Assembly (NCBI GenBank): GCA_030697825.1
Contig: JAUYOW010000199.1
Location: 1 to 58,757, forward strand
DNA from: Gemmatimonadales bacterium
Lineage (GTDB): Bacteria; Gemmatimonadota; Gemmatimonadetes; Gemmatimonadales; JACORV01
Reading direction: 5' to 3'
Length of the DNA: 58,757 bases
Shown in pieces: positions 1-58,757 of this stretch. Below the pieces are notes generated by a model. The model ran no database searches. It had not been told where the DNA came from and saw only the letters and a program-made list of their open reading frames with translations. Position 1 is the stretch's first letter. Every line of letters starts with the position of its first letter. Made by a program: the position numbers and the translations under genes.

Positions 1-1295
1 TCCTCGACGTCGCGAGCGGTGCGGTCCGGAAGCTCACCACCAATCCCGGCTACGATCGCAGCCCGGCCTTCTCGCCCGATGGGCGTTCCATCGCATACCT
101 CTGTTCCGCGGGTCGCGGCCAGCCCACCGATGTCTGCGTGATAAGCGTGGATGGAGGTGGGACGCGCAACCTCACCCAGCGCTGGGAGCTCGACCCCAAC
201 CCGCCCCAGTGGTCGCGCGACGGGCGCACCCTGACGTTCGACGCGGAGATCGAGGGCAGCGTTCACCTGTTCCGGGCAGCGGCGGGCGGTGGCGCGGTAC
301 AGCAGGTGACGCGCGGCCTCCGGCAGATGCGCGGCTTCACGTCCAGCGCGGACGGCCGCTTGATGGGCTACACCTCGACCGACATCACGCATCCGGCGGA
401 GGTGTTCGTCGCGTCCGGCGACGGAACCGTCGAAAGACGAATCACTTCGTTCAACGACGCGTACCTGGCGTCGGTGGACGCGATCCCGGCGGACACTATC
501 TGGTACCGCGGCCCCGGTGGAATGCGGATCGAGGGCTGGTTGATGAAGCCCCACGGCTGGGCGTCCGGCGCGCGGTATCCGCTGGTGCTCTACATACACG
601 GCGGGCCGCACGGCCAATACGGCAACGTCTACCTCCACGAATTCCAGATGCTGGCGGGGCAGGGATACTACGTCCTGTTCACCAATCCGCGCGGATCCAC
701 CGGCTACGGCCACGCCTTCACGTACGCCTCGCGCGGGCGCTGGGGGATGGAGGACTACCAGGACTTGATGCTCGGGGTCGACGAGGCGATCCGTCGCTCC
801 GGCCAGGTGGACACGACGCGGATGGCCGTGCTCGGCGGGTCGTACGGCGGGTTCATGACCAACTGGATCGTCGGGCACACCCACCGATTCAGGGTGGCAC
901 AGACCGACCGCTCCATCTCGAACTGGTTCTCGTGGTACGGCTCGTCGGACGCGCAGGATCTCACGGCCTATGAGTTCTACGGCAGGCCCTGGGAGCAGGA
1001 CTCCCTCTACCGGGCGCTGTCGCCGTTCACCTACGTCCGGAACATGACGACGCCGCTCCTCATCGTGCACAGCGAAGAGGACTACCGCGTGCCCATCACC
1101 GACGCCGAGCAGCTCTTCATGGCGCTCCGCCAGCGGCACGTGCCGGTGGAGTTCGTGCGCTACCCGCGCAGTTCACACGGCCTCTCGCGCACCGGCCCTC
1201 CATGGCTGCTGGTGGACCGGCTGGAGCGGATCCGGACCTGGTTCGCGCACTGGATCGGGACCGGGACGACTGCGCCGGCGGCGGAGGTTAGATAA
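1..1295 (+). CDS. S9 family (prolyl oligopeptidase-type) peptidase, 5' truncated
   Basis: The reading frame is open from the window edge (frame starting at base 3), so the true start lies outside. The N-terminal part has PD40/beta-propeller-like repeats (a segment around bases 75-95 encodes FSPDG). The C-terminal half is an alpha/beta hydrolase with the serine nucleophile motif GGSYGGF near base 835, an acidic residue in SEEDYRVP near 1070, and the catalytic histidine in SSHGLSR near 1175, so the triad is intact. Families of this kind cleave after proline or act as oligopeptidases or acylaminoacyl peptidases. The exact substrate cannot be read from sequence. The gene converges on a minus-strand lipoprotein gene, with a repeat-rich gap between them. 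Confidence 0.9.
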   Translation, partial: LDVASGAVRKLTTNPGYDRSPAFSPDGRSIAYLCSAGRGQPTDVCVISVDGGGTRNLTQRWELDPNPPQWSRDGRTLTFDAEIEGSVHLFRAAAGGGAVQQVTRGLRQMRGFTSSADGRLMGYTSTDITHPAEVFVASGDGTVERRITSFNDAYLASVDAIPADTIWYRGPGGMRIEGWLMKPHGWASGARYPLVLYIHGGPHGQYGNVYLHEFQMLAGQGYYVLFTNPRGSTGYGHAFTYASRGRWGMEDYQDLMLGVDEAIRRSGQVDTTRMAVLGGSYGGFMTNWIVGHTHRFRVAQTDRSISNWFSWYGSSDAQDLTAYEFYGRPWEQDSLYRALSPFTYVRNMTTPLLIVHSEEDYRVPITDAEQLFMALRQRHVPVEFVRYPRSSHGLSRTGPPWLLVDRLERIRTWFAHWIGTGTTAPAAEVR

Positions 1296-1296
1296 T

Positions 1297-1384
1297 GGGG
1301 AGCGGTACCTGGGGGAGCGGTACCGGTAGATGCCCGTCGCGGCGCCCGGTACGCCGCGTCCTGCATCGGGAGGTACCGCTCCCC
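1297..1384. repeat. Inverted/direct copies of a 13-nt repeat between convergent genes
   Basis: The 13-mer GGGGAGCGGTACC occurs at 1297-1309 and 1312-1324, and its reverse complement is at 1372-1384. The inverted copy continues as three GCTCCCC-type heptamer units to about 1398. RNA from either strand could fold into a 13-bp stem, so it may act as a weak bidirectional terminator, but no clear T-tract follows. The same 13-mer recurs inside ileS at 13922-13934. Confidence 0.75.
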
Positions 1385-1403
1385 GCTCCCCGCTCCCAGT
1401 TTC

Positions 1404-2927
1404 TCAGTCATACACGCACACAAACCGCGTCGTCCGCGGCGGCAGTTCCGCCATCAGCCACCACGCCTGCTGCCACGCTTCGCGCGCCATGCGCGACGTA
1501 TCGCCGGGGGGAATAGCGAGCCGGTAGTGCTCGAGCGCCTTCTCTCTCGCGGCCGGCGACTCTTCGAGGTACTGCGCGGAGTCCGCGTACTCGGCGAGCG
1601 CGCCGTGCGCCAGGGCGACGATGTCGCGGTAGGCCTCCGCCACCAGGAAATGCGCCGCGCGCGCCTGCTGATGTTGCGGGTGCCGCGCCAGCCACGCCTC
1701 CCCTTTCGCGATCACATCCCGAAAGTTGTCCCCGCCTCCGCGGCAGGTGCCCGACGTATCGAAGCCATACTCCAGCAGGAGCATGAAGGTGGCGTTGCTC
1801 ACCGGCCCGTCGAGGCCGAGGGTCAGGATGTCCTGGAGCCAGTTGTGGGTGAAGACCCATCCATTGCCGAGCGGAGAGTACTCGAACTTCGCGCCGAGGG
1901 CGCGGAACGGCCGGAAACGGGCGCTGTCCGGCCCTTCGCACAGTCCGTATGCGCAAAGGCTCCTCCCCAGGACTTGATCCGCGACGAAGAGGGCGGCCGC
2001 CCGCCGACCGGCGGGCTGCGCTCCGGCGGCGGCGAGCCACCGGCGCAGCGCCTCGAGCAGGCGGCCGCGGTCGAGAGGGCGGCGACTCGGTCCGGTCGCG
2101 GCGTCGGACGCCTTGGCTTCGGCGAGGACTCGCTCGAGTGGGTTCCACGCATTCGTATCGACGGCGCTTAGTGCGACCGCGCTGTCCAGCGACAGGGTGT
2201 CGGCCGCGGTGGTGAGACTGGCGACGGTCTCGGCGCCGCCGGCGTCCATTCCCGAACGAGGCAGGTACGCGAAGGCGACGACGGAAGCCGAGGATCGGGA
2301 GGTATCCGTCACGAGCGCGCGCGGCGGCGTGCTCAACGCCGAAACCACGGAGACTGCGCCCTGACGCCACCGGCCCCGGCGGGTCCAGAACGCGGATCCG
2401 CCGAACGAGACCTGGCCCGTGTCCGCGCGCCCGTAGAGGCGCGTGAGCTGCGCGCGGACCGAGTCGGCGAGTACTGCGCCCGCTGCGGAGTCGGCGGCGG
2501 ACACCCGCACCCATACGAGTCCCAAGGCACAGCCGCGGATTATAAGGCGCTCGGGGCTGGTCTCGGCGGGAAGCTCGAGAGACTGCGGCGGCCCGGGTGG
2601 GTAGAAGAAGGCGTCGCGCTCGATCTCGTGGCCGGCCACCTGCGCGCGACGCTCGGCGTAGGCGCACCAGTCGCCGCGATCGTACCACGGGGACGCCGCG
2701 GTGAATCGTTGCACCGGCTCCGGCCGGTCCGCATTCCATTCGGCCAAGCTGACGCTGTCGCGCAGCTGCCAGAGCTCCAGCGCCACCTGGCCGGGGACCG
2801 TGGCGGGATCGATCGAAGTGGCGAGGCTGTCGGCGGGGCGCGCGCCGCCACGCCGTTCGCGCTCGCCGCAGCCCACCAGGACGGCGAGCAGCGCGAGCAG
2901 CACGATCCCTCCGGGGCGCATCCGCAT
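1404..2927 (-). CDS. Predicted lipoprotein of unknown function
   Basis: A 507-residue protein. It begins with a basic N-terminus and a hydrophobic stretch ending in the lipobox LVGC, with Cys20 as the predicted lipidation site, so it should be exported and membrane-anchored. The rest is rich in Ala, Arg, Ser and Asp. I recognise no catalytic motif or named domain. The C-terminal region (about residues 380-500) looks mainly helical and may be TPR-like. It is the only convincing minus-strand gene in the window. It is divergent from tilS and shares a 50-nt upstream gap with it. A second in-frame ATG two codons later is an equally possible start. Confidence 0.75.
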   Translation of the reverse strand: MRMRPGGIVLLALLAVLVGCGERERRGGARPADSLATSIDPATVPGQVALELWQLRDSVSLAEWNADRPEPVQRFTAASPWYDRGDWCAYAERRAQVAGHEIERDAFFYPPGPPQSLELPAETSPERLIIRGCALGLVWVRVSAADSAAGAVLADSVRAQLTRLYGRADTGQVSFGGSAFWTRRGRWRQGAVSVVSALSTPPRALVTDTSRSSASVVAFAYLPRSGMDAGGAETVASLTTAADTLSLDSAVALSAVDTNAWNPLERVLAEAKASDAATGPSRRPLDRGRLLEALRRWLAAAGAQPAGRRAAALFVADQVLGRSLCAYGLCEGPDSARFRPFRALGAKFEYSPLGNGWVFTHNWLQDILTLGLDGPVSNATFMLLLEYGFDTSGTCRGGGDNFRDVIAKGEAWLARHPQHQQARAAHFLVAEAYRDIVALAHGALAEYADSAQYLEESPAAREKALEHYRLAIPPGDTSRMAREAWQQAWWLMAELPPRTTRFVCVYD

Positions 2928-2977
2928 ATCGGGGCCAAAATGTTGCTGCCCGCCTTCCGGAAAGCGAGCTTTGACGG

Positions 2978-4330
2978 GTGACCGCCCCGTCGCTGCTCGA
3001 GCGCCTCCGCAGGCACCTCGCCGAGTCAGGGCTCTTCCCGGAGCCCGGACTCGCCGTGCTCGCCGTGTCCGGCGGCGGGGATTCGGTCGCGATGCTGGAC
3101 CTCCTCGCCGCCCTGGCGCCGGACCTCGGTCTCTCGCTCCTCGTCGCCCACGCCGATCACGGTATCCTGCCCGACAGCACCGCCGTGGCGGAGCGGGTGA
3201 GTGGTCTCGCGAAGACGCGCTTCGGGCTCGAAACCGTCGTAGGCGCGCTCGACCTGGGCCCGAAGGCGAGCGAGACCCGCGCCCGCACGGCGCGCTATCG
3301 CTTCCTGCGCCAGGTCCAGGCCGACCGCGGCGCGCGCTACCTCGTCACCGCGCACCACGCCGACGACCAGGTGGAGACGGTGCTCCTGCGCCTCCTTCGG
3401 GGCAGCGCGCCGGCCGGCCTCGCCGGCATCGCCCCTCGCGCGTCGCGCGGCCTGATCCGCCCGCTCCTTCCGTTCTCCCACGCCGAGCTGACCGCGCATT
3501 CCGCGAGCCTTGGCGCGCCGATCGCGGTCGATCCCACGAATCGTGACCCACGCCACATGCGCGCCTGGGTGCGTACCGCGCTCTGGCCGGTCATCGAGCA
3601 GCGACTCCGCGGGATGGGGACTGAAGCCCTGCTCGCGGTGGCCGGCCATGCGAGTCGGGAAGTCATGGCCTGGGACGCCCTCCTCGACGCCCTTCCCGGG
3701 CTCGAGGTTCGCGCCGCGGACGGCCGTTTCGAAGTTGCCCGTGGAGTGCTGAGCGGCTATCATAACGTGTTGGCCGGACGCATTTTGCGCGCCGCGGCGC
3801 GGCGCGCCGGTATCCGGCTGGCACCGGGCGCAGCGGACCGGCTCGCACGCTTCGCGGCAGCAGCCGCCAGCGGGCGTCGCCTGATGCTCGGCGAAAACCT
3901 GATGGGCGAGGTCGCGTTCGACCGGCTGGTCGTGGCGCGCTTCGCGGCGGAGCCTGAACGCCAGACCCTTCGCGGATCGAACGGCGAGGTCGGGTTCGGC
4001 GACTACCTCGTGCGGTGGCGAGAGGCCGAAGCGCCCGCCGAGATCGAGCGTGGCGGCTGGACGACCTGGGTCCGCGCCGTGCCCGGCGGGGCGCCTTTAA
4101 CGGTACGGCCGCCGGCTCCCGGCGAACGCCTCGCGCCGTTGGGCGGCGTAGGTCGCGCGAAGGTGGCTCGGCTGCTCATGGCGGCCAAGGTTCCGCGCGC
4201 GGAACGGCAGCGGTATCCGGTCGTCGCTACCGACGAGGCGGTGCTATGGATCCCCGGCGTGTGTCGTGGGGCGGACCTGATTCCGGAGCCTGGACGGGAG
4301 GCGATGCGGATCGATGTTGTCGCCGGCTAG
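2978..4330 (+). CDS. tilS: tRNA(Ile)-lysidine synthase
   Basis: A 450-residue member of the PP-loop ATPase family. The ATP-pyrophosphatase loop SGGGDS is at residues 31-36, followed by the TilS-type segment AHADHGI and AHHADDQVET. The long C-terminal region fits the TilS substrate-binding domains. TilS changes C34 of tRNA-Ile(CAU) to lysidine so that it reads AUA and is charged with Ile, and it is normally essential. The start is GTG at 2978. The last 17 nt overlap hpt, so the two are probably translationally coupled, an arrangement (tilS-hpt-ftsH) found in many bacteria. Confidence 0.95.
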   Translation: MTAPSLLERLRRHLAESGLFPEPGLAVLAVSGGGDSVAMLDLLAALAPDLGLSLLVAHADHGILPDSTAVAERVSGLAKTRFGLETVVGALDLGPKASETRARTARYRFLRQVQADRGARYLVTAHHADDQVETVLLRLLRGSAPAGLAGIAPRASRGLIRPLLPFSHAELTAHSASLGAPIAVDPTNRDPRHMRAWVRTALWPVIEQRLRGMGTEALLAVAGHASREVMAWDALLDALPGLEVRAADGRFEVARGVLSGYHNVLAGRILRAAARRAGIRLAPGAADRLARFAAAAASGRRLMLGENLMGEVAFDRLVVARFAAEPERQTLRGSNGEVGFGDYLVRWREAEAPAEIERGGWTTWVRAVPGGAPLTVRPPAPGERLAPLGGVGRAKVARLLMAAKVPRAERQRYPVVATDEAVLWIPGVCRGADLIPEPGREAMRIDVVAG

Positions 4331-4871
4331 CGTGGCGCATTGGATGGGTGGCCGGAAGGTCGCCCGCATAGTCTACGAGCCGGAGATGATCCAGGCGCGC
4401 GTTCGCGAGCTGGGGCACGAGATCACGAAGGCCTATCCGGACGGCGACCTGCTGATCCTGGGCCTCCTCAAGGGGAGCTTCATCTTCCTCGGAGACCTCG
4501 TCCGCCAGATCCCGCGACCGCTCCAGGTGGACTTCATCGTCGCCAGCTCGTACGGCGACTCCACCGTTTCGAGCGGGAACGTCCGGCTGGTCTACGACCC
4601 CGAGACCCGTCTCGAAGGGAAACATATCCTGCTGGTCGAGGATATTATTGACACCGGGCGGACGCTGAACCGCCTGGTCGAGCTGCTGCGCTCGCGCAAC
4701 CCGAGGAGCCTGGAGATTTGCGCACTGCTCGACAAGCACCTCGCCGGCGACCTGAAGGTGCAGCCGAAGTTCCTGGGCTTCGATGCGCCGAAAGAGTTCC
4801 TGGTGGGGTACGGGTTGGACCACGCAGAGGATTTTCGACACTTGCCGTTCGTCGCCAGTCTGGCCGACTGA
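4314..4871 (+). CDS. hpt: Hypoxanthine phosphoribosyltransferase
   Basis: A 185-residue purine salvage enzyme that converts hypoxanthine or guanine and PRPP to IMP or GMP. The PRPP-binding motif VEDIIDTGRTL lies near residues 103-113, and the flexible-loop segment SSYGDST is present. The ATG at 4314 overlaps the tilS end. A second in-frame ATG at 4344 would remove ten residues and start just before the conserved core, so it is a realistic alternative. It sits in the conserved tilS-hpt-ftsH order. Confidence 0.95.
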   Translation: MLSPASVAHWMGGRKVARIVYEPEMIQARVRELGHEITKAYPDGDLLILGLLKGSFIFLGDLVRQIPRPLQVDFIVASSYGDSTVSSGNVRLVYDPETRLEGKHILLVEDIIDTGRTLNRLVELLRSRNPRSLEICALLDKHLAGDLKVQPKFLGFDAPKEFLVGYGLDHAEDFRHLPFVASLAD

Positions 4872-4872
4872 A

Positions 4873-4887
4873 CCAACGGCCAACGGC
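4873..4887 (+). repeat. Tandem CCAACGG heptamers at the hpt-ftsH junction
   Basis: Two exact CCAACGG units plus one base lie directly after the hpt stop codon. Related YAACGGC/YGACGGC heptamers occur at the folP-cdaA and ileS-dksA junctions (7718-7738 and 16430-16457), so this is a dispersed family of gene-end microrepeats. Confidence 0.7.
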
Positions 4888-4899
4888 TTCAAGGAAGCC
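4885..4899 (+). promoter_or_regulatory. Hairpin containing the ftsH ribosome-binding site
   Basis: GGCTTC (4885-4890) is perfectly complementary to GAAGCC (4894-4899) across an AAG loop. The likely Shine-Dalgarno AAGGA (4891-4895) is split between loop and stem and lies 8 nt before the ftsH ATG at 4904. The 6-bp stem could limit ribosome access. Whether it melts with temperature or has any regulatory effect is inference. Confidence 0.45.
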
Positions 4900-4903
4900 A
4901 TAG

Positions 4904-6877
4904 ATGCCCGAACGTTTGCCACCTCCGAAGTTCTCTTGGGGCCGTTTCTCGAAGACGGCGGCCTTCTGGCTGATCCTCATCCTCATCACCGCGGTTTTCT
5001 TCCAGCTCACGGCTCGCAAGAACGGGGAAGCGCCGGAGATCTCCTATTCGGACTTCCAGGCGGCGCTGGACCGCGGCAACGTCGGCAAGGTCGAGATAAT
5101 CGCGCTCCAGGACTTGCGCGGCGAGTTCAAGTCGCCGGAGCAGATCCTCGGCAAGCCGGTCCTGCGATTCACGGTGCAGCTGCCCTTCCAGGCGTCGGAG
5201 ACGTTCACCCGGCAGCTTCAGGAGAAGGGCGTGCCGATCCAGGCGCGCCGGCCGCGGCCCGGGCTCCTCGCGCTCTTCGTGCAGATGTTGCCGTGGCTCA
5301 TCCTGATCGGCTTCTGGCTCTTCATCTACAAGCAGATGCAGGCCGGCAGCGGGCGCGCCTTCGCGTTCGGCAAGTCGAAGGCCAAGCTGCTGACCGGCGA
5401 CACGCCCAAGATCACCTTCGCCGACGTGGCGGGGTGTGACGAGGCCAAGGTCGAGCTTCAGGAGATCATCGAGTTCCTGAAGGACCCGCAGAAGTTCACC
5501 CGGCTGGGCGGGCGGCTCCCCAAGGGCGCGCTTCTCGTCGGGGCGCCGGGTACGGGCAAGACGCTCCTCGCCAAGGCCGTTGCGGGTGAGGCGGCGCGGC
5601 CATTCTTCTCCATGTCGGGCTCGGACTTCGTCGAGATGTTCGTGGGGGTTGGCGCGTCGCGGGTGCGCGACCTCTTCGAGCAGGGCAAGGCGCACGCGCC
5701 TTGCATCATCTTCATCGACGAGATAGACGCGGTAGGCCGGCACCGCGGTGCGGGCCTGGGCGGCGGGCACGACGAGCGCGAGCAGACGCTCAACCAGCTG
5801 TTGGTGGAGATGGACGGCTTCGAGTCGAACGAGGGCGTGATCCTCCTGGCCGCGACCAACCGGCCCGACGTGCTCGACCCGGCGCTGCTGCGTCCCGGCC
5901 GCTTCGACCGCCAGATCGTCGTGGACGCGCCGGACGTGCGGGGGCGCGAAGGCATCCTCCGCGTGCACACGCGCAAGATCCCGCTGGCTGTCGATGTGCG
6001 CCTCGACAAAGTGGCGAAGGGGACGCCGGGCCTCTCCGGCGCCGACCTCGCCAACCTGGTGAACGAGGCGGCCCTCCTCGCCGCGCGCCGCAACAAGTCG
6101 CAGGTGGACATGGAGGACGTCGAGAACGCCAAGGACAAGGTGATGCTCGGCGTGGAGCGGAGGAGCTTGGTCCTTTCCGAAGACGAGCGCCGTCTCACCG
6201 CCTATCACGAAGCGGGACACGCCATCGTCGCCTGGTCCATCCCCGGGCTCGATCCGTTGCACAAGGTGACGATCGTGCCGCGGGGGCGCTCGCTCGGCCT
6301 CACCACCTGGCTTCCCGAAGAGGACCGCCACAACTACACCAAGTACTGGCTCGAGGGGCAGCTCGCGGTGAGCTTCGGCGGCCGCGTTGCGGAACAACTG
6401 GTCTTCGGCGCGGAGAAGGTGACCACCGGAGCCTGGGGCGACATAGAGCAGGCGACCCGGATGGCGCGGCGGATGGTGACCCAGTTCGGGATGAGCGACA
6501 TAGTCGGCACGGTAGCGGTCGGAGACCAGGAGCACGAGATATTCCTCGGCCGCGAGATTTCCCAGCGGCAGGGCGTCTCCGAACGCACGGCGGAGCTGGT
6601 GGACAACGAGATCAAGCGGATCATCGACGAAGCCTATGCGCGGGCGCGCACGATCCTCGCCGGGCACCGGGAGATGCTCGACATGCTCGCGGCGGCGCTG
6701 CTCGATCGCGAGACGCTGGACCGCGAGGAGCTGGACATGGTGCTCGCGGGCCAGCCGCTGCCGCCGCGCTCTCCTTCGCCGTCGGTGCCTCCGGTGCCCG
6801 CCGGTCCGGTCGCGGCCGACAAGGAAGCCGCGCCGCGCCCCGTGGGCGTTCCGAACGAGGCGCCGAGCCCGGCGTGA
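4904..6877 (+). CDS. ftsH: ATP-dependent zinc metalloprotease FtsH
   Basis: A 657-residue membrane AAA+ protease that degrades misfolded and regulatory membrane and cytosolic proteins. Two membrane segments (about residues 19-34 and 122-142) flank the periplasmic FtsH_ext domain. Walker A GAPGTGKT is at 213-220 and Walker B IIFIDEID at 268-275, followed by the second region of homology with the arginine fingers. The zinc site HEAGH is at 435-439, with a later Asp ligand in the TTGAWGD segment. A proline-rich tail closes the protein. Length and order are normal for the family. The start at 4904 follows an AAGGA ribosome-binding site that sits in a hairpin. Confidence 0.98.
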
Positions 6878-7734
6878 TTAGCGCGGCGCGGGCGGTGCGG
6901 GTGTGGCGCACGGCCCGACGCTCGCTCCCGCTGGACACGTCTCTCGTCGTCGGCATCATCAACGTAACGCCGGACTCCTTCAGCGATGGCGGCAGGCACT
7001 TCGACCCCGCGGACGCCGTGCGCGCTGGGCTGGGAATGCGCGAGGCGGGCGCCGATGTGCTGGACGTGGGCGGGGAGTCGACCCGGCCGGGCGCATCGCA
7101 GCCGGACGAAGCCGAAGAGTTGCGCCGTATCATCCCGGTGATCGAGCGCCTGGTGAGGGAGGTGGGCCTCCCGGTCAGTGTGGACACGCGGCGCAGCGGG
7201 GTCGCGCGGCGGGCCATCGAAGCGGGCGCCGAGATCGTGAACGATGTCTCGGGCCTGACGTGCGATCCGGAGATGGCGCGCGCGGTCGCGGATACCGGCG
7301 CCGGTGTCGTCATCATGCACATGCGCGGCGAGCCCGCCACGATGGACGCGCACGCCCGGTACGGCGACGTCGCAGCCGAGGTGGCCGGCGAGTTGTCTGA
7401 ACGAAGGGGCCGAGCCCTAATCGCCGGCGTAGCGCCGGAAGCGATCGTGCTCGACCCCGGCCTCGGCTTCGCCAAGAACGTGGAGCACAACCTGACGCTC
7501 TTGAACCGTCTGGACGCCATCGTCGCCCTCAACCACCCCGTCATGGTGGGGCCGTCGCGGAAGCGTTTCCTGGGCGCGGTGACGGGCAGCGGCGTAGCGG
7601 AGCGCGACGCGGCGACGGCGGCGGCGTGCGTGGCCGCGCGCTTTCGTGGCGCGTCGCTCTTCCGCGTGCACGACGTGGCCGCCGCGCGCGAAGCGCTGAC
7701 GGTGGCCGACGCGATCCTGACGGCCAACGGCTGA
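6874..7734 (+). CDS. folP: Dihydropteroate synthase
   Basis: A 286-residue TIM-barrel enzyme of folate synthesis that joins p-aminobenzoate to the pterin pyrophosphate. Signature segments are [11 protein letters not shown] near residue 29, [16 protein letters not shown] and GPSRKRF. I chose GTG at 6874, which overlaps the ftsH stop by 4 nt (GTGA). GTG codons at 6895 and 6901 are alternatives. The frame is open far upstream inside ftsH, but that part is only a shadow. The TGA stop (7732-7734) is part of a tandem heptamer repeat. Sulfonamides target this enzyme family. Confidence 0.95.
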
Positions 7735-7738
7735 CGGC
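7718..7738 (+). repeat. Three tandem (T/C)(G/A)ACGGC heptamers at the folP end
   Basis: TGACGGC-CAACGGC-TGACGGC spans the last codons and the stop of folP. The TGA of the third unit is the folP stop codon, and the repeat encodes the C-terminal residues T-A-N-G. It is the same heptamer family as at 4873 and 16430. Confidence 0.7.
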
Positions 7739-7743
7739 TCCCC

Positions 7744-8538
7744 ATGGGCGACCGTCTCCGCTTCCTGATCCCGCAGTGGCGCGACCTCATCCAGATCGTG
7801 ATCGTGGCGTTCGTGATCTACCGGGCGCTGCTCTTCCTGCTGGGCACCCGAGCGATACACATCCTCCTCGGCCTGGTGGTGCTCGCGGCGGCGTACGTCA
7901 CGGCGGTGCTCCTCAAGTTCGCGATGATCACGTACTTGCTGGGCATCGTGCTCACCTACGGCGCATTCGCGCTTCTCATAGTGTTCCAGCCGGAGCTGCG
8001 CGCGGGCCTGGCCCAGCTGGGCCAGTCGCGGTTGATGCGGTTCTTCTACCGCGGCGAGGCCCACCAGGTGGCCGAGGAGATCTCTGAGGCGGTGGACCGC
8101 CTGAGCCGCGCGGGCACCGGGGCGATTGTCGCGGTGGAGGGGGAAGTGGGCCTCGGTGACTACGTGGGCAGCGGCACCGCGCTCCACGCCCGCGTCGCCG
8201 CCGACCTGGTGACGACCATCTTCACCCCCTACTCGCCGCTGCACGACGGCGCGGTGATCATCCGCGGCGACACCATCGTCGGCGCAGGCTGCATCCTCCC
8301 GCTCACCCAGTTCCCGGTGGCGGACAAGAGCCTGGGCACGCGCCATCGCGCCGCGCTCGGCCTCTCCGAGGAGACTGACGCGCTGGTGATCGTGATCTCG
8401 GAAGAGACGAGCGCCATCTCCGTGGCGCGCCGCGGGCAGCTCGAGCGCGGGGTCAGCGTCGCACGCCTCAAGGAGCTGCTCGCCAGCGGTCCCTTCGCGC
8501 GCCTCCCGACCACGGGCCTCGAGCCGGTCCGTTCCTGA
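7744..8538 (+). CDS. cdaA: Membrane-bound diadenylate cyclase (c-di-AMP synthase)
   Basis: A 264-residue CdaA/YbbP-type enzyme making c-di-AMP from two ATP. There are three predicted membrane helices in residues 15-82, then a coiled linker and the DAC domain. The diagnostic DGA motif is at 168-170 (in LHDGAVIIRGD) and the RHR motif at 200-202 (in GTRHRAALG), so the active site is complete. It follows folP by 9 nt. A folP-cdaA link is seen in many phyla, often with glmM, which is absent here. c-di-AMP controls osmolyte and potassium transport and cell-wall homeostasis in other bacteria. No receptor gene is visible in the window. Confidence 0.95.
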   Translation: MGDRLRFLIPQWRDLIQIVIVAFVIYRALLFLLGTRAIHILLGLVVLAAAYVTAVLLKFAMITYLLGIVLTYGAFALLIVFQPELRAGLAQLGQSRLMRFFYRGEAHQVAEEISEAVDRLSRAGTGAIVAVEGEVGLGDYVGSGTALHARVAADLVTTIFTPYSPLHDGAVIIRGDTIVGAGCILPLTQFPVADKSLGTRHRAALGLSEETDALVIVISEETSAISVARRGQLERGVSVARLKELLASGPFARLPTTGLEPVRS

Positions 8539-8569
8539 ACGCCGTTCCCTTCAACCCCGAAGCTCTCCC

Positions 8570-11140
8570 ATGGCCTCTTCAGCTATCGCGGGCAACCGCC
8601 CCATGACCAGCGCCGCCGACGCCACGACGGAACGGCCCCCCTACCTGCTGGCGCTGCTCGCCGCGGGCGTGGTGCTCGCAGGCTACGTCTTCACCCTCGC
8701 GCCATCGGTGACGTTCTGGGACGCGGGAGAGTTCATCTCCGCCTCGCACATCCTGGGGATCCCGCACCCGCCAGGCACCCCGATGTTCGTGATCCTGGGC
8801 CGAGTGTGGGACGCGTTCTTTCCGGTCGGGACGACGGCGTTCAAAACGAACCTGATGAGCGCCACCTTCAGCGCGTGCGCGTCGGGGTTCCTGTTCCTGT
8901 TCATGCATTCGATCCTGGGGCGCGGGACGAAGGGGATGGAGGCGGGCGCGGCCCGTGTCTTCCGGGTAGGCGGCGCGTTCGCGGCGGCGCTCATCGCGGC
9001 CTACGTCTTCACCAACTGGCAGAACTCGAACGAGACCGAGGTCTACCAGATCTCGATGTTCGCCATCGGCGCGATCGCGTGGCTCTGCTGGCTATGGCGG
9101 CGCGACCGGAACGGCCCCAGCGGGGCCCATGAGCTGCTGCTGCTCATCTACATCCTCGGCATCGCGCTCAGCACGCACCTCATGGGGCTGCTGGTCGGTC
9201 CCGCGGTGATCGCGTACATGTACCACGTCCTCCGGACCGAGCCGGCGCGCGATCCCAAGGAGCGGCAGGTGCAGTGGGCGGAGTTCCTGGTGGCGGGAAG
9301 CCTCTGGGTCACCATGGTGGGCGTGGGGATCGGTGCCTGGCCGATCGCTGTGCTGGGGTTGCTGCTGTTTGGCGTCGCGGCGTACTTCGCCTACCGGGCG
9401 GGGACGCTCTTCTTCGCGGGTGCCGCGCTGGTGGTGGCCGCGATCGGGGTGAGCGGGTTCCTGTACCTGTTCATCCGGGCGGGGTTGCACCCCTACGTGA
9501 ACGAGGCGGACCCCTCGACGTGGAGCAGCCTCTGGTCGGTGATCCGGCGCGAGCAGTACCCGTTCCGCTCGCCGCTCGATAATCCTATCTACCCCCACGG
9601 ACCGGACAACCCCGGCCGCACCTTGTCGCTGCTGGCGCTCCAGATCCTGAACTACATCCAGTATTTCGATTGGCAGTGGTCGGCGGGCCTCCAGCGCGCG
9701 TACACTCTGCTGGCGCCGGCGCGGCTGCCGTTCACGCTGCTGTTCACCGGCCTGGGCATCTGGGGCGCTACCGAGCACCGGAAATGGGACCGCCCGACCT
9801 TTTGGTTCATCGCCACGCTCTTCGCCACCACCAGCCTCGGGCTCGTCCTCTACCTCAACTTCAAGCCGGGCTTCTCGCTCGCGCTCCAGACCTACGCGGA
9901 CCGGGAGATGCACGAAGTGCGCGAGCGGGACTACTTCTTTACGGTCTCGTACGTGGCGTGGGGGTTGTGGGCGGGTCTGGGCCTGGCGGCGGCGTACCGC
10001 GCGCTGCGCGAGCGTCTGAGCGAGACGGTGCCGGTGCCTGCCGCGGGAATGGTATTCGCGGCGGCGCTGATCCCCTTTGCGCTGAACTTCAACGCCGCGA
10101 GCCGGAAGCACGGCCCGTCGGCCACCCTGGCGCGAGACTTCGCGTACAACATGTTGATGTCGGTGGAGCCGTACGGGATCCTGTTCACCAACGGCGACAA
10201 CGACACCTTCCCGCTCTGGTACGCACAGGAGGTCGAGGAGATCCGGCAGGACGTGGTGGTGGTGAACCTGTCGCTCATCAACACCGACTGGTACATCCGC
10301 CAGCTGCGCGACAACCCGGCGCGGCCCTACCGGCCCGACAGCGCCGCCATCGGGCTGTACGGGAGGGAAGCCGGCCCGCCGCCGGCGTGCAGCGCCGCGT
10401 GGGCGGACACGCTCGACGCGTGGGCGCGCGCCGCCGACCGGCGAGGGCCGGACCGGCAGTTCGGGATGCCCACCTGCCTGCACACCCTCACCGACGATCA
10501 GATCGTGGGCATCCAGCCCCAGCTCCTGTCGAGAGACCTGGTGCTGCACGTCGGGAACATCACCCACACCTATCCCGCGAACACGCCGATGTACGTGAAA
10601 GACATCATGGTGCTGCGGCTCATCCAGGAGAACCTGGGGCGGCGGCCGATCTACTTCGCGCTAACGGCGGGGAGCGGGAGCCGCATGGGGCTCGACCAGT
10701 ACATGAACCAACAGGCGCTCGCCTTCAAGCTCATGCCCGACCCGGTGACTTCCGGCCCCGAAGGACTCTTCGGGACGAAGGTGGATGTGGAGCGGACTCG
10801 CACGCTGGTGTGGGACGTGTTCCGTTATGCGCGGCTCTTCGACGTGGACAGCCTCGAGCTCGACCCCACGGACGACAACATCGCCGGAAACCTCGCCTTC
10901 AACTACATGACGCTGGGCGAGGCGTACCGGCAGCTCGGGAACGCGGAACTGGTGGTCGCGAACTTCCGGAAGGCGAACCATCTATCGCCGAACCCGGAGC
11001 TCGAGCGGTACGTCAGGACGTTCGAGGCGGCCACGGTGAACCCGGCCATTCTGGGGCCGGACACGGTCCAGGCGCGGCCGGAGAGCGGGGCGGCTGGCGC
11101 CCGCCCCGCGGCGCGGGACAGCTCGGGCGGTCGCCGGTAG
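8570..11140 (+). CDS. DUF2723 family multispanning membrane protein
   Basis: An 856-residue protein with a cytoplasmic N-terminus and roughly ten or more hydrophobic helices in residues 24-500, followed by a long soluble domain and a short TPR-like C-terminus (about residues 765-820). The first loop has the DUF2723 hallmark WDAGEF and HPPGTP, resembling the Asp-containing loop of GT-C glycosyltransferases. The family includes TMEM260, described as a protein O-mannosyltransferase, so a lipid-sugar-dependent protein glycosyltransferase is a reasonable but unproven guess. A later segment, GDNDTFPLWYAQE, is typical of the Bacteroidota/Gemmatimonadota versions. An in-frame ATG at 8603 is an alternative start. 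Confidence 0.85.
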   Translation: MASSAIAGNRPMTSAADATTERPPYLLALLAAGVVLAGYVFTLAPSVTFWDAGEFISASHILGIPHPPGTPMFVILGRVWDAFFPVGTTAFKTNLMSATFSACASGFLFLFMHSILGRGTKGMEAGAARVFRVGGAFAAALIAAYVFTNWQNSNETEVYQISMFAIGAIAWLCWLWRRDRNGPSGAHELLLLIYILGIALSTHLMGLLVGPAVIAYMYHVLRTEPARDPKERQVQWAEFLVAGSLWVTMVGVGIGAWPIAVLGLLLFGVAAYFAYRAGTLFFAGAALVVAAIGVSGFLYLFIRAGLHPYVNEADPSTWSSLWSVIRREQYPFRSPLDNPIYPHGPDNPGRTLSLLALQILNYIQYFDWQWSAGLQRAYTLLAPARLPFTLLFTGLGIWGATEHRKWDRPTFWFIATLFATTSLGLVLYLNFKPGFSLALQTYADREMHEVRERDYFFTVSYVAWGLWAGLGLAAAYRALRERLSETVPVPAAGMVFAAALIPFALNFNAASRKHGPSATLARDFAYNMLMSVEPYGILFTNGDNDTFPLWYAQEVEEIRQDVVVVNLSLINTDWYIRQLRDNPARPYRPDSAAIGLYGREAGPPPACSAAWADTLDAWARAADRRGPDRQFGMPTCLHTLTDDQIVGIQPQLLSRDLVLHVGNITHTYPANTPMYVKDIMVLRLIQENLGRRPIYFALTAGSGSRMGLDQYMNQQALAFKLMPDPVTSGPEGLFGTKVDVERTRTLVWDVFRYARLFDVDSLELDPTDDNIAGNLAFNYMTLGEAYRQLGNAELVVANFRKANHLSPNPELERYVRTFEAATVNPAILGPDTVQARPESGAAGARPAARDSSGGRR

Positions 11141-11167
11141 GCGGCGGGACTACTAGCTTACAAGGTT

Positions 11168-11839
11168 ATGGACGTCGAGGCCGTCCGGGCCCGCATCGCC
11201 CAGGCGGCGGCCCGCAGCGGCCGAACGGCCGAGGCCGTTCAGGTGGTCGCGGTCACGAAGGGCCACCCGATCGAGCGGGTGCGGGATGCGGTCGCCTTGG
11301 GCTTCACGGACCTGGGCGAGAACCGCGTCCAGGAAGCGCTCGCGAAGCAGGAGGCCTGGCCCGACGCGCCGGTCCGCTGGCACCTGATCGGCCACCTCCA
11401 GCGCAACAAGGCGAAACTGGCCGTCGGGCGCTTCGCGCTGATCCATTCGCTCGATTCGGTTCGCCTGGCGGACGCGCTCGAGCTGGAAGCGGCGAAGCGA
11501 AACCTGGTGCAGGACGCGCTGGTCGAGGTCAACGTCGCGCGCGAGCCGCAGAAGAGCGGCGCGATGCCCGAGGAGGCGGAGAAGATCGTGGCCCACGCCG
11601 CCACGCTGCCGCACCTTCGAGTGAACGGCCTGATGACGATGGCCCCGCTGACTGACGACGCGGCGGTGATCCGTCGCACCTTCGCCGGCCTGCGCGCACT
11701 GAAGGAACGGCTCCCGGCTCCCGGCGTAAGCCTTACGGAGCTGTCGATGGGGATGTCAGGTGATTTCGAGATCGCGATCGAGGAGGGCGCCACGATGGTC
11801 CGACTCGGCACGGTCCTTTTCGGGGAGCGGAAGCCATGA
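11168..11839 (+). CDS. yggS: YggS/PROSC family pyridoxal-phosphate homeostasis protein
   Basis: A 223-residue alanine-racemase-fold protein. Lys31 in VAVTKGH is the predicted Schiff-base lysine, and the WHLIGHLQRNK and SMGMSGDFEIAIEEG segments are diagnostic for the family. It binds PLP and buffers its supply without a known catalytic reaction. It overlaps the divIVA-like gene by 4 nt. In Bacillus the orthologue ylmE lies in the same position upstream of divIVA and ileS. Confidence 0.93.
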   Translation: MDVEAVRARIAQAAARSGRTAEAVQVVAVTKGHPIERVRDAVALGFTDLGENRVQEALAKQEAWPDAPVRWHLIGHLQRNKAKLAVGRFALIHSLDSVRLADALELEAAKRNLVQDALVEVNVAREPQKSGAMPEEAEKIVAHAATLPHLRVNGLMTMAPLTDDAAVIRRTFAGLRALKERLPAPGVSLTELSMGMSGDFEIAIEEGATMVRLGTVLFGERKP

Positions 11840-12414
11840 GCGACGACGTCTTTCGTCTCACGCCACTGGACGTGCGGAAGCAGGAGTTCAAGAAAGCGAT
11901 GCGCGGGTACGAGCCGCTCGCGGTCGAGGACTTCCGTTCGCGCGCCGCCGACGAGCTGGAGCGCGTCTTGCGCGAGCGCATGGCGCTCGAGGAGCGCCTC
12001 CGGTACGTCGAGGAACGGCTCAAGGAGTACAAGGCCCGCGACAAGGCGATGAACGACGCGCTGGTGGCCGCGCAGCAGCTCCGCGCCGAGACGCGCGAGC
12101 AGGCCGAGCGCGAGGCGCAGATGATCGTGCGCGAGGCCGAAGCGGACGCCGAGCGGAGGCTGGAGCGTGCGCGCCGCGAGCTGGACCGGATCGAGTCCTC
12201 GGGGCAGCAGCTGTCGCAGAAGCACCACGCGTACCTGGCGTCGCTGCGCACCCTGGTGGACCGGCAGAAGGCGGAGCTGGATGTGCTCGCGGCGAGCGAA
12301 GGCGCGAACTTCGGCAAGGTCGCGGGCTCCATCGCCCCCGCCGACGAGGCCCGGCGCGCCCGCGACGCGAGGAAATCGTCCCCCAAGTGGATCAAGTCGA
12401 TCGTCGAGGAGTGA
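11836..12414 (+). CDS. divIVA: DivIVA domain protein
   Basis: A 192-residue protein. The N-terminal LTPLDVRKQEFKKAMRGYE is the lipid-binding DivIVA motif. It is followed by a long, highly charged coiled coil (about residues 35-150) and a basic tail. DivIVA-type proteins bind negatively curved membrane and recruit division or polar growth factors. It overlaps yggS by 4 nt and the next gene by 4 nt. Its position before ileS matches the Bacillus order. In this organism it could be a polarity marker relevant to the MglA island 15 kb downstream, but that is inference. Confidence 0.9.
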   Translation: MSDDVFRLTPLDVRKQEFKKAMRGYEPLAVEDFRSRAADELERVLRERMALEERLRYVEERLKEYKARDKAMNDALVAAQQLRAETREQAEREAQMIVREAEADAERRLERARRELDRIESSGQQLSQKHHAYLASLRTLVDRQKAELDVLAASEGANFGKVAGSIAPADEARRARDARKSSPKWIKSIVEE

Positions 12415-13232
12415 CCAGCGAGTCCGTAGAGCAGGCCGCGGCCGCCGTGCGCGCACGGTGGCCGAAGCGGCCCGAGATCGCCATCATCCTCGGCACCGGC
12501 CTGGGCGGTCTCGGGCGCGAGATCGCTCTGGAGTGCGAGGTCCCCTACACCGAGGTCCCGGGCTTCCCGCTATCGACCGTCGAAACGCACGCGGGAAAGC
12601 TCCTGCTGGGCACGCTCGAAGGGCGTCCGATCGCCGCGATGCAGGGCCGTTTCCACCACTACGAAGGCTATCCGCTCCAGCGCATCGCTTTCCCGGTCTA
12701 CGTCCTCCGCGCCCTGGGAGCCGGAACGCTGATCGTCTCGAACGCGTGCGGCGGCATGCACCCGCTCTGGGCCTCCGGCGACCTCGTCCTCATCTCGGAC
12801 CACATCAACCTGTTAGGCGGCAACCCGCTGGTCGGCGCCAACGACGAGCGACTTGGCCCGCGCTTCCCGGACCTGTCGGAGCCGTACGACCCCGCGCTGC
12901 GCGCGCTGGCGCGCGCGGTCGCCCTCGAGGAGGGCATCACGCTGCGCGAAGGCGTCTACGTCGCCGTCGCCGGGCCGAACCTCGAGACGCGCGCGGAGTA
13001 CCGGATGCTGCGCGCCATCGGAGCGGACGTGGTCGGGATGAGCACGGTCCCCGAGGTCATCGCCGCCGTTCACGCGGGACTGAAGGTCATGGGCCTCTCC
13101 ATCATCACCGACCAGTGCCTGCCGGACGCACTTGAGCCGGCCGAGTTCCAGCGCATCGTCCGTACCGCCATGGGCGCCGAGCCCAAGCTTAGCGCGCTGA
13201 TCCGGGGTGTGATCCGGCGGATGGCCGGATGA
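12411..13232 (+). CDS. punA: Purine nucleoside phosphorylase (trimeric class)
   Basis: A 273-residue enzyme splitting purine (deoxy)ribonucleosides with phosphate. Family signatures are ILGTGLGGLG near residue 26, ETHAGKLLLG, MQGRFHHYEGY, SNACGG and the GPNLETRAEYRML segment with the base-binding Glu. I chose GTG at 12411, which overlaps the divIVA stop (GTGA). The frame is open further upstream, but that part is a shadow of divIVA. It overlaps ileS by 4 nt. It is an insertion relative to the Bacillus divIVA-ileS order and could work with hpt in purine salvage. Confidence 0.95.
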   Translation: MTSESVEQAAAAVRARWPKRPEIAIILGTGLGGLGREIALECEVPYTEVPGFPLSTVETHAGKLLLGTLEGRPIAAMQGRFHHYEGYPLQRIAFPVYVLRALGAGTLIVSNACGGMHPLWASGDLVLISDHINLLGGNPLVGANDERLGPRFPDLSEPYDPALRALARAVALEEGITLREGVYVAVAGPNLETRAEYRMLRAIGADVVGMSTVPEVIAAVHAGLKVMGLSIITDQCLPDALEPAEFQRIVRTAMGAEPKLSALIRGVIRRMAG

Positions 13233-16200
13233 GCGCGCCGCGCTATCCGGGGATCCCGGTGGACGAGCGCGCGGACGCGCTCGAGCGCGAGTTGCTGCAC
13301 CGGTGGAAGGCCGAGGACCTCTTCCACGAGACCCAGCGCCGCACCGCGGGCGGCAAGCCGTTCGTGTTCTATGAAGGCCCGCCCACCGCGAACGGGCGCC
13401 CGGGCATTCATCACGTCTTCGCGCGCACCATCAAGGACCTGATCTGCCGCTATCACGCGATGCAGGGCCGGTGCGTGACGCGCATCGCGGGATGGGATAC
13501 CCACGGTCTTCCGGTCGAGATCGAGGTCGAAAAGCAGCTCGGCATCAGCAGCAAGACCGAGATCGGCGACCATCCGGGCGCGACCATCTCGGTGACGGAG
13601 TTCAACCGCCGCTGCCGCGAGAGCGTGTGGAAGTACAAGGCGGACTGGGAAAGCCTGTCGGACCGCATCGGCTACTGGCTCGACTACGCGAAGCCTTACA
13701 TCACGTACACCAACGACTACGTCGAGTCGGTGTGGTGGTTGCTGTCACAGCTGCACGAGAAGGGACTGCTGATCCGCGGGCACAAGGTGTTGCCGTACTG
13801 CCCGCGTTGCGGCACGGTGCTCTCGAGCCACGAGCTGGCGCTGGGGTATGACACGGCGAAGGATCCGTCGGTGTATGTGCTGTTTCCGTTGGAAGGGGAG
13901 AAAGGGGAGACAGGGGAGACAGGGGAGCGGTACCTTCTGGTGTGGACGACCGCCCCTTGGACGCTGGTCTCCAACTTCGCGGTCGCGGTGCACCCGGAGC
14001 TCGACTACGTCGAGATCGAGTGGAAGGGGAGGCGCGTCATCCTGGCGGAGTCGAGAGCCGCGCACCTCATCCCCGGTGGCGATACGGAGCCTCTTTCCGT
14101 CCGTCTTTCCGCCGGTCCGTCCGTCCGTCGTTTCAAGGGCCAGGACCTCGTCGGCTTGAGATACCGCCGCCCGCTCGACGTGGCCCCGTGGCCGGAAGGA
14201 CGGCGCTGGGAAGTGATAGCCGGGGACTTCGTCACCGCCGATGACGGGTCCGGACTCGTGCACCTGGCGCCATTCGGCGCGGACGACTTCACGGTCGCGC
14301 GGACTCACGATTTCGCGTACGCGGTCCCGGTGGACGGGGCGGGGAAGTTCCGCGGCACGACCTGGCCCGAGATCGAGGGCGTGTTCGTCAAGGATGCCGA
14401 TGCGGCCATCATCCAGCGGCTGAAGGCCGACGGCCTGCTGCTCAAGCGCGAGACGATAGAGCACACCTATCCGTTCTGCTGGCGCTGCGACACGCCGCTC
14501 CTCTACTACCCGCGCGAATCGTGGTTCGTACGCACGACCGCCGTGAAGGACCGGCTCGTCGCCATCAATCGCGGTATCAGCTGGCACCCCGCCGAGATCG
14601 GCACCGGGCGCTTCGGGGAGTGGCTCGAGAACAACGTGGACTGGGCGCTTTCGCGCGACCGGTTCTGGGGGACGCCGCTCCCGGCCTGGATCTGCGACCG
14701 GGACGCCGCGCACGTGGAGGTGATCGGGTCGTACGCGAAGCTCGCGGAGCGGTGGGGCAGGACGCTCGCCGCGGACTTCGATCCGCACAAGCCGCACATC
14801 GACGGTTACGCCTGGGGTTGCAGGCAGTGCGGCGGCACGATGCGGAGGGCGAGCGAAGTCATCGACACCTGGTTCGACTCGGGCGCGATGCCGGTGGCGC
14901 AGTGGCACTACCCGTTCGAGCACGAGCGGGAGTTCCACGACCATTTCCCGGCGGACTTCATCGCCGAGGGGGTGGACCAGACGCGCGGGTGGTTCTACTC
15001 GCTGCTCGCCATCGCGACGACGGTCTTCGACCGGACCGCGTACCGCAACGTGATCGTGAACGAGCTGATCCTCGACTCGTCCGGGCAGAAGATGTCGAAG
15101 AGCCGCGGCAACGTGGTGGACCCGGTCGCGGCGGTGGAGAAGTACGGCGCGGACGCGGTGCGTCTCTACCTGCTGCTGTCGAGCCAGGTGTGGCTGCCGA
15201 AGAAGTTCGACGAGAAATCGATCCCGGACGTGGCGGGCAACGTGCTGGAGAAACTCCGGCACATCTACCACCTGTTCCAGCTGTATGCGGAGGATTGGGC
15301 GCCGTCATCGGCGGACCCGAAGCCGGCGGATCGCCCTCTCGCGGATCGGTGGCTGCTCGGGCGGCTCGCGCGGACGGTGCGCGAGGTCCGCGCGGCGTGG
15401 GACGGCTACGACGTGACCGTGGGGACGCGCGCCATCGTCGCCTTCGTCGTCGACGACCTGTCGAACTGGTGGGTGCGGCAGAGCCGGGTGCGCTTCTGGG
15501 TCCCGGGCGGCACGGCGGACCCGGCGGCGCTGGCCACGTTGCACGAGGTGCTCTGCGTCACGGCACGGCTGCTGGCGCCAGCCGCACCGTTCCTGTCGGA
15601 CCTGATCCACCGCGCGCTGGCCGGAGCGTCGGTCCACCTGGCGCCCTTCCCGGAGGCGCCCGAGGTCATCGAGGGCGAGGCGCTCGACCGGGCGATGGAC
15701 GTGGTGCGGCGCCTGGCGAGCCTGGCGCGAGGCGCGCGCGAGCAGGTGTCGCTCCGGGTGCGGCAGCCGCTGGCGCGCCTGCTGGCGGCGATCCCGGCCG
15801 ACGTGGATCGCGGCCTGTTCGAGTCGCTCGTGCCGCTACTCGTGGCCGAGGTGAATGTCAAGCGCGTGGAGTTGGTGGGGCAGGGGACGGACCTTGTTTC
15901 TCTGGAGGCGCGGCCTAGCTTTCGTGCCCTCGGAAAACGATTCGGCAAGGCGACGCCGGAGGCGGCCGAGGCGGTCAGGAAACTGGCGCCCGAAGAGGTG
16001 GTCCGGTTCGACGCGGGCGAGCCGGTGGAGATAGTCGTGCAAGGGGCGCGGCACGCGCTTCAGCCGGACGACGTGATCGTACACCGGCACGCGCGGGGCG
16101 ACGTCGTGGTCGAGACCGACGGTGAGGTGGTGGCCGCCATAGACCCCACTCTTACCGACGACCTCAGGCAGGAAGGCCTGGCCCGGGAGGTCGTCAGCCG

Positions 16201-16432
16201 GGTGCAGCGTTTGAGGCGCGACGCGGGTTACAAGGTCACCGACCGTATCGAGTTGTGGGTCGACGGCGACGAGACCGTCCGTTCCACGGCCCGGCGCCAC
16301 GCTGAGTACATTGCAGGGGAAACGCTGGCGCGAAGCGTGGCGGTGGAGGCGGCGCCGCCGGCTGCCGATCTGGTGCAGGACATGGACGTGGACGGCTTCA
16401 AGGCGCGGCTCGGGGTGAAGCGCGCGAACTAA
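13229..16432 (+). CDS. ileS: Isoleucyl-tRNA synthetase
   Basis: A 1067-residue class I synthetase. The HIGH-equivalent is GIHH (in NGRPGIHHV), the form familiar from actinobacterial-like IleS. KMSKS is present as KMSKSRGN. CP1 editing domain segments include WTTAPWTLVSN. The C-terminal anticodon-binding part lacks an obvious zinc cluster, which fits the long eukaryote-like type that is often less sensitive to mupirocin. Oddities: residues 223-234 (GEKGETGETGER) come from a 9-nt tandem repeat ending in the same 13-mer found at 1297, and residues about 290-300 come from a TCCG-rich microrepeat. Both lie in the editing region. Its TAA stop starts another heptamer repeat. Confidence 0.97.
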   Translation: MSAPRYPGIPVDERADALERELLHRWKAEDLFHETQRRTAGGKPFVFYEGPPTANGRPGIHHVFARTIKDLICRYHAMQGRCVTRIAGWDTHGLPVEIEVEKQLGISSKTEIGDHPGATISVTEFNRRCRESVWKYKADWESLSDRIGYWLDYAKPYITYTNDYVESVWWLLSQLHEKGLLIRGHKVLPYCPRCGTVLSSHELALGYDTAKDPSVYVLFPLEGEKGETGETGERYLLVWTTAPWTLVSNFAVAVHPELDYVEIEWKGRRVILAESRAAHLIPGGDTEPLSVRLSAGPSVRRFKGQDLVGLRYRRPLDVAPWPEGRRWEVIAGDFVTADDGSGLVHLAPFGADDFTVARTHDFAYAVPVDGAGKFRGTTWPEIEGVFVKDADAAIIQRLKADGLLLKRETIEHTYPFCWRCDTPLLYYPRESWFVRTTAVKDRLVAINRGISWHPAEIGTGRFGEWLENNVDWALSRDRFWGTPLPAWICDRDAAHVEVIGSYAKLAERWGRTLAADFDPHKPHIDGYAWGCRQCGGTMRRASEVIDTWFDSGAMPVAQWHYPFEHEREFHDHFPADFIAEGVDQTRGWFYSLLAIATTVFDRTAYRNVIVNELILDSSGQKMSKSRGNVVDPVAAVEKYGADAVRLYLLLSSQVWLPKKFDEKSIPDVAGNVLEKLRHIYHLFQLYAEDWAPSSADPKPADRPLADRWLLGRLARTVREVRAAWDGYDVTVGTRAIVAFVVDDLSNWWVRQSRVRFWVPGGTADPAALATLHEVLCVTARLLAPAAPFLSDLIHRALAGASVHLAPFPEAPEVIEGEALDRAMDVVRRLASLARGAREQVSLRVRQPLARLLAAIPADVDRGLFESLVPLLVAEVNVKRVELVGQGTDLVSLEARPSFRALGKRFGKATPEAAEAVRKLAPEEVVRFDAGEPVEIVVQGARHALQPDDVIVHRHARGDVVVETDGEVVAAIDPTLTDDLRQEGLAREVVSRVQRLRRDAGYKVTDRIELWVDGDETVRSTARRHAEYIAGETLARSVAVEAAPPAADLVQDMDVDGFKARLGVKRAN
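13894..13934 (+). repeat. In-frame 9-nt tandem repeat plus dispersed 13-mer inside ileS
   Basis: Four units with the core AGGGGAG spaced by two bases (period 9) encode GEK-GET-GET-GER. The last unit runs into GGGGAGCGGTACC (13922-13934), identical to the repeat between the first two genes. The 9-nt period preserves the reading frame. Confidence 0.8.
14096..14130 (+). repeat. TCCG microrepeat tracts inside ileS
   Basis: TCCGTCCGTC (14096-14105) and TCCGTCCGTCCGTCG (14116-14130) flank a short unrelated stretch. Together they encode a Ser/Val/Arg-rich segment before the conserved RFKGQDLVGL. This is the second microrepeat in the editing region of the same gene. Confidence 0.7.
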
Positions 16433-16457
16433 CGGCTAACGGCCATCGGCCATCGGC
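16430..16457 (+). repeat. Four tandem YAWCGGC heptamers at the ileS end
   Basis: TAACGGC-TAACGGC-CATCGGC-CATCGGC. The TAA of the first unit is the ileS stop codon. It belongs to the same family as 4873-4887 and 7718-7738, and lies 18 nt before the next start codon. Confidence 0.75.
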
Positions 16458-16475
16458 CAGGGAACGAGCCTTACA

Positions 16476-16859
16476 ATGACGAAGAAACAACTCGCGTACT
16501 TCGAGAAGCGGCTGATGGAGGAGAGGGCGCGCGCATTGAAGGAGATCGGTCATTACGACGAGAGCTTCAACGCCACGCTTCAGGCCGCCGGCGGCGACCT
16601 CTCGTCATATTCGTTCCACATGGCCGACCAGGGCACGGACGCCATGGAGCGCGAGAAGGAGTTCCTGATGGCATCCAAGGAGGGCCGCTTCCTCTGGCAC
16701 CTCAACGAGGCGCTGCGCCGCCTGTACAAGACGCCCGAGAAGTTCGGGAAGTGCGAGAACTGCAGCCAGGACATCGGTTACGACCGGCTCGACGCGCTGC
16801 CGCACGCTCGCCTTTGCATCAGCTGCAAGGAGAAGGAGGAAGATGGTAAGCGCCGCTGA
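16476..16859 (+). CDS. DksA/TraR family zinc-finger protein
   Basis: A 127-residue protein with an N-terminal helical hairpin, an acidic segment (MADQGTDAMERE, residues 49-60) where DksA has its tip acidic residues, and a C4 zinc finger with Cys93, Cys96, Cys114 and Cys117. DksA-like proteins enter the RNA polymerase secondary channel. The Bacillus gene in the same place (ylyA) encodes such a protein. Whether this one responds to ppGpp is unknown. It overlaps lspA by 17 nt. Confidence 0.88.
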   Translation: MTKKQLAYFEKRLMEERARALKEIGHYDESFNATLQAAGGDLSSYSFHMADQGTDAMEREKEFLMASKEGRFLWHLNEALRRLYKTPEKFGKCENCSQDIGYDRLDALPHARLCISCKEKEEDGKRR

Positions 16860-17370
16860 ACAACGCCGCTTCGTCGGCGTCGTCTCAGCGGTGATCGTCC
16901 TCGATCTGGCCACCAAGCTGATCGCCGAGTCGTTCCTGCCCCGCTACGTCGGGGTGCCGGTGATCGGTGAGTTCTTCCAGCTCCGCCTCGTCTACAACCC
17001 CGGCGCCGCCTTCGGCCTCAACGTGGGCGAGTACTCGCGCTGGATCTTCATGGGCCTATCGTTCACCGCGCTGTTCGTGTTGGGCTCGATGCTCAAGACG
17101 ACGCGGTCAGGAGACTGGCTCCGGCTGTACGCACTGGCCTCGATCTGCGCCGGCGCGGCGGGTAACCTCGTGGACCGGGTCCGCTCCAGCAAGGGCGTGG
17201 TGGATTTCCTCGACTTCACGGTTGGCTCGCTCCACTGGCCTACGTTCAACGTCGCGGACATGGCCGTGACGTGTGGCGCTTTCGCCCTCGCGATCTCGCT
17301 CTGGGGCGAGGGGAAGCAGCCCGCGCCTGCCGTTCCGGCCCCCGAGGCCGTCCCGCCCGCGGGTTCCTAG
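16843..17370 (+). CDS. lspA: Lipoprotein signal peptidase (signal peptidase II)
   Basis: A 175-residue inner-membrane aspartyl protease that removes signal peptides from prolipoproteins. Four hydrophobic helices are visible. Conserved segments are VYNPGAAFGL, GNLVDRVRSSKGVVDFLD and FNVADMAV. The Asp residues of the last two form the catalytic pair. The C-terminus ends in a short Pro/Ala tail. ATG at 16843 overlaps the zinc-finger gene. Likely substrates in this window include the lipoprotein at 1404-2927. Confidence 0.96.
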   Translation: MVSAAEQRRFVGVVSAVIVLDLATKLIAESFLPRYVGVPVIGEFFQLRLVYNPGAAFGLNVGEYSRWIFMGLSFTALFVLGSMLKTTRSGDWLRLYALASICAGAAGNLVDRVRSSKGVVDFLDFTVGSLHWPTFNVADMAVTCGAFALAISLWGEGKQPAPAVPAPEAVPPAGS

Positions 17371-17375
17371 AGCGC

Positions 17376-18407
17376 GTGTCCGTTCCCCCGGCGACCCGTT
17401 TCTGCGTAGCGACCAACGGCGCGGAGCGGCTCGACCGGTTCCTCGCCGACCAGCTTCAGCTTTCCAGGACCGTCGTGGCGCGCCTCATCGCCGACGGCGC
17501 GGTGCTCATCTCGGGCGAGAAGGCGCGCCCTTCTCTGGAGCCGCCGCGCGGCACGGAATTGGAGGTCGTCTTCCCGGAGCGTGCGCCGCGCCAGATCTTC
17601 CCCGCCGACATCCCGCTCACCATCGTCTACGAGGACGACGAGCTGGCGGTGATCGACAAGCCGGCCGGTCTGGTGGTGCATCCGGCGCCCGGCCACTGGG
17701 ACGACACCCTCGTGAACGCCCTGGCGGCGCGCGGGCTGGGGCTCGGCGGAGGCGCGGAGGGCCGGCCGGGGATAGTGCACCGCCTCGACAAGGACACCTC
17801 CGGGCTGATAGTGGTGGCGAAGACCGCGCGCGCCCACGAGAAGCTGGGTGCGGCGCTCGCCGCTCGCAGGATCGTGCGCCGGTACGCGGTGCTGGCATGG
17901 GGCCACCTCGGCCCACACGAGCGGCGGATCGAGGCGAAGCTCGCTCGGCACCCGCAGGACCGGAAACGAATGGCGATCCCCAAGGGCGAGGGCGGGCGAC
18001 ACGCTGTCACGAGGGTGCGCACGATCGCGCGGGGCGGCCCCGCGGACTTGGTCCTCGCCGCCCTGGAGACGGGACGCACCCATCAGATCCGCGTTCACCT
18101 CCAGTCCATCGGGCATCCAGTGGTGGGTGACCCGACCTACGGCGGGTCGGAGGCGCGCCGGTCGGACTCGACTCGGGCGCAGGCCGAGGCGCTGGCGCGG
18201 GCGACGCCGCGCCAGGCGCTTCACGCCGCGTGGCTCCGGCTCCCTCATCCGGTCACCGGGGCGCCGGTGGAAATCCGGTCGGAATGGCCGGTGGATTTGC
18301 GCCATTCGCTCGCCCTCGCGTTGGACGACGCGGTTTTGCTTGCCGATTCCAAACCCTTGCAGTATCTTGGCTTCTTCGCATGCGGCGAGCCGAATGACCG
18401 CCCTTAA
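17376..18407 (+). CDS. rluD: RluD/RluA family 23S rRNA pseudouridine synthase
   Basis: A 343-residue protein with an N-terminal S4 RNA-binding domain (about residues 12-70) and an RluA-type catalytic domain. The active-site motif HRLDKDTSG contains the catalytic Asp, and GRTHQIRVHL follows. It probably modifies helix 69 of 23S rRNA, but the exact uridines are inferred. I chose GTG at 17376, six bases after the lspA stop. An upstream extension would read through lspA and looks spurious. It overlaps the first cheW by 14 nt, and its 3' end is unusually AT-rich for this window. It corresponds to Bacillus ylyB in gene order. Confidence 0.93.
   Translation: MSVPPATRFCVATNGAERLDRFLADQLQLSRTVVARLIADGAVLISGEKARPSLEPPRGTELEVVFPERAPRQIFPADIPLTIVYEDDELAVIDKPAGLVVHPAPGHWDDTLVNALAARGLGLGGGAEGRPGIVHRLDKDTSGLIVVAKTARAHEKLGAALAARRIVRRYAVLAWGHLGPHERRIEAKLARHPQDRKRMAIPKGEGGRHAVTRVRTIARGGPADLVLAALETGRTHQIRVHLQSIGHPVVGDPTYGGSEARRSDSTRAQAEALARATPRQALHAAWLRLPHPVTGAPVEIRSEWPVDLRHSLALALDDAVLLADSKPLQYLGFFACGEPNDRP
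18340..18368 (+). promoter_or_regulatory. Possible sigma70-type promoter for the che island
   Basis: TTGCCG (18340-18345), a 17-nt spacer and TATCTT (18363-18368) lie in the AT-rich last codons of rluD, about 25 nt before the cheW ATG. This is the only promoter-like signal seen just before the island. It is a match by eye only. Confidence 0.4.
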
Positions 18408-18822
18408 GCTCCTCCTTTTTCGCTCGGGAGGGCAGGTGTTCGCGGTCGAGGCGGGGGCCGTGCAGGAGATACTACCCGCGACTCCGCCGACGCGCATGCC
18501 GGGTGCTCCCGGTGCCGTGCGCGGTCTCGTCAATGTGCGAGGCACCTTGGTGACCGTCGTGGATGCCGCCGAGGCGATCGGCCTCCCCTCCGGCTTGGCG
18601 GCTGGAAGCGGCACCGTCATCCTCATGGAGCGGCGGTCGCGACCGGTCGGCCTGGCGGTGGACGAGGTGATCGACCTCGTCACAGTCCCGACGTCATCCC
18701 TTGACGACCGCGCGTCACTTCCCGGCGTCCGCCCCGACTTGGTGCGCGCCGTCGGGTCGGCGGCCGGTCAGACCTTCGTGCAACTCGATACTGACGTTCT
18801 CTTGGAGCCATTGCTGCCGTAG
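18394..18822 (+). CDS. cheW: CheW-like coupling protein (first of three)
   Basis: A 142-residue single CheW domain (FAVEAGAVQEIL, GLVNVRGTLVTVVD, GLAVDEVIDLVTV are typical strands). CheW links receptors to CheA. ATG at 18394 lies inside the rluD 3' end. The gene heads the chemosensory island and is followed 9 nt later by cheY. The open frame upstream within rluD is not coding. Confidence 0.88.
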   Translation: MTALKLLLFRSGGQVFAVEAGAVQEILPATPPTRMPGAPGAVRGLVNVRGTLVTVVDAAEAIGLPSGLAAGSGTVILMERRSRPVGLAVDEVIDLVTVPTSSLDDRASLPGVRPDLVRAVGSAAGQTFVQLDTDVLLEPLLP

Positions 18823-18831
18823 GAGGAAGGT

Positions 18832-19194
18832 GTGGGCCATCGAGTCCTCGTCTGCGACGACGCGATATTCATGCGGACGATGATCAGCGACATTTTGTCC
18901 AGCGCCGGCTACGAAGTCGTCGGCGAGGCAGAGACGGGGTTGCAGGCCATCGACCGTTATCGCGATCTGCGTCCCGATCTCGTCACCATGGACATCGTGA
19001 TGCCGGATATGGGCGGCATCGACGCCGTCCGCGAGATCGTCAAGGACGATCCCAACGCGAAGATCCTCATGTGCAGCGCGATGGGGCAGCAGGCCCTCGT
19101 GGTGGAGGCCATCCAGGCCGGCGCCAAGGACTTCGTCGTCAAGCCGTTCCAGCCATCGCGCGTGCTCGAAGCGGTGCAGCGCGTCCTCGGATAG
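18832..19194 (+). CDS. cheY: CheY-type single-domain response regulator
   Basis: A 120-residue receiver domain with no output domain. The acidic pocket DD is at 9-10, the phospho-acceptor Asp54 lies in TMDIVMPDM, Ser82 takes the Thr/Ser switch position and Lys104 (VVKPF) is conserved. It is the likely phosphorylation target of the CheA encoded next to it, with CheC as candidate phosphatase. The GTG start at 18832 follows AGGAAGG. It ends one base before cheA. Confidence 0.94.
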   Translation: MGHRVLVCDDAIFMRTMISDILSSAGYEVVGEAETGLQAIDRYRDLRPDLVTMDIVMPDMGGIDAVREIVKDDPNAKILMCSAMGQQALVVEAIQAGAKDFVVKPFQPSRVLEAVQRVLG

Positions 19195-19195
19195 G

Positions 19196-21061
19196 ATGGA
19201 CGTCCGCCGGTACGCGGACCTCTTCCTGACCGAGAGCCGCGACCACCTCACCGCGTTCAACCATCTCCTTCTCGAGTGGGAGCGCGATCCCGCCGCACCG
19301 GAACCCGTGGGCGGGATTTTCCGCGCGGTGCACACGATCAAGGGGATGGCGGCTACGATGGGGTACACCGCGGTGGCGGATCTGTCGCACCGGGTCGAGA
19401 ACCTGCTCGACCTGCTGCGCCGGGGTGAGAAGCCGGCCACGCCCGCGACGCTGGAGCTGCTCTTCAAGTCCGCCGATGCGCTCGACCGCGCGATCGGGGA
19501 CGCGGTGGCCGGGAAGGACGACCCGGCGCCGTTCGCCGAGTTGCTGGTTCAGATCGACCGGGAGGCGGGTGGCACGGCCGAGGTCGAGGCGCCCCGCCAG
19601 CGCCGGTCGGAACCGGTCATGCTCCCCGGCACCGGCCCTGGCCGGGGCCGCGTGGTGCGCGTCGGTCTGCGGAGCGAGGCGGCGCTCAACGGCGCGCGCG
19701 CGATCCTCGCCATCAAGAAGGCCGAGGCGCTTGGATCGGTATCGGCGGTGACGCCCGCGCCGTCCGCGATGGAGACCGAGGGTTTCGACGGCAAGTTCTC
19801 GTTCCGGATCGATTCGGAGGCGGACAGCGTCGCCGTCGAGGAGGCCATCCGGACCGCGGGCGACGTGGACACGGTCGAAGTCGCGGAGGCGGTTCACGAA
19901 GCCGTCGCGGAAGGCGTCCGCGGGGCGCGCAACATCCGCGTGGACCTGCGCCGGCTCGACGAGCTGATGAACCAGATCGGCGAGCTGGTGATCGCGCGGG
20001 GCCGGCTATCGGCGCTCACGGCGCGGCTCGCGGAGCCGGATCTCGACGAAGTTTCGCTCCAGATCGGCCGGCTCGCCGGGCGGCTGCAGAGCGAGATCAT
20101 CCAGGCGCGCATGACGCCGGTCTGGCAGGTGTTCGACCGCTTCCCGCGCATGGTGCGCGACCTCGCCAGGCAGACGGGCAAGCAGGTAGCGTTCCGGGTC
20201 GAGGGCAAGGAGATCGAGCTGGACCGCGCCATCCTCGACGAGCTGGCGGACCCGTTGGTGCACCTGTTGCGGAACGCGGTGGACCACGGCATCGAGGCGC
20301 CGGAGGAGCGGGTGGCGAGCGGCAAGCCGGCCGTGGGCCAGCTGGTCGTAGCCGCGGTCCGCGAGCGCTCGTCGGTGGCGATCCGGGTGACCGACGACGG
20401 CCGGGGAGTGAACCGCGCGGCGGTACTTGCCCGCGCCCGCGAGACGGGACTGGTGGGTGCGGACCAGCAGGAGCTGGGCGAGGAGGAGCTGTTCCGCGTC
20501 CTCACCCGCTCGGGCTTCTCGACGGCGCGCGAGGTCACGGACGTGTCGGGCCGCGGTGTCGGCATCGACGTGGTGGCGACCGCGGCGCGCGCCCTGGGCG
20601 GCTCGCTCGAGATCCGGTCCGAGGAGGGGAAGGGCACGGTCTTCACCCTGCGCCTCCCCGTCACGCTCGCGATCGTGAGGGCGCTGCTGGCAAGGGTTGG
20701 GACGGAGCTCTACGCGCTGCCGCTAACGCACGTGGCTGAGACCGTCGACCTGAAGGCCGAGGACATCCGGCGGGTGCAGGGCCGCGAGACGATGCTGTTG
20801 CGGGGGCTGCTGCTGCCGCTGGTGCGGCTGGGCGAGGTGCTGGGGGCCGCCGCCGCGCCGGCGACGGCAAGGCTGCCGGTCATCGTGCTGGAGATGGGCG
20901 AGCGCCGCACCGGCGTGGTGGTGGACGATCTGATGGGGCAGCAGGAGATCGTGGTGAAGAACTTCGAAGCGCCGCTGGGGATGCTCCCCCTGTTCAGCGG
21001 AGCGACGATCCTGGGCGACGGGGCGCCGGCGCTGATCCTCGATGCGGGCGGGTTGATGTAA
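19196..21061 (+). CDS. cheA: Chemotaxis histidine kinase CheA
   Basis: A 621-residue kinase with all core domains. Hpt has His46 in VHTIKG. An alpha/beta P2-like region spans about 145-240, the dimerisation helix starts at NIRVDLRRLDELMNQIGELV, the HATPase has the N-box HLLRNAVDHGIE and G-box segments DDGRGV and GRGVGIDVV, and a CheW-like domain closes the protein. It phosphorylates CheY and CheB. No receptor is encoded in the window, so input must come from genes elsewhere or from the unusual partner proteins in this island. Confidence 0.97.
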   Translation: MDVRRYADLFLTESRDHLTAFNHLLLEWERDPAAPEPVGGIFRAVHTIKGMAATMGYTAVADLSHRVENLLDLLRRGEKPATPATLELLFKSADALDRAIGDAVAGKDDPAPFAELLVQIDREAGGTAEVEAPRQRRSEPVMLPGTGPGRGRVVRVGLRSEAALNGARAILAIKKAEALGSVSAVTPAPSAMETEGFDGKFSFRIDSEADSVAVEEAIRTAGDVDTVEVAEAVHEAVAEGVRGARNIRVDLRRLDELMNQIGELVIARGRLSALTARLAEPDLDEVSLQIGRLAGRLQSEIIQARMTPVWQVFDRFPRMVRDLARQTGKQVAFRVEGKEIELDRAILDELADPLVHLLRNAVDHGIEAPEERVASGKPAVGQLVVAAVRERSSVAIRVTDDGRGVNRAAVLARARETGLVGADQQELGEEELFRVLTRSGFSTAREVTDVSGRGVGIDVVATAARALGGSLEIRSEEGKGTVFTLRLPVTLAIVRALLARVGTELYALPLTHVAETVDLKAEDIRRVQGRETMLLRGLLLPLVRLGEVLGAAAAPATARLPVIVLEMGERRTGVVVDDLMGQQEIVVKNFEAPLGMLPLFSGATILGDGAPALILDAGGLM

Positions 21062-21066
21062 TCGGC

Positions 21067-21081
21067 GGTTGAAAAACAACC
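21067..21081 (+). promoter_or_regulatory. Small A-loop hairpin between cheA and cheC
   Basis: GGTTG-AAAAA-CAACC forms a 5-bp stem in the 33-nt gap before the cheC ATG at 21095. No T-tract follows, so it is not a classic terminator. It could influence translation or mRNA processing. Function is unproven. Confidence 0.35.
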
Positions 21082-21094
21082 ATTGGGAACGGCG

Positions 21095-21715
21095 ATGGAT
21101 GACATTCGCGATCTGAAGGAACTGCAACTCGACGCGCTGAAAGAGGTCGAGAACATCGGCGCGGGGCACGCCGCGACGGCGCTGTCACAGATGACCAACC
21201 GCCGGATCATGATCAGCGTGCCGAAGATCGCGGTGTCGCGCCTCGAGGAGGTGGCCGAGCAGCTCGGCGAGCCGAACGAGGTCGTGGCGGCCATCCTCCT
21301 GCACATGCTCGGCGACCTCACGGGGAGGACGCTGCTGGTCTTCCCGGAGAAGGCGGCCAAGCGCCTCTGCGACCTCCTGCTCGGCCGGCCGCTCGGCAAG
21401 ACGGAGAGCTTCGGCGCGCTGGAGCAGTCCAGCCTCAAGGAGACCGGCAACATCCTCTGCGGCACCTACATGAACGCGCTGTCTTCGTTCATGGGGATGA
21501 TGTTGCTGCCGTCGGTGCCGAGCCTGGTGATCGACTTCTCTTCGGCGGTCCTCACTTCGGCGTACCTCAACTTCGGCAGCGACCGCGACTACGTCTTCTG
21601 CGTCGAGACGCAGTTCATCTTCGTCAGCGAGGACGAGACGCTGCGCGGGCACTTCCTCCTCGTTCCGGACTTCGCCTCCCTCCGCGCGATCCTCCAGGCC
21701 GTCCGGCTGACCTGA
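21095..21715 (+). CDS. cheC: CheY phosphatase CheC
   Basis: A CheC-family protein of 206 residues from ATG 21095. A TTG at 21083 would add four residues. Both phosphatase signatures (D/S-x3-E-x2-N-x22-P) are intact: Asp13, Glu17, Asn20 and Pro43 in the first, and SLKETGN followed 23 residues later by Pro in the second. It should dephosphorylate CheY-P and bind CheD, which is encoded about 11 kb downstream in the same island. CheZ is absent. Confidence 0.93.
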   Translation: MDDIRDLKELQLDALKEVENIGAGHAATALSQMTNRRIMISVPKIAVSRLEEVAEQLGEPNEVVAAILLHMLGDLTGRTLLVFPEKAAKRLCDLLLGRPLGKTESFGALEQSSLKETGNILCGTYMNALSSFMGMMLLPSVPSLVIDFSSAVLTSAYLNFGSDRDYVFCVETQFIFVSEDETLRGHFLLVPDFASLRAILQAVRLT

Positions 21716-21727
21716 CGGCGGACGACG

Positions 21728-24412
21728 ATGCCGGCAGCCGTGGCCACGCAGCGTGATCTCGCCGTCCTGAGATCGTTCGCGCGCCGGATCGACCCGTCGG
21801 ACGCCGGTGCGCACAACAACCTCGGCGTCCTCTACTACCAGCGCGGCCTCTACCAGGAGGCCGTCTTGAGCTTCACGGGCGCGCTGGAGCTCGACCCCAG
21901 GATGGCGATCGCGCAGCGCAACCTCGAGATCGTCTATGGCGGCACCGGTTTCTACGACCGGAGGATCGCCGAGTTGCGCGAGCGGCTGCGCCAGCGCCCG
22001 GACGACCGTGACGCGCGTTGGGAGCTGGCGCGGGCCTTCGCGTCGGTGGGCCAGCTGGACGACGCGGTCGCGGAGTTCAACGCGCTGCTCGCGGAGCAGC
22101 CTCACGACCTGGGCGTACTCCTGCAACTCGGCCTGGCGGAGCAGCGTCGCGGCAACCTCGAGCAGGCGGTGGAGTGGTTCGACCGCGCGCGGGAGCTGGA
22201 CCAGGGATCGTCCGTGGTCGAGTTCCACCGCGGCGAGGTGTTCTACAACCGCGGCATGAACGACGAGGCACTGGCCGCGCTGGAGCGCGCGGTGGCGCTC
22301 AACCCGGACAACGCCGAGGCGCACCACCTCCTCGCTTTCGTGCTGGGCGACCTGGGCCGGCACGGCGAGGCGCGCCACGCGTCGAAGCGGGCGGTGCAGC
22401 TGAACCCGCTGCTGGCGCGCGCGCAGACCAACCTCTCGCTCGAGGCGCCGGCGCAGGCGCGGCAGGTGAAGCCTCCGGGGCATGCGGCGGGAGGAGCGTC
22501 CGAGGCGCAGCGCCAGATGGCGCACTGTGACCTCGGCCGGGCGTTTCGCCAGAAGGGTTACTACGCGGAGGCGCTCCGGGAGTACCGGCTCGCCCTCGAG
22601 CACGGCGAGGACCGGCAGCTCGTTCGCCAGGCCATGGCCGAAGTTCACCTCATCCGGCACGAGCTGGCCGCGGCGCTCGAGCTCTACGAGGACCTGGTTC
22701 AGGCTCAGCCGGGGAAGCCGAAGCTGTGGAACGAGCGCGGCGTCGCGTTGCACCAGTTGGGCCGTCGGGAGGACGCGCTCGCCTCCTACCGCCGCGCGAT
22801 CGAGGTCGATGCCGAGTACGCGCTCGCCTACAACAACCTCGGCGTGCTGCTCACGGCCCTCGGCCAGATGGACGAGGCGGTGGACGCGTTCCGCGGCGCG
22901 CTCCGGCGCCAGGGCGACCTGCTGCACGCCCGGCTCAACCTGGCGCTGCTCCTGTCGCAGTCGCGGCGCTACCAGCTCTCGCTGGAGGCGTACCGGCAGG
23001 CTCTCGAGACCTCGCCGGCCTCGGGCGCGGCGTGGAACGGGATCGGCCTGGTGCTGGTCGAGCTGAAGCGCTACCCTGACGCCAGGAACGCGTTCGCCCG
23101 GGCGGTGGAGGCCGATGGCGAGAACGCAGCGGCGCACTACAACCTCAGCTTCATGCTCTCCAACCTCGGGGATTTCGAGGGCGCGCTGAGGGAAGTGCGG
23201 CGGGCGCTCGAGCTGGACCCGTACTACGTGGCGCAGAAGTTCCTGCTGTCGATCGAGCTCCAGTACGAGGACCCATCGCTGACGGTCGTGCCGGATCTGT
23301 CCGGCGAGCGGCCGTTCGGCGAGAGCGGCGAGACCTTCCAGTTCGATCCGCGGCTCCTGGACGACCTATTCCGCGAGCTCAAGCCGGCCGCGCCGGCGCC
23401 CGAGAAGGACAAGACCGGCGACGACCCGCTCGCCCTGGCGCGTGACTATCTCTCGAAGTCGCTCTTCGATCGGGCGATCGCCGAGCTGACGCGCGCCATG
23501 CAGCGCGGCGCCGACCGCGCCGAGGGCGCGGTGCTCCTGGGCAGCATCTACGCGCGGCGCGGTGTCTGGGGCGAGGCGCTGGACCGCTACCGCGAGGCGC
23601 GCCGGCAGGCGCCGGGCCACCGCGGCGCGCGGGAAGGCGAGGTGCGCGCCCTGCTCGCCCTGGACCGGGCGACGGAAGCGCGGCCGCTGGCGGAGGGGCT
23701 GCTGGCCGCGTTCGACGACGACGCCGACGTCGCGCTCCTCGCGGCCGAGGCGCGGAGCGAGACCGGCGATCCTGCCGGCGCGGTGGAGATCCTGCGGCGC
23801 GCCGAGGTGCGCGCCCCGGCGCGCGCCGACATCCGGAAGCTCCTCGGCGGCGTGGCGCTGAAGGTCGGCGACGTCGAGCTGGCCCGGACAGCTTACCGCG
23901 CCGCGCTCGACCTCGACCCCGGATACGTGGAGGTCTGGCTCGAGTTCGGCCGGCTGGCGCGGGCGCGCGGTGCCGTGCGGGAGGCGGAGGAGGCGTATCG
24001 CTCCGCCCTCGAGCACCTCCCCTCGTACGCGGAGGCGGCCCATGCCCTCGCCGACCTGTTGTGCGGGGACAGCCGCGGGGGCGAGGCGATGGACGTGCTC
24101 ATCGGTACGCTGGCGCGCGACCCGTACGACTTCGAGGCGCTGATCATCCTCGCGCGCGTGCTGCTCGACGCCAACCGGGCGGCGGACGCGCTGGCCGCTT
24201 GCGAGCGAGTGGTCCGGTTCGAGCCCGACCACCTGGCGGCGCACTACTTCCTCGGCGTCGCGCTGGCGAGGGAGCGGCGCTACCGCGAGGCGGTCCAGTG
24301 GTGGGAGCGGTGCATCGCGCTCGATCCCGCGGGGACCTACGCGCAGAAGGCGCGCACCCACGCCCGCACCGCTCTCGACCTGGTGCACATCTTCGCGGGC
24401 GAGGCGGCGTAG
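21728..24412 (+). CDS. Large TPR-repeat protein of the che island
   Basis: An 894-residue, almost entirely helical protein with well over a dozen TPR motifs along its length (for example AHNNLGVLYYQRGLYQEAVLSF near residue 30 and AYNNLGVLLTALGQMDEAVDAF near 365). A proline/lysine linker around residues 555-565 separates two solenoids. There is no signal peptide or membrane segment, so it should be cytoplasmic. It starts 12 nt after cheC and is followed by the DUF4388 gene after 2 nt. It is probably a scaffold for the signalling proteins around it. No enzyme motif is seen. Confidence 0.85.
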   Translation: MPAAVATQRDLAVLRSFARRIDPSDAGAHNNLGVLYYQRGLYQEAVLSFTGALELDPRMAIAQRNLEIVYGGTGFYDRRIAELRERLRQRPDDRDARWELARAFASVGQLDDAVAEFNALLAEQPHDLGVLLQLGLAEQRRGNLEQAVEWFDRARELDQGSSVVEFHRGEVFYNRGMNDEALAALERAVALNPDNAEAHHLLAFVLGDLGRHGEARHASKRAVQLNPLLARAQTNLSLEAPAQARQVKPPGHAAGGASEAQRQMAHCDLGRAFRQKGYYAEALREYRLALEHGEDRQLVRQAMAEVHLIRHELAAALELYEDLVQAQPGKPKLWNERGVALHQLGRREDALASYRRAIEVDAEYALAYNNLGVLLTALGQMDEAVDAFRGALRRQGDLLHARLNLALLLSQSRRYQLSLEAYRQALETSPASGAAWNGIGLVLVELKRYPDARNAFARAVEADGENAAAHYNLSFMLSNLGDFEGALREVRRALELDPYYVAQKFLLSIELQYEDPSLTVVPDLSGERPFGESGETFQFDPRLLDDLFRELKPAAPAPEKDKTGDDPLALARDYLSKSLFDRAIAELTRAMQRGADRAEGAVLLGSIYARRGVWGEALDRYREARRQAPGHRGAREGEVRALLALDRATEARPLAEGLLAAFDDDADVALLAAEARSETGDPAGAVEILRRAEVRAPARADIRKLLGGVALKVGDVELARTAYRAALDLDPGYVEVWLEFGRLARARGAVREAEEAYRSALEHLPSYAEAAHALADLLCGDSRGGEAMDVLIGTLARDPYDFEALIILARVLLDANRAADALAACERVVRFEPDHLAAHYFLGVALARERRYREAVQWWERCIALDPAGTYAQKARTHARTALDLVHIFAGEAA

Positions 24413-24414
24413 CG

Positions 24415-25578
24415 ATGGCGATCGAGGGACCGCTCAAAGAGCTGGGGCTCCACGACGTCTTCCAGCTTCTCGACCTGTCGCGCAAGACGGGGGTGATGCG
24501 GATCACGAGCCATCTCCGGAACAACGAGGGGACGGTCGCGTTCGACGGCGGCGCGATCGTGTACGCCGAGATCCGCTCGAACCCGCACCGCATCGGGGTC
24601 GTGCTGGTACGCTCTGGGAAGGTGACCGAGGCGGAACTCGAGCGTGCTTGCGCGATCCAGGAGCGCGAGGTCGAGGGGGGCCGGCGGCGGCTCGGCCAGA
24701 TCCTGATCGAGATGGGCGTGATAGCGCAGCGCGAGCTCGAGCGCCAGGTGGAGATGCACGTTGCCGAGGTGGTCTTCGAGCTGCTGTCGTGGCAGGAGGG
24801 CTTCTTCTCGTTCACCGAGGAGCCGCTTGCCGGCGTCCCGGCGGACGCGATGGTGCGGATCCGCACCGAGACGCTCCTGATGGAGGGCGCGCGGCGGATC
24901 GACGAGTGGTCGAGGATCGAAAGCCACATCCCGCACCTCGACGTCATCCCCGTGCTCGCGCCGATCGATGCGGAAGGTGAGTTGGCCCACCTCGACCTGC
25001 TGCCCGCCGAGTGGGAGGTGCTGGCGCAAGTGGACGGCGCGCGCGACGTGCGGCAGGTGGCGCAGAGCCTGGGACGGTCGGAGTTCGAGGTAGCGCGGAC
25101 CCTGTTCGGGCTGGTCTCGACGGGGGTGCTCGCTCTGCACGATCCGGCGGCGCAGCGGAAGCCGCGGGCCTCGATCACCGACGCCGCCGGGGCGCTGCTC
25201 GCCACCGCGGAGTTGCGGCTGGAGGCCGGCGACGTGGCGGCCGCCAAGGCGGCTGCGCTCGCCGCCGCATCGCTCCGGCCCGACGAGGCGCGGGTCCACC
25301 TCGTGCTCGGGCGCGCGCACCTGAGGGACGGCTACTGGAGCGAAGCCGTCGAGGAATGCCGCAAGGCGGTCCGGCTCGACCCCGAGATCGCGGACCCGTA
25401 CCGATGGTTCGGGCTCGCGCTCGCCGCCACCGGCCGGTTCCGTGAAGCGCGCGAGCAGTGGGACCGGTGGGAGCGGTTGGTTGACGGCGAGGCTGAGCCC
25501 GACGCCCGCCAGCAGATCGCGTCGGCGAAGCTGGCGGCGGCGACGTTGGAGCAGCTGCTGGGAGGCGCGCGTGGCTGA
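24415..25578 (+). CDS. DUF4388 (PATAN)-MshEN-like-TPR protein, paralogue 1
   Basis: A 387-residue protein. Residues 1-55 match the start of DUF4388/PATAN, first named from cyanobacterial PatA. Residues 59-82 and 92-115 are two 24-residue repeats of the MshEN type (R-[LI]-G-x-x-L-[VI]-x-x-G-x-[IV]-x4-L), except that the final Gln of the second repeat is His. A winged-helix-like middle and C-terminal TPRs (about residues 255-350) follow. MshEN repeats bind c-di-GMP in known type II secretion and pilus ATPases, so nucleotide sensing is predicted but untested. I chose ATG at 24415, two bases after the TPR gene. It overlaps the next gene by 8 nt. Confidence 0.82.
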   Translation: MAIEGPLKELGLHDVFQLLDLSRKTGVMRITSHLRNNEGTVAFDGGAIVYAEIRSNPHRIGVVLVRSGKVTEAELERACAIQEREVEGGRRRLGQILIEMGVIAQRELERQVEMHVAEVVFELLSWQEGFFSFTEEPLAGVPADAMVRIRTETLLMEGARRIDEWSRIESHIPHLDVIPVLAPIDAEGELAHLDLLPAEWEVLAQVDGARDVRQVAQSLGRSEFEVARTLFGLVSTGVLALHDPAAQRKPRASITDAAGALLATAELRLEAGDVAAAKAAALAAASLRPDEARVHLVLGRAHLRDGYWSEAVEECRKAVRLDPEIADPYRWFGLALAATGRFREAREQWDRWERLVDGEAEPDARQQIASAKLAAATLEQLLGGARG

Positions 25579-26512
25579 CGACATCCGGGCCCTCTCAGCG
25601 GTGCTGGCGCGAGACCCCTCGAGCCTGGTCTACGCCGACTTGGCGGAGGCGCTGCGGCGTCGCGGGCAGCGCGAAGAGGCGCTGCGCGTCGCGGAGTTCG
25701 GGCTGGGCCGCCACCCGCAGCACGCCGACGGGCACGACTGCCTCGCGCGCATCTGCGCCGACCTCGGCGACCACCCGCGGGCGCGCACCGCCTGGGAGCG
25801 GGCGCTCGAGATCGCGCCGGAGCACGCAGGCGCGCTCAAGGGGATCGCATTCCTCTTCTTCCGGCAAGGGGACGTGCACCGCGCGGCCGACACCCTCGAG
25901 CACGCTCTGGCGGCTAACCCCGCGGACGATGGGGTGCGGCGTGCGCTGGAGTCGATCCGGGTGGGCTCCCCCGCGGGCGCGTCGGCGTCGGTCGCGCCGG
26001 CACCGGTTGCGGTGGTCGAGGCGACGCGGCCCCAGGACGCGAGCGAGGGCGCCCTGCGCGCGGTCCGACCGACCGAGCGTCCGCGGGCCGCGGAGCCGAC
26101 GACCGCACCGAGTGGGCGACCGGAGGCTGAATTGCCGCAGGGCGATGATCGCCCGCCGGTGTTCGTTGGACTCGAGGGCGCGACCGCTGACATCTTGTTG
26201 CTGGACGCGCGGGGCCTGGTGGTGGCCGGCGGCCTCAAGGACGAGCGCGGCGCGGACGTATCGGAGTTGGCGGCGGCGGCGCTCGCCGGCGTTTCGGGCG
26301 AAGCGTCGCGCACGGCAGGCTACCTGGCGCTGGGGGGGTGGGGCACGATCGTGGCGGAGGCGGAAACGGCCAACCTCGTGCTCGCGCCGGTGGGCGAAGG
26401 GGCGTTGCTGATGGTGCGCCGCGAGCGCAGCATCCCGGTCGGCTTGGCGCTGAGGTTCGCGGAGCGGGCGCGCGGCGCGGCGCACCGGTGGCTGGAGGGC
26501 CAGGGCGCGTGA
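25571..26512 (+). CDS. TPR-roadblock/LC7 fusion protein
   Basis: A 313-residue protein. Residues 1-125 form TPR-like helices, a Pro/Ala-rich linker spans about 130-195, and residues about 197-310 form a roadblock/LC7-like domain (DILLLDARGLVVAGGL, AAAALAGVSGEASRTAGYL). I chose GTG at 25571, which overlaps the upstream gene by 8 nt. Roadblock proteins regulate small GTPases, and MglB acts as GAP for MglA in Myxococcus. The TPR part may tether this domain to the island's scaffold. Confidence 0.78.
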   Translation: MADDIRALSAVLARDPSSLVYADLAEALRRRGQREEALRVAEFGLGRHPQHADGHDCLARICADLGDHPRARTAWERALEIAPEHAGALKGIAFLFFRQGDVHRAADTLEHALAANPADDGVRRALESIRVGSPAGASASVAPAPVAVVEATRPQDASEGALRAVRPTERPRAAEPTTAPSGRPEAELPQGDDRPPVFVGLEGATADILLLDARGLVVAGGLKDERGADVSELAAAALAGVSGEASRTAGYLALGGWGTIVAEAETANLVLAPVGEGALLMVRRERSIPVGLALRFAERARGAAHRWLEGQGA

Positions 26513-26862
26513 CCGACCATCTGAGCAGGTCGCTCGACCGCATCTCCCGCGTGCGCGGCGTGAGGGGCTCGATGTTCGTCGCGGCCGACGACGGGATCGT
26601 GGTCGAGCAGCTGCTGATGGAAGGAGTGGACGGCCGGGCGGTGGCGGCGTTCGCCGCCTCGCTGGCCAGGAAGGTGAGCGGCGCGGCGGCCGCGACCGGC
26701 GGCGGCAAGGTCCGGTTCATCCAGATGGCGGCCGAGGGCGGCACCCTGCTGGTGGCGCAGGCGCCGCCCGAACTGTTGGTCGTGGCGGTAGCCGACCCCG
26801 GCGTCAACATTGGGCTCGCGCGCCTCGAGATGATGCGCGCGGCGGAGGCAGCGGCCCAGTGA
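26509..26862 (+). CDS. Roadblock/LC7 domain protein (MglB-like)
   Basis: A 117-residue single roadblock domain (GVRGSMFVAADDGIVVEQ, VAAFAASLARKVSGAAAA, VAVADPGVNIGLARLEM). I chose GTG at 26509, in a 4-nt overlap with the upstream gene. Together with its neighbours it is the second of three roadblock modules directly before the MglA GTPase, so it is a candidate GAP or GTPase partner. Which of the three acts as MglB cannot be told from sequence. Confidence 0.8.
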   Translation: MTDHLSRSLDRISRVRGVRGSMFVAADDGIVVEQLLMEGVDGRAVAAFAASLARKVSGAAAATGGGKVRFIQMAAEGGTLLVAQAPPELLVVAVADPGVNIGLARLEMMRAAEAAAQ

Positions 26863-27326
26863 GCACTACCGTCGTCGAAGCTTGGACCGAGCTGCCGCTC
26901 GTCCGCTACGTGGCCCAGTCCAGCGCCCGCATCGTCGTCGTCATGACGCCGGCGGGGCAGGTCCTCGCGCAACACGGATTCACGCGCGCCGTCGACCTGA
27001 TGTCGGCCTGCGCCCTCGGCGCGGCGATCATGGCGTCTTCCGGCGCGCTGGCGCAGCTGTTGGGTGAGGAGGGTTTCGCCGCCCTCCACCACTCCGGCCA
27101 CAAGCACGGCATTCATCTCGCCGCGTGCGCCACGCCGCGGGGGCCGCTCATCGCCCTCACTGTCTTCGGGAAGGAGACGTCCATCGGGCTGGTGCAACTC
27201 TTCCACGAGGAGTTCGTGGTGGCGCTCAAGCAGGCGGCGCCCGTCGATCAGGAGCGGAAACCGATCCTCGCCGCCGACTTCGAGTCTGAGCTCAACAGCA
27301 GTCTAACTTCACTTTTCCGCCGGTGA
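26859..27326 (+). CDS. Roadblock/LC7 domain protein (MglB-like)
   Basis: A 155-residue protein with a roadblock domain ([37 protein letters not shown]) and a short C-terminal extension. GTG at 26859 overlaps the previous gene by 4 nt, and the end lies 4 nt before mglA. Position and size make it the closest match to MglB as found next to MglA in other phyla. Function as the GAP is inferred. Confidence 0.83.
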
Positions 27327-27330
27327 CGCC

Positions 27331-27942
27331 ATGTCGCTCGTGAACTTCACGACGCGCGAGATCACGTGCAAGATCGTCTACTACGGCCCCGGTAGGTCCG
27401 GCAAGACGAGCAACCTGCATTACATCTACAGCCAGGTGCCGGACGACCGGAAAGGACGGATGGTCTCGCTGGCGACCCAGACCGACCGGACGCTGTTCTT
27501 CGATTTTCTGCCGCTGGACCTCGGCTCGATCTCGGGCTTCACGACCAAGTTCCAGCTGTACACGGTGCCCGGCCAGGTCTACTACAACGCGACCCGCAAG
27601 CTCGTCCTCCAGGGCGCGGACGGAGTCGTGTTCGTAGCCGACAGCCAGATCCGCCAGCTCGACGAGAACATCGAAAGCCTGCAGAACCTGCACGTCAACG
27701 TCCTCGAGCACGGGATCGACATCCGGGGCCTGCCCACGGTGGTGCAGTTCAACAAGCAGGACCTCCCGCGCGAGCTGATCCTCTCGCCGGAGGAGCTCGA
27801 CGATGCTCTCAACTTCCGCGCGCACCCGACTTTCCCGGCCGACGCGCTTCACGGGGCTGGTGTCTTCGAGACGCTCAAGGCGATCAGTGCCGAAGTGCTG
27901 CGCAAGCTGAGCGAGGGCGCAGCGGCCGCGCGGCGCGGCTAG
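27331..27942 (+). CDS. mglA: MglA-type Ras-like GTPase
   Basis: A 203-residue small GTPase with strong likeness to Myxococcus MglA. P-loop GPGRSGKT is at 19-26, the switch segment TETDRT-like ATQTDRT at 49-54, TVPGQ at 78-82 (Thr where Ras has Asp, typical of MglA), ADSQ near 103, and the guanine motif NKQD at 141-144. MglA-GTP marks the leading pole and recruits motility machines in Myxococcus, and in other bacteria the family supports type IV pili or gliding. It has three roadblock modules upstream and a tandem AAA+ protein 1 nt downstream, inside a che operon. Confidence 0.95.
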
Positions 27943-27943
27943 C

Positions 27944-29902
27944 GTGGACCTTAACCCACGGTTCCGGTTCGAGTCCTTCGTCGTGGGCGCCAGCAACCGG
28001 CTCGCGGCGACCGCGTCGCAGGCCGTCGCGGCCTCACCCGGGGCCGCCTACAACCCTCTCTTCCTTTACGCGAAGTCGGGGCTCGGCAAGACCCACCTCC
28101 TCCAGGCTGTCGGCCACGGAGTGCTCGATCGCCAGCCGGCGATGCGGGTCCGCTACCTGACCCTCGAGGAGTTCGTCGAGCAGTACCACGCCGCCGTCGC
28201 GGCGGGCCAGAGCGACGCTTTCCGGAGGAGCGCGGAAGAGGCCGACGTCCTGCTCATCGACGACGTGCAGTTCCTCGCCAAGCACCGCGAGCTTCAGTCG
28301 GAGCTGCTGCGCCTCTCCGAGGCGCTCCAGGTCGCGGAGTGCCAGCTGGTCCTCACGTCGGACCGGCCGCCGTCGGAGATCCAGGACCTGGACGAGCGGC
28401 TGGTCTCGCGCCTCTCCGGCGGTCTCCTGGTGGACATGGCGGCGCCCGATTTCGAGACCCGTCTGGCGATCCTCCGGCGCAAGTCCGACGAGCGCGGTAT
28501 GGTGTTCGCCTCTGGCGTGCTGGAGACGGTGGCGGAGGTCGGCGCGTCGAACGTGCGGGAGCTGGTCGGGCTCGTGAACCGCCTGATCGCGTTCCAGGCC
28601 GTGAGCGACACGCCGCTCACTCCGCAGGGCGCGCGCTCCCTCCTCACCGGCGAAGTGTCCGAGGGCGGGGAGGCCGCCGCATCCGCGCCCCCGCCTCCGC
28701 CGGCCGCGGCCGAGGAGGTCCGCGACGAGTTCTCTGCCTTTCTCTCCGCAGTCACGCGCACGGTGGCGCAGTCGCTCGATGCCTGGCGCTCGCGCATCGG
28801 CGAAGCGGTGATGCGGTGGCAGGGCGAGGGTTACCGGACCGCGCGGCTCGAGCAGCTGCTCCACAGCGAGAGCGTCCCCGACGTGGACGGCGCGATCGCG
28901 AAGTTCGCCGCCGACGTCGAGGAGCTGCAGCGCCTGGCGGGAGAGGTGGCCGGGCTGGATGCCGCCGCGGCGGGGCACGCGCGTTTCCGAGACCCCGACC
29001 GACTCGACGAGGCGCGCGCGTTCGCCGCGCGACTGCTCGAGGGTACCGCCCCGCCCCCGGCGCCCTCCGCGGCGCTGTCCTTCGACGACTACATCGAGGG
29101 CCAGGCCAACGAGGCCGTGGTGCGCGCGGCGCGGCTCATCGCGCGCGAGCCCGGCCGGCGGTACAACCCGCTCTTCATCGTGGGGCCGAGCGGGGTGGGG
29201 AAGACCCACCTCCTGCATGCGGTCGGAAACGCGCTCGCCGCGGGGCCGTCCGGCACGACGGTCGCGTGCCTCTCCTCCCAGTCGTTCGTCGAGGAGTTGG
29301 TCGCGGCGATTGACGGAGGCAACATCGAGTGGTGGCGGCGCCGCTACGGCCGCGCCGACGCCCTCCTGGTGGACGACGTGCAGCTCATCGCGGGCAAGGA
29401 GCGGACCCAGGAGGAGCTGCTCAACCTCTTCAACGCACTAGCCGACGCCGAGAAGCAGCTCGTCTTCACCGCCGACCGCCTGCCGGCCCAGCTCAAGGAC
29501 ATCGCGCCGCGTCTTGTCACCCGGTTCGAAGGTGGCCTCGTCGCGGAACTCGGCGCGCCCGACCGCACCATGCGGGAGAAGATGGTGCGGAAGCTGCTCC
29601 AGGCGCATGGCGTCGCCGCTGAGGACGACGTCGTCCAGTACCTGGCCGCGCGGCCGGCCGACAGCGCGCGGGCGGTGCGGGGGCTCGTGAACCGAGCCCT
29701 GTCGTCCATGGGCTCCGCCGACTCCGCGCTGACCATGCGGACGGCGCGGACCGCGATCGAGGGCCGCACGGCTCGCCCGTCGCAGGCCCAGGCGATCTCG
29801 GCGCTGGTCCCGTCCGGACTCGATCCCGCGCTCGCGAGCCGCGAGAAGATCGTGTGGGACTGGCCCGACGCAGGTGAGCGGCTGATCGAGGAGCTGCGCT
29901 GA
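27944..29902 (+). CDS. Tandem DnaA-type AAA+ ATPase lacking the DNA-binding domain
   Basis: A 652-residue protein with two DnaA-like ATPase modules. Module 1 (about 8-220) has Walker A AKSGLGKT at 43-50, Walker B LLIDD at 103-107, sensor I TSD at 138-140, RLVSR and sensor II NVRELVG. Module 2 (about 380-590) has GPSGVGKT at 414-421, LLVDD at 474-478, TAD at 509-511, RLVTRF and a SARAVRG sensor II. Both keep the helices where DnaA has its initiator insertion. There is no C-terminal helix-turn-helix domain IV. Residues 245-375 are a Pro-rich linker plus a helical segment with WRSRIGEAVMRWQGEGYRT. It starts with GTG 1 nt after mglA and overlaps the next gene by 1 nt, so it belongs to the polarity module rather than replication. 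Confidence 0.85.
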   Translation: MDLNPRFRFESFVVGASNRLAATASQAVAASPGAAYNPLFLYAKSGLGKTHLLQAVGHGVLDRQPAMRVRYLTLEEFVEQYHAAVAAGQSDAFRRSAEEADVLLIDDVQFLAKHRELQSELLRLSEALQVAECQLVLTSDRPPSEIQDLDERLVSRLSGGLLVDMAAPDFETRLAILRRKSDERGMVFASGVLETVAEVGASNVRELVGLVNRLIAFQAVSDTPLTPQGARSLLTGEVSEGGEAAASAPPPPPAAAEEVRDEFSAFLSAVTRTVAQSLDAWRSRIGEAVMRWQGEGYRTARLEQLLHSESVPDVDGAIAKFAADVEELQRLAGEVAGLDAAAAGHARFRDPDRLDEARAFAARLLEGTAPPPAPSAALSFDDYIEGQANEAVVRAARLIAREPGRRYNPLFIVGPSGVGKTHLLHAVGNALAAGPSGTTVACLSSQSFVEELVAAIDGGNIEWWRRRYGRADALLVDDVQLIAGKERTQEELLNLFNALADAEKQLVFTADRLPAQLKDIAPRLVTRFEGGLVAELGAPDRTMREKMVRKLLQAHGVAAEDDVVQYLAARPADSARAVRGLVNRALSSMGSADSALTMRTARTAIEGRTARPSQAQAISALVPSGLDPALASREKIVWDWPDAGERLIEELR

Positions 29903-31524
29903 TGGCGATCAAGGGCAGCCTGCGCGAAGCGAGCCTACCCGACGTCCTCCAGTTGCTCTCGATGGGGCAGAAGACGGGGTGCCTCTCGGTCGCAGACCGG
30001 AGCAACTTCGGCTACATCTTCTTCGACGCGGGCTCCATCACCTACGCCTCGATCGTCAACCGGCGGGACCGCCTCGGCGACATCCTGGTCAAGAGCGGCC
30101 TCATCACCGGCGAACAGCTCCAGGCCGCCATCGACCGCCAGGCGAAGGTGCGCAACAAGCGACTGGGCGAGATCCTGGTGGAGATGGGCGCCCTCTCGCG
30201 TCCGGACCTCGAGCGCTACATGCGGGTGCAGATCGAAGAGGCGGTCTACTACCTCTTCACGTGGTCGTCGGGGACGTTCAGCTTCGAGAGCGAGGTCCGT
30301 CCCGAAGAGCAGGACTTCTTGGTCCGCATCGGCCCCGAGTCCCTCCTCCTCGAGGGCGCGCGGCGGGTGGACGAGTGGAGCCTCATCGAGAAGAAGATCC
30401 CGAGCTTCGACCTGATCTTCGTGGTCGAGCGGCAGCGGCTCGAGACCTCGGACGTGCATCTTACCGCTGAACAGGAGCGGATAATCCGGCTGCTCGACGG
30501 CCAGCGCGACGTGGCGCGCGTCCTGGAGGACTCGGGCCTGCTCGAATTCGAGGTCGGCAAGGCGCTATTTGGCCTCATCACCGCCGGCTTCGCCCACCGC
30601 CTGGGAAAGACGCAGGCTTTCGAGGGGGCGCCCGCGGCCAACGAGCGGCGAGTCGAGGAACACCGTAACCTCGGACTGGCGTTCTACAAGACCGGGATGT
30701 TCGACGAGGCGGGACGGGAGTTCCACCGCGTGGTGGACCTTCGCGCCCAGGACGAGCAGGCGCACTTCTTCCTCGGCCTGGTCGCGCTGAGGCAGTCCCG
30801 GTGGGGCGACGCGGTGGACGCACTGCGCCACGCGGTCGAGCAGAGCGGCGGACGCGGGGCGGTGCTGCACAACCTGGCGGTGGCGCTGGAGCAGATGGGG
30901 CGGCTCGCCGAGGCCGACGCCGCGTTCGCCGCCGCGGCCGCGCGCGCGCCTAACGACGCGCGCGTCCTGGTCGGTTGGGGTGTGGTAGCGCTCAAGCGCG
31001 GGCTTGGTGAGGAGGCGGTCGAGCGTCTCGACCGGGCGCGCGGCTTGCTCGGGGAGAAGCCCCCGTCCGCGGTGTGGTACTGGGCGCGGGCGCTCGCCGC
31101 CGTCGTGGCGGGAGCTCAGGAGGGCGCGATCGCCGTGGCTGAAGAGGGAGTGGGCCGCTATCCCAAGAGCGCGCCGCTCCGCAACAACCTGGCGGCCCTG
31201 CTGGAGCGCGCCGGCCAGCTGGAGCGGGCCGAGCAACTGCTCGCCGCCGCGCTCGAGGATGACCCGTCGCTCCCGCAGCTGTCGAAGAACCTCGGGGACC
31301 TCTGCTACCGGAGCGGCCGTGCCGAGGAGGCGCAGCAGGCGTACCAGCGGGCCATCAAGCTCGCGCCGCGGCTCGGGGAGGACGTCTACTTCAAGCTCGG
31401 CAACCTCGCCTTCAAGCAACTCCGCCAGGACGAGGCGATGGGCTACTGGCGCGAGGTGATCGCGATGGACCCAACCCACGAGCTGGCGCGGCGCAACCTC
31501 GAGACGCTGGAGCGGGTGAGGTGA
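29902..31524 (+). CDS. DUF4388 (PATAN)-MshEN-like-TPR protein, paralogue 2
   Basis: A 540-residue protein with the same architecture as the gene at 24415. PATAN covers about 1-55. Two full 24-residue MshEN-type repeats lie at residues 57-80 (begins RLGDILVKSG, ends in Gln) and 87-110 (begins RLGEILVEMG, ends in Gln) with a 6-residue spacer. A winged-helix-like region and a longer TPR array (about 250-530) follow. The repeats match the c-di-GMP-binding pattern better than paralogue 1. It overlaps the AAA+ gene by 1 nt and cheR by 1 nt. Prediction: c-di-GMP-sensitive adaptor between the chemosensory proteins and MglA. Confidence 0.83.
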   Translation: MAIKGSLREASLPDVLQLLSMGQKTGCLSVADRSNFGYIFFDAGSITYASIVNRRDRLGDILVKSGLITGEQLQAAIDRQAKVRNKRLGEILVEMGALSRPDLERYMRVQIEEAVYYLFTWSSGTFSFESEVRPEEQDFLVRIGPESLLLEGARRVDEWSLIEKKIPSFDLIFVVERQRLETSDVHLTAEQERIIRLLDGQRDVARVLEDSGLLEFEVGKALFGLITAGFAHRLGKTQAFEGAPAANERRVEEHRNLGLAFYKTGMFDEAGREFHRVVDLRAQDEQAHFFLGLVALRQSRWGDAVDALRHAVEQSGGRGAVLHNLAVALEQMGRLAEADAAFAAAAARAPNDARVLVGWGVVALKRGLGEEAVERLDRARGLLGEKPPSAVWYWARALAAVVAGAQEGAIAVAEEGVGRYPKSAPLRNNLAALLERAGQLERAEQLLAAALEDDPSLPQLSKNLGDLCYRSGRAEEAQQAYQRAIKLAPRLGEDVYFKLGNLAFKQLRQDEAMGYWREVIAMDPTHELARRNLETLERVR

Positions 31525-32342
31525 TGGCCGCCGCGTCGCCGGATGATGCCTCGCTGGGCGCACTCCTCGCCAAGATCGAGCGCATGCGGGGCTTCGCCAT
31601 CAGCAGCTACAAGGAGCCGTGCCTGCGGCGGCGGCTGGCGGTGCGGATGCGGGCCCGCGGCGTCCACACCTTCGGCGCGTACGCCGCGGTCCTCGACCGC
31701 GCCCCCGAGGAGTACGACCTGCTCCTCGACGCGCTCACGATCAACGTCACGAAGTTCTTCCGCAACCCGGAGACCTACGCGCTGCTCCGGAGCCGGGTGG
31801 TCCCGGAGTTGGCGGGCCACCACCGGGCAGTCGCCGTGTGGTCGGCCGGCTGCGCGACCGGCGAGGAGCCGTACTCGCTCGCCCTCCTCTTCGCGGAGCA
31901 AGCCGCCCTGGGCGCGGTGGCGGGTGCGCGCAGCCACGTGCGCATCGACGCCACGGACCTCGATCCCGCCGTGATCGAGACCATGAAGCGCGCCGAATAC
32001 GCGGCGCCCGCCGTGGAAGAGGTGCCGAAGGCCCTCCTGAACCGGTACTTCTCTCCGGGGCCGCCGTTCCGCCTCGATGCGGCCATCACTCGCCTGGTGC
32101 GCCCGATGCGGCACGACCTGACGCGCGATCCTCCGCCGCATCCGCCGTACGACCTCATCGTCTGCCGTAACGTGGTCATCTACTTCGACCGCCCCACTCA
32201 GGAGCGGCTCTTCCAGAGGCTCTTCGACGCGCTGGTGCCGGGCGGCTACCTGCTGCTCGGCAAGGTCGAGACGTTGTTCGGGCCGCCGCGGGGCAAGTTC
32301 CATCTCGAGGATCCGCGCGAGCGGCTATTCCGCCGGCCGTGA
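31524..32342 (+). CDS. cheR: Chemotaxis protein methyltransferase CheR
   Basis: A 272-residue SAM-dependent enzyme that methylates receptor glutamates. It has an N-terminal helical CheR domain, the SAM-binding motif VWSAGCATGEEPYSLALL near residue 100, and CRNVVIYFD near residue 213. No TPR or pentapeptide tether is fused. ATG at 31524 overlaps the previous stop. A GTG at 31521 adds one residue. Its target receptors are not in the window. Confidence 0.95.
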   Translation: MAAASPDDASLGALLAKIERMRGFAISSYKEPCLRRRLAVRMRARGVHTFGAYAAVLDRAPEEYDLLLDALTINVTKFFRNPETYALLRSRVVPELAGHHRAVAVWSAGCATGEEPYSLALLFAEQAALGAVAGARSHVRIDATDLDPAVIETMKRAEYAAPAVEEVPKALLNRYFSPGPPFRLDAAITRLVRPMRHDLTRDPPPHPPYDLIVCRNVVIYFDRPTQERLFQRLFDALVPGGYLLLGKVETLFGPPRGKFHLEDPRERLFRRP

Positions 32343-32821
32343 ACGAGCGCATCGTCAAGGTCGCGGACTGGGCGGCGGACACCGGAGACACGGTCCTAGT
32401 GACGCTGGGCCTCGGCTCATGCGTGGCGATGACACTCTACGATCCGGTCGCCCAGGCCGGCGCGCTGGCGCATCTGATGCTTCCGTCGCAGGCGCTGTCG
32501 CAGGACCGCTCCCGCCCGGGCAAGTTCCCGGAGACGGCGCTGCCGGTGCTGCTCGAGCGGCTGACCGCCCTGGGAGCGTCTCGGCGGCGGTTGCGGGCGC
32601 GGCTGGTCGGCGGCGCGAGCATGTTCGCCAACACTTCCGCCCCCGGGGCGCCGGGCATGGGGGAGCGCAACGTGCTCGCGGCCAGGGACGTGCTGAAGTC
32701 CGCGCACCTCCCGATAGTCGGTGAGGACACCGGGAAGGCCCACGGGCGATCGGTCTACTTCTATCTTCGGGATGGTCGGCTCGAAGTCCGGTCGGTCGCG
32801 CATGGGAACCGAGAGGTCTGA
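32339..32821 (+). CDS. cheD: Receptor glutamine deamidase CheD
   Basis: A 160-residue protein. The catalytic residues line up with the known CheD triad: Thr22, Cys28 (in LGLGSC) and His45 (in GALAHLMLP). RLVGGASMF is also typical. CheD deamidates receptor glutamines and binds CheC to raise its phosphatase activity, and both partners are in this island. GTG at 32339 overlaps cheR by 4 nt, and the 3' end overlaps cheB by 20 nt. Confidence 0.95.
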
Positions 32822-33884
32822 GCGGAGGCCGTCCGTCCTGGTGGTGGACGATAGTGCCCTGATGCGCCGGGTACTCTCGGACATCATCACGGGTTCGGGC
32901 GAGTTCCGCGTCGTCGGCACGGCGCGCAACGGTCTCGACGCGGTCAGGAAGGTGCACGCCTACCAGCCGGACCTGGTGACGATGGACTTGTCCATGCCCG
33001 AGCTCGACGGCTTGGGCGCGATCGGGTACATCATGAGCGAGACGCCGCGTCCCATCGTCGTGGTGAGCGCGCGCGCGGGCCGCGACTGCGAGGAAGCGAT
33101 CCGCGCTCTCGAGCTGGGCGCGGTGGACCTGGTCGAGAAGCCCGACGGGAGCGGCAGGGACTCGGCGGCGACCGTGGCGCCGCGGCTGATCGCCGCGTTG
33201 CGCGCCGCGGTGGCCGCGGACTTGGGCCACGTGCGGGTGATGGCGCGCCCGCGGCCCGCGCAACCCCGCGGCCCGGAGACCCCGGGAACGGCGCGCCTCG
33301 CGCTGGCCATCGCCGCCTCGACGGGGGGGCCGCGCGCGCTCGCGGAGGTGATCCCGGCGTTGCCGGCCGGGCTCCAGGCGGCGACGCTGGTCGTGCAGCA
33401 CATGCCTGGCGGCTTCACCAGGAGCCTCGCCGAGCGGCTGGACAGCCAGTCCCGGCTGCGGGTGGTGGAAGCCGAGCACGGCGTCGTGGCCCACGCCGAC
33501 ACCGTCTACATCGCGCCGGGCGACTACCACCTTCGGGTGCGCGGCCATGCCGGCGCGGCGACGCTCGAGCTCTCGCGGGAGCCGACGCTGTGGGGTGTAC
33601 GGCCGGCCGCCGACCACCTCTTCCGTTCCGTCGCCGAGGTGTTCGGCCCGGCTTCGGTGGGCGTGGTGCTGACGGGGATGGGGCGCGACGGGGCGGAGGG
33701 CCTGCTGGCCATACGCGAGGCCGGCGGCGCGACGATCGCCCAGGATCGCGATACGGCGGTAGTCTACGGCATGCCGCTCGCGGCGGTGCAGGTCGGGGGC
33801 GCGCGCGAGGTGGCGCCGCTCGATCGCATCGCGGAGCGCAGCTCCACCGAACTGATGCGCCTGCGCCTGACGGGACGCGCGTGA
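32802..33884 (+). CDS. cheB: Chemotaxis methylesterase CheB
   Basis: A 360-residue two-domain protein. The receiver domain has Asp62 in VTMDLSMP as the phospho-site. The methylesterase domain has catalytic Ser in AASTGGP, His in VVQHMP and Asp in LTGMGRDG. It removes receptor methyl groups when phosphorylated by CheA. I chose ATG at 32802 inside the cheD end. The frame stays open further upstream but adds a non-conserved, basic extension. Confidence 0.95.
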
Positions 33885-34309
33885 TCGCGGCCGAGGCCTT
33901 CCTGGTGGTGCGCGCCGGCGGGGAGCGGTACGGCATCGGCCTGGGCATGGTGCGTGAGGTGGTGGACGTCTCGGTGCTGCGTGCAGTGCCCGCGCGCACT
34001 CCGGCGATGCGCGGTGTGATGCTGCTGCGCGAGCGGTTCCTATCGCTGGTTCACCTCGGGGCGCTGCTAGCGGGGGGCGTGCCGGCGCCGGCAGTGGGGG
34101 ACACGGCGGTAGTCGTGTACGTGGGCGAGGCGGCCGTCGCTCTCGAGGTGGACGAAGTGCTCGAGGTCGTGGAGGGCGGCGCGACGTTCGTGGGGAGCGC
34201 GCCGGCGTCGTGGGCGGCGGGGGTGTGGCGCGTGGGTACCGAACTGGTCACGGTGATCGACCTGGAAGCCTTGGCCGAGCGCCTGACCGCAATCGAGGAG
34301 CCGGCATGA
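33881..34309 (+). CDS. cheW: CheW-like coupling protein (second)
   Basis: A 142-residue single CheW domain ([57 protein letters not shown]). GTG at 33881 overlaps cheB by 4 nt. Compared with the third CheW it lacks the usual R-G-x-x-x-P-V-I-D-L core and is more divergent, so it may couple a different receptor or partner. Confidence 0.82.
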
Positions 34310-34785
34310 GCCAAGGTGACGACATCCAGGTCGTCGTCTTCCGCGTGGGCGGGCAGGAGTTCGCCTTCAACGTCTTCCACGTCCAGCGCATTCTGCGCTA
34401 CGAGGCGCCGTCGCCACTGCCCAAGGCCCCCGCCTTCCTCGAGGGGATCCTGCAGGTGCACGGCGCGGTCGTGCCGGTGATCGATCTGCGAAAGCGGTTC
34501 GAGCTCGCCGATGCGCGCCTGCGCGAGGAAACGCGGATGATGGTACTCGAGTGCGACGGGGTGAATGTGGCGGTCATCGTGGACGCGGTCCTCGAAGTGC
34601 TGCGTATCAGCTCCGAAGCCGTCAGCCTGCCGCCCGCCGTGGTTCGCGGCCTCGCCGCCGAGTACATCCAGGGCATCATCACGGTCGGGGCGCGGACGGT
34701 CGTCCTCCTTCAGACCGGCCGGCTCGTCACTTCGTCGGAGCGGATCTCGCTCGAGGCCATCCAGGCGGAGCCGGTCCATGGCTGA
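34306..34785 (+). CDS. cheW: CheW-like coupling protein (third)
   Basis: A 159-residue CheW with a standard core (VVVFRVGGQEFAFNVFHVQRIL, GILQVHGAVVPVIDLRKRF, VDAVLEVLRIS, YIQGIITVGARTVVLL). It is the most canonical of the three and a good candidate for the main CheA-receptor coupler. ATG at 34306 overlaps the second cheW by 4 nt, and the 3' end overlaps the TPR gene by 8 nt. Confidence 0.92.
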   Translation: MSQGDDIQVVVFRVGGQEFAFNVFHVQRILRYEAPSPLPKAPAFLEGILQVHGAVVPVIDLRKRFELADARLREETRMMVLECDGVNVAVIVDAVLEVLRISSEAVSLPPAVVRGLAAEYIQGIITVGARTVVLLQTGRLVTSSERISLEAIQAEPVHG

Positions 34786-35653
34786 CGAGCTGGGGGGCGC
34801 GTTGCGCTCCCGCTACGCCCAGATCTCCGCCGCGCTCGACGCGGCCAATGGCCAGGCCGAGCTGGACGCGTCTAAAAAGGACATCATCGGCTTCTTCAAG
34901 CAGGTGGATGCGGCCATCGGCGAGTTGACGGCGCTGAAGGACGAGATCAAAGTGCTGGTGGACCGCTACAAGCAGCTCGCGGCGGGCACCAAGCCCACGG
35001 CGCCCGAGTTCTCCGGCGAGAAGCCGGTGATCCACTCCGACCACATCGGCGCCTCGACCTTCATCGAGAAGGGCTGGAGCCTGCTCTCGCTTGGCGACTA
35101 CGCCGGTTCCATCCAGGCGCTCAACAAGGCGATGGAGCTCTCGCCGAACGACGCGCAAACGGAGTCGCTCCTGGGCTGGGCGCAAATGCTGAAGGAGGAC
35201 TACGACGACGCACTCATGACCTTCCAGAAGGTCCTGATGAGAGAGCCCAACAACTCGCTCGCTCGCATAAACGTCGGCTACATCTGCCTCAAGAAACGCA
35301 TCTTCGGCGAGGCGATCGAGCACCTGTCGAAGGCCATCCGAATGGCCAACGACAAGAAGGCGACCCTCTACGCGCACTACTACCTCGGCCTCGTCTACCT
35401 CGAGCGGGAGATGTACGAGGACGCGGACAACTTCTTCCGGAAGACGCTGGAGCTGGGCCCCAACCTAATCGAGGCATACTACCAGCTGGGGCGGGCCCAG
35501 TGGTACGCCGGGGACCAGGAGGCGGCCAAGGCATCCTGGGAGGGCGGTTTCGCGGCGAACAAGTTCAATCCCTGGGGTAAGAAGTGCAGGGAGATGCTAC
35601 AGACGATCGAGGCCGGTGGGGTTCCGCCGCCGCCCGGGAACAGCGGCGCTTGA
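34778..35653 (+). CDS. TPR protein at the end of the che island
   Basis: A 291-residue cytoplasmic protein. Residues 1-70 look like a helical coiled coil. At least four TPRs lie between about 85 and 270 (for example KGWSLLSLGDYAGSIQALNKAM and AHYYLGLVYLEREMYEDADNFF). ATG at 34778 overlaps the third cheW by 8 nt, so it is the last gene of the island. It ends in a short Pro/Gly tail. Partner unknown. Confidence 0.82.
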   Translation: MADELGGALRSRYAQISAALDAANGQAELDASKKDIIGFFKQVDAAIGELTALKDEIKVLVDRYKQLAAGTKPTAPEFSGEKPVIHSDHIGASTFIEKGWSLLSLGDYAGSIQALNKAMELSPNDAQTESLLGWAQMLKEDYDDALMTFQKVLMREPNNSLARINVGYICLKKRIFGEAIEHLSKAIRMANDKKATLYAHYYLGLVYLEREMYEDADNFFRKTLELGPNLIEAYYQLGRAQWYAGDQEAAKASWEGGFAANKFNPWGKKCREMLQTIEAGGVPPPPGNSGA

Positions 35654-35678
35654 CCTGGTTTCGGAGCCCGGCTATCCT
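35650..35678 (+). promoter_or_regulatory. Sigma70-type promoter upstream of the small membrane protein and tRNA-Val
   Basis: TTGACC (35650-35655), an exact 17-nt spacer and TATCCT (35673-35678). The predicted transcription start falls within about 1-3 nt of the ATG at 35687, and no Shine-Dalgarno is visible, so the mRNA may be leaderless. The same transcript could carry tRNA-Val. Confidence 0.55.
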
Positions 35679-35686
35679 CAACCGCT

Positions 35687-35869
35687 ATGCAAAGTTCCGG
35701 CCCTCAGTCGCGGCTGCAGTTCGGGCCCGTCAACGCCCTCTTCCTCGGAGGCGCGGTCGCCGCGTTGGCGGTCGGGTATCTGTTGCTGTCCAGGGGATCG
35801 ACGACCGCGGCGCCGCTGCTTCTGGTGCTGGGCTACTGCGTGTTTCTGCCGCTCGGTTTGATCCTGTAG
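35687..35869 (+). CDS. Small two-helix membrane protein (DUF3098-like)
   Basis: A 60-residue protein with two hydrophobic segments (about residues 15-34 and 40-60) joined by a short polar turn, RGSTTAAP. The pattern recalls DUF3098 proteins, by eye only. The function is unknown. There is no ribosome-binding site, and a good promoter ends 8 nt before the ATG. It ends 9 nt before tRNA-Val. Confidence 0.65.
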   Translation: MQSSGPQSRLQFGPVNALFLGGAVAALAVGYLLLSRGSTTAAPLLLVLGYCVFLPLGLIL

Positions 35870-35878
35870 CACCCGATC

Positions 35879-35953
35879 GGGCGAATAGCTCAGCTGGTCC
35901 AGAGCGCCTGCCTTACACGCAGGATGTCGGGGGTTCGAATCCCTCTTCGCCCA
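35879..35953 (+). tRNA. tRNA-Val (anticodon TAC)
   Basis: The 75-nt cloverleaf has acceptor strands GGGCGAA and TTCGCCC, discriminator A, anticodon stem CCTGC/GCAGG around loop CTTACAC (anticodon TAC) and T-loop TTCGAAT. The CCA end is not encoded. It reads GTA and other GTN codons by wobble. Confidence 0.95.
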
Positions 35954-36010
35954 TTGGATCGGGTGGCCGGTGATCTTCGACCGAGCAGTGGAACGTTCTC
36001 GGAGGATAGG

Positions 36011-37765
36011 ATGATCTGGCGCGCCGCACCCGTTGCCACCCTTTGCCGGGCGGCCCTTCTCACCCTGCTGGCCGCGACGTACGGTGTCGCGCCCGCGGCG
36101 GCGCAGTTGGCGCGCGTGATGACGTCGCCTCCGGATGCCCCGAAGCTGCTCGTGGTGCCGTTCGCGCGGGACAGCGCCGACTCGGCGATGGCGGTCGGTA
36201 TCCCCGACGGGCTGCGCGAACGGATGCGGCTGTCCCGCTCTCAGACCTTCAACGTGATCCCCAAAGCCGGGATGAACGAGGCGCTCGTCGCCAGCGGCTT
36301 CCCTCAGGACATGCCGCTCGAGCCGAGCGTGGCGCGGCAGCTCGCGCGCTTCCTCAACGTCCGCATCCTGGTCGAGGGCAACATCCTCCGTAGGGGCGAT
36401 TCAATGCTGGTGATCGCCCGGCTCGCTGAGACCTCCGGACTCGCGCCGCAGAGCGCGACCGCCTCCATCATGACTTCGCGCGCGCGCGCCAACGGCGGCA
36501 CCGGTTCGGACCTCGCCAACCGGCTCGCGGACGCCTACCGCTCGTTCGAGCAGGCGACCAACTGCCGCCGCGCCGTGGATTCGCTCGCGAACGCGCGCAG
36601 CACCGCCGACTCGACGCGCTTCTTCACCCGCGCCCAGCAGGGGGCGGACCGCGCGCTCCAGCAGTACCAGCAGAGCGCCGGCGCGCACCTGTGTGTGGCT
36701 CTCATCCGGCGCGCGCAGGGGGCGCCCTCCGACTCGGTGCTCGCCTCGTTGCAGCGCGCCGAGCAGTCGGATTCTCTCAACTCGCTCGTGCTGCGCCAAC
36801 TCGCCCGCGTCTACGAGGAGCGAGGAGACACGGCCAATCTGCTGCACCAATTGCACCACATCCTCAAGGTCGAGCTCAGGAATGACACTCTACGGGTGAA
36901 CACGGCCCGCCTCTTCGTGCAGCACGGCATGGCTGACAGCGCCGTCGCCCTCATCGACGAAGGGCTGGCCGGGAGCCCGAGCAGCGTCACGCTGCTCAAC
37001 GCCAGGAGCATCGCGCTCGCGGCGGCCCGCCGTTGGATGGACGCGGCGGCGACGCTCGCGCAGGTCGCCGAGGTGGACTCGGCGAACATCGACTCGCTGT
37101 TCGTATACCGGATCACCAACTACTACCAGCAGGTGCCGGACTCAGCCAACCTGCTCGTGTGGACGCGGATCGCGACCCGCCGGCTCCCGCAACAAGCGCT
37201 CTACTGGTACAACCTGGCTAACCTGTCCTACGCACGCGCCGACACGGCCGGCGCGGTGGCCGCCATACGCGAGTATGTGCGCCAGGTGCCGACGGCCGGC
37301 CGGGGGCATCTGGTCTACGCGACCTACTTGCTCGGCATGAACCAGGTGGACTCGGCGCTGTTCCAGGCGACGGAGGCCGCCGCGGTCGACTCGACCCTCA
37401 GGAACTCGGCGGCGTCGGTGTGGCTGTCGGGCGGGGTCCGAGCGCTCCAGCCGCCCCCGAACTACCCGCTGGCCGAGCAGCGATTGGGCCAGGCGAGGTC
37501 GTACGCCACGGGCCGCATCCTCGTCACGGCATCCTACTACCTGGGTCTCTCGCAGGTCCAGCAGGGCTTGGTGTCGGACACGGCCGCCGGCAACAATCGG
37601 AACTGCGACGCGGCGCGTCGCGCGCAGGAGCTCTGGAGCAACGCGGAGCAGAACATCATCGCGGGCGCGGCGCAGAACCGCGAGCAGGCCAACCAGCTGT
37701 TGACGCAGGTCATTCCGACATATAAGCAGCGGTCGGACGCGATGACCCGGAATTTCTGCCGTTGA
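36011..37765 (+). CDS. Secreted TPR-repeat protein
   Basis: A 584-residue protein with a signal peptide (hydrophobic stretch, probable cleavage after APAAA near residue 31). Residues about 45-165 resemble a TolB-N/CsgG-like fold (KLLVVPFARDSADSAMAVGIPDGLRERM, VRILVEGNILRRGDSMLVIARL). The rest is a TPR-like helical array rich in Ala, Asp and Ser. Likely periplasmic or cell-envelope. I chose ATG at 36011, preceded by GGAGGA. The frame continues upstream through the tRNA-Val gene, which is a shadow. Specific role unknown. Confidence 0.82.
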   Translation: MIWRAAPVATLCRAALLTLLAATYGVAPAAAQLARVMTSPPDAPKLLVVPFARDSADSAMAVGIPDGLRERMRLSRSQTFNVIPKAGMNEALVASGFPQDMPLEPSVARQLARFLNVRILVEGNILRRGDSMLVIARLAETSGLAPQSATASIMTSRARANGGTGSDLANRLADAYRSFEQATNCRRAVDSLANARSTADSTRFFTRAQQGADRALQQYQQSAGAHLCVALIRRAQGAPSDSVLASLQRAEQSDSLNSLVLRQLARVYEERGDTANLLHQLHHILKVELRNDTLRVNTARLFVQHGMADSAVALIDEGLAGSPSSVTLLNARSIALAAARRWMDAAATLAQVAEVDSANIDSLFVYRITNYYQQVPDSANLLVWTRIATRRLPQQALYWYNLANLSYARADTAGAVAAIREYVRQVPTAGRGHLVYATYLLGMNQVDSALFQATEAAAVDSTLRNSAASVWLSGGVRALQPPPNYPLAEQRLGQARSYATGRILVTASYYLGLSQVQQGLVSDTAAGNNRNCDAARRAQELWSNAEQNIIAGAAQNREQANQLLTQVIPTYKQRSDAMTRNFCR

Positions 37766-37769
37766 GCGC

Positions 37770-37798
37770 TTGTACCGGTCCTCCGAGGTTTCTATATT
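37770..37798 (+). promoter_or_regulatory. Sigma70-type promoter of tRNA-Asp
   Basis: TTGTAC (37770-37775), a 17-nt spacer and TATATT (37793-37798), followed 17 nt later by the first base of tRNA-Asp. It is the best consensus-like promoter in the window. Confidence 0.65.
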
Positions 37799-37815
37799 GA
37801 ATGGCTTACCCGCGG

Positions 37816-37892
37816 GGGGCTGTAGCTCAGCTGGTTAGAGCGCCGGTCTGTCACACCGGAGGTCGCGGGTTCGAGCCCCGTCAGCCCCGCCA
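37816..37892 (+). tRNA. tRNA-Asp (anticodon GTC)
   Basis: The 77-nt gene includes the encoded CCA (37890-37892). Acceptor strands are GGGGCTG and CAGCCCC, discriminator G, anticodon loop CTGTCAC (GTC) and T-loop TTCGAGC. It is followed by a terminator-like hairpin. Unlike tRNA-Val in this window, it encodes its CCA end. Confidence 0.96.
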
Positions 37893-37895
37893 TCC

Positions 37896-37934
37896 ACGCC
37901 CCACCTGCCGAGGCAGGCGGGGCGTTTCCTTTTC
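37896..37934 (+). terminator. Rho-independent terminator after tRNA-Asp
   Basis: ACGCCCCACCTGCC pairs with GGCAGGCGGGGCGT across a 2-base loop (14-bp stem, one A-C mismatch), followed by the T-rich run TTCCTTTT (37926-37933). It would end the tRNA-Asp transcript before the dcw cluster. Confidence 0.75.
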
Positions 37935-37947
37935 GGGCGATGGTCAT

Positions 37948-37982
37948 GGGTGACATGTGATGAGTGACGGGTGACGGGTGAT
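37948..37982 (+). repeat. Degenerate GGGTGAC/ATGTGAT tandem repeat upstream of rsmH
   Basis: GGGTGAC (37948-37954), ATGTGATGAGTGAC, GGGTGAC (37969-37975) and GGGTGAT (37976-37982) form a tandem 7-nt pattern between the tRNA-Asp terminator and rsmH. It provides several spurious GTG/ATG codons. A related GGTGATGA array precedes ftsY. Confidence 0.65.
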
Positions 37983-38012
37983 GCTGGGGGTGGGCTGCGG
38001 CCCGTTGGCGCG

Positions 38013-38918
38013 GTGGCGGTCTTCGAGCACCGAAGTGTGCTGCTCGAAGAGGTCGCCGGGCTGTTGTCCGGGTGCCGCCGCATCCTCGACGGCACGGCCG
38101 GCGCCGGCGGCCACGCCCGTCGCCTGGCTGAGGCCGGCGCGCTGGTCGTTGCGATCGACCGCGACCCCGATGCGGTGCGCGCCGCGCGCGCCACGCTCGG
38201 CGAGTCGGCGACCGTGAGGCAGCTTGATTTCGCCGATGCCGCCCGCGACTCGGACATATCGTCCTTGGCGCCGGACGGGATCCTCCTCGACCTCGGCGTC
38301 TCGTCTCCCCAGATCGACGATGCATCGCGCGGCTTCACGTTCCGCCCCGGCGCACCGCTCGACATGCGCATGACCGCCGATGACGGACCGACCGCCGCTC
38401 AATGGCTGAACGATGCCCCCGCCGCGGAGCTCGGCGCCGCCTTCGCCGATTTCGGCGACGAACCGCGAGCGAGGGCCCTGGCCCGCGAGCTCGTGCGCCG
38501 GCGCGCTTCCCACGCCTTCGCCGTCTCCGACGACCTCGTCAACGCCATTCGCGCCGTTCTGGGCCCCCGTAGTGGCCCCGCTGACTTCGCGCGGCTCTTC
38601 CAGGCGGTGCGGATCGCCGTCAACGGTGAGCTGGATCGGCTGGCACGGGCGCTCCCCGGACTACTGGGCGTCCTTTCGTCGGGCGGCGTGCTGGCGGTGA
38701 TCAGCTACCACTCTGGCGAGGACCGCATCGTGAAGCACGTCTTCCGCGAGTGGGCTCGCGATTGCGGGTGCCCGCCGCGGCAGCCGGTGTGCACCTGCCG
38801 CGGCCGCGCCCTGGGGACGGTGGTCACCAAGCGGGCCATCGTGCCGACGCCGGACGAGGTCGCGGCCAACCCGCGCGCCCGCAGCGCCCGGTTGCGGGCG
38901 TTCAGGAAGGCGGCGTGA
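38013..38918 (+). CDS. rsmH: 16S rRNA m4C1402 methyltransferase
   Basis: A 301-residue SAM-dependent enzyme, the first gene of the dcw cluster. Conserved segments are EHRSVLLEEV, the SAM motif DGTAGAGGHA, LLDLGVSSPQ, RGFTFRPGAPLDMRM and ISYHSGEDRIVK. I chose GTG at 38013 because conservation begins immediately after it. A GTG at 37971 would add 14 residues encoded partly by the tandem repeat. mraZ, normally upstream, is absent. It overlaps ftsL by 4 nt. Confidence 0.95.
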   Translation: MAVFEHRSVLLEEVAGLLSGCRRILDGTAGAGGHARRLAEAGALVVAIDRDPDAVRAARATLGESATVRQLDFADAARDSDISSLAPDGILLDLGVSSPQIDDASRGFTFRPGAPLDMRMTADDGPTAAQWLNDAPAAELGAAFADFGDEPRARALARELVRRRASHAFAVSDDLVNAIRAVLGPRSGPADFARLFQAVRIAVNGELDRLARALPGLLGVLSSGGVLAVISYHSGEDRIVKHVFREWARDCGCPPRQPVCTCRGRALGTVVTKRAIVPTPDEVAANPRARSARLRAFRKAA

Positions 38919-39199
38919 ACCTCAAGGGCCGTCACTGGCTCGCCCTGTGGCTGGGGGGATTCCTGGCGGTGGCTTGGGTAGTGGTGTGGCGGCGGACCGC
39001 GGCGCGCGCCGCGGCCGACGAGCTTCGAGCGCTGGCGGTGGCGCGGGGCGCGCTCGAGGTGTCCAAGGCTACCGCCGCCGCCGAGATCCTGAAGGCGCGC
39101 AGCCGAGCCGTGCTGGTGCCGCTAGCCGAGCGCCGGCTGGGCCTGCGCTTGCCTCAGGACTCGGAGATCATCATTCTGCAGGACCCTCGTTCCAGGTAA
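38915..39199 (+). CDS. ftsL: Cell division protein FtsL
   Basis: A 94-residue bitopic protein with a short N-terminus, one membrane helix (about residues 6-24) and a heptad-rich periplasmic helix, ending LGLRLPQDSEIIIL. This fits FtsL in size, topology and position between rsmH and ftsI, although FtsL sequences are poorly conserved. It should form the FtsQLB complex. No FtsB gene is seen nearby. I chose GTG at 38915. Confidence 0.8.
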   Translation: MNLKGRHWLALWLGGFLAVAWVVVWRRTAARAAADELRALAVARGALEVSKATAAAEILKARSRAVLVPLAERRLGLRLPQDSEIIILQDPRSR

Positions 39200-39203
39200 G
39201 GGC

Positions 39204-41144
39204 GTGCCAAGGGTTCCTTCGCGCCTCACGCTGATCGCGACCGGTTTCGGCCTCGCGGCGGCGGCCGTGGTCGTGCGGGCCGCGCAGCTCCAGCTGGTGC
39301 AGGGGGGCGAGTGGCGCGCGCGGGCGGCCGCGCAACAGACCACTCGCGTCGCGCTCCCGTCCCGTCGCGGCACGCTCTACGACCGCAACGGCGTGGCGCT
39401 CGCCCTTTCCCTGGAGACCTTCGCGGTGGGGTTCGCCCCGCGTGAGCTGGACGACCCGGCCCGCGCCACCCTGCTGCTGGCTCGCGCCCTCGACCGGCCA
39501 CCGGCCGCGGTCGCTGCCGCGGTGCGCTCCGGCCGGGTGTGGTACGAGTGGCCGGGCCCCTACCCGTGGGGCAGGGTGGCGCCGCTCAAGAACTTGCGCG
39601 GCGTCTACCTGCGGCGGCGCCTGGAGCGCTTCTACTCCCGGCCGGACCTCGCCTCGAAGATCATCGGTCGCGTGGACGTGCGGGGGCGCGGCGCCAGCGG
39701 CCTGGAGCGCGCCTTCGATTCGGTCCTGGCCGGCCGGGCCGGCATGGCCGTGATGCTGCGCGACCACCGCGGCCGGACCTATCCGTCCCCGTCCCGCCCG
39801 GTGGCCGAGCCGTTGGACGGTGCCGACGTGGTGCTGGCGCTCGACGCCGAGCTGCAGGAGATCGCGGAGCGCGCGCTCCAGGGTGCCGTCGCGGAGGCGC
39901 ATGCGGCCGGCGGCGACGTCGTCATCCTGCAACCCGAGACCGGCGAGATACTGGCGATCGCCAGCGTGCGCCGCGATGCGGAATCGGGCGGCGGCCTGGT
40001 CGGCGAGGCGTTCGAGCCGGGCTCCACCGCCAAGCCATTCACCGTGGCGGCGCTGCTCCGCCTCGGCAAGGCGACGCCGCACGACAGCGTCTTCGCGGAG
40101 CACGGCACTTTCCAACTCGGCGACCGGGTGATCCACGACGTCCACGGCGCGGCGATGCTCACGCTGTCGGACGTGATCCGGCTCTCCAGCAACATCGGCA
40201 TCGCCAAGCTCGGCGCGCGCCTCACCGCGGTGGAGCAGTACGAGGCGCTGCGCGACTTCGGCTTCGGCGCGGTGACGGGCATCGAGCTGCCGGGCGAGAC
40301 CGCGGGACGGTTGCGCTCGCCGCGGGGGTGGACCGCCGAGAGCCCGGCCAGCCTCGCGATGGGTTACGAGCTGGCCGTCACTCCGATCCAGCTCGCGGCG
40401 GCCTACGCGGTCTTCGCCAACGGCGGGATCCTCCTCGAGCCGACGATCGTGCGCGAAGTGCGCGCCACGGACGGCGCCGTGCGATGGCGGCACTTGCCAC
40501 GGCCGGTACGCCGCGTGGTGAGCCCCGACGTCGCCTCTCAGCTCGCGCACATGCTGCGCGGCGTCGTGGAGGAAGGGACGGGGCGGCAGGCGGCGCTCGG
40601 CACCTACGCGGTGGCCGGAAAAACGGGCACCGCGCGCCGCAACATCCGCGGCCGCTATCTGGAGGGACATCACACCGCGAGCTTCGTCGGCCTCTTCCCG
40701 GCGGTGGACCCGCAGCTGGTGCTGGTCGTGAAGATCGACGACCCTGAGGGCGATTACTTCGGCGGCTCGACGGCGGCGCCGGTGACACGGACGATTCTGG
40801 AAGCGGCGCTGGCGACGCCGAACGTCACGCTCGACCGCGGCCGGCTCTCGCGCCGCCGCGCGCCGGAGATGGGCCCGACGCAGCCTGAGGCCGGGGTGGC
40901 GCCGGTCGTGGTCGGGTGGCCGCTGGATCCCCGAGCCGCCGTCTCCGTGGTCGGCGCTCCGCGCGCGGTGCCGGCGGTGGCCGGACTGCCGGTCCGGGCC
41001 GCGGCCCGGGCGCTGCATCGGAGCGGGTTCCGCGTCAAGATCGAAGGGTGGGGGAAGGCGGCGGCGACAACTCCCGCCGCGGGGGAGAACGCCCCGCGCG
41101 GCAGCACCGTCGTCATCCACACCGAGAGCGCCCGTGCGGGCTGA
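39204..41144 (+). CDS. ftsI: Division-specific transpeptidase (PBP3-type) with PASTA domain
   Basis: A 646-residue class B penicillin-binding protein with an N-terminal membrane anchor (about residues 8-26), a PBP dimerisation domain and a transpeptidase domain. Catalytic motifs: SxxK as GSTAKP, SxN as SSN and KTG as KTGTARR. A C-terminal PASTA-like module (VPAVAGLPVRAAARAL onward) may bind peptidoglycan, more typical of Gram-positive or Spo-type PBPs. It cross-links septal peptidoglycan, presumably with FtsW. GTG start. It overlaps murE by 11 nt. Confidence 0.93.
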   Translation: MPRVPSRLTLIATGFGLAAAAVVVRAAQLQLVQGGEWRARAAAQQTTRVALPSRRGTLYDRNGVALALSLETFAVGFAPRELDDPARATLLLARALDRPPAAVAAAVRSGRVWYEWPGPYPWGRVAPLKNLRGVYLRRRLERFYSRPDLASKIIGRVDVRGRGASGLERAFDSVLAGRAGMAVMLRDHRGRTYPSPSRPVAEPLDGADVVLALDAELQEIAERALQGAVAEAHAAGGDVVILQPETGEILAIASVRRDAESGGGLVGEAFEPGSTAKPFTVAALLRLGKATPHDSVFAEHGTFQLGDRVIHDVHGAAMLTLSDVIRLSSNIGIAKLGARLTAVEQYEALRDFGFGAVTGIELPGETAGRLRSPRGWTAESPASLAMGYELAVTPIQLAAAYAVFANGGILLEPTIVREVRATDGAVRWRHLPRPVRRVVSPDVASQLAHMLRGVVEEGTGRQAALGTYAVAGKTGTARRNIRGRYLEGHHTASFVGLFPAVDPQLVLVVKIDDPEGDYFGGSTAAPVTRTILEAALATPNVTLDRGRLSRRRAPEMGPTQPEAGVAPVVVGWPLDPRAAVSVVGAPRAVPAVAGLPVRAAARALHRSGFRVKIEGWGKAAATTPAAGENAPRGSTVVIHTESARAG

Positions 41145-42594
41145 CGCGCTGAGGGATCGGCTCGCCGAGGCGGGCCAGCTGGTACGGTGGCCGGGTGCAG
41201 TTCCGGCCGAGCTGACGGGCGTCACGACCGACAGCCGTAAGGTCGGGATGGGCGCGCTGTTCGTGGCCTACGCCGGTTCGGTGGTGGACGGCCATGCCTA
41301 CCTGCCCGCTGCGGAGCAGGCGGGCGCGGCCTGCGCGGTGGTGGAACGCCGGGTGGGCGGCGTGGCGATACCACAGATAGAGGTGCAGAACGGGCGTCGC
41401 GCCGCGGCCATCGCGGCCTCGCTCACGTACGGCGACCCGGTGTACTCACTACAGCTTCTCGCGGTGACCGGCACCAACGGCAAGACTACGACGGCGCATC
41501 TCCTGCGCCAGCTGTTCGGGGACACCGCGCCGGCGGGATCTCTCGGAACTCTGGGCGCGATCGACGGCGAAGGCCGAACGCTCCCGGACACCGGGCACCT
41601 CACGACTCCCGGCCCCGTCGAGCTTCAGGCCGCGCTCGCCGCGCTTCGTGACACCGGGTGCAAGACCGTCGCCATCGAGGTCTCGTCGCACAGTCTCGAC
41701 CAGGATCGGATCTACGGGTTGGCATTCCGGGCAGCAGTGTACACCAACTTCACGCGCGACCACCTCGACTACCACGGAGACGAGGCGTCGTACCTCGGCG
41801 CGAAGCTCAAGCTGTCGAGCTATCTCGCGGACCACGGCTACGAGATAACCAACGCCGCCGACCCCGCGTGGCAGCGCCTCCCTCCGCGCCCGGAGCGCCT
41901 CACCTTCGGCCTGGTAGTGCCCGCCGACGTCCGGGCCACCGCGATCGAGGGCGACGCGCTGGGGATGCGGTTCACGATCACGGCCCGCGGGAAATCGGCG
42001 AAGGTCGTGCTGCCGCTCCTCGGCCGCTTCAACGTCGAGAACGCGCTGGGCGCCGCCGCAGCCGCCATCGCGCTCGGCCGCGACCTCGATGAGGTGGCCG
42101 CGCGCCTCTCCCGCACTCCGCAGGTGCCGGGCCGGATGGAGCGCGTGGCCGAGTCGCCGTGCGTGGTGCTGCGCGACTACGCGCACACCCCCGACGCGCT
42201 CCAGCGCGCCCTCGCCGCCGTACGGCCACTGACGAAGGGGCGCCTCATCCTGGTGTTCGGGTGCGGGGGCGATCGTGACCGGGGAAAGCGGCCCGCCATG
42301 GGCGCCATCGCAGCCGAGGGCGCCCACCTTCCGATCCTGACCTCGGACAACCCGCGGACCGAGTCTCCGTCACGCGTCCTCGACGATGTGGAGGAGGGAA
42401 TGGGGAAGACGCCGCACCTGCGCATCGTGGACCGCCGCGCCGCCATCGCTCGCGCCGTCGCCATCGCGCGGCCCGAGGATACGATCCTCCTCGCCGGAAA
42501 GGGACACGAGACGTACCAGGTGGTCGGCACGGAGCGGCTGCCGTTCGATGAGCGCGACGTGGTGGCGGAAGCCATCCAGGCGCTGGCCAAGTGA
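41134..42594 (+). CDS. murE: UDP-MurNAc-tripeptide synthetase
   Basis: A 486-residue Mur ligase. The ATP loop is VTGTNGKTTT, SSHSLDQDR follows, and the specificity motif DNPRTE marks meso-diaminopimelate as the added residue in characterised MurE enzymes. This supports DAP-type peptidoglycan. GTG at 41134 lies inside the ftsI end, and it overlaps murF by 4 nt. Confidence 0.96.
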   Translation: MRADALRDRLAEAGQLVRWPGAVPAELTGVTTDSRKVGMGALFVAYAGSVVDGHAYLPAAEQAGAACAVVERRVGGVAIPQIEVQNGRRAAAIAASLTYGDPVYSLQLLAVTGTNGKTTTAHLLRQLFGDTAPAGSLGTLGAIDGEGRTLPDTGHLTTPGPVELQAALAALRDTGCKTVAIEVSSHSLDQDRIYGLAFRAAVYTNFTRDHLDYHGDEASYLGAKLKLSSYLADHGYEITNAADPAWQRLPPRPERLTFGLVVPADVRATAIEGDALGMRFTITARGKSAKVVLPLLGRFNVENALGAAAAAIALGRDLDEVAARLSRTPQVPGRMERVAESPCVVLRDYAHTPDALQRALAAVRPLTKGRLILVFGCGGDRDRGKRPAMGAIAAEGAHLPILTSDNPRTESPSRVLDDVEEGMGKTPHLRIVDRRAAIARAVAIARPEDTILLAGKGHETYQVVGTERLPFDERDVVAEAIQALAK

Positions 42595-43961
42595 CGACAT
42601 TCGCCTGGACCGCGAAGCAGGTGACGGAGGCCCTCGGCCTCGCGCCCGCCGGCTGGGACCACTCGTACACCGGCCTCTCGACTGACACGAGATCGCTCGA
42701 GGAAGGGCAGCTGTTCGTCGCGCTCAAGGGCGAGCGGTTCGACGCCCACGGCTTCCTGAGCGATGCGCGGCTCGCGGGGGTGGGCGGCGTGATCGTCCGG
42801 AAGGGCACGCCGCGGTGGCCCGGCTTCGACTGGTTCGAGGTGGACGACACGCTGGCCGCGCTGGGCCGCCTGGCGCGCTATCGTCGCGACCAGTTCTCCG
42901 GCCCGGTGGTCGCGGTGACCGGCACCAACGGGAAGACGAGCACCAGGGAGCTGATCGCGGCGGCGCTGGGGCCGAAGTTGACGGTCCACAAGTCCGAGCG
43001 GAACCTGAACAACCTGGTGGGTGTCCCGCTCACGGTGCTCGCGGCGCCACTCGAAGCCGGCGCAATGGTGGTCGAGTGCGGCGCGAACCTTCGCGGCGAG
43101 ATCCCGCGGATGAGAGAGATCGTTCGGCCCGACATCGCGGTCGTCACGAACGTCGGCCCCGGCCACCTCGAGGGCTTCGGCGGCCCGGAGAACGTGCTCG
43201 AGGAGAAGGTCGCGTTGCTGGGCGGGGCACCGAAGGCGATCGTGGGCTTGCAGCCGCCCGAGCTTGCCGAGGCGGCGCGCCGCGCCGCGAAGAGCGTGGT
43301 CACGGCGGGCGAGGGCGCGCCGGCCGACTGGACCGCGGAGGACGTCGTGCTCCTCGGGGATGGCCACCCGCGCTTCACCGTGCGCGGCGTCCCGGTGGAG
43401 CTCGCGCTCCGCGGCCGGCACATGGTGGGGAACGCGCTCATCGCGCTGGCGGTGGCGGAGGCGCTTGGCGTACCGTTGGAAGCGGCGGCGCCGGCGCTCC
43501 AGGCGGCCCGCATCCCGGGCGGCCGGAGCGAGATGTTCGAGGTGGACGGCGTCACCGTCATCAACGACAGCTACAACGCCAACCCGACGTCGCTGCGCGC
43601 TGCGCTCGATCTGCTCGCCAGCGTTCGTGGGGACCGGCGCGTGGTTATCGTAGTCGGCACGATGCGCGAGCTTGGTGCCGCTTCGTCCGACCTGCACGCC
43701 GCCGCCGCGGACGCGGTGCTCGCGGTGAAACCGGATCTCGTCGCGGCCGTGGGCGACTTCGTGCCGGCGTTCGAGGCGCTGCAGGACCGGATCGAGTCGA
43801 AGCAGCTGCTGCTGGGCGACACCCCCGAAGCGATCGCCGAGCCGCTGAAGCAGAGGCTCCGTGCCGGGGACGTGGTGCTGTTCAAGGCGTCGCGCGGGGT
43901 GGCGCTCGAGCGGATCTTCCCCCTCCTCTGGCCGACCCTCACCGCCGCCGAGGCGCACTAG
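42591..43961 (+). CDS. murF: UDP-MurNAc-tripeptide:D-Ala-D-Ala ligase
   Basis: A 456-residue Mur ligase with VTGTNGKTSTRELI as the ATP loop, NLNNLVGVPLT, the substrate segment NDSYNANPTS and GTMRELG. It adds D-Ala-D-Ala to the precursor. The D-Ala-D-Ala ligase gene (ddl) is not in this cluster. GTG at 42591 overlaps murE by 4 nt, and the TAG stop shares one base with mraY. Confidence 0.96.
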   Translation: MTTFAWTAKQVTEALGLAPAGWDHSYTGLSTDTRSLEEGQLFVALKGERFDAHGFLSDARLAGVGGVIVRKGTPRWPGFDWFEVDDTLAALGRLARYRRDQFSGPVVAVTGTNGKTSTRELIAAALGPKLTVHKSERNLNNLVGVPLTVLAAPLEAGAMVVECGANLRGEIPRMREIVRPDIAVVTNVGPGHLEGFGGPENVLEEKVALLGGAPKAIVGLQPPELAEAARRAAKSVVTAGEGAPADWTAEDVVLLGDGHPRFTVRGVPVELALRGRHMVGNALIALAVAEALGVPLEAAAPALQAARIPGGRSEMFEVDGVTVINDSYNANPTSLRAALDLLASVRGDRRVVIVVGTMRELGAASSDLHAAAADAVLAVKPDLVAAVGDFVPAFEALQDRIESKQLLLGDTPEAIAEPLKQRLRAGDVVLFKASRGVALERIFPLLWPTLTAAEAH

Positions 43962-45085
43962 TGCTCTATCATCTGCTCTATCCGTACGCCCGGCAGTTCG
44001 CCCTGGCGAACCTGGTCAGCTACATCTCGTTCCGAGCCGCGGCGGCCACGGTCACGGCGCTCCTCCTCGCCTTCTTCCTCGGGCCGGCCATCATCGAGTG
44101 GCTCCAGGCGCACAAGATCGGGCAGATCGTGCGCTCCGAGGGACCCGCGACGCACCTGGGCAAGCGCGGCACCCCGACGATGGGCGGCCTCATCATCATC
44201 GCCGCGACGCTCCTGCCCACGCTGCTCTGGGCCAGGCTCGACAACCGCTTCGTGCTGGTCGCGCTGTTCGCATTGCTGTGGATGGGCGCCATCGGCTTCG
44301 TGGACGACTACCTCAAGGTAGTGCAGCACAGCTCGCGCGGGCTCGTGGCGCGCTACAAGCTCGCCGGCCAGATCGTGTTCGGCCTCGCGCTCTCCGGCTT
44401 GCTGCTGGCGTTCCCGTGGACCGGCACCGTCCTCCCGCCGACCGCGACCACGCTGCCGTTCTTCAAGTACGTGTACGTCGTGATGTGGTGGCCGCTGTAC
44501 GCGGCGTTCGTGACCTTCATCGTGACCGGAACGACCAACGCGGTGAACCTCACCGACGGCCTCGACGGGCTCGCCGCCGGACTCAGCGCGATCGCCGCGG
44601 TCAGCTTCGCCGCTTTCGCCTACATCTTCGGCCGGACGGACACCTCGGAGTACCTGAAGGTCTTCTATCTCCCGGGCTCGGGCGAGCTGGCCGTCTTCTG
44701 CGCTAGCCTGATGGGCGCGTGCATCGGGTTCCTATGGTTCAACGCGCACCCCGCGAAGGTGATCATGGGCGACACCGGGGCGCTCGCCATCGGTGGGGCG
44801 ATTGGGACGGTGGCCATCCTGCTCAAGTCCGAGTTCCTCCTCCTGCTCGTGGGCGGCGTGTTCGCGGCGGAGACGCTGTCGGTGATGATCCAGCGGCGCG
44901 TTTTCAAGTACCGGCTGCGACGCCACGGCCGTCCTTACGCCGAGCAGCACCGCGTCTTCCGGATGGCGCCGCTCCACCATCACTTCGAGCAGCTCGGCTG
45001 GCACGAGTCCACCGTGGTGACGCGGTTCTGGATCCTGGGCCTGCTGTGCGCGCTCGTCGCGCTCTCGACCCTCAAGATCCGGTGA
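43961..45085 (+). CDS. mraY: Phospho-MurNAc-pentapeptide translocase
   Basis: A 374-residue, roughly ten-helix membrane enzyme forming lipid I from UDP-MurNAc-pentapeptide and undecaprenyl phosphate. Signatures are GTPTMGG, VDDYLK, NLTDGLDGLA, NAHPAKVIMGDTG and MAPLHHHFE. I chose GTG at 43961, which overlaps the murF stop by one base. The open frame upstream within murF is a shadow. It overlaps murD by 4 nt. Confidence 0.97.
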   Translation: MLYHLLYPYARQFALANLVSYISFRAAAATVTALLLAFFLGPAIIEWLQAHKIGQIVRSEGPATHLGKRGTPTMGGLIIIAATLLPTLLWARLDNRFVLVALFALLWMGAIGFVDDYLKVVQHSSRGLVARYKLAGQIVFGLALSGLLLAFPWTGTVLPPTATTLPFFKYVYVVMWWPLYAAFVTFIVTGTTNAVNLTDGLDGLAAGLSAIAAVSFAAFAYIFGRTDTSEYLKVFYLPGSGELAVFCASLMGACIGFLWFNAHPAKVIMGDTGALAIGGAIGTVAILLKSEFLLLLVGGVFAAETLSVMIQRRVFKYRLRRHGRPYAEQHRVFRMAPLHHHFEQLGWHESTVVTRFWILGLLCALVALSTLKIR

Positions 45086-46431
45086 TTCCGGCTTCGTGGC
45101 GGCAGGGCGAGGTCGCGGTGATCGGCCTGGCGCGGAGCGGGAAGGCGGCCTGCGCGTTGCTGCGGAAGAACGGAATGCGCGTGTACGGCTCCGACACGGC
45201 CGACCCACCGGCCCTGGCGGAGACCGCGGCCACGCTGCGCGCCGCGGGATGCGAGGTACAGCTCGGCGGGCACGACCTGGCGCGCATCGCGCGGGCGGCG
45301 ATGGTCGTCCTCTCACCCGGCGTTCCACCGGACGCGGAGCCGGTCCGCGCGGCCGCCGGCGCCGGGGTGCCGGTGATCTCCGAGCTGGACCTGGCGGCAC
45401 GCTTCCTCCCGGGTACGCGGCTCATCGTCGCGACGGGAACCAAGGGCAAGTCCACCACCTCGGCGATCGTCGCTCATCTCCTGAGCGCCGCCGGCCTCGG
45501 GCCGGCGGTCGCAGCGGGAAACATCGGGAGCCCGCTCTCGGATGTCGCGGCCTCGGGTGCGACGCAGGCATGGCTCTCCGTCGAGGCCAGCTCGTTCCAG
45601 CTCCACGATTGCCCGGAACTGAGGCCAGCCGTGGGCGTGCTCACGAACCTCTCCGCCGACCACCTGGACCGGTACGCGTCGGTGGAGGCCTACTATGCCG
45701 ACAAGCGCCTCCTCTTCCGTCACGCAACGCGGGAGAGCCGCTGGGTGCTGAACGCGGATGACGGAGCCGTTCTCTCGATGACCGCGGGAGTGCCGGGCGT
45801 GCAGGAGCTGTTCTCGCTGGAGCGACGCTCCGCGGAAGGGTACTACGATCGCGCGGCCGGCTGGCTGGTGCTGCGCGGGACGCCGCTCCTCCGTCGCTCC
45901 GACCTCGCGCTCCTGGGTGACCACAACGCGGCGAACGCGCTGGCGGCCGTGCTCGCGGTGCCGGCCGAAGTGGACCGGGAGGTCGTCGCGCAGGCCCTTC
46001 GCACGTTCCGGCCGCTGCCCCACCGGCTCGAGCCGGTGCGCGAGGTGCGCGGCGTGCTGTGGGTCAACGACTCCAAGGCCACGACGGTGTCCTCGTGTCT
46101 CTCCGCGATCCGGAGCATCGAGCGGCCGGTCGTGCTGCTCATCGGCGGGAAGGACAAGGGCAGCGACTTCGCCGAGCTGCGTGGGGTGCTGCGCGGCGCC
46201 CGCGGTGTGGTGGCGTACGGCGAGGCTGAGCCGCTGGTCGCGAAGGCGCTCGACGGCGCCACGACCGTGGTGCGCGGCGGCCGCGACTTCGCGGCCGTGC
46301 TCGCCAAGGCCGGTGAGCTGGCCAAGCCGGGAGACGCGGTCCTGCTGTCTCCCGCGTGCGCGAGCTTCGACATGTTCGCGAACGCGGAAGACCGCGGCCG
46401 GCAGTTCCGGGCCCTCGTGGAGGGAATGTGA
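45082..46431 (+). CDS. murD: UDP-MurNAc-L-Ala:D-Glu ligase
   Basis: A 449-residue Mur ligase. The N-terminal Rossmann segment VAVIGLARSGKAA, the ATP loop ATGTKGKSTT (Lys and Ser in place of the common Asn and Thr), GNIGSPL, SSFQLHD and VNDSKATT identify MurD. I chose GTG at 45082 in a 4-nt overlap with mraY. A 33-nt gap separates it from ftsW. Confidence 0.95.
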   Translation: MIPASWRQGEVAVIGLARSGKAACALLRKNGMRVYGSDTADPPALAETAATLRAAGCEVQLGGHDLARIARAAMVVLSPGVPPDAEPVRAAAGAGVPVISELDLAARFLPGTRLIVATGTKGKSTTSAIVAHLLSAAGLGPAVAAGNIGSPLSDVAASGATQAWLSVEASSFQLHDCPELRPAVGVLTNLSADHLDRYASVEAYYADKRLLFRHATRESRWVLNADDGAVLSMTAGVPGVQELFSLERRSAEGYYDRAAGWLVLRGTPLLRRSDLALLGDHNAANALAAVLAVPAEVDREVVAQALRTFRPLPHRLEPVREVRGVLWVNDSKATTVSSCLSAIRSIERPVVLLIGGKDKGSDFAELRGVLRGARGVVAYGEAEPLVAKALDGATTVVRGGRDFAAVLAKAGELAKPGDAVLLSPACASFDMFANAEDRGRQFRALVEGM

Positions 46432-46464
46432 CCACAGCTTCATCCGTCGGTCCGCGGAGGTAGG

Positions 46465-47595
46465 GTGGCGAGAGGGCGGAAGGAGTGGGTCCTCGGTTGG
46501 GAGTCGCGTCTCCTCGTCATTCTCACGGCGGTCCTCGTCGTGTTCGGATTGGCGTCAGTTTACGGGGCGTCGTCTTCGCTGGTGGAGCGAGGCCGAGCCC
46601 TTGGCTCGGCCCGCGGGCTCGACCAGGCCGTGGGCGCCGCGGCCGGAGGGCTGCTGTTCCTGCTCGCCTCGCGCGTTAATCTGGATCGCCTGCGCCGGCT
46701 CGCGTGGCCGATCGTGCTGGTGACGCTCGCGCTGCTCGTGGTGCTGCTCCTCCCGTTCACGTACGCCATCGCGCCCCGAATCAACGGCGCGCGCCGCTGG
46801 TTGAACCTCGGCGTCTCGATCCAGGTGTCGGAGATCGCCAAGCTCGCCGTGGTGACGTGGACGGCGATGCTCTGCGCCAAGAAGGGCGCGGAGGTCAAAC
46901 GTCTCAGCAAGGGGCTGCTGCCCGTGCTGGTGGTCGTGGCGCCGCTCTCGGCGCTCATCCTGCTCGAGCCCGACCTCTCGACCGCCGTCGTCATCGGCTT
47001 CCTCGCCCTGCTGGTGCTCTTCGCGGCCGGAGCGCGCATCGGCCACTTCATCCTCCTCGGGATGGCCGCTCTCCGGCTGGTCTGGAGCCAGATCGAGGGC
47101 GCGCAGTACCGCGTCCTGCGGATGGCGTCGTTCCTGGATCCCGGCGCCGGCCGGCTCGGCGACTCGTACCAGGTGGACCAGTCGCTGATCGGCATCGGCG
47201 CGGGCCGGCTCTTCGGCGTGGGATTCGGGCAAGGGCAGCAGAAGCTCGGGTTCCTACCCTATCCCTACAGCGACTTCATCTTCAGCACCATCGCCGAGGA
47301 GTGGGGTTTCGTCGGAGTCGTGTTCCTCGTCGCCTGTTTCTCGGCGTATGTATTCCTGGCGCTGAGGCTGGCGCGCGCCGCCGCCGACCCGTTCCGCCAG
47401 TACCTCGGGGTCGGGCTTGCCGCGATGGTGGGCACTGACGCTTTCCTGCACATGGGGGTGGGGGTCGGGATCGTGCCGACGACCGGGCTGGTGCTGCCTT
47501 TCATCTCGCACGGCCGGTCAGGACTCATCATCTCCATGATCGCGTCCGGACTCCTCGTGAACCTCGGCACCCGCCGCAGACAGGTGGTCGCTTGA
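46465..47595 (+). CDS. ftsW: Septal peptidoglycan polymerase FtsW
   Basis: A 376-residue SEDS-family protein with about ten membrane helices. Diagnostic stretches are INGARRWLNLG, ILLEPDLSTA, QVDQSLIGIGAG, GVGFGQGQQKLGFLPYPYSDFIF and GLVLPFISHGRSG. It polymerises glycan strands from lipid II with FtsI. Neighbours (murD, murG) favour FtsW over RodA. GTG start. It overlaps murG by 4 nt. Confidence 0.94.
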   Translation: MARGRKEWVLGWESRLLVILTAVLVVFGLASVYGASSSLVERGRALGSARGLDQAVGAAAGGLLFLLASRVNLDRLRRLAWPIVLVTLALLVVLLLPFTYAIAPRINGARRWLNLGVSIQVSEIAKLAVVTWTAMLCAKKGAEVKRLSKGLLPVLVVVAPLSALILLEPDLSTAVVIGFLALLVLFAAGARIGHFILLGMAALRLVWSQIEGAQYRVLRMASFLDPGAGRLGDSYQVDQSLIGIGAGRLFGVGFGQGQQKLGFLPYPYSDFIFSTIAEEWGFVGVVFLVACFSAYVFLALRLARAAADPFRQYLGVGLAAMVGTDAFLHMGVGVGIVPTTGLVLPFISHGRSGLIISMIASGLLVNLGTRRRQVVA

Positions 47596-48695
47596 CCACG
47601 GTGCTCTTCGCGGGCGGCGGGACCGGCGGCCACCTGATGCCAGCGCTCGTTCTAGCGGAAGAGATGGTGCGGCTCGACCCTTCCATTCAACCGTTCTTCG
47701 TCGGGAGCAGGCGGGGCGTGGAGGCCGGCGTCCTGACCCAGCGCCCGTGGCGTTACGTGCTACTGCCGCTGGAGCCCCTCCGCCGCGGGCAGTGGTGGAA
47801 GAACGTCGCCCTGCCCGTGAGCTTCACCCGGTCCATCCTGGCCATCGGCGGGATCCTGCGGCGGGAGCGCCCCGGTCTGGTAGTCGGGACGGGCGGCTAC
47901 GTGTCGGGGCCAGTGGTCGGTGCCGCCATGGCGCTCGGGGTTCCCAGCCTCATCCAGGAACAGAACGCCTACCCCGGTCTGGCAACCCGTTGGCTGGCGG
48001 GGAAGGCGCGCCAGATTCATCTCGGCTTTCCAGAGGCGAGGAAGCACCTGCGGCCGGGACCGGATACCCAGGTGTTCGTGTCGGGGAACCCGATTCAGCC
48101 ACCCCCCGAGGTCCTGCCACCGAAGAGTGAGGCCAAGTCCCGGCTCGGGTTCTCACCCGAGAGCCCGGTGGTGCTTGTAATGGGGGGTAGTCAGGGGGCG
48201 CTCGCGATCAACCAGTCGGTGCGGGACGCCCTCGTGGGAGGATACTGGCCGAAGGATGCCAACCTGGTCTGGCAGACGGGGCCGGGTACCTACTCAGCCT
48301 TTTCCGGCTATGCGGTTCATGGTCGGATCGTGGTGGAGCCTTTCATCGATCCGATCGAACGGGCCTACTCAGCCGCCGACCTCGTGGTGGCTCGCTCTGG
48401 TGCCATGACCCTCGCCGAGGTCACTGCGTGGGGTCTTCCGTCCGTCCTCATTCCCCTTCCGATGGCGGCCGCCGGGCACCAGCTGGCCAACGCTCGAGCG
48501 CTCGAGGAGGCAGGCGCAGCGGTGCTCCTGGAGCAGGTCTCGGCGACCGGTGAGGCGCTGGGGCAACGCGTCTCCCAGCTGCTGCACGACCCTGCAAGAT
48601 TGGCGGACATCGGTGCCGCCGCGCGAAGCCGTTCCCGCCCTAACGCCGGTCGTGAAATCGCCGCGAAGGGCCTTGAGATCCTGTCGAAAAGTTAG
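47592..48695 (+). CDS. murG: Lipid II synthase (GlcNAc transferase)
   Basis: A 367-residue GT28 enzyme adding GlcNAc to lipid I. It shows the N-terminal GGGTGGHLMPAL loop, GTGGYVSGP, QEQNAYPG, VMGGSQGALAIN and the nucleotide-binding segment RSGAMTLAEVTAWGLPSVLIPLP. Codon use is slightly less GC3-biased than the genes upstream. A 50-nt gap to murC is the largest in the cluster. Confidence 0.96.
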   Translation: MTTVLFAGGGTGGHLMPALVLAEEMVRLDPSIQPFFVGSRRGVEAGVLTQRPWRYVLLPLEPLRRGQWWKNVALPVSFTRSILAIGGILRRERPGLVVGTGGYVSGPVVGAAMALGVPSLIQEQNAYPGLATRWLAGKARQIHLGFPEARKHLRPGPDTQVFVSGNPIQPPPEVLPPKSEAKSRLGFSPESPVVLVMGGSQGALAINQSVRDALVGGYWPKDANLVWQTGPGTYSAFSGYAVHGRIVVEPFIDPIERAYSAADLVVARSGAMTLAEVTAWGLPSVLIPLPMAAAGHQLANARALEEAGAAVLLEQVSATGEALGQRVSQLLHDPARLADIGAAARSRSRPNAGREIAAKGLEILSKS

Positions 48696-48704
48696 CACCC
48701 ACTC

Positions 48705-48733
48705 TTTCGCAACCATCGGTGTTGTTTTAGATT
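48705..48733 (+). promoter_or_regulatory. Weak promoter-like element before murC
   Basis: TTTCGC (48705-48710), a 17-nt spacer and TAGATT (48728-48733) lie in the AT-rich 50-nt gap between murG and murC. The predicted start would be 5 nt or so before the ATG. The -35 box is poor. Confidence 0.25.
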
Positions 48734-48745
48734 AGCCGCTCATTG

Positions 48746-50140
48746 ATGCGGCTTTTCGCCCCCGACGACCCTCGCCCTGTGCACTTCATGGGGGTTGCCG
48801 GCGCTGGGATGAGTGCACTGGCACTCCTTGCTCGGCGTCGGGGTGTGGCAGTCACCGGATGCGACCGGGACGCTGAGGGTGCGGGTGGTGCGGCGAGCTC
48901 GGCGGATGTACGGCGGGCGGGTGGAACGGTAGTCGCCGGGCACGATCCAAGTCATCTCGATGGGGTGCGCGCGGTCGTGGTCAGCTCCGCCGTGCCGCCC
49001 GATCATCCGGAACTCCAGCGCGCGCGCGAACTTGGCTTGCCAGTCGTGCGCCGCGCCGAAGCACTGGCAGCCGCGATCTCACCTGGCCGGGTCGTAGCCG
49101 TCGCCGGGACGCATGGCAAGACGACGACGACGGTAATGACGACCGAAGCTCTCGCGGCCGCCGGCCTGAATCCCACGGGAATCGCTGGCGGCCGCGTCGC
49201 TAGTTGGGGCGGGAACGCGCGCATCGGCGGCGACGACCTGTTCGTCGTAGAGGCTGACGAGTACGATAGATCGTTTCTCGCGCTGACGTCGCAAGTGGCT
49301 GTCATAAATAATGTTGAAGCCGATCACCTCGAGTGCTATGGAAGCATGGACGCGCTTGAGGAGGCGTTCGCGAAGTTCGCGGGTCCGGCACGCAGGGTGA
49401 TCATCGGTGGCGACGACGCGACGGCGCTGAAGGTGGCTGGGATGGCCGGTCGGCCTACCTGGACGGTGGGCCTCTCCGCGACGGCCGATGTCCGTATCCA
49501 GGTCGTCGAGCGGGCCGAAGGACGAAGCGTCGCAACAGTGACGCTCCCAGGCGGTCAGGCCGTCGAGCTGAGGCTCCGGGTTCCCGGCCTCCACAATGTT
49601 CGAAACGCGGCTGCCGCATTGGCGGTCGCCGTGGAATTGGGGGCTCCGCTCGGGCCGGTTCTTGGGGCGCTCTCGGAGTTTGCCGGCGTAGGCCGCCGGT
49701 TCGAGTTGGTCGGGGAGAGCCAGGGTGTAGTGGTCGTGGACGACTACGCCCACCATGAGGGGGAGATCTCAGCGACCCTGGAGGGGGCGCGCCAGGCGTA
49801 CCCTACCCGACGGCTGGTGGGAGTTTTCCAGCCGCACCTCTTCTCGCGGACGCGGGACCACGGGGCGGCGATGGGTCGGGCACTGGCGGCGGCCGACGTG
49901 GTGGTGGTAGCCGACGTTTACCCGGCGCGCGAGGCTCCGATTCCCGGGGTGACTGGCGAGGTCGTGGTTTGGGCGGCCGAGGCGGCGGGTGCGAAGAAGG
50001 TCGTGTGGGTTCCGCGGCGCGTGGAGTTGGCGGAACGAGTGAGGGACCTGTCGAGTCCCGGCGACTTGATCCTGACGATGGGTGCCGGGGACGTGACCAC
50101 GGTCGGCCGCGAGCTGCTGAATCTGTTGGTAAGGCGGTAG
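48746..50140 (+). CDS. murC: UDP-MurNAc:L-alanine ligase
   Basis: A 464-residue Mur ligase from ATG 48746 (a TTG at 48743 adds one residue). Signatures are HFMGVAGAGMSALA, VAGTHGKTTTTVM, VEADEYDRSF and DDYAHHEGEI. It adds the first residue of the stem peptide. murB, often fused or adjacent, is missing here. The gene has visibly more A/T in third positions than its neighbours and its own AT-rich leader. Confidence 0.96.
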   Translation: MRLFAPDDPRPVHFMGVAGAGMSALALLARRRGVAVTGCDRDAEGAGGAASSADVRRAGGTVVAGHDPSHLDGVRAVVVSSAVPPDHPELQRARELGLPVVRRAEALAAAISPGRVVAVAGTHGKTTTTVMTTEALAAAGLNPTGIAGGRVASWGGNARIGGDDLFVVEADEYDRSFLALTSQVAVINNVEADHLECYGSMDALEEAFAKFAGPARRVIIGGDDATALKVAGMAGRPTWTVGLSATADVRIQVVERAEGRSVATVTLPGGQAVELRLRVPGLHNVRNAAAALAVAVELGAPLGPVLGALSEFAGVGRRFELVGESQGVVVVDDYAHHEGEISATLEGARQAYPTRRLVGVFQPHLFSRTRDHGAAMGRALAAADVVVVADVYPAREAPIPGVTGEVVVWAAEAAGAKKVVWVPRRVELAERVRDLSSPGDLILTMGAGDVTTVGRELLNLLVRR

Positions 50141-50147
50141 GGCGGTC

Positions 50148-50852
50148 ATGGCGGAAGGAAAGAAGCGGGTCGCCCTGGCGGCGGCGGTGATCATCGCGGT
50201 CGCGCTGCCATGGTGGGGCCCCTTGGCCCTGCGTCCCATGGCGTTCTTCGCGGTGCGGCGCGTGGAAGTGGTTGGCGCGCGGTATCTGCCCGCCGATGAA
50301 GTCGTAAGGGCACTCGGGCTCGGACAGCCGGCGAGTGTGTGGGATGACTTGGACGCGCTCGAGGGGCGGATCCGCGCGATGCCGGGAGTCGCGGAGGCGC
50401 AGGTCCAGCGACGATTGCCCGGGACGCTGCGGGTGAGCTTGCGCGAAGTGGAGCCGGTCGCGCTCGCGGAAGGACCGGTGGGGCTGGTGCCGGTGGGGCG
50501 CGACGGTCGCCCGCTCCCGTACGATCCGGCGAGCGCGCCCGTGGATGCCCCGGTCGTGGCAAGGGTCGAGCCGGCGGTGCTTGCGGCGCTGGCGCAGATC
50601 CAGGCGACGGACCCCGGTCTTTTTGCCGAGGTGTCGGCGGCGCGGGCGGGCCGTGGGGGAGCAGTGGAGCTCGAGCTCGAGGAAGGAATCGTGCGCTTCG
50701 AGGCGCCGATGGACCCGGAAGTGATTCGATCGGTGTCGGCGGTGCGGCGTGATCTGGCGGCCCGCGCGGTACTCTGGCGGGAATTGGATGCGAGGTTCAA
50801 GGGATGGGTGATCGTGCGGCCGCGCGCGGCAGCTACCGGTGGCGCGGCCTGA
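50148..50852 (+). CDS. ftsQ: Cell division protein FtsQ
   Basis: A 234-residue bitopic protein with a basic N-terminus, one membrane helix (about residues 8-28), then a POTRA-like domain beginning RRVEVVGARYLPADEVVRALG and the FtsQ segment LPGTLRVSLREVEPVALAE. Its position between murC and ftsA supports the call. It overlaps ftsA by 1 nt. Confidence 0.88.
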   Translation: MAEGKKRVALAAAVIIAVALPWWGPLALRPMAFFAVRRVEVVGARYLPADEVVRALGLGQPASVWDDLDALEGRIRAMPGVAEAQVQRRLPGTLRVSLREVEPVALAEGPVGLVPVGRDGRPLPYDPASAPVDAPVVARVEPAVLAALAQIQATDPGLFAEVSAARAGRGGAVELELEEGIVRFEAPMDPEVIRSVSAVRRDLAARAVLWRELDARFKGWVIVRPRAAATGGAA

Positions 50853-52096
50853 TGCGGGAGCGGCTGGTCTGCGGTCTCGACATCGGCACGACCAAGACGT
50901 GCGCTGTGATCGCGGAGATCGGGGGCGGGTTGCCGCGTACACCCGAGGCGCGGATCCTCGGGGTGGGGCGCTCGCGGACCAGCGGGATGCGGCGCGGCGT
51001 GGTGCGCGACATCAACGAGACCACGCGCTCCGTGATGGAAGCGGTGGCCGCGGCCGAGCGGATGGCGGGCTTCAAGGTGGACGGGGTGTACGTCGGGATC
51101 GCGGGCGAGCACGTGCGTGCCATCACCTCGCCTGGGGTCGTGAACGTGACGTCGCCGGAGATCCGCGACACGGACGTGCAGCGGGTCATCGAAGTGGCCC
51201 GCGCGGTGGTGTTGCCGCCCGACAGCGAGATCCTGCACACGCTGCCGCAGGAGTACCTGGTGGACCGGCAGCGCGGGATCTCCGACCCGGCGGGGATGAC
51301 CGGCACGCGGCTCGAGGTGGACGTCTTTATCGTCACGATGTCGAGCTCGATCGCGCAGAACCTCCGGAAGTCGGTCGAGCGGGCGGGCTATCACGTGACA
51401 GGGTTCGTGCTGGAGCCGCTCGCGGCGAGCTACGCCACGCTGACGGACGACGAGAAGGAACTGGGTGTCGCGCTGGTCGAGCTGGGCGGCGGAAGTACGG
51501 ACCTGGCGATCTTCCAGGACGGGAAGTTCCGGCACGTCGGCACGTTCGGGTTCGCCGGCCTGCACGTCACGAGCGACATCGCTCAAGGGCTGTCGGTTAC
51601 GCAGGCCGACGCGGAGAGGCTGAAGGAACGCTACGGCCTCGCGTACGAGCCGCTGGTGGACCCGGCGGAGATGATCGAGTTGCCGGGGACGGCGGGGCAG
51701 GGATCTCGGCAGGTCCAGCGGGAGCTCCTGGCGCACATCATCCACATGCGCCTGGAGGAGATCCTCTCCATGGTTTCGCGCGAGATCGAGCGCGAGGGAT
51801 ACGTGGGGAAGCTGGCGGCTGGGGTGGTGCTGACGGGCGGGACGGCGCAGCTGGCGGGTGTGGTCGAGCTGGCGCGCGAGGTGTTCGCGATGCCGGTGCG
51901 TCTCGGGATGCCGGGGCGGGCGCTGGCGGGGAGCCTGACCGACGCGGTGGAGCAGCCGCGCTTCAGCACCGCAACGGGTTTGGCGCTGTACGGCATGCAG
52001 GAGCAGGCGCGGGGCGCGGCCCAGGCGGGCGTACGCGCGGTAACGGTGGACCGGGTCCTGGGCTCGGTCCGGCGATGGCTGACTGATTTCTTCTGA
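50852..52096 (+). CDS. ftsA: Cell division actin homologue FtsA
   Basis: A 414-residue protein. The actin-fold phosphate loop is LDIGTTKTCAVIAE, the SHS2 (1C) domain follows, and the second phosphate loop is ELGGGSTDLAIF. The C-terminus (RVLGSVRRWLTDFF) is the amphipathic membrane-targeting helix. It anchors FtsZ to the membrane. I chose ATG at 50852. An in-frame ATG at 50804 lies inside ftsQ and adds a non-conserved extension. Confidence 0.96.
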   Translation: MRERLVCGLDIGTTKTCAVIAEIGGGLPRTPEARILGVGRSRTSGMRRGVVRDINETTRSVMEAVAAAERMAGFKVDGVYVGIAGEHVRAITSPGVVNVTSPEIRDTDVQRVIEVARAVVLPPDSEILHTLPQEYLVDRQRGISDPAGMTGTRLEVDVFIVTMSSSIAQNLRKSVERAGYHVTGFVLEPLAASYATLTDDEKELGVALVELGGGSTDLAIFQDGKFRHVGTFGFAGLHVTSDIAQGLSVTQADAERLKERYGLAYEPLVDPAEMIELPGTAGQGSRQVQRELLAHIIHMRLEEILSMVSREIEREGYVGKLAAGVVLTGGTAQLAGVVELAREVFAMPVRLGMPGRALAGSLTDAVEQPRFSTATGLALYGMQEQARGAAQAGVRAVTVDRVLGSVRRWLTDFF

Positions 52097-52121
52097 GACC
52101 AGCGGAGCGAGGGGCGCACCC

Positions 52122-53336
52122 ATGAGCATCTTCGAGCTCGAGGAGTCCGTGACGCAGAACGCGCGGATGAAAGTCATCGGCGTGGGCGGCGGCGGCGGCA
52201 ACGCGGTGAACCGGATGATCGAGGAGCACTTGACCGGGGTCGAGTTCATCTCGGTGAACTGCGACTCCCAGGCGCTCATCAACAACCGGGCGGACATCAA
52301 GGTCCAGATCGGGAAGAAGCTCACGCGCGGCCTCGGGGCCGGCGCGCGGCCCGAGATCGGCCGCCAGGCCATCGAGGAGAACCGCGACGACGTGGGGCGG
52401 GCCATCCAGAGCGCCGACCTCATCTTCGTCACCTGTGGCATGGGGGGCGGCACCGGCACCGGTGCCGCGCCGATCATCGCCTCCATGGCCAAGGAGATGG
52501 GGGTCCTCACCATCGGCATCGTCACCAAGCCGTTCCTCTTCGAGGGCAAGAAGCGGATGCGGCAGGCCGAGATGGGCATCACCGAGATGCGCAAATACGT
52601 TGACACGATGATCGTCGTGCCCAACGAGCGGCTCATGGCGGTGGTGGGCAAGGGAGTCCCGTTCCCCGACGCGCTGAAGGTCGCCGACGGAGTGCTGCTC
52701 AACGCCACTCGCGGCATCTCCGAAGTGATCACCCGGCCGGGGCTGGTGAACGTGGACTACGCCGACGTCCGCACGGTGATGCAGAACGGCGGCTCCGCTC
52801 TCATGGGAACGGGGATCGGCAAGGGCGAGAGCCGGGCCATGGAGGCGGCGCAGCAGGCCATCTCAAGCCCGCTGCTCGACAACATCTCCGTCAACGGGGC
52901 GACCGGGGTGCTGGTCAACATCACCGGAGGGAACGATCTTACCCTGGGCGAGGTACACCAGGTCTCGGAGATCATCCACGACGCAGTGGGTGACGAAGCC
53001 GAGGTCATCTTCGGCAGCGTCATCGAGCCGTCGATGGAAGGCGAGATCCGAGTGACGGTGATCGCGACCGGGTTCGACCGGAAGGAGCAGCAGGCGGCGG
53101 GCCCGGTGAGGGCGCCGGGAGTCATCCAGTTCCCGCAGCGGCAGTCCGGCGTGGTGCGCGCCTCGGGCAGCGTGGCGCAGCAGGCCGCGGCGGCAGGCGG
53201 GGCGGGCGCGACGCAGTCAGGGCGGCGTCCTTCGGGCGCGGGACCGGGCGGTCCGGTCTCACGGCCGGTACAGGGATCGGCGGAGCCGCTGTCCGACATG
53301 GAGATCCCTACCTTCATCAGAAGGCAGATGGATTGA
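52122..53336 (+). CDS. ftsZ: Cell division tubulin homologue FtsZ
   Basis: A 404-residue GTPase. GGGGGNAVN is near residue 22, the tubulin signature GGGTGTG at 108-114, and the T7-loop region begins NVDYADVRTVM. A disordered Ala/Gly/Pro-rich linker leads to the conserved C-terminal tail DMEIPTFIRRQ, the docking site for FtsA. It is the last canonical dcw gene. It overlaps the M23 gene by 4 nt. Confidence 0.98.
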   Translation: MSIFELEESVTQNARMKVIGVGGGGGNAVNRMIEEHLTGVEFISVNCDSQALINNRADIKVQIGKKLTRGLGAGARPEIGRQAIEENRDDVGRAIQSADLIFVTCGMGGGTGTGAAPIIASMAKEMGVLTIGIVTKPFLFEGKKRMRQAEMGITEMRKYVDTMIVVPNERLMAVVGKGVPFPDALKVADGVLLNATRGISEVITRPGLVNVDYADVRTVMQNGGSALMGTGIGKGESRAMEAAQQAISSPLLDNISVNGATGVLVNITGGNDLTLGEVHQVSEIIHDAVGDEAEVIFGSVIEPSMEGEIRVTVIATGFDRKEQQAAGPVRAPGVIQFPQRQSGVVRASGSVAQQAAAAGGAGATQSGRRPSGAGPGGPVSRPVQGSAEPLSDMEIPTFIRRQMD

Positions 53337-54598
53337 CGCTACTCTCCAGGAACGAACGGACCGTCCTCGTGACGTTGCTGGCGCTCCTGTTCGGCGTCGG
53401 CGCTTCGGGCGCGCGTCGCGCGGGCTACCTCGGCGGGCTCAAGACTGCGCCGCCGGTGGTCGTAGCCTCGGCGCCGGTCCGGTTGATCAGCGACACGCTC
53501 CGCGCCAACGAGACGGTATCGCAGCTGTTCGCCCGGCGCGGCGTGAACGACGTGGACTGGACCGCGCTCGCACGCGGAGTGAGGAACTTCAATCCGGACC
53601 GGCTACGCAGCGGGCTGGTCTTCACCTTCCGCCAGCGGCACGGGGAAGAGACGCCGCACGCTGTGGCGGTGCGGGTCTCGTACGACTCGCGGCTGCTGAT
53701 GACCAGGGCCGACACGGGCTGGTCGGCGTCGGTGGAGCGCATCCCGTGGCGCGTCGAGCCTCTGACCGTCGAAGGGACGATCCGCACCACGCTCTACGAC
53801 GCGATGGACGCGGCGGTCGGTGACGAGACGCTGCCGGCTGAAGCGCGCAGCCAGCTGGTGTGGGGCCTCGCCGAGGTCTACGACTGGGTGGTGGACTTCT
53901 CGCGCGACATCCAGGAGGGTGACCGCTTCCGCGTGGTGGCGGAGCGGCTGGTGTCCATCGAGGGAGAGGTGCGGTACGGCCGGATCGTCGCGGCGCGGAT
54001 CGACGCGTCGAACCGCCACCTGTATGCTTTCCGCTTCGACGACGGCGACCGCACCGAGTTCTACGACGAGCAGGGCCGCTCGATGAAGCGCGACTTCCTG
54101 CGCACGCCGCTCGAGTTCAAGCGCCTCGGTTCCGGCTTCAGCAGGCGACGCTTCCACCCCATCCTCCGCCACTACCGCCCGCACCTGGGCATCGATTTCG
54201 GCGCCGCATATGGCGCGCCGGTGCGGAGCGTCGGCAACGGGACCATCACGGTAGCCGGCCGGATGGGCGGCTACGGCAACCTGGTCGAGGTCCGTCACAA
54301 CGGGACTGCGAGCAGCCGATACGCGCACCTCTCGCGCTTCGCCGCGGGCGTCCACGTGGGGGCGCGGGTGAGCCAGGGCGAGACGATCGGATACGTGGGC
54401 GCGAGCGGACTCGCGACGAGCCCGCACCTGCACTACGAGCTGCGGATCAACGGCAGGGCGGTGAACCCACGCCGGCAGTTCAGCGTCGGCTCGGGCGAGC
54501 CGGTGCCGGCCGCACGCCGGACGGAGTTCGAGCCGGAGAAGGCGCGCCTATTGGAGCTGCTGGAGCCGCGGACCGCCCAGCCCCACACCGCGACCTGA
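53333..54598 (+). CDS. M23 (LytM-type) metallopeptidase with N-terminal membrane anchor
   Basis: A 421-residue protein. It begins with TTG at 53333 inside the ftsZ stop (TTGA) and has a hydrophobic N-terminal segment (about residues 10-28), an OapA/LysM-like region with LRANETVSQLFARRGV, and a C-terminal M23 domain. Zinc ligands are visible in HLGIDFGAAYGAP and HLHYEL, so the enzyme should be active rather than an EnvC-like degenerate form. Located after ftsZ, it probably cuts peptidoglycan during division or septum splitting. Confidence 0.9.
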   Translation: MTLLSRNERTVLVTLLALLFGVGASGARRAGYLGGLKTAPPVVVASAPVRLISDTLRANETVSQLFARRGVNDVDWTALARGVRNFNPDRLRSGLVFTFRQRHGEETPHAVAVRVSYDSRLLMTRADTGWSASVERIPWRVEPLTVEGTIRTTLYDAMDAAVGDETLPAEARSQLVWGLAEVYDWVVDFSRDIQEGDRFRVVAERLVSIEGEVRYGRIVAARIDASNRHLYAFRFDDGDRTEFYDEQGRSMKRDFLRTPLEFKRLGSGFSRRRFHPILRHYRPHLGIDFGAAYGAPVRSVGNGTITVAGRMGGYGNLVEVRHNGTASSRYAHLSRFAAGVHVGARVSQGETIGYVGASGLATSPHLHYELRINGRAVNPRRQFSVGSGEPVPAARRTEFEPEKARLLELLEPRTAQPHTAT

Positions 54599-54635
54599 AC
54601 TCCGCCCCTCGGGGGGGTTCGGTAGCTTTCTCCCT

Positions 54636-55355
54636 GTGGAACTCTATCCCGCCATCGACATCCGCGCCGGAAGGGTCGTGCGCATGTCGCGCAGCGACGC
54701 CACGAAGCAGACGCTCTACCATCCCGACCCTTTCGCCGTGGCAGACAGCTACCTCGAGGCAGGCGCTGGTTGGGTCCACGTCGTGGACCTGGACCGAGCC
54801 TTCGGGTTGGGCGACCAGACCGCGCTCGTAGCCGCGCTGGTGAAGCGGCTGCCGATACCGGTGCAGGCGGGAGGCGGCATCCGCACGGCGGACGACGCGC
54901 TTCGCATGCGCGACCTCGGCGTGCAACGGGTGGTGCTGGGGATGCGCGCCGCCGAGTCCGTGGATGACCTGGCGGCGACGGCGGACTTCTTCAGTGAGGA
55001 CTTCCTCGCCATCGCCGTGGACGTGCGGGACGGGTCGCTCTGGGCGCGAGACTGGCCGGAAGCCGCCGCCGTGACCCCGCCCGCATTGCTCCAGCGGGCG
55101 CGCGCGGCCGGTCTCGTGCTCGCGGTGCACACCGATCTCTCCCGTGAAGGCTCGCTCCTCGGCGCGAACGTGGAGGATGCGGCGACGCTCTCGCGCGATG
55201 CGGGCGTTGACATGATCGTTTCCGGAGGGATCAACGGCCTCCGCGACCTCGAGCGGATCCGCGAAGCGGGCCTCGCCGGGGCAGTCGTGGGCCGAGCGCT
55301 CTTCGAACAGCGGTTCACGCTCAAGGAGGCGCTGGCGTGCTCGTCGTCCTCGTAG
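54636..55355 (+). CDS. hisA: HisA-like isomerase, isolated and with altered catalytic residue
   Basis: A 239-residue TIM-barrel protein of the HisA/HisF family (YPAIDIRAGRVVRM, VQAGGGIRT, IVSGGIN, VVGRALFEQRFTLKEAL). HisA isomerises ProFAR in histidine synthesis. Asp8, Asp129 and Thr166 match conserved HisA positions, but the Asp of the usual RDG motif (Asp176 in enteric HisA) is Glu171 here, and the first phosphate loop lacks the usual Gly-Asp. No other his gene is in the window. It could be a working divergent HisA or a repurposed paralogue. GTG start. It overlaps the next gene by 19 nt. Confidence 0.75.
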   Translation: MELYPAIDIRAGRVVRMSRSDATKQTLYHPDPFAVADSYLEAGAGWVHVVDLDRAFGLGDQTALVAALVKRLPIPVQAGGGIRTADDALRMRDLGVQRVVLGMRAAESVDDLAATADFFSEDFLAIAVDVRDGSLWARDWPEAAAVTPPALLQRARAAGLVLAVHTDLSREGSLLGANVEDAATLSRDAGVDMIVSGGINGLRDLERIREAGLAGAVVGRALFEQRFTLKEALACSSSS

Positions 55356-56983
55356 GGCTGCTCGCGGCGGGAGCCGCGCTTGCGCTCTATCTACTGGTTG
55401 AGAGGGTGGGCCCGTCCGGCGTGCCGCTGGCACTGTTGAGAGCGACCGCATGGGGTGCGGTCGCCGCGCTGCTGGTGAACCCGGGGTGCCGGAGCGCGGG
55501 GGCCGACGGGACTACCGTGCTGCTGGACGGATCTCTCTCCATGAGCGAGCCGGCAGGGGACGCGCGGTGGCGTGCGGCGGTGGATACGGCGCGTGCGATC
55601 GCGGGCCGCGGTGGGCGGATCGTGCTCTTCGGCGACGAGCCGAGGATGTGGGCCGAAGGCGCGACCCCGTCGGCAAATGGAAGCCGTCTGCTGCCGGCGT
55701 TGCGCGAGGCGGCCTCGCGCGGCGGCCGCGTGGCGATCGTGACCGATGGCGCCCTCGACGACGCGACCGCGGTGCCGTCGGATCTGCTTGGCCGCGCGCG
55801 GATCGTCGTGCTGGTGAGACCCGCGAGACCGGACGCGGGAATAGCCGGGCTCGACCTGCCGGCGGCGCTTCGTGCGGGAGACACGGCGACCGCCACCGTG
55901 GACATCGTTGCCTCCGGGTCGAGACCGGGCGACAGCGTAACCGTGGAGCTGTCGGAGCAGGGCCGGGTCGTGGCCCGGGTGCGCATCGGTGTCGGTGCGG
56001 GTGGCAACTTCCGTCGCGACCTCAGGTTCGTGCCGGCCCCACCCGTGGGCGATCGTGAAGTGCGGCGCTACGAAGCGCGGGCCAGCGGGATCGCCGGGGA
56101 TGCGGAGCCGCGCGACGACCGCCGCGCGAGCCTCTCCGCGGTAACGCGCGCTGGGGCGATCGCGCTCCTTTCCGACAGCCCGGACTGGGACTCGCGCTGG
56201 CTCGCCACGACGCTTGCCGCGACTGCTGGGTCGCCCGTGCAGGTTTTCGTGCGCGTGGCGGGTGGCACCTGGCGTGATGCCCGCACTCTGACGCCGGTTA
56301 GCGACGCCTTGGTGCAAGGCGCGGCGGCGCGTGCGAGCCTGGTCGTGGCGCACGGAACCGAAGCCGGCGTCGAGGCTATCGCGCGTTCGGCGCGGCGCGG
56401 GCTGTGGCGCTGGCCGACCCAACGCCGGGACGGCGGTGGTACGCCAGGGGATTGGTACGTGATGCCGCCCGAGTTCGCGTCCCCAGTGGGCGCGGCTCTG
56501 GGTGGCGTGGCCGTAGAGAGTCTGCCCCCGCTCGAAGCGGTGCTCGACATCCGCGCCGACTCGATCGCGTGGACGGGGCTCACCGCGCAGCTCGACCGGC
56601 GGGGCCGCTCCCGACCGGTGGTTCAGGGCACCACGTTCGGTGGGCGGCGCGTCGTGACCCTGGGCGCCACGGGGCTGTGGCGCTGGGCCAGCAGGGGCGG
56701 GGTCGCGGCCGAAGGGTATCGCGCGCTGGTTGCCTCGCTCACTGACTGGTTGCTCGAAGAACGCGGTGGAGAGCAGTCGTCACTGGTCGCGGCGCGCGAC
56801 TCACTGGCGCGCGGGGCCACCGAGTTCCTGCCGCGGGCGCCGGTGCTTTCCTCGCAGCCGGGGCTCGCCATGGAGGAAGCAGGAGAACCCTTTCCGCTCC
56901 GCCATGTGCAGTTGGTCTATTGGGCGGCGCTCCTGGCGCTGCTCGCCGAATGGATCGCGAGGAGGAGAATGGGGTTGCGATGA
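55337..56983 (+). CDS. Membrane protein with von Willebrand factor A domain
   Basis: A 548-residue protein. Two N-terminal hydrophobic helices (about residues 1-50) are followed by a vWA domain with the metal-site pattern DGSLS (residues about 64-68) and VTDG near 137. A long beta-rich extracytoplasmic region follows, then a C-terminal helix (LVYWAALLALLAEWIARRR). The layout resembles BatA/aerotolerance-type membrane proteins, but no MoxR AAA ATPase is adjacent. Function unknown. GTG at 55337 overlaps hisA. Confidence 0.7.
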   Translation: MLVVLVGLLAAGAALALYLLVERVGPSGVPLALLRATAWGAVAALLVNPGCRSAGADGTTVLLDGSLSMSEPAGDARWRAAVDTARAIAGRGGRIVLFGDEPRMWAEGATPSANGSRLLPALREAASRGGRVAIVTDGALDDATAVPSDLLGRARIVVLVRPARPDAGIAGLDLPAALRAGDTATATVDIVASGSRPGDSVTVELSEQGRVVARVRIGVGAGGNFRRDLRFVPAPPVGDREVRRYEARASGIAGDAEPRDDRRASLSAVTRAGAIALLSDSPDWDSRWLATTLAATAGSPVQVFVRVAGGTWRDARTLTPVSDALVQGAAARASLVVAHGTEAGVEAIARSARRGLWRWPTQRRDGGGTPGDWYVMPPEFASPVGAALGGVAVESLPPLEAVLDIRADSIAWTGLTAQLDRRGRSRPVVQGTTFGGRRVVTLGATGLWRWASRGGVAAEGYRALVASLTDWLLEERGGEQSSLVAARDSLARGATEFLPRAPVLSSQPGLAMEEAGEPFPLRHVQLVYWAALLALLAEWIARRRMGLR

Positions 56984-56986
56984 GTT

Positions 56987-57018
56987 GGTGATGAGGTGAT
57001 GAGGTGATGAGGTGATGG
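56987..57018 (+). repeat. Tandem GGTGATGA octamers upstream of ftsY
   Basis: Three exact GGTGATGA copies (56987-57010) and a fourth with one change (57011-57018) follow the vWA gene stop by 3 nt. Similar GTGA-rich repeats precede rsmH at 37948-37982. Confidence 0.85.
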
Positions 57019-57043
57019 TGTGGTGCGGGGAGGTGTTCTGGTG

Positions 57044-57940
57044 ATGGGGTTGTGGTCCAGGATCAGACGGCTCGCGGTCACCGATGTCGCCGTGCTGGTG
57101 CGCGGGCTCGGGCGCGCGGAGCTCGACGCGTTCGAGCGAACGCTCATCGAAGCCGACCTGGGCGTGACCGCGACGATGGAACTGGTGGCGGACGTCACGG
57201 ACCGCGTGCGGCGCGGGAAGCTCCAGTCCGCGGACGACGTGCGCGCGGCGCTCGAGGAGCGGCTCGTCTCGATCCTGGACCCGGCGGACGGCCGCGACCC
57301 CGGTGCGATCGCGCGCGGCGACCCGGGCCCTACGGTGATCCTCATGGTCGGCGTGAACGGCTCGGGGAAGACGACGGCGACGGCGAAGCTCGCCAAGCGG
57401 CTCGCCCGTCAAGGCCGCCGGGTGCTGCTCGCGGCGGCTGACACCTACCGCGCGGGCGCGGTGCAGCAGCTCGAGGAATGGGCGGTACGGCTCGGCTTGC
57501 CGTGCGTGAAGGGCGCCGGCGGCGGCGACCCGGCGGCGGTCGCCTTCGATGCGGTGGACGCGGCGACCTCGCGCGGCCTCGACACGGTGCTCGTGGATAC
57601 CGCCGGCCGGCTTCACACCCAGGATGACCTGATGAAGGAAGTGCAAAAGGTCGCGCGGGTCGTCGGGAAGCGCTCCGCCGGCGCGCCGCACGAGACGCTG
57701 CTCGTGCTCGACGGCTCGACCGGGCAGAACGCGGTGCAGCAGGGCAAGGTGTTCGCGGCGGCGCTGCGGATCACCGGCCTGGTAGTGACGAAGCTGGACG
57801 GGACGGCGCGCGGCGGCACCGTCGTCGCGCTCCGGCGCGAGCTGGCGCTCCCGGTCCGGTTCCTGGGCGTGGGCGAGAGTGCGGATGATCTGGAAGTGTT
57901 CGATCCCCGGACCTATGCCAAGCGGCTTCTCGAAGACTGA
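57044..57940 (+). CDS. ftsY: Signal recognition particle receptor FtsY
   Basis: A 298-residue SRP GTPase with N and G domains only; the acidic A domain of enteric FtsY is missing, as in many bacteria. GVNGSGKT is at 103-110, DTYRAGAVQQL, DTAGRLHTQ, TKLDGTARGG and GVGESADDLEVFD follow. I chose ATG at 57044, with GGGGAGG 11 nt upstream. A GTG at 57020 would start inside the repeat tract. It targets membrane proteins to the translocon. It overlaps recG by 26 nt. Confidence 0.96.
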   Translation: MGLWSRIRRLAVTDVAVLVRGLGRAELDAFERTLIEADLGVTATMELVADVTDRVRRGKLQSADDVRAALEERLVSILDPADGRDPGAIARGDPGPTVILMVGVNGSGKTTATAKLAKRLARQGRRVLLAAADTYRAGAVQQLEEWAVRLGLPCVKGAGGGDPAAVAFDAVDAATSRGLDTVLVDTAGRLHTQDDLMKEVQKVARVVGKRSAGAPHETLLVLDGSTGQNAVQQGKVFAAALRITGLVVTKLDGTARGGTVVALRRELALPVRFLGVGESADDLEVFDPRTYAKRLLED

Positions 57941-58757
57941 CCCACGGCTCCGCCTCGCCACTTCCGTCCAGTACCTCAAGGGCGTAGGTGAGCGTCGCGC
58001 GGAGCTGCTGTCCCACCTCGGCATCCGTACCGCGCGCGATCTCCTCCATCACATCCCGTTCCGATACCTCGACGCGACCACCGTCACGCCGATCGCGCGG
58101 GCGCGGGGGGGCGCGCCGGGCGAGGACGTGACGGTCGTGGGCCGCGTCATCTCGACCGCCGTGATCCCCACGCGCCGGGGACTTCGCGTCTTCCAGTGCG
58201 TCCTCCAGGACGAGAGCGGGATGCTGGAGTGTGGGTGGCCGGGGAGGCCGTTCCTCGAGCGCAGCATCACCAAGGGAATGCTCCTCCTCGCCTCCGGTCC
58301 GATGAAGCACTTCCACGGCAAGCAACTCCAGCCGCGCGAGTGGATCGTCCTGGGTGGTGAAGAAGAGGAGGCCCCGGCGCGCGGGATCGTCCTGCCGGTG
58401 TATCCGGTCACCGAGGGGCTCACCGTCAGGCAGATGCGCTCCCTCTACGAGCATCACCTGGGCGCCTTGCTCCCGCTGGTCGCGGAAGAGCTGCCCTCCG
58501 CGTGGCGCCTGGCGGCGGACGTGACGCCGCTCCCGGAAGCGCTCCGGATGGTGCACCGTCCCGCGAGGATCGAGGAGGCGGAGCAGGGGAGGCGACGACT
58601 TGCCTTTGAGGAGTTGGTGCTGCTCCAGCTCGTGTTGGCCCGGGCGCGGTGGCTGGCCAAGCGCTCGCGCGCGGGGATCAGCTTCGAGGTGAGGAAAGAC
58701 CTGACCACGAGGCTGCGCGAGAACCTCCCGTTCGACCTGACCAAGGCGCAGAAGCGC
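57915..58757 (+). CDS. recG: ATP-dependent DNA helicase RecG, 3' truncated by window end
   Basis: The first 281 residues are present with no stop before the window edge. The opening VQYLKGVGERRAELLSHLGI, HHIPFRYLD and the wedge (OB-fold) domain with VVGRVIS and LPVYPVTEGLTVRQMRSL are typical. LPFDLTKAQ at the end is the Q-motif-like start of the helicase domain. RecG remodels stalled forks. ATG at 57915 lies within the ftsY end. Confidence 0.93.
   Translation, partial: MPSGFSKTDPRLRLATSVQYLKGVGERRAELLSHLGIRTARDLLHHIPFRYLDATTVTPIARARGGAPGEDVTVVGRVISTAVIPTRRGLRVFQCVLQDESGMLECGWPGRPFLERSITKGMLLLASGPMKHFHGKQLQPREWIVLGGEEEEAPARGIVLPVYPVTEGLTVRQMRSLYEHHLGALLPLVAEELPSAWRLAADVTPLPEALRMVHRPARIEEAEQGRRRLAFEELVLLQLVLARARWLAKRSRAGISFEVRKDLTTRLRENLPFDLTKAQKR

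Follow-up and report, generated by a model that had tools for sequence, protein, structure and literature searches.

A DnaA-derived tandem ATPase without domain IV encoded in a putative pilus-polarity operon of Gemmatimonadota

Introduction

The replication initiator DnaA contains an AAA+ core, domain III, with an initiator-specific helix, Walker A and B motifs, a box VII arginine finger and a sensor II arginine, which is accompanied by an N-terminal domain I for helicase and DiaA binding and by a C-terminal helix-turn-helix domain IV that binds DnaA boxes; structures of domain III are available from B. subtilis (8bv3, 8btg), T. maritima (2z4r), and A. aeolicus (1l8q, 2hcb), and motif roles have been described (PMC5742627). 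Hda, which acts on DnaA in the RIDA reaction of E. coli, is an AAA+ module of the DnaA clade that keeps the arginine finger with a weakened ATP site and possesses an N-terminal clamp-binding motif. In Myxococcus xanthus, MglA, together with Roadblock, TPR and chemosensory proteins, belongs to a polarity network controlling type IV pili (T4aP), and PATAN proteins were among the candidate partners of SgmX (PMC11580455), whereas in cyanobacteria the PATAN regulator PixE is linked to PilB1 (PMC7690835). DUF4388 corresponds to the PATAN domain of the literature. Finally, the c-di-GMP-binding MshEN domain, located at the N-terminus of pilus ATPases such as MshE (5htl), PilF, and PilB, is characterized by two RLGxx..G......L...L..Q motifs separated by a spacer of about 5 residues (PMC5013675).

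Here we analyse a locus of a Gemmatimonadales bacterium in which elements of these systems occur together in one operon. The window, i.e., the whole stretch of DNA analysed, comprises 58,757 nucleotides (contig JAUYOW010000199.1 of assembly GCA_030697825.1). Compared with DnaA, the protein studied here (tDnaA) has two domain III modules (D1 and D2) in one chain, lacks domains I and IV, has lost the ssDNA-contact residues in D1, possesses a unique linker and tail, and is encoded in a che/mgl/DUF4388 context. In contrast to Hda, the module carrying the arginine finger is covalently joined to its inferred target module, no clamp-binding motif was seen on inspection of the N-terminus, and the gene is not in a replication context. 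DnaA is not mentioned in the paper on the M. xanthus network (PMC11580455), and here all components are in one operon. Literature searches gave no relevant hit for DnaA with MglA and Gemmatimonadota, MglA and motility, DUF4388 or PATAN, and no paper found describes this protein.

Results

The ORF encodes two DnaA domain III modules and no domain IV

The features of the locus are collected in Table 1. A Pfam scan of the 652-aa protein detects two Bac_DnaA domains (total 349 bits against a cut-off of 23) and no Bac_DnaA_C, and in the whole genome domain IV (PF08299) occurs only once, namely in the separate true dnaA on another contig. Walker A, Walker B, the box VII arginine, and the sensor II arginine are present in both modules, and domain I is lacking as D1 begins at residue 3. 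The gene starts 1 nt after the mglA stop codon and its TGA overlaps the next ATG by 1 nt. The architecture is conserved in orthologues, and an AF2 model derived from 62 sequences (pLDDT 89) shows two DnaA-like folds joined by a helical hairpin, the best PDB match being DnaA domain III 8bv3 (TM 0.95 on the target; 42% identity between D1 and 8bv3), although the arrangement of D1 and D2 relative to each other is not fixed by the model (pTM 0.53) and the tail is left unstructured. Therefore, the observation made in the sequence-only reading, which had described two complete DnaA-type ATPase modules without domain IV in an MglA/Che operon, is confirmed, with the refinement that two complete modules are true for this protein but not across the family. 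Automatic annotation calls this protein DnaA.

Table 1. Features of the tDnaA locus (positions in the window)
Position	Strand	Feature	Evidence
27944..29902	+	Tandem DnaA-type AAA+ protein (tDnaA), 652 aa, GTG start	Orthologue alignments
27950..28651	+	D1: DnaA domain III module, residues 3-236; ATP site conserved in 127/127 tandem homologues	PF00308; motif table; AF2/Foldseek
28073..28096	+	D1 Walker A (SGLGKTHL region)	Motif table
28250..28273	+	D1 Walker B (LLIDDVQF)	Motif table
28409..28411	+	D1 Arg finger R156 (E. coli R285); kept in 120/127	Motif table
28556..28558	+	D1 sensor II R205 (E. coli R334); kept in 123/127	Motif table
28727..29038	+	Linker: conserved helical hairpin (predicted helices 262-294, 300-306, 314-338, 351-365) with the W..GEGYRT signature; persists in homologues that lack D2 or both ATPases	Homologue comparison; AF2
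29069..29761	+	D2: second DnaA domain III module, residues 376-606; evolves faster, P-loop lost in 19/127	Pfam; motif table; tree
29183..29206	+	D2 Walker A (intact in this genome)	Motif table
29522..29524	+	D2 Arg finger R527 (E. coli R285); kept in 124/127 and in 19/19 proteins whose D2 P-loop Lys is lost	Motif table
29837..29899	+	C-terminal tail motif (S)REKIVWDWPDAGERLIEELR; conserved in tandem, single-ATPase and ATPase-less homologues	Homologue comparison
29902..31524	+	DUF4388b: DUF4388 (PATAN-type) + TPR protein, inferred partner; starts within -1 to a few nt of the tDnaA stop in most loci	Pfam; natural fusion in one locus
30070..30231	+	MshEN-type insert in DUF4388b (residues 57-110, two RLG...Q motifs), predicted to bind c-di-GMP	NF053729, 59 bits; PDB profile hits to PilF, MshE and PilB; Foldseek 5htl, rmsd 1.1 A; published motif (PMC5013675)
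27331..27942	+	MglA-type small GTPase	Weak family scores; conserved directly upstream of tDnaA
26859..27326	+	MglB-like Roadblock protein	PF03259, NF052242
26338..26862	+	Roadblock/LC7 protein	PF03259
25442..26512	+	TPR protein with a weak C-terminal Roadblock domain (start uncertain)	
24409..25578	+	DUF4388a: DUF4388 + TPR paralogue, also with a MshEN-like insert	
21728..24412	+	894-aa TPR protein	
21083..21715	+	CheC-like phosphatase	PF04509
19196..21061	+	CheA kinase	
18832..19194	+	CheY-like receiver	PF00072
31521..32342	+	CheR	
32339..32821	+	CheD	
32721..33884	+	CheB (start uncertain)	ORF; assigned from its sequence and conserved position only
34210..34785	+	CheW (a second CheW-like ORF at 33590-34309)	Second ORF by position only
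34775..35653	+	TPR protein closing the conserved cluster	

Distribution and genomic context in Gemmatimonadota

A search with the whole protein found full-length or near full-length homologues in most of 60 relatives, and the linker profile matched 146 of 249 sampled Gemmatimonadota genomes, which by inspection also have an MglA, whereas the family is absent from many related genomes that all have DnaA. A scan of a named collection with a linker pattern that reaches close relatives only gave 69 loci, all from Gemmatimonadota-type MAGs except for one contig of 3,159 bp labelled Planctomycetota (isolate SJ480), which carries mglA-tDnaA-DUF4388b and is possibly a misbinned Gemmatimonadota contig.

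In the 69 named loci, wherever the contig is long enough, the order CheY, CheA, CheC, TPR, DUF4388a, TPR/Roadblock, Roadblock, MglB, MglA, tDnaA, DUF4388b, CheR, CheD, CheB, CheW, TPR is largely conserved. All 30 relatives of the first set have mglA directly upstream of tDnaA. Genus g8 seemed to lack the operon mglA in the genome search, but its loci (L027, L029, and L031) do hold a diverged one, about 40% identical and directly upstream, while tDnaA and DUF4388b are still about 50% identical to those of the window. Families f4, f6, and f9 of the same class have the cluster too. In contrast, family f5 keeps only the tDnaA-DUF4388b pair, at the same place (yggS-like gene, ileS, rluD, at 11168-18407 in the window, then tDnaA; loci L149-L151 and L162) where the window has the che/mgl block between rluD and tDnaA. 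Whether f5 lost the block or the others gained it is not settled, although the D1 tree nests f5 among block-carrying families, which favours loss. In the window the cluster is followed (35924-41144) by a 613-aa ORF without Pfam match and then by mraW and a penicillin-binding protein gene, the start of a division gene cluster.

Three findings that had been named beforehand as speaking against the sequence-only reading, i.e., homologues beside replication genes, a hidden domain IV in relatives, and a lack of conserved linkage with mglA, were looked for within Gemmatimonadota and not encountered; neither replication neighbours nor a hidden domain IV were found in about 100 loci and the whole genome. 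A second MglA lies near recR-like and dnaX-like genes, apart from the che cluster, in one further locus (L164, positions 2133-5957), and many Gemmatimonadota have two MglAs.

DUF4388b is the constant neighbour of tDnaA

The start codon of DUF4388b lies 1 nt inside the tDnaA stop in 65/91 loci and within 20 nt in 88/91. In one metagenome-type genome (locus L204), D1, linker, D2, tail, and DUF4388b are fused in a single frame of 1026 aa. A 987-aa ORF in loci L206/L152 looked like a second fusion of this kind, but appears to leave the frame after about residue 366 and was discarded.

Two genera, g6 and g27, lack tDnaA while keeping mglA, DUF4388b, and PilB, and in these the DUF4388b protein lacks an insert of roughly 55 residues (absent in 8/8) that is present in 128/128 loci with tDnaA family members, whereas the paralogue DUF4388a keeps its insert in one of the two genera, g6. 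As both genera belong to one family, the loss of tDnaA plus insert may represent a single event. Locus L160, with insert but without tDnaA, is judged to be a DUF4388a hit on a truncated contig and not an exception.

The insert is identified as MshEN-type by an NCBIfam model, by PDB profile search with hits to PilF (1.3e-12), MshE, and PilB, and by Foldseek. In the window protein the two motifs cover residues 57-80 and 87-110, with a spacer of 6 instead of 5 residues, and the domain is inserted inside a DUF4388 domain. Across homologues, however, a strict pattern fits both motifs in only 20/99 and at least one in 57/99, and therefore c-di-GMP binding seems likely for the window protein and uncertain for parts of the family.

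D1 and D2 evolve differently

In 127 tandem proteins, D1 keeps the Walker A lysine and both Walker B aspartates without exception and is the best conserved region (mean pairwise identity 0.56). In contrast, D2 has lost its P-loop lysine in 19 proteins, and its lid is missing in some lineages, yet all 19 keep the arginine finger R527 and the box VII residue R523. In 6 of the 7 proteins whose D1 finger is lost the D2 finger remains, including the L204 fusion, which has an ATP site only in D1 and a finger only in D2. In family f5, D2 resembles Hda in keeping the arginine finger with a weakened ATP site. Three D2 modules (L167, L219, and L224) have lost the finger. The 19 P-loop losses fall in one family plus one other lineage, and the number of independent events is therefore small.

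Of the residues of the H/B motifs that contact ssDNA (E. coli V211 and R245), D1 has lost both, V211 being replaced mostly by H and R245 by E in 115/127, whereas D2 keeps the residue types (I/V and R); DnaA of Gemmatimonadota itself has I and M/S at these positions.

Phylogenetic analysis shows that D1 and D2 are each monophyletic, sister to each other (support 0.997), and separate from the DnaA proteins sampled, of which there were few, so that one duplication preceded the radiation of the class. Single-ATPase proteins (f6, f9, and genus g18) nest inside D1, so D2 was lost secondarily. At two loci (L142 and L143), short proteins have lost both ATPase modules and retain only the linker and an EKxVWDWP-like tail, still directly upstream of DUF4388b. 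Linker and tail are thus the most persistent part of the protein. The Trp/GYRT helix in the linker, left unexplained in the sequence-only reading, is the end of a long predicted helix (262-294) of this conserved helical hairpin, for which no convincing match was found in Pfam (best E about 0.004) or PDB.

Co-occurrence with type IV pilus genes

The window's genome has PilB, PilT, and PilC and no FlhA. In 52 selected genomes, PilB is over the cut-off of the model in 26/27 carriers of tDnaA and in 9/25 non-carriers, whereas FlhA occurs in 4/27 and 3/25, respectively, and a flagellar output is therefore not favoured. Within family f5 alone, PilB is found in 5/6 carriers and in 0/8 non-carriers (p=0.003), although p-values are only indicative as the set was chosen by hand and the genomes are related.

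Discussion

The interpretation given in the sequence-only reading is partly supported. A DnaA-clade ATPase without domain IV outside replication gene contexts, conserved linkage to mglA and che genes across the order and several other families, and a covalent pair acting as a built-in dimer are supported, the latter by the retention of the D2 finger after loss of its own ATP site, and the central suggestion of a role in a polarity or motility pathway is strengthened. However, MglA as the main partner is not supported.

In the explanation that we consider about as likely as not, tDnaA is a DnaA-derived ATP switch without DnaA-box binding, in which D1 would bind and hydrolyse ATP, whereas D2, a duplicated module that is turning into a pseudo-ATPase, would supply the arginine finger to a D1 ATP site, within the chain or between chains, and would in effect be a fused Hda-like activator. 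The motif pattern is what one expects if D2 completes the D1 site, although the D2 site of the window protein itself is intact. The linker and the WDWP tail would couple the ATP state to the DUF4388b scaffold, whose MshEN-type insert probably binds c-di-GMP and whose TPRs would contact other clients. In most lineages this pair sits inside a CheA/MglA/MglB/Roadblock pathway, where tDnaA would be an accessory to the MglA/MglB polarity module and not a member of it, and, considering the roles of MglA and PATAN proteins in type IV pilus control (PMC11580455, PMC7690835), pilus activity or polarity is the most likely output. While the architecture, its conservation, synteny, fusion, co-loss, motif pattern, and PilB co-occurrence are established by our analysis, physical binding between the proteins, c-di-GMP binding, ATPase activity, the direction of signalling, and the pilus output are inferred from sequence and context. 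Also, as g6 and g27 keep mglA, DUF4388b, and PilB without this protein, it is not essential to that pathway there.

Among alternatives, a non-enzymatic scaffold, in which linker and tail are the working part and the AAA+ modules only drive oligomerisation without need for a regulated ATP cycle, survives best but seems unlikely. Although the stepwise loss of ATPase modules, while linker, tail, and the DUF4388b insert stay, would be in favour, the invariant Walker residues of D1, its well kept sensor II, and its high conservation argue against it. That tDnaA is a direct effector or regulator of MglA, to which its ATP state would report, is suggested by the position immediately downstream of mglA in most Gemmatimonadales loci, but is rather doubtful, since f5 keeps the tDnaA-DUF4388b pair away from any mglA, fusion and co-loss point to DUF4388b, and mglA persists without tDnaA in g6 and g27; as an obligatory partner MglA is rejected by these loci. 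A role as replication regulator, either as an Hda-like activator of DnaA-ATP hydrolysis or as a helicase-loader-like factor linking motility to replication, is improbable, because, although D2 resembles Hda as a finger donor and keeps DnaA-like ssDNA-contact residues, there are no replication gene neighbours in the loci examined, no clamp-binding motif was seen, the family is absent from many genomes that have DnaA, and linker and tail persist without the ATPases. Least likely is an action on transcripts or DNA by binding of ssDNA or RNA through D2, which is not excluded by its retained residues, but these may be kept for packing between modules, D1 has lost them, and domain IV is absent.

A more far-reaching view, which we hold only tentatively and consider slightly less likely than not, is that a DnaA-clade ATPase has been exapted into bacterial motility and polarity signalling, an intramolecular ATPase/Arg-finger pair, i.e., a RIDA-like reaction in one chain, being docked on a c-di-GMP-sensing PATAN/TPR scaffold and forming an ATP-driven switch between the Che/MglA pathway and the type IV pilus machine. 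To our knowledge, no DnaA-family protein has been given such a role. A phylum-wide ATPase, presumably involved in signalling, is hidden under a replication name, and if the model is right, the DnaA clade is used as a protein-protein switch outside replication, a natural one-chain system exists for studying Arg-finger activation, and a defined c-di-GMP/ATPase component is added to MglA-type polarity control in Gemmatimonadota, whose motility is hardly studied. In this context, PilB of this genome (locus L182, positions 829-2667) also carries a MshEN c-di-GMP motif (67 bits), so that pilus motor and DUF4388 proteins may read the same messenger.
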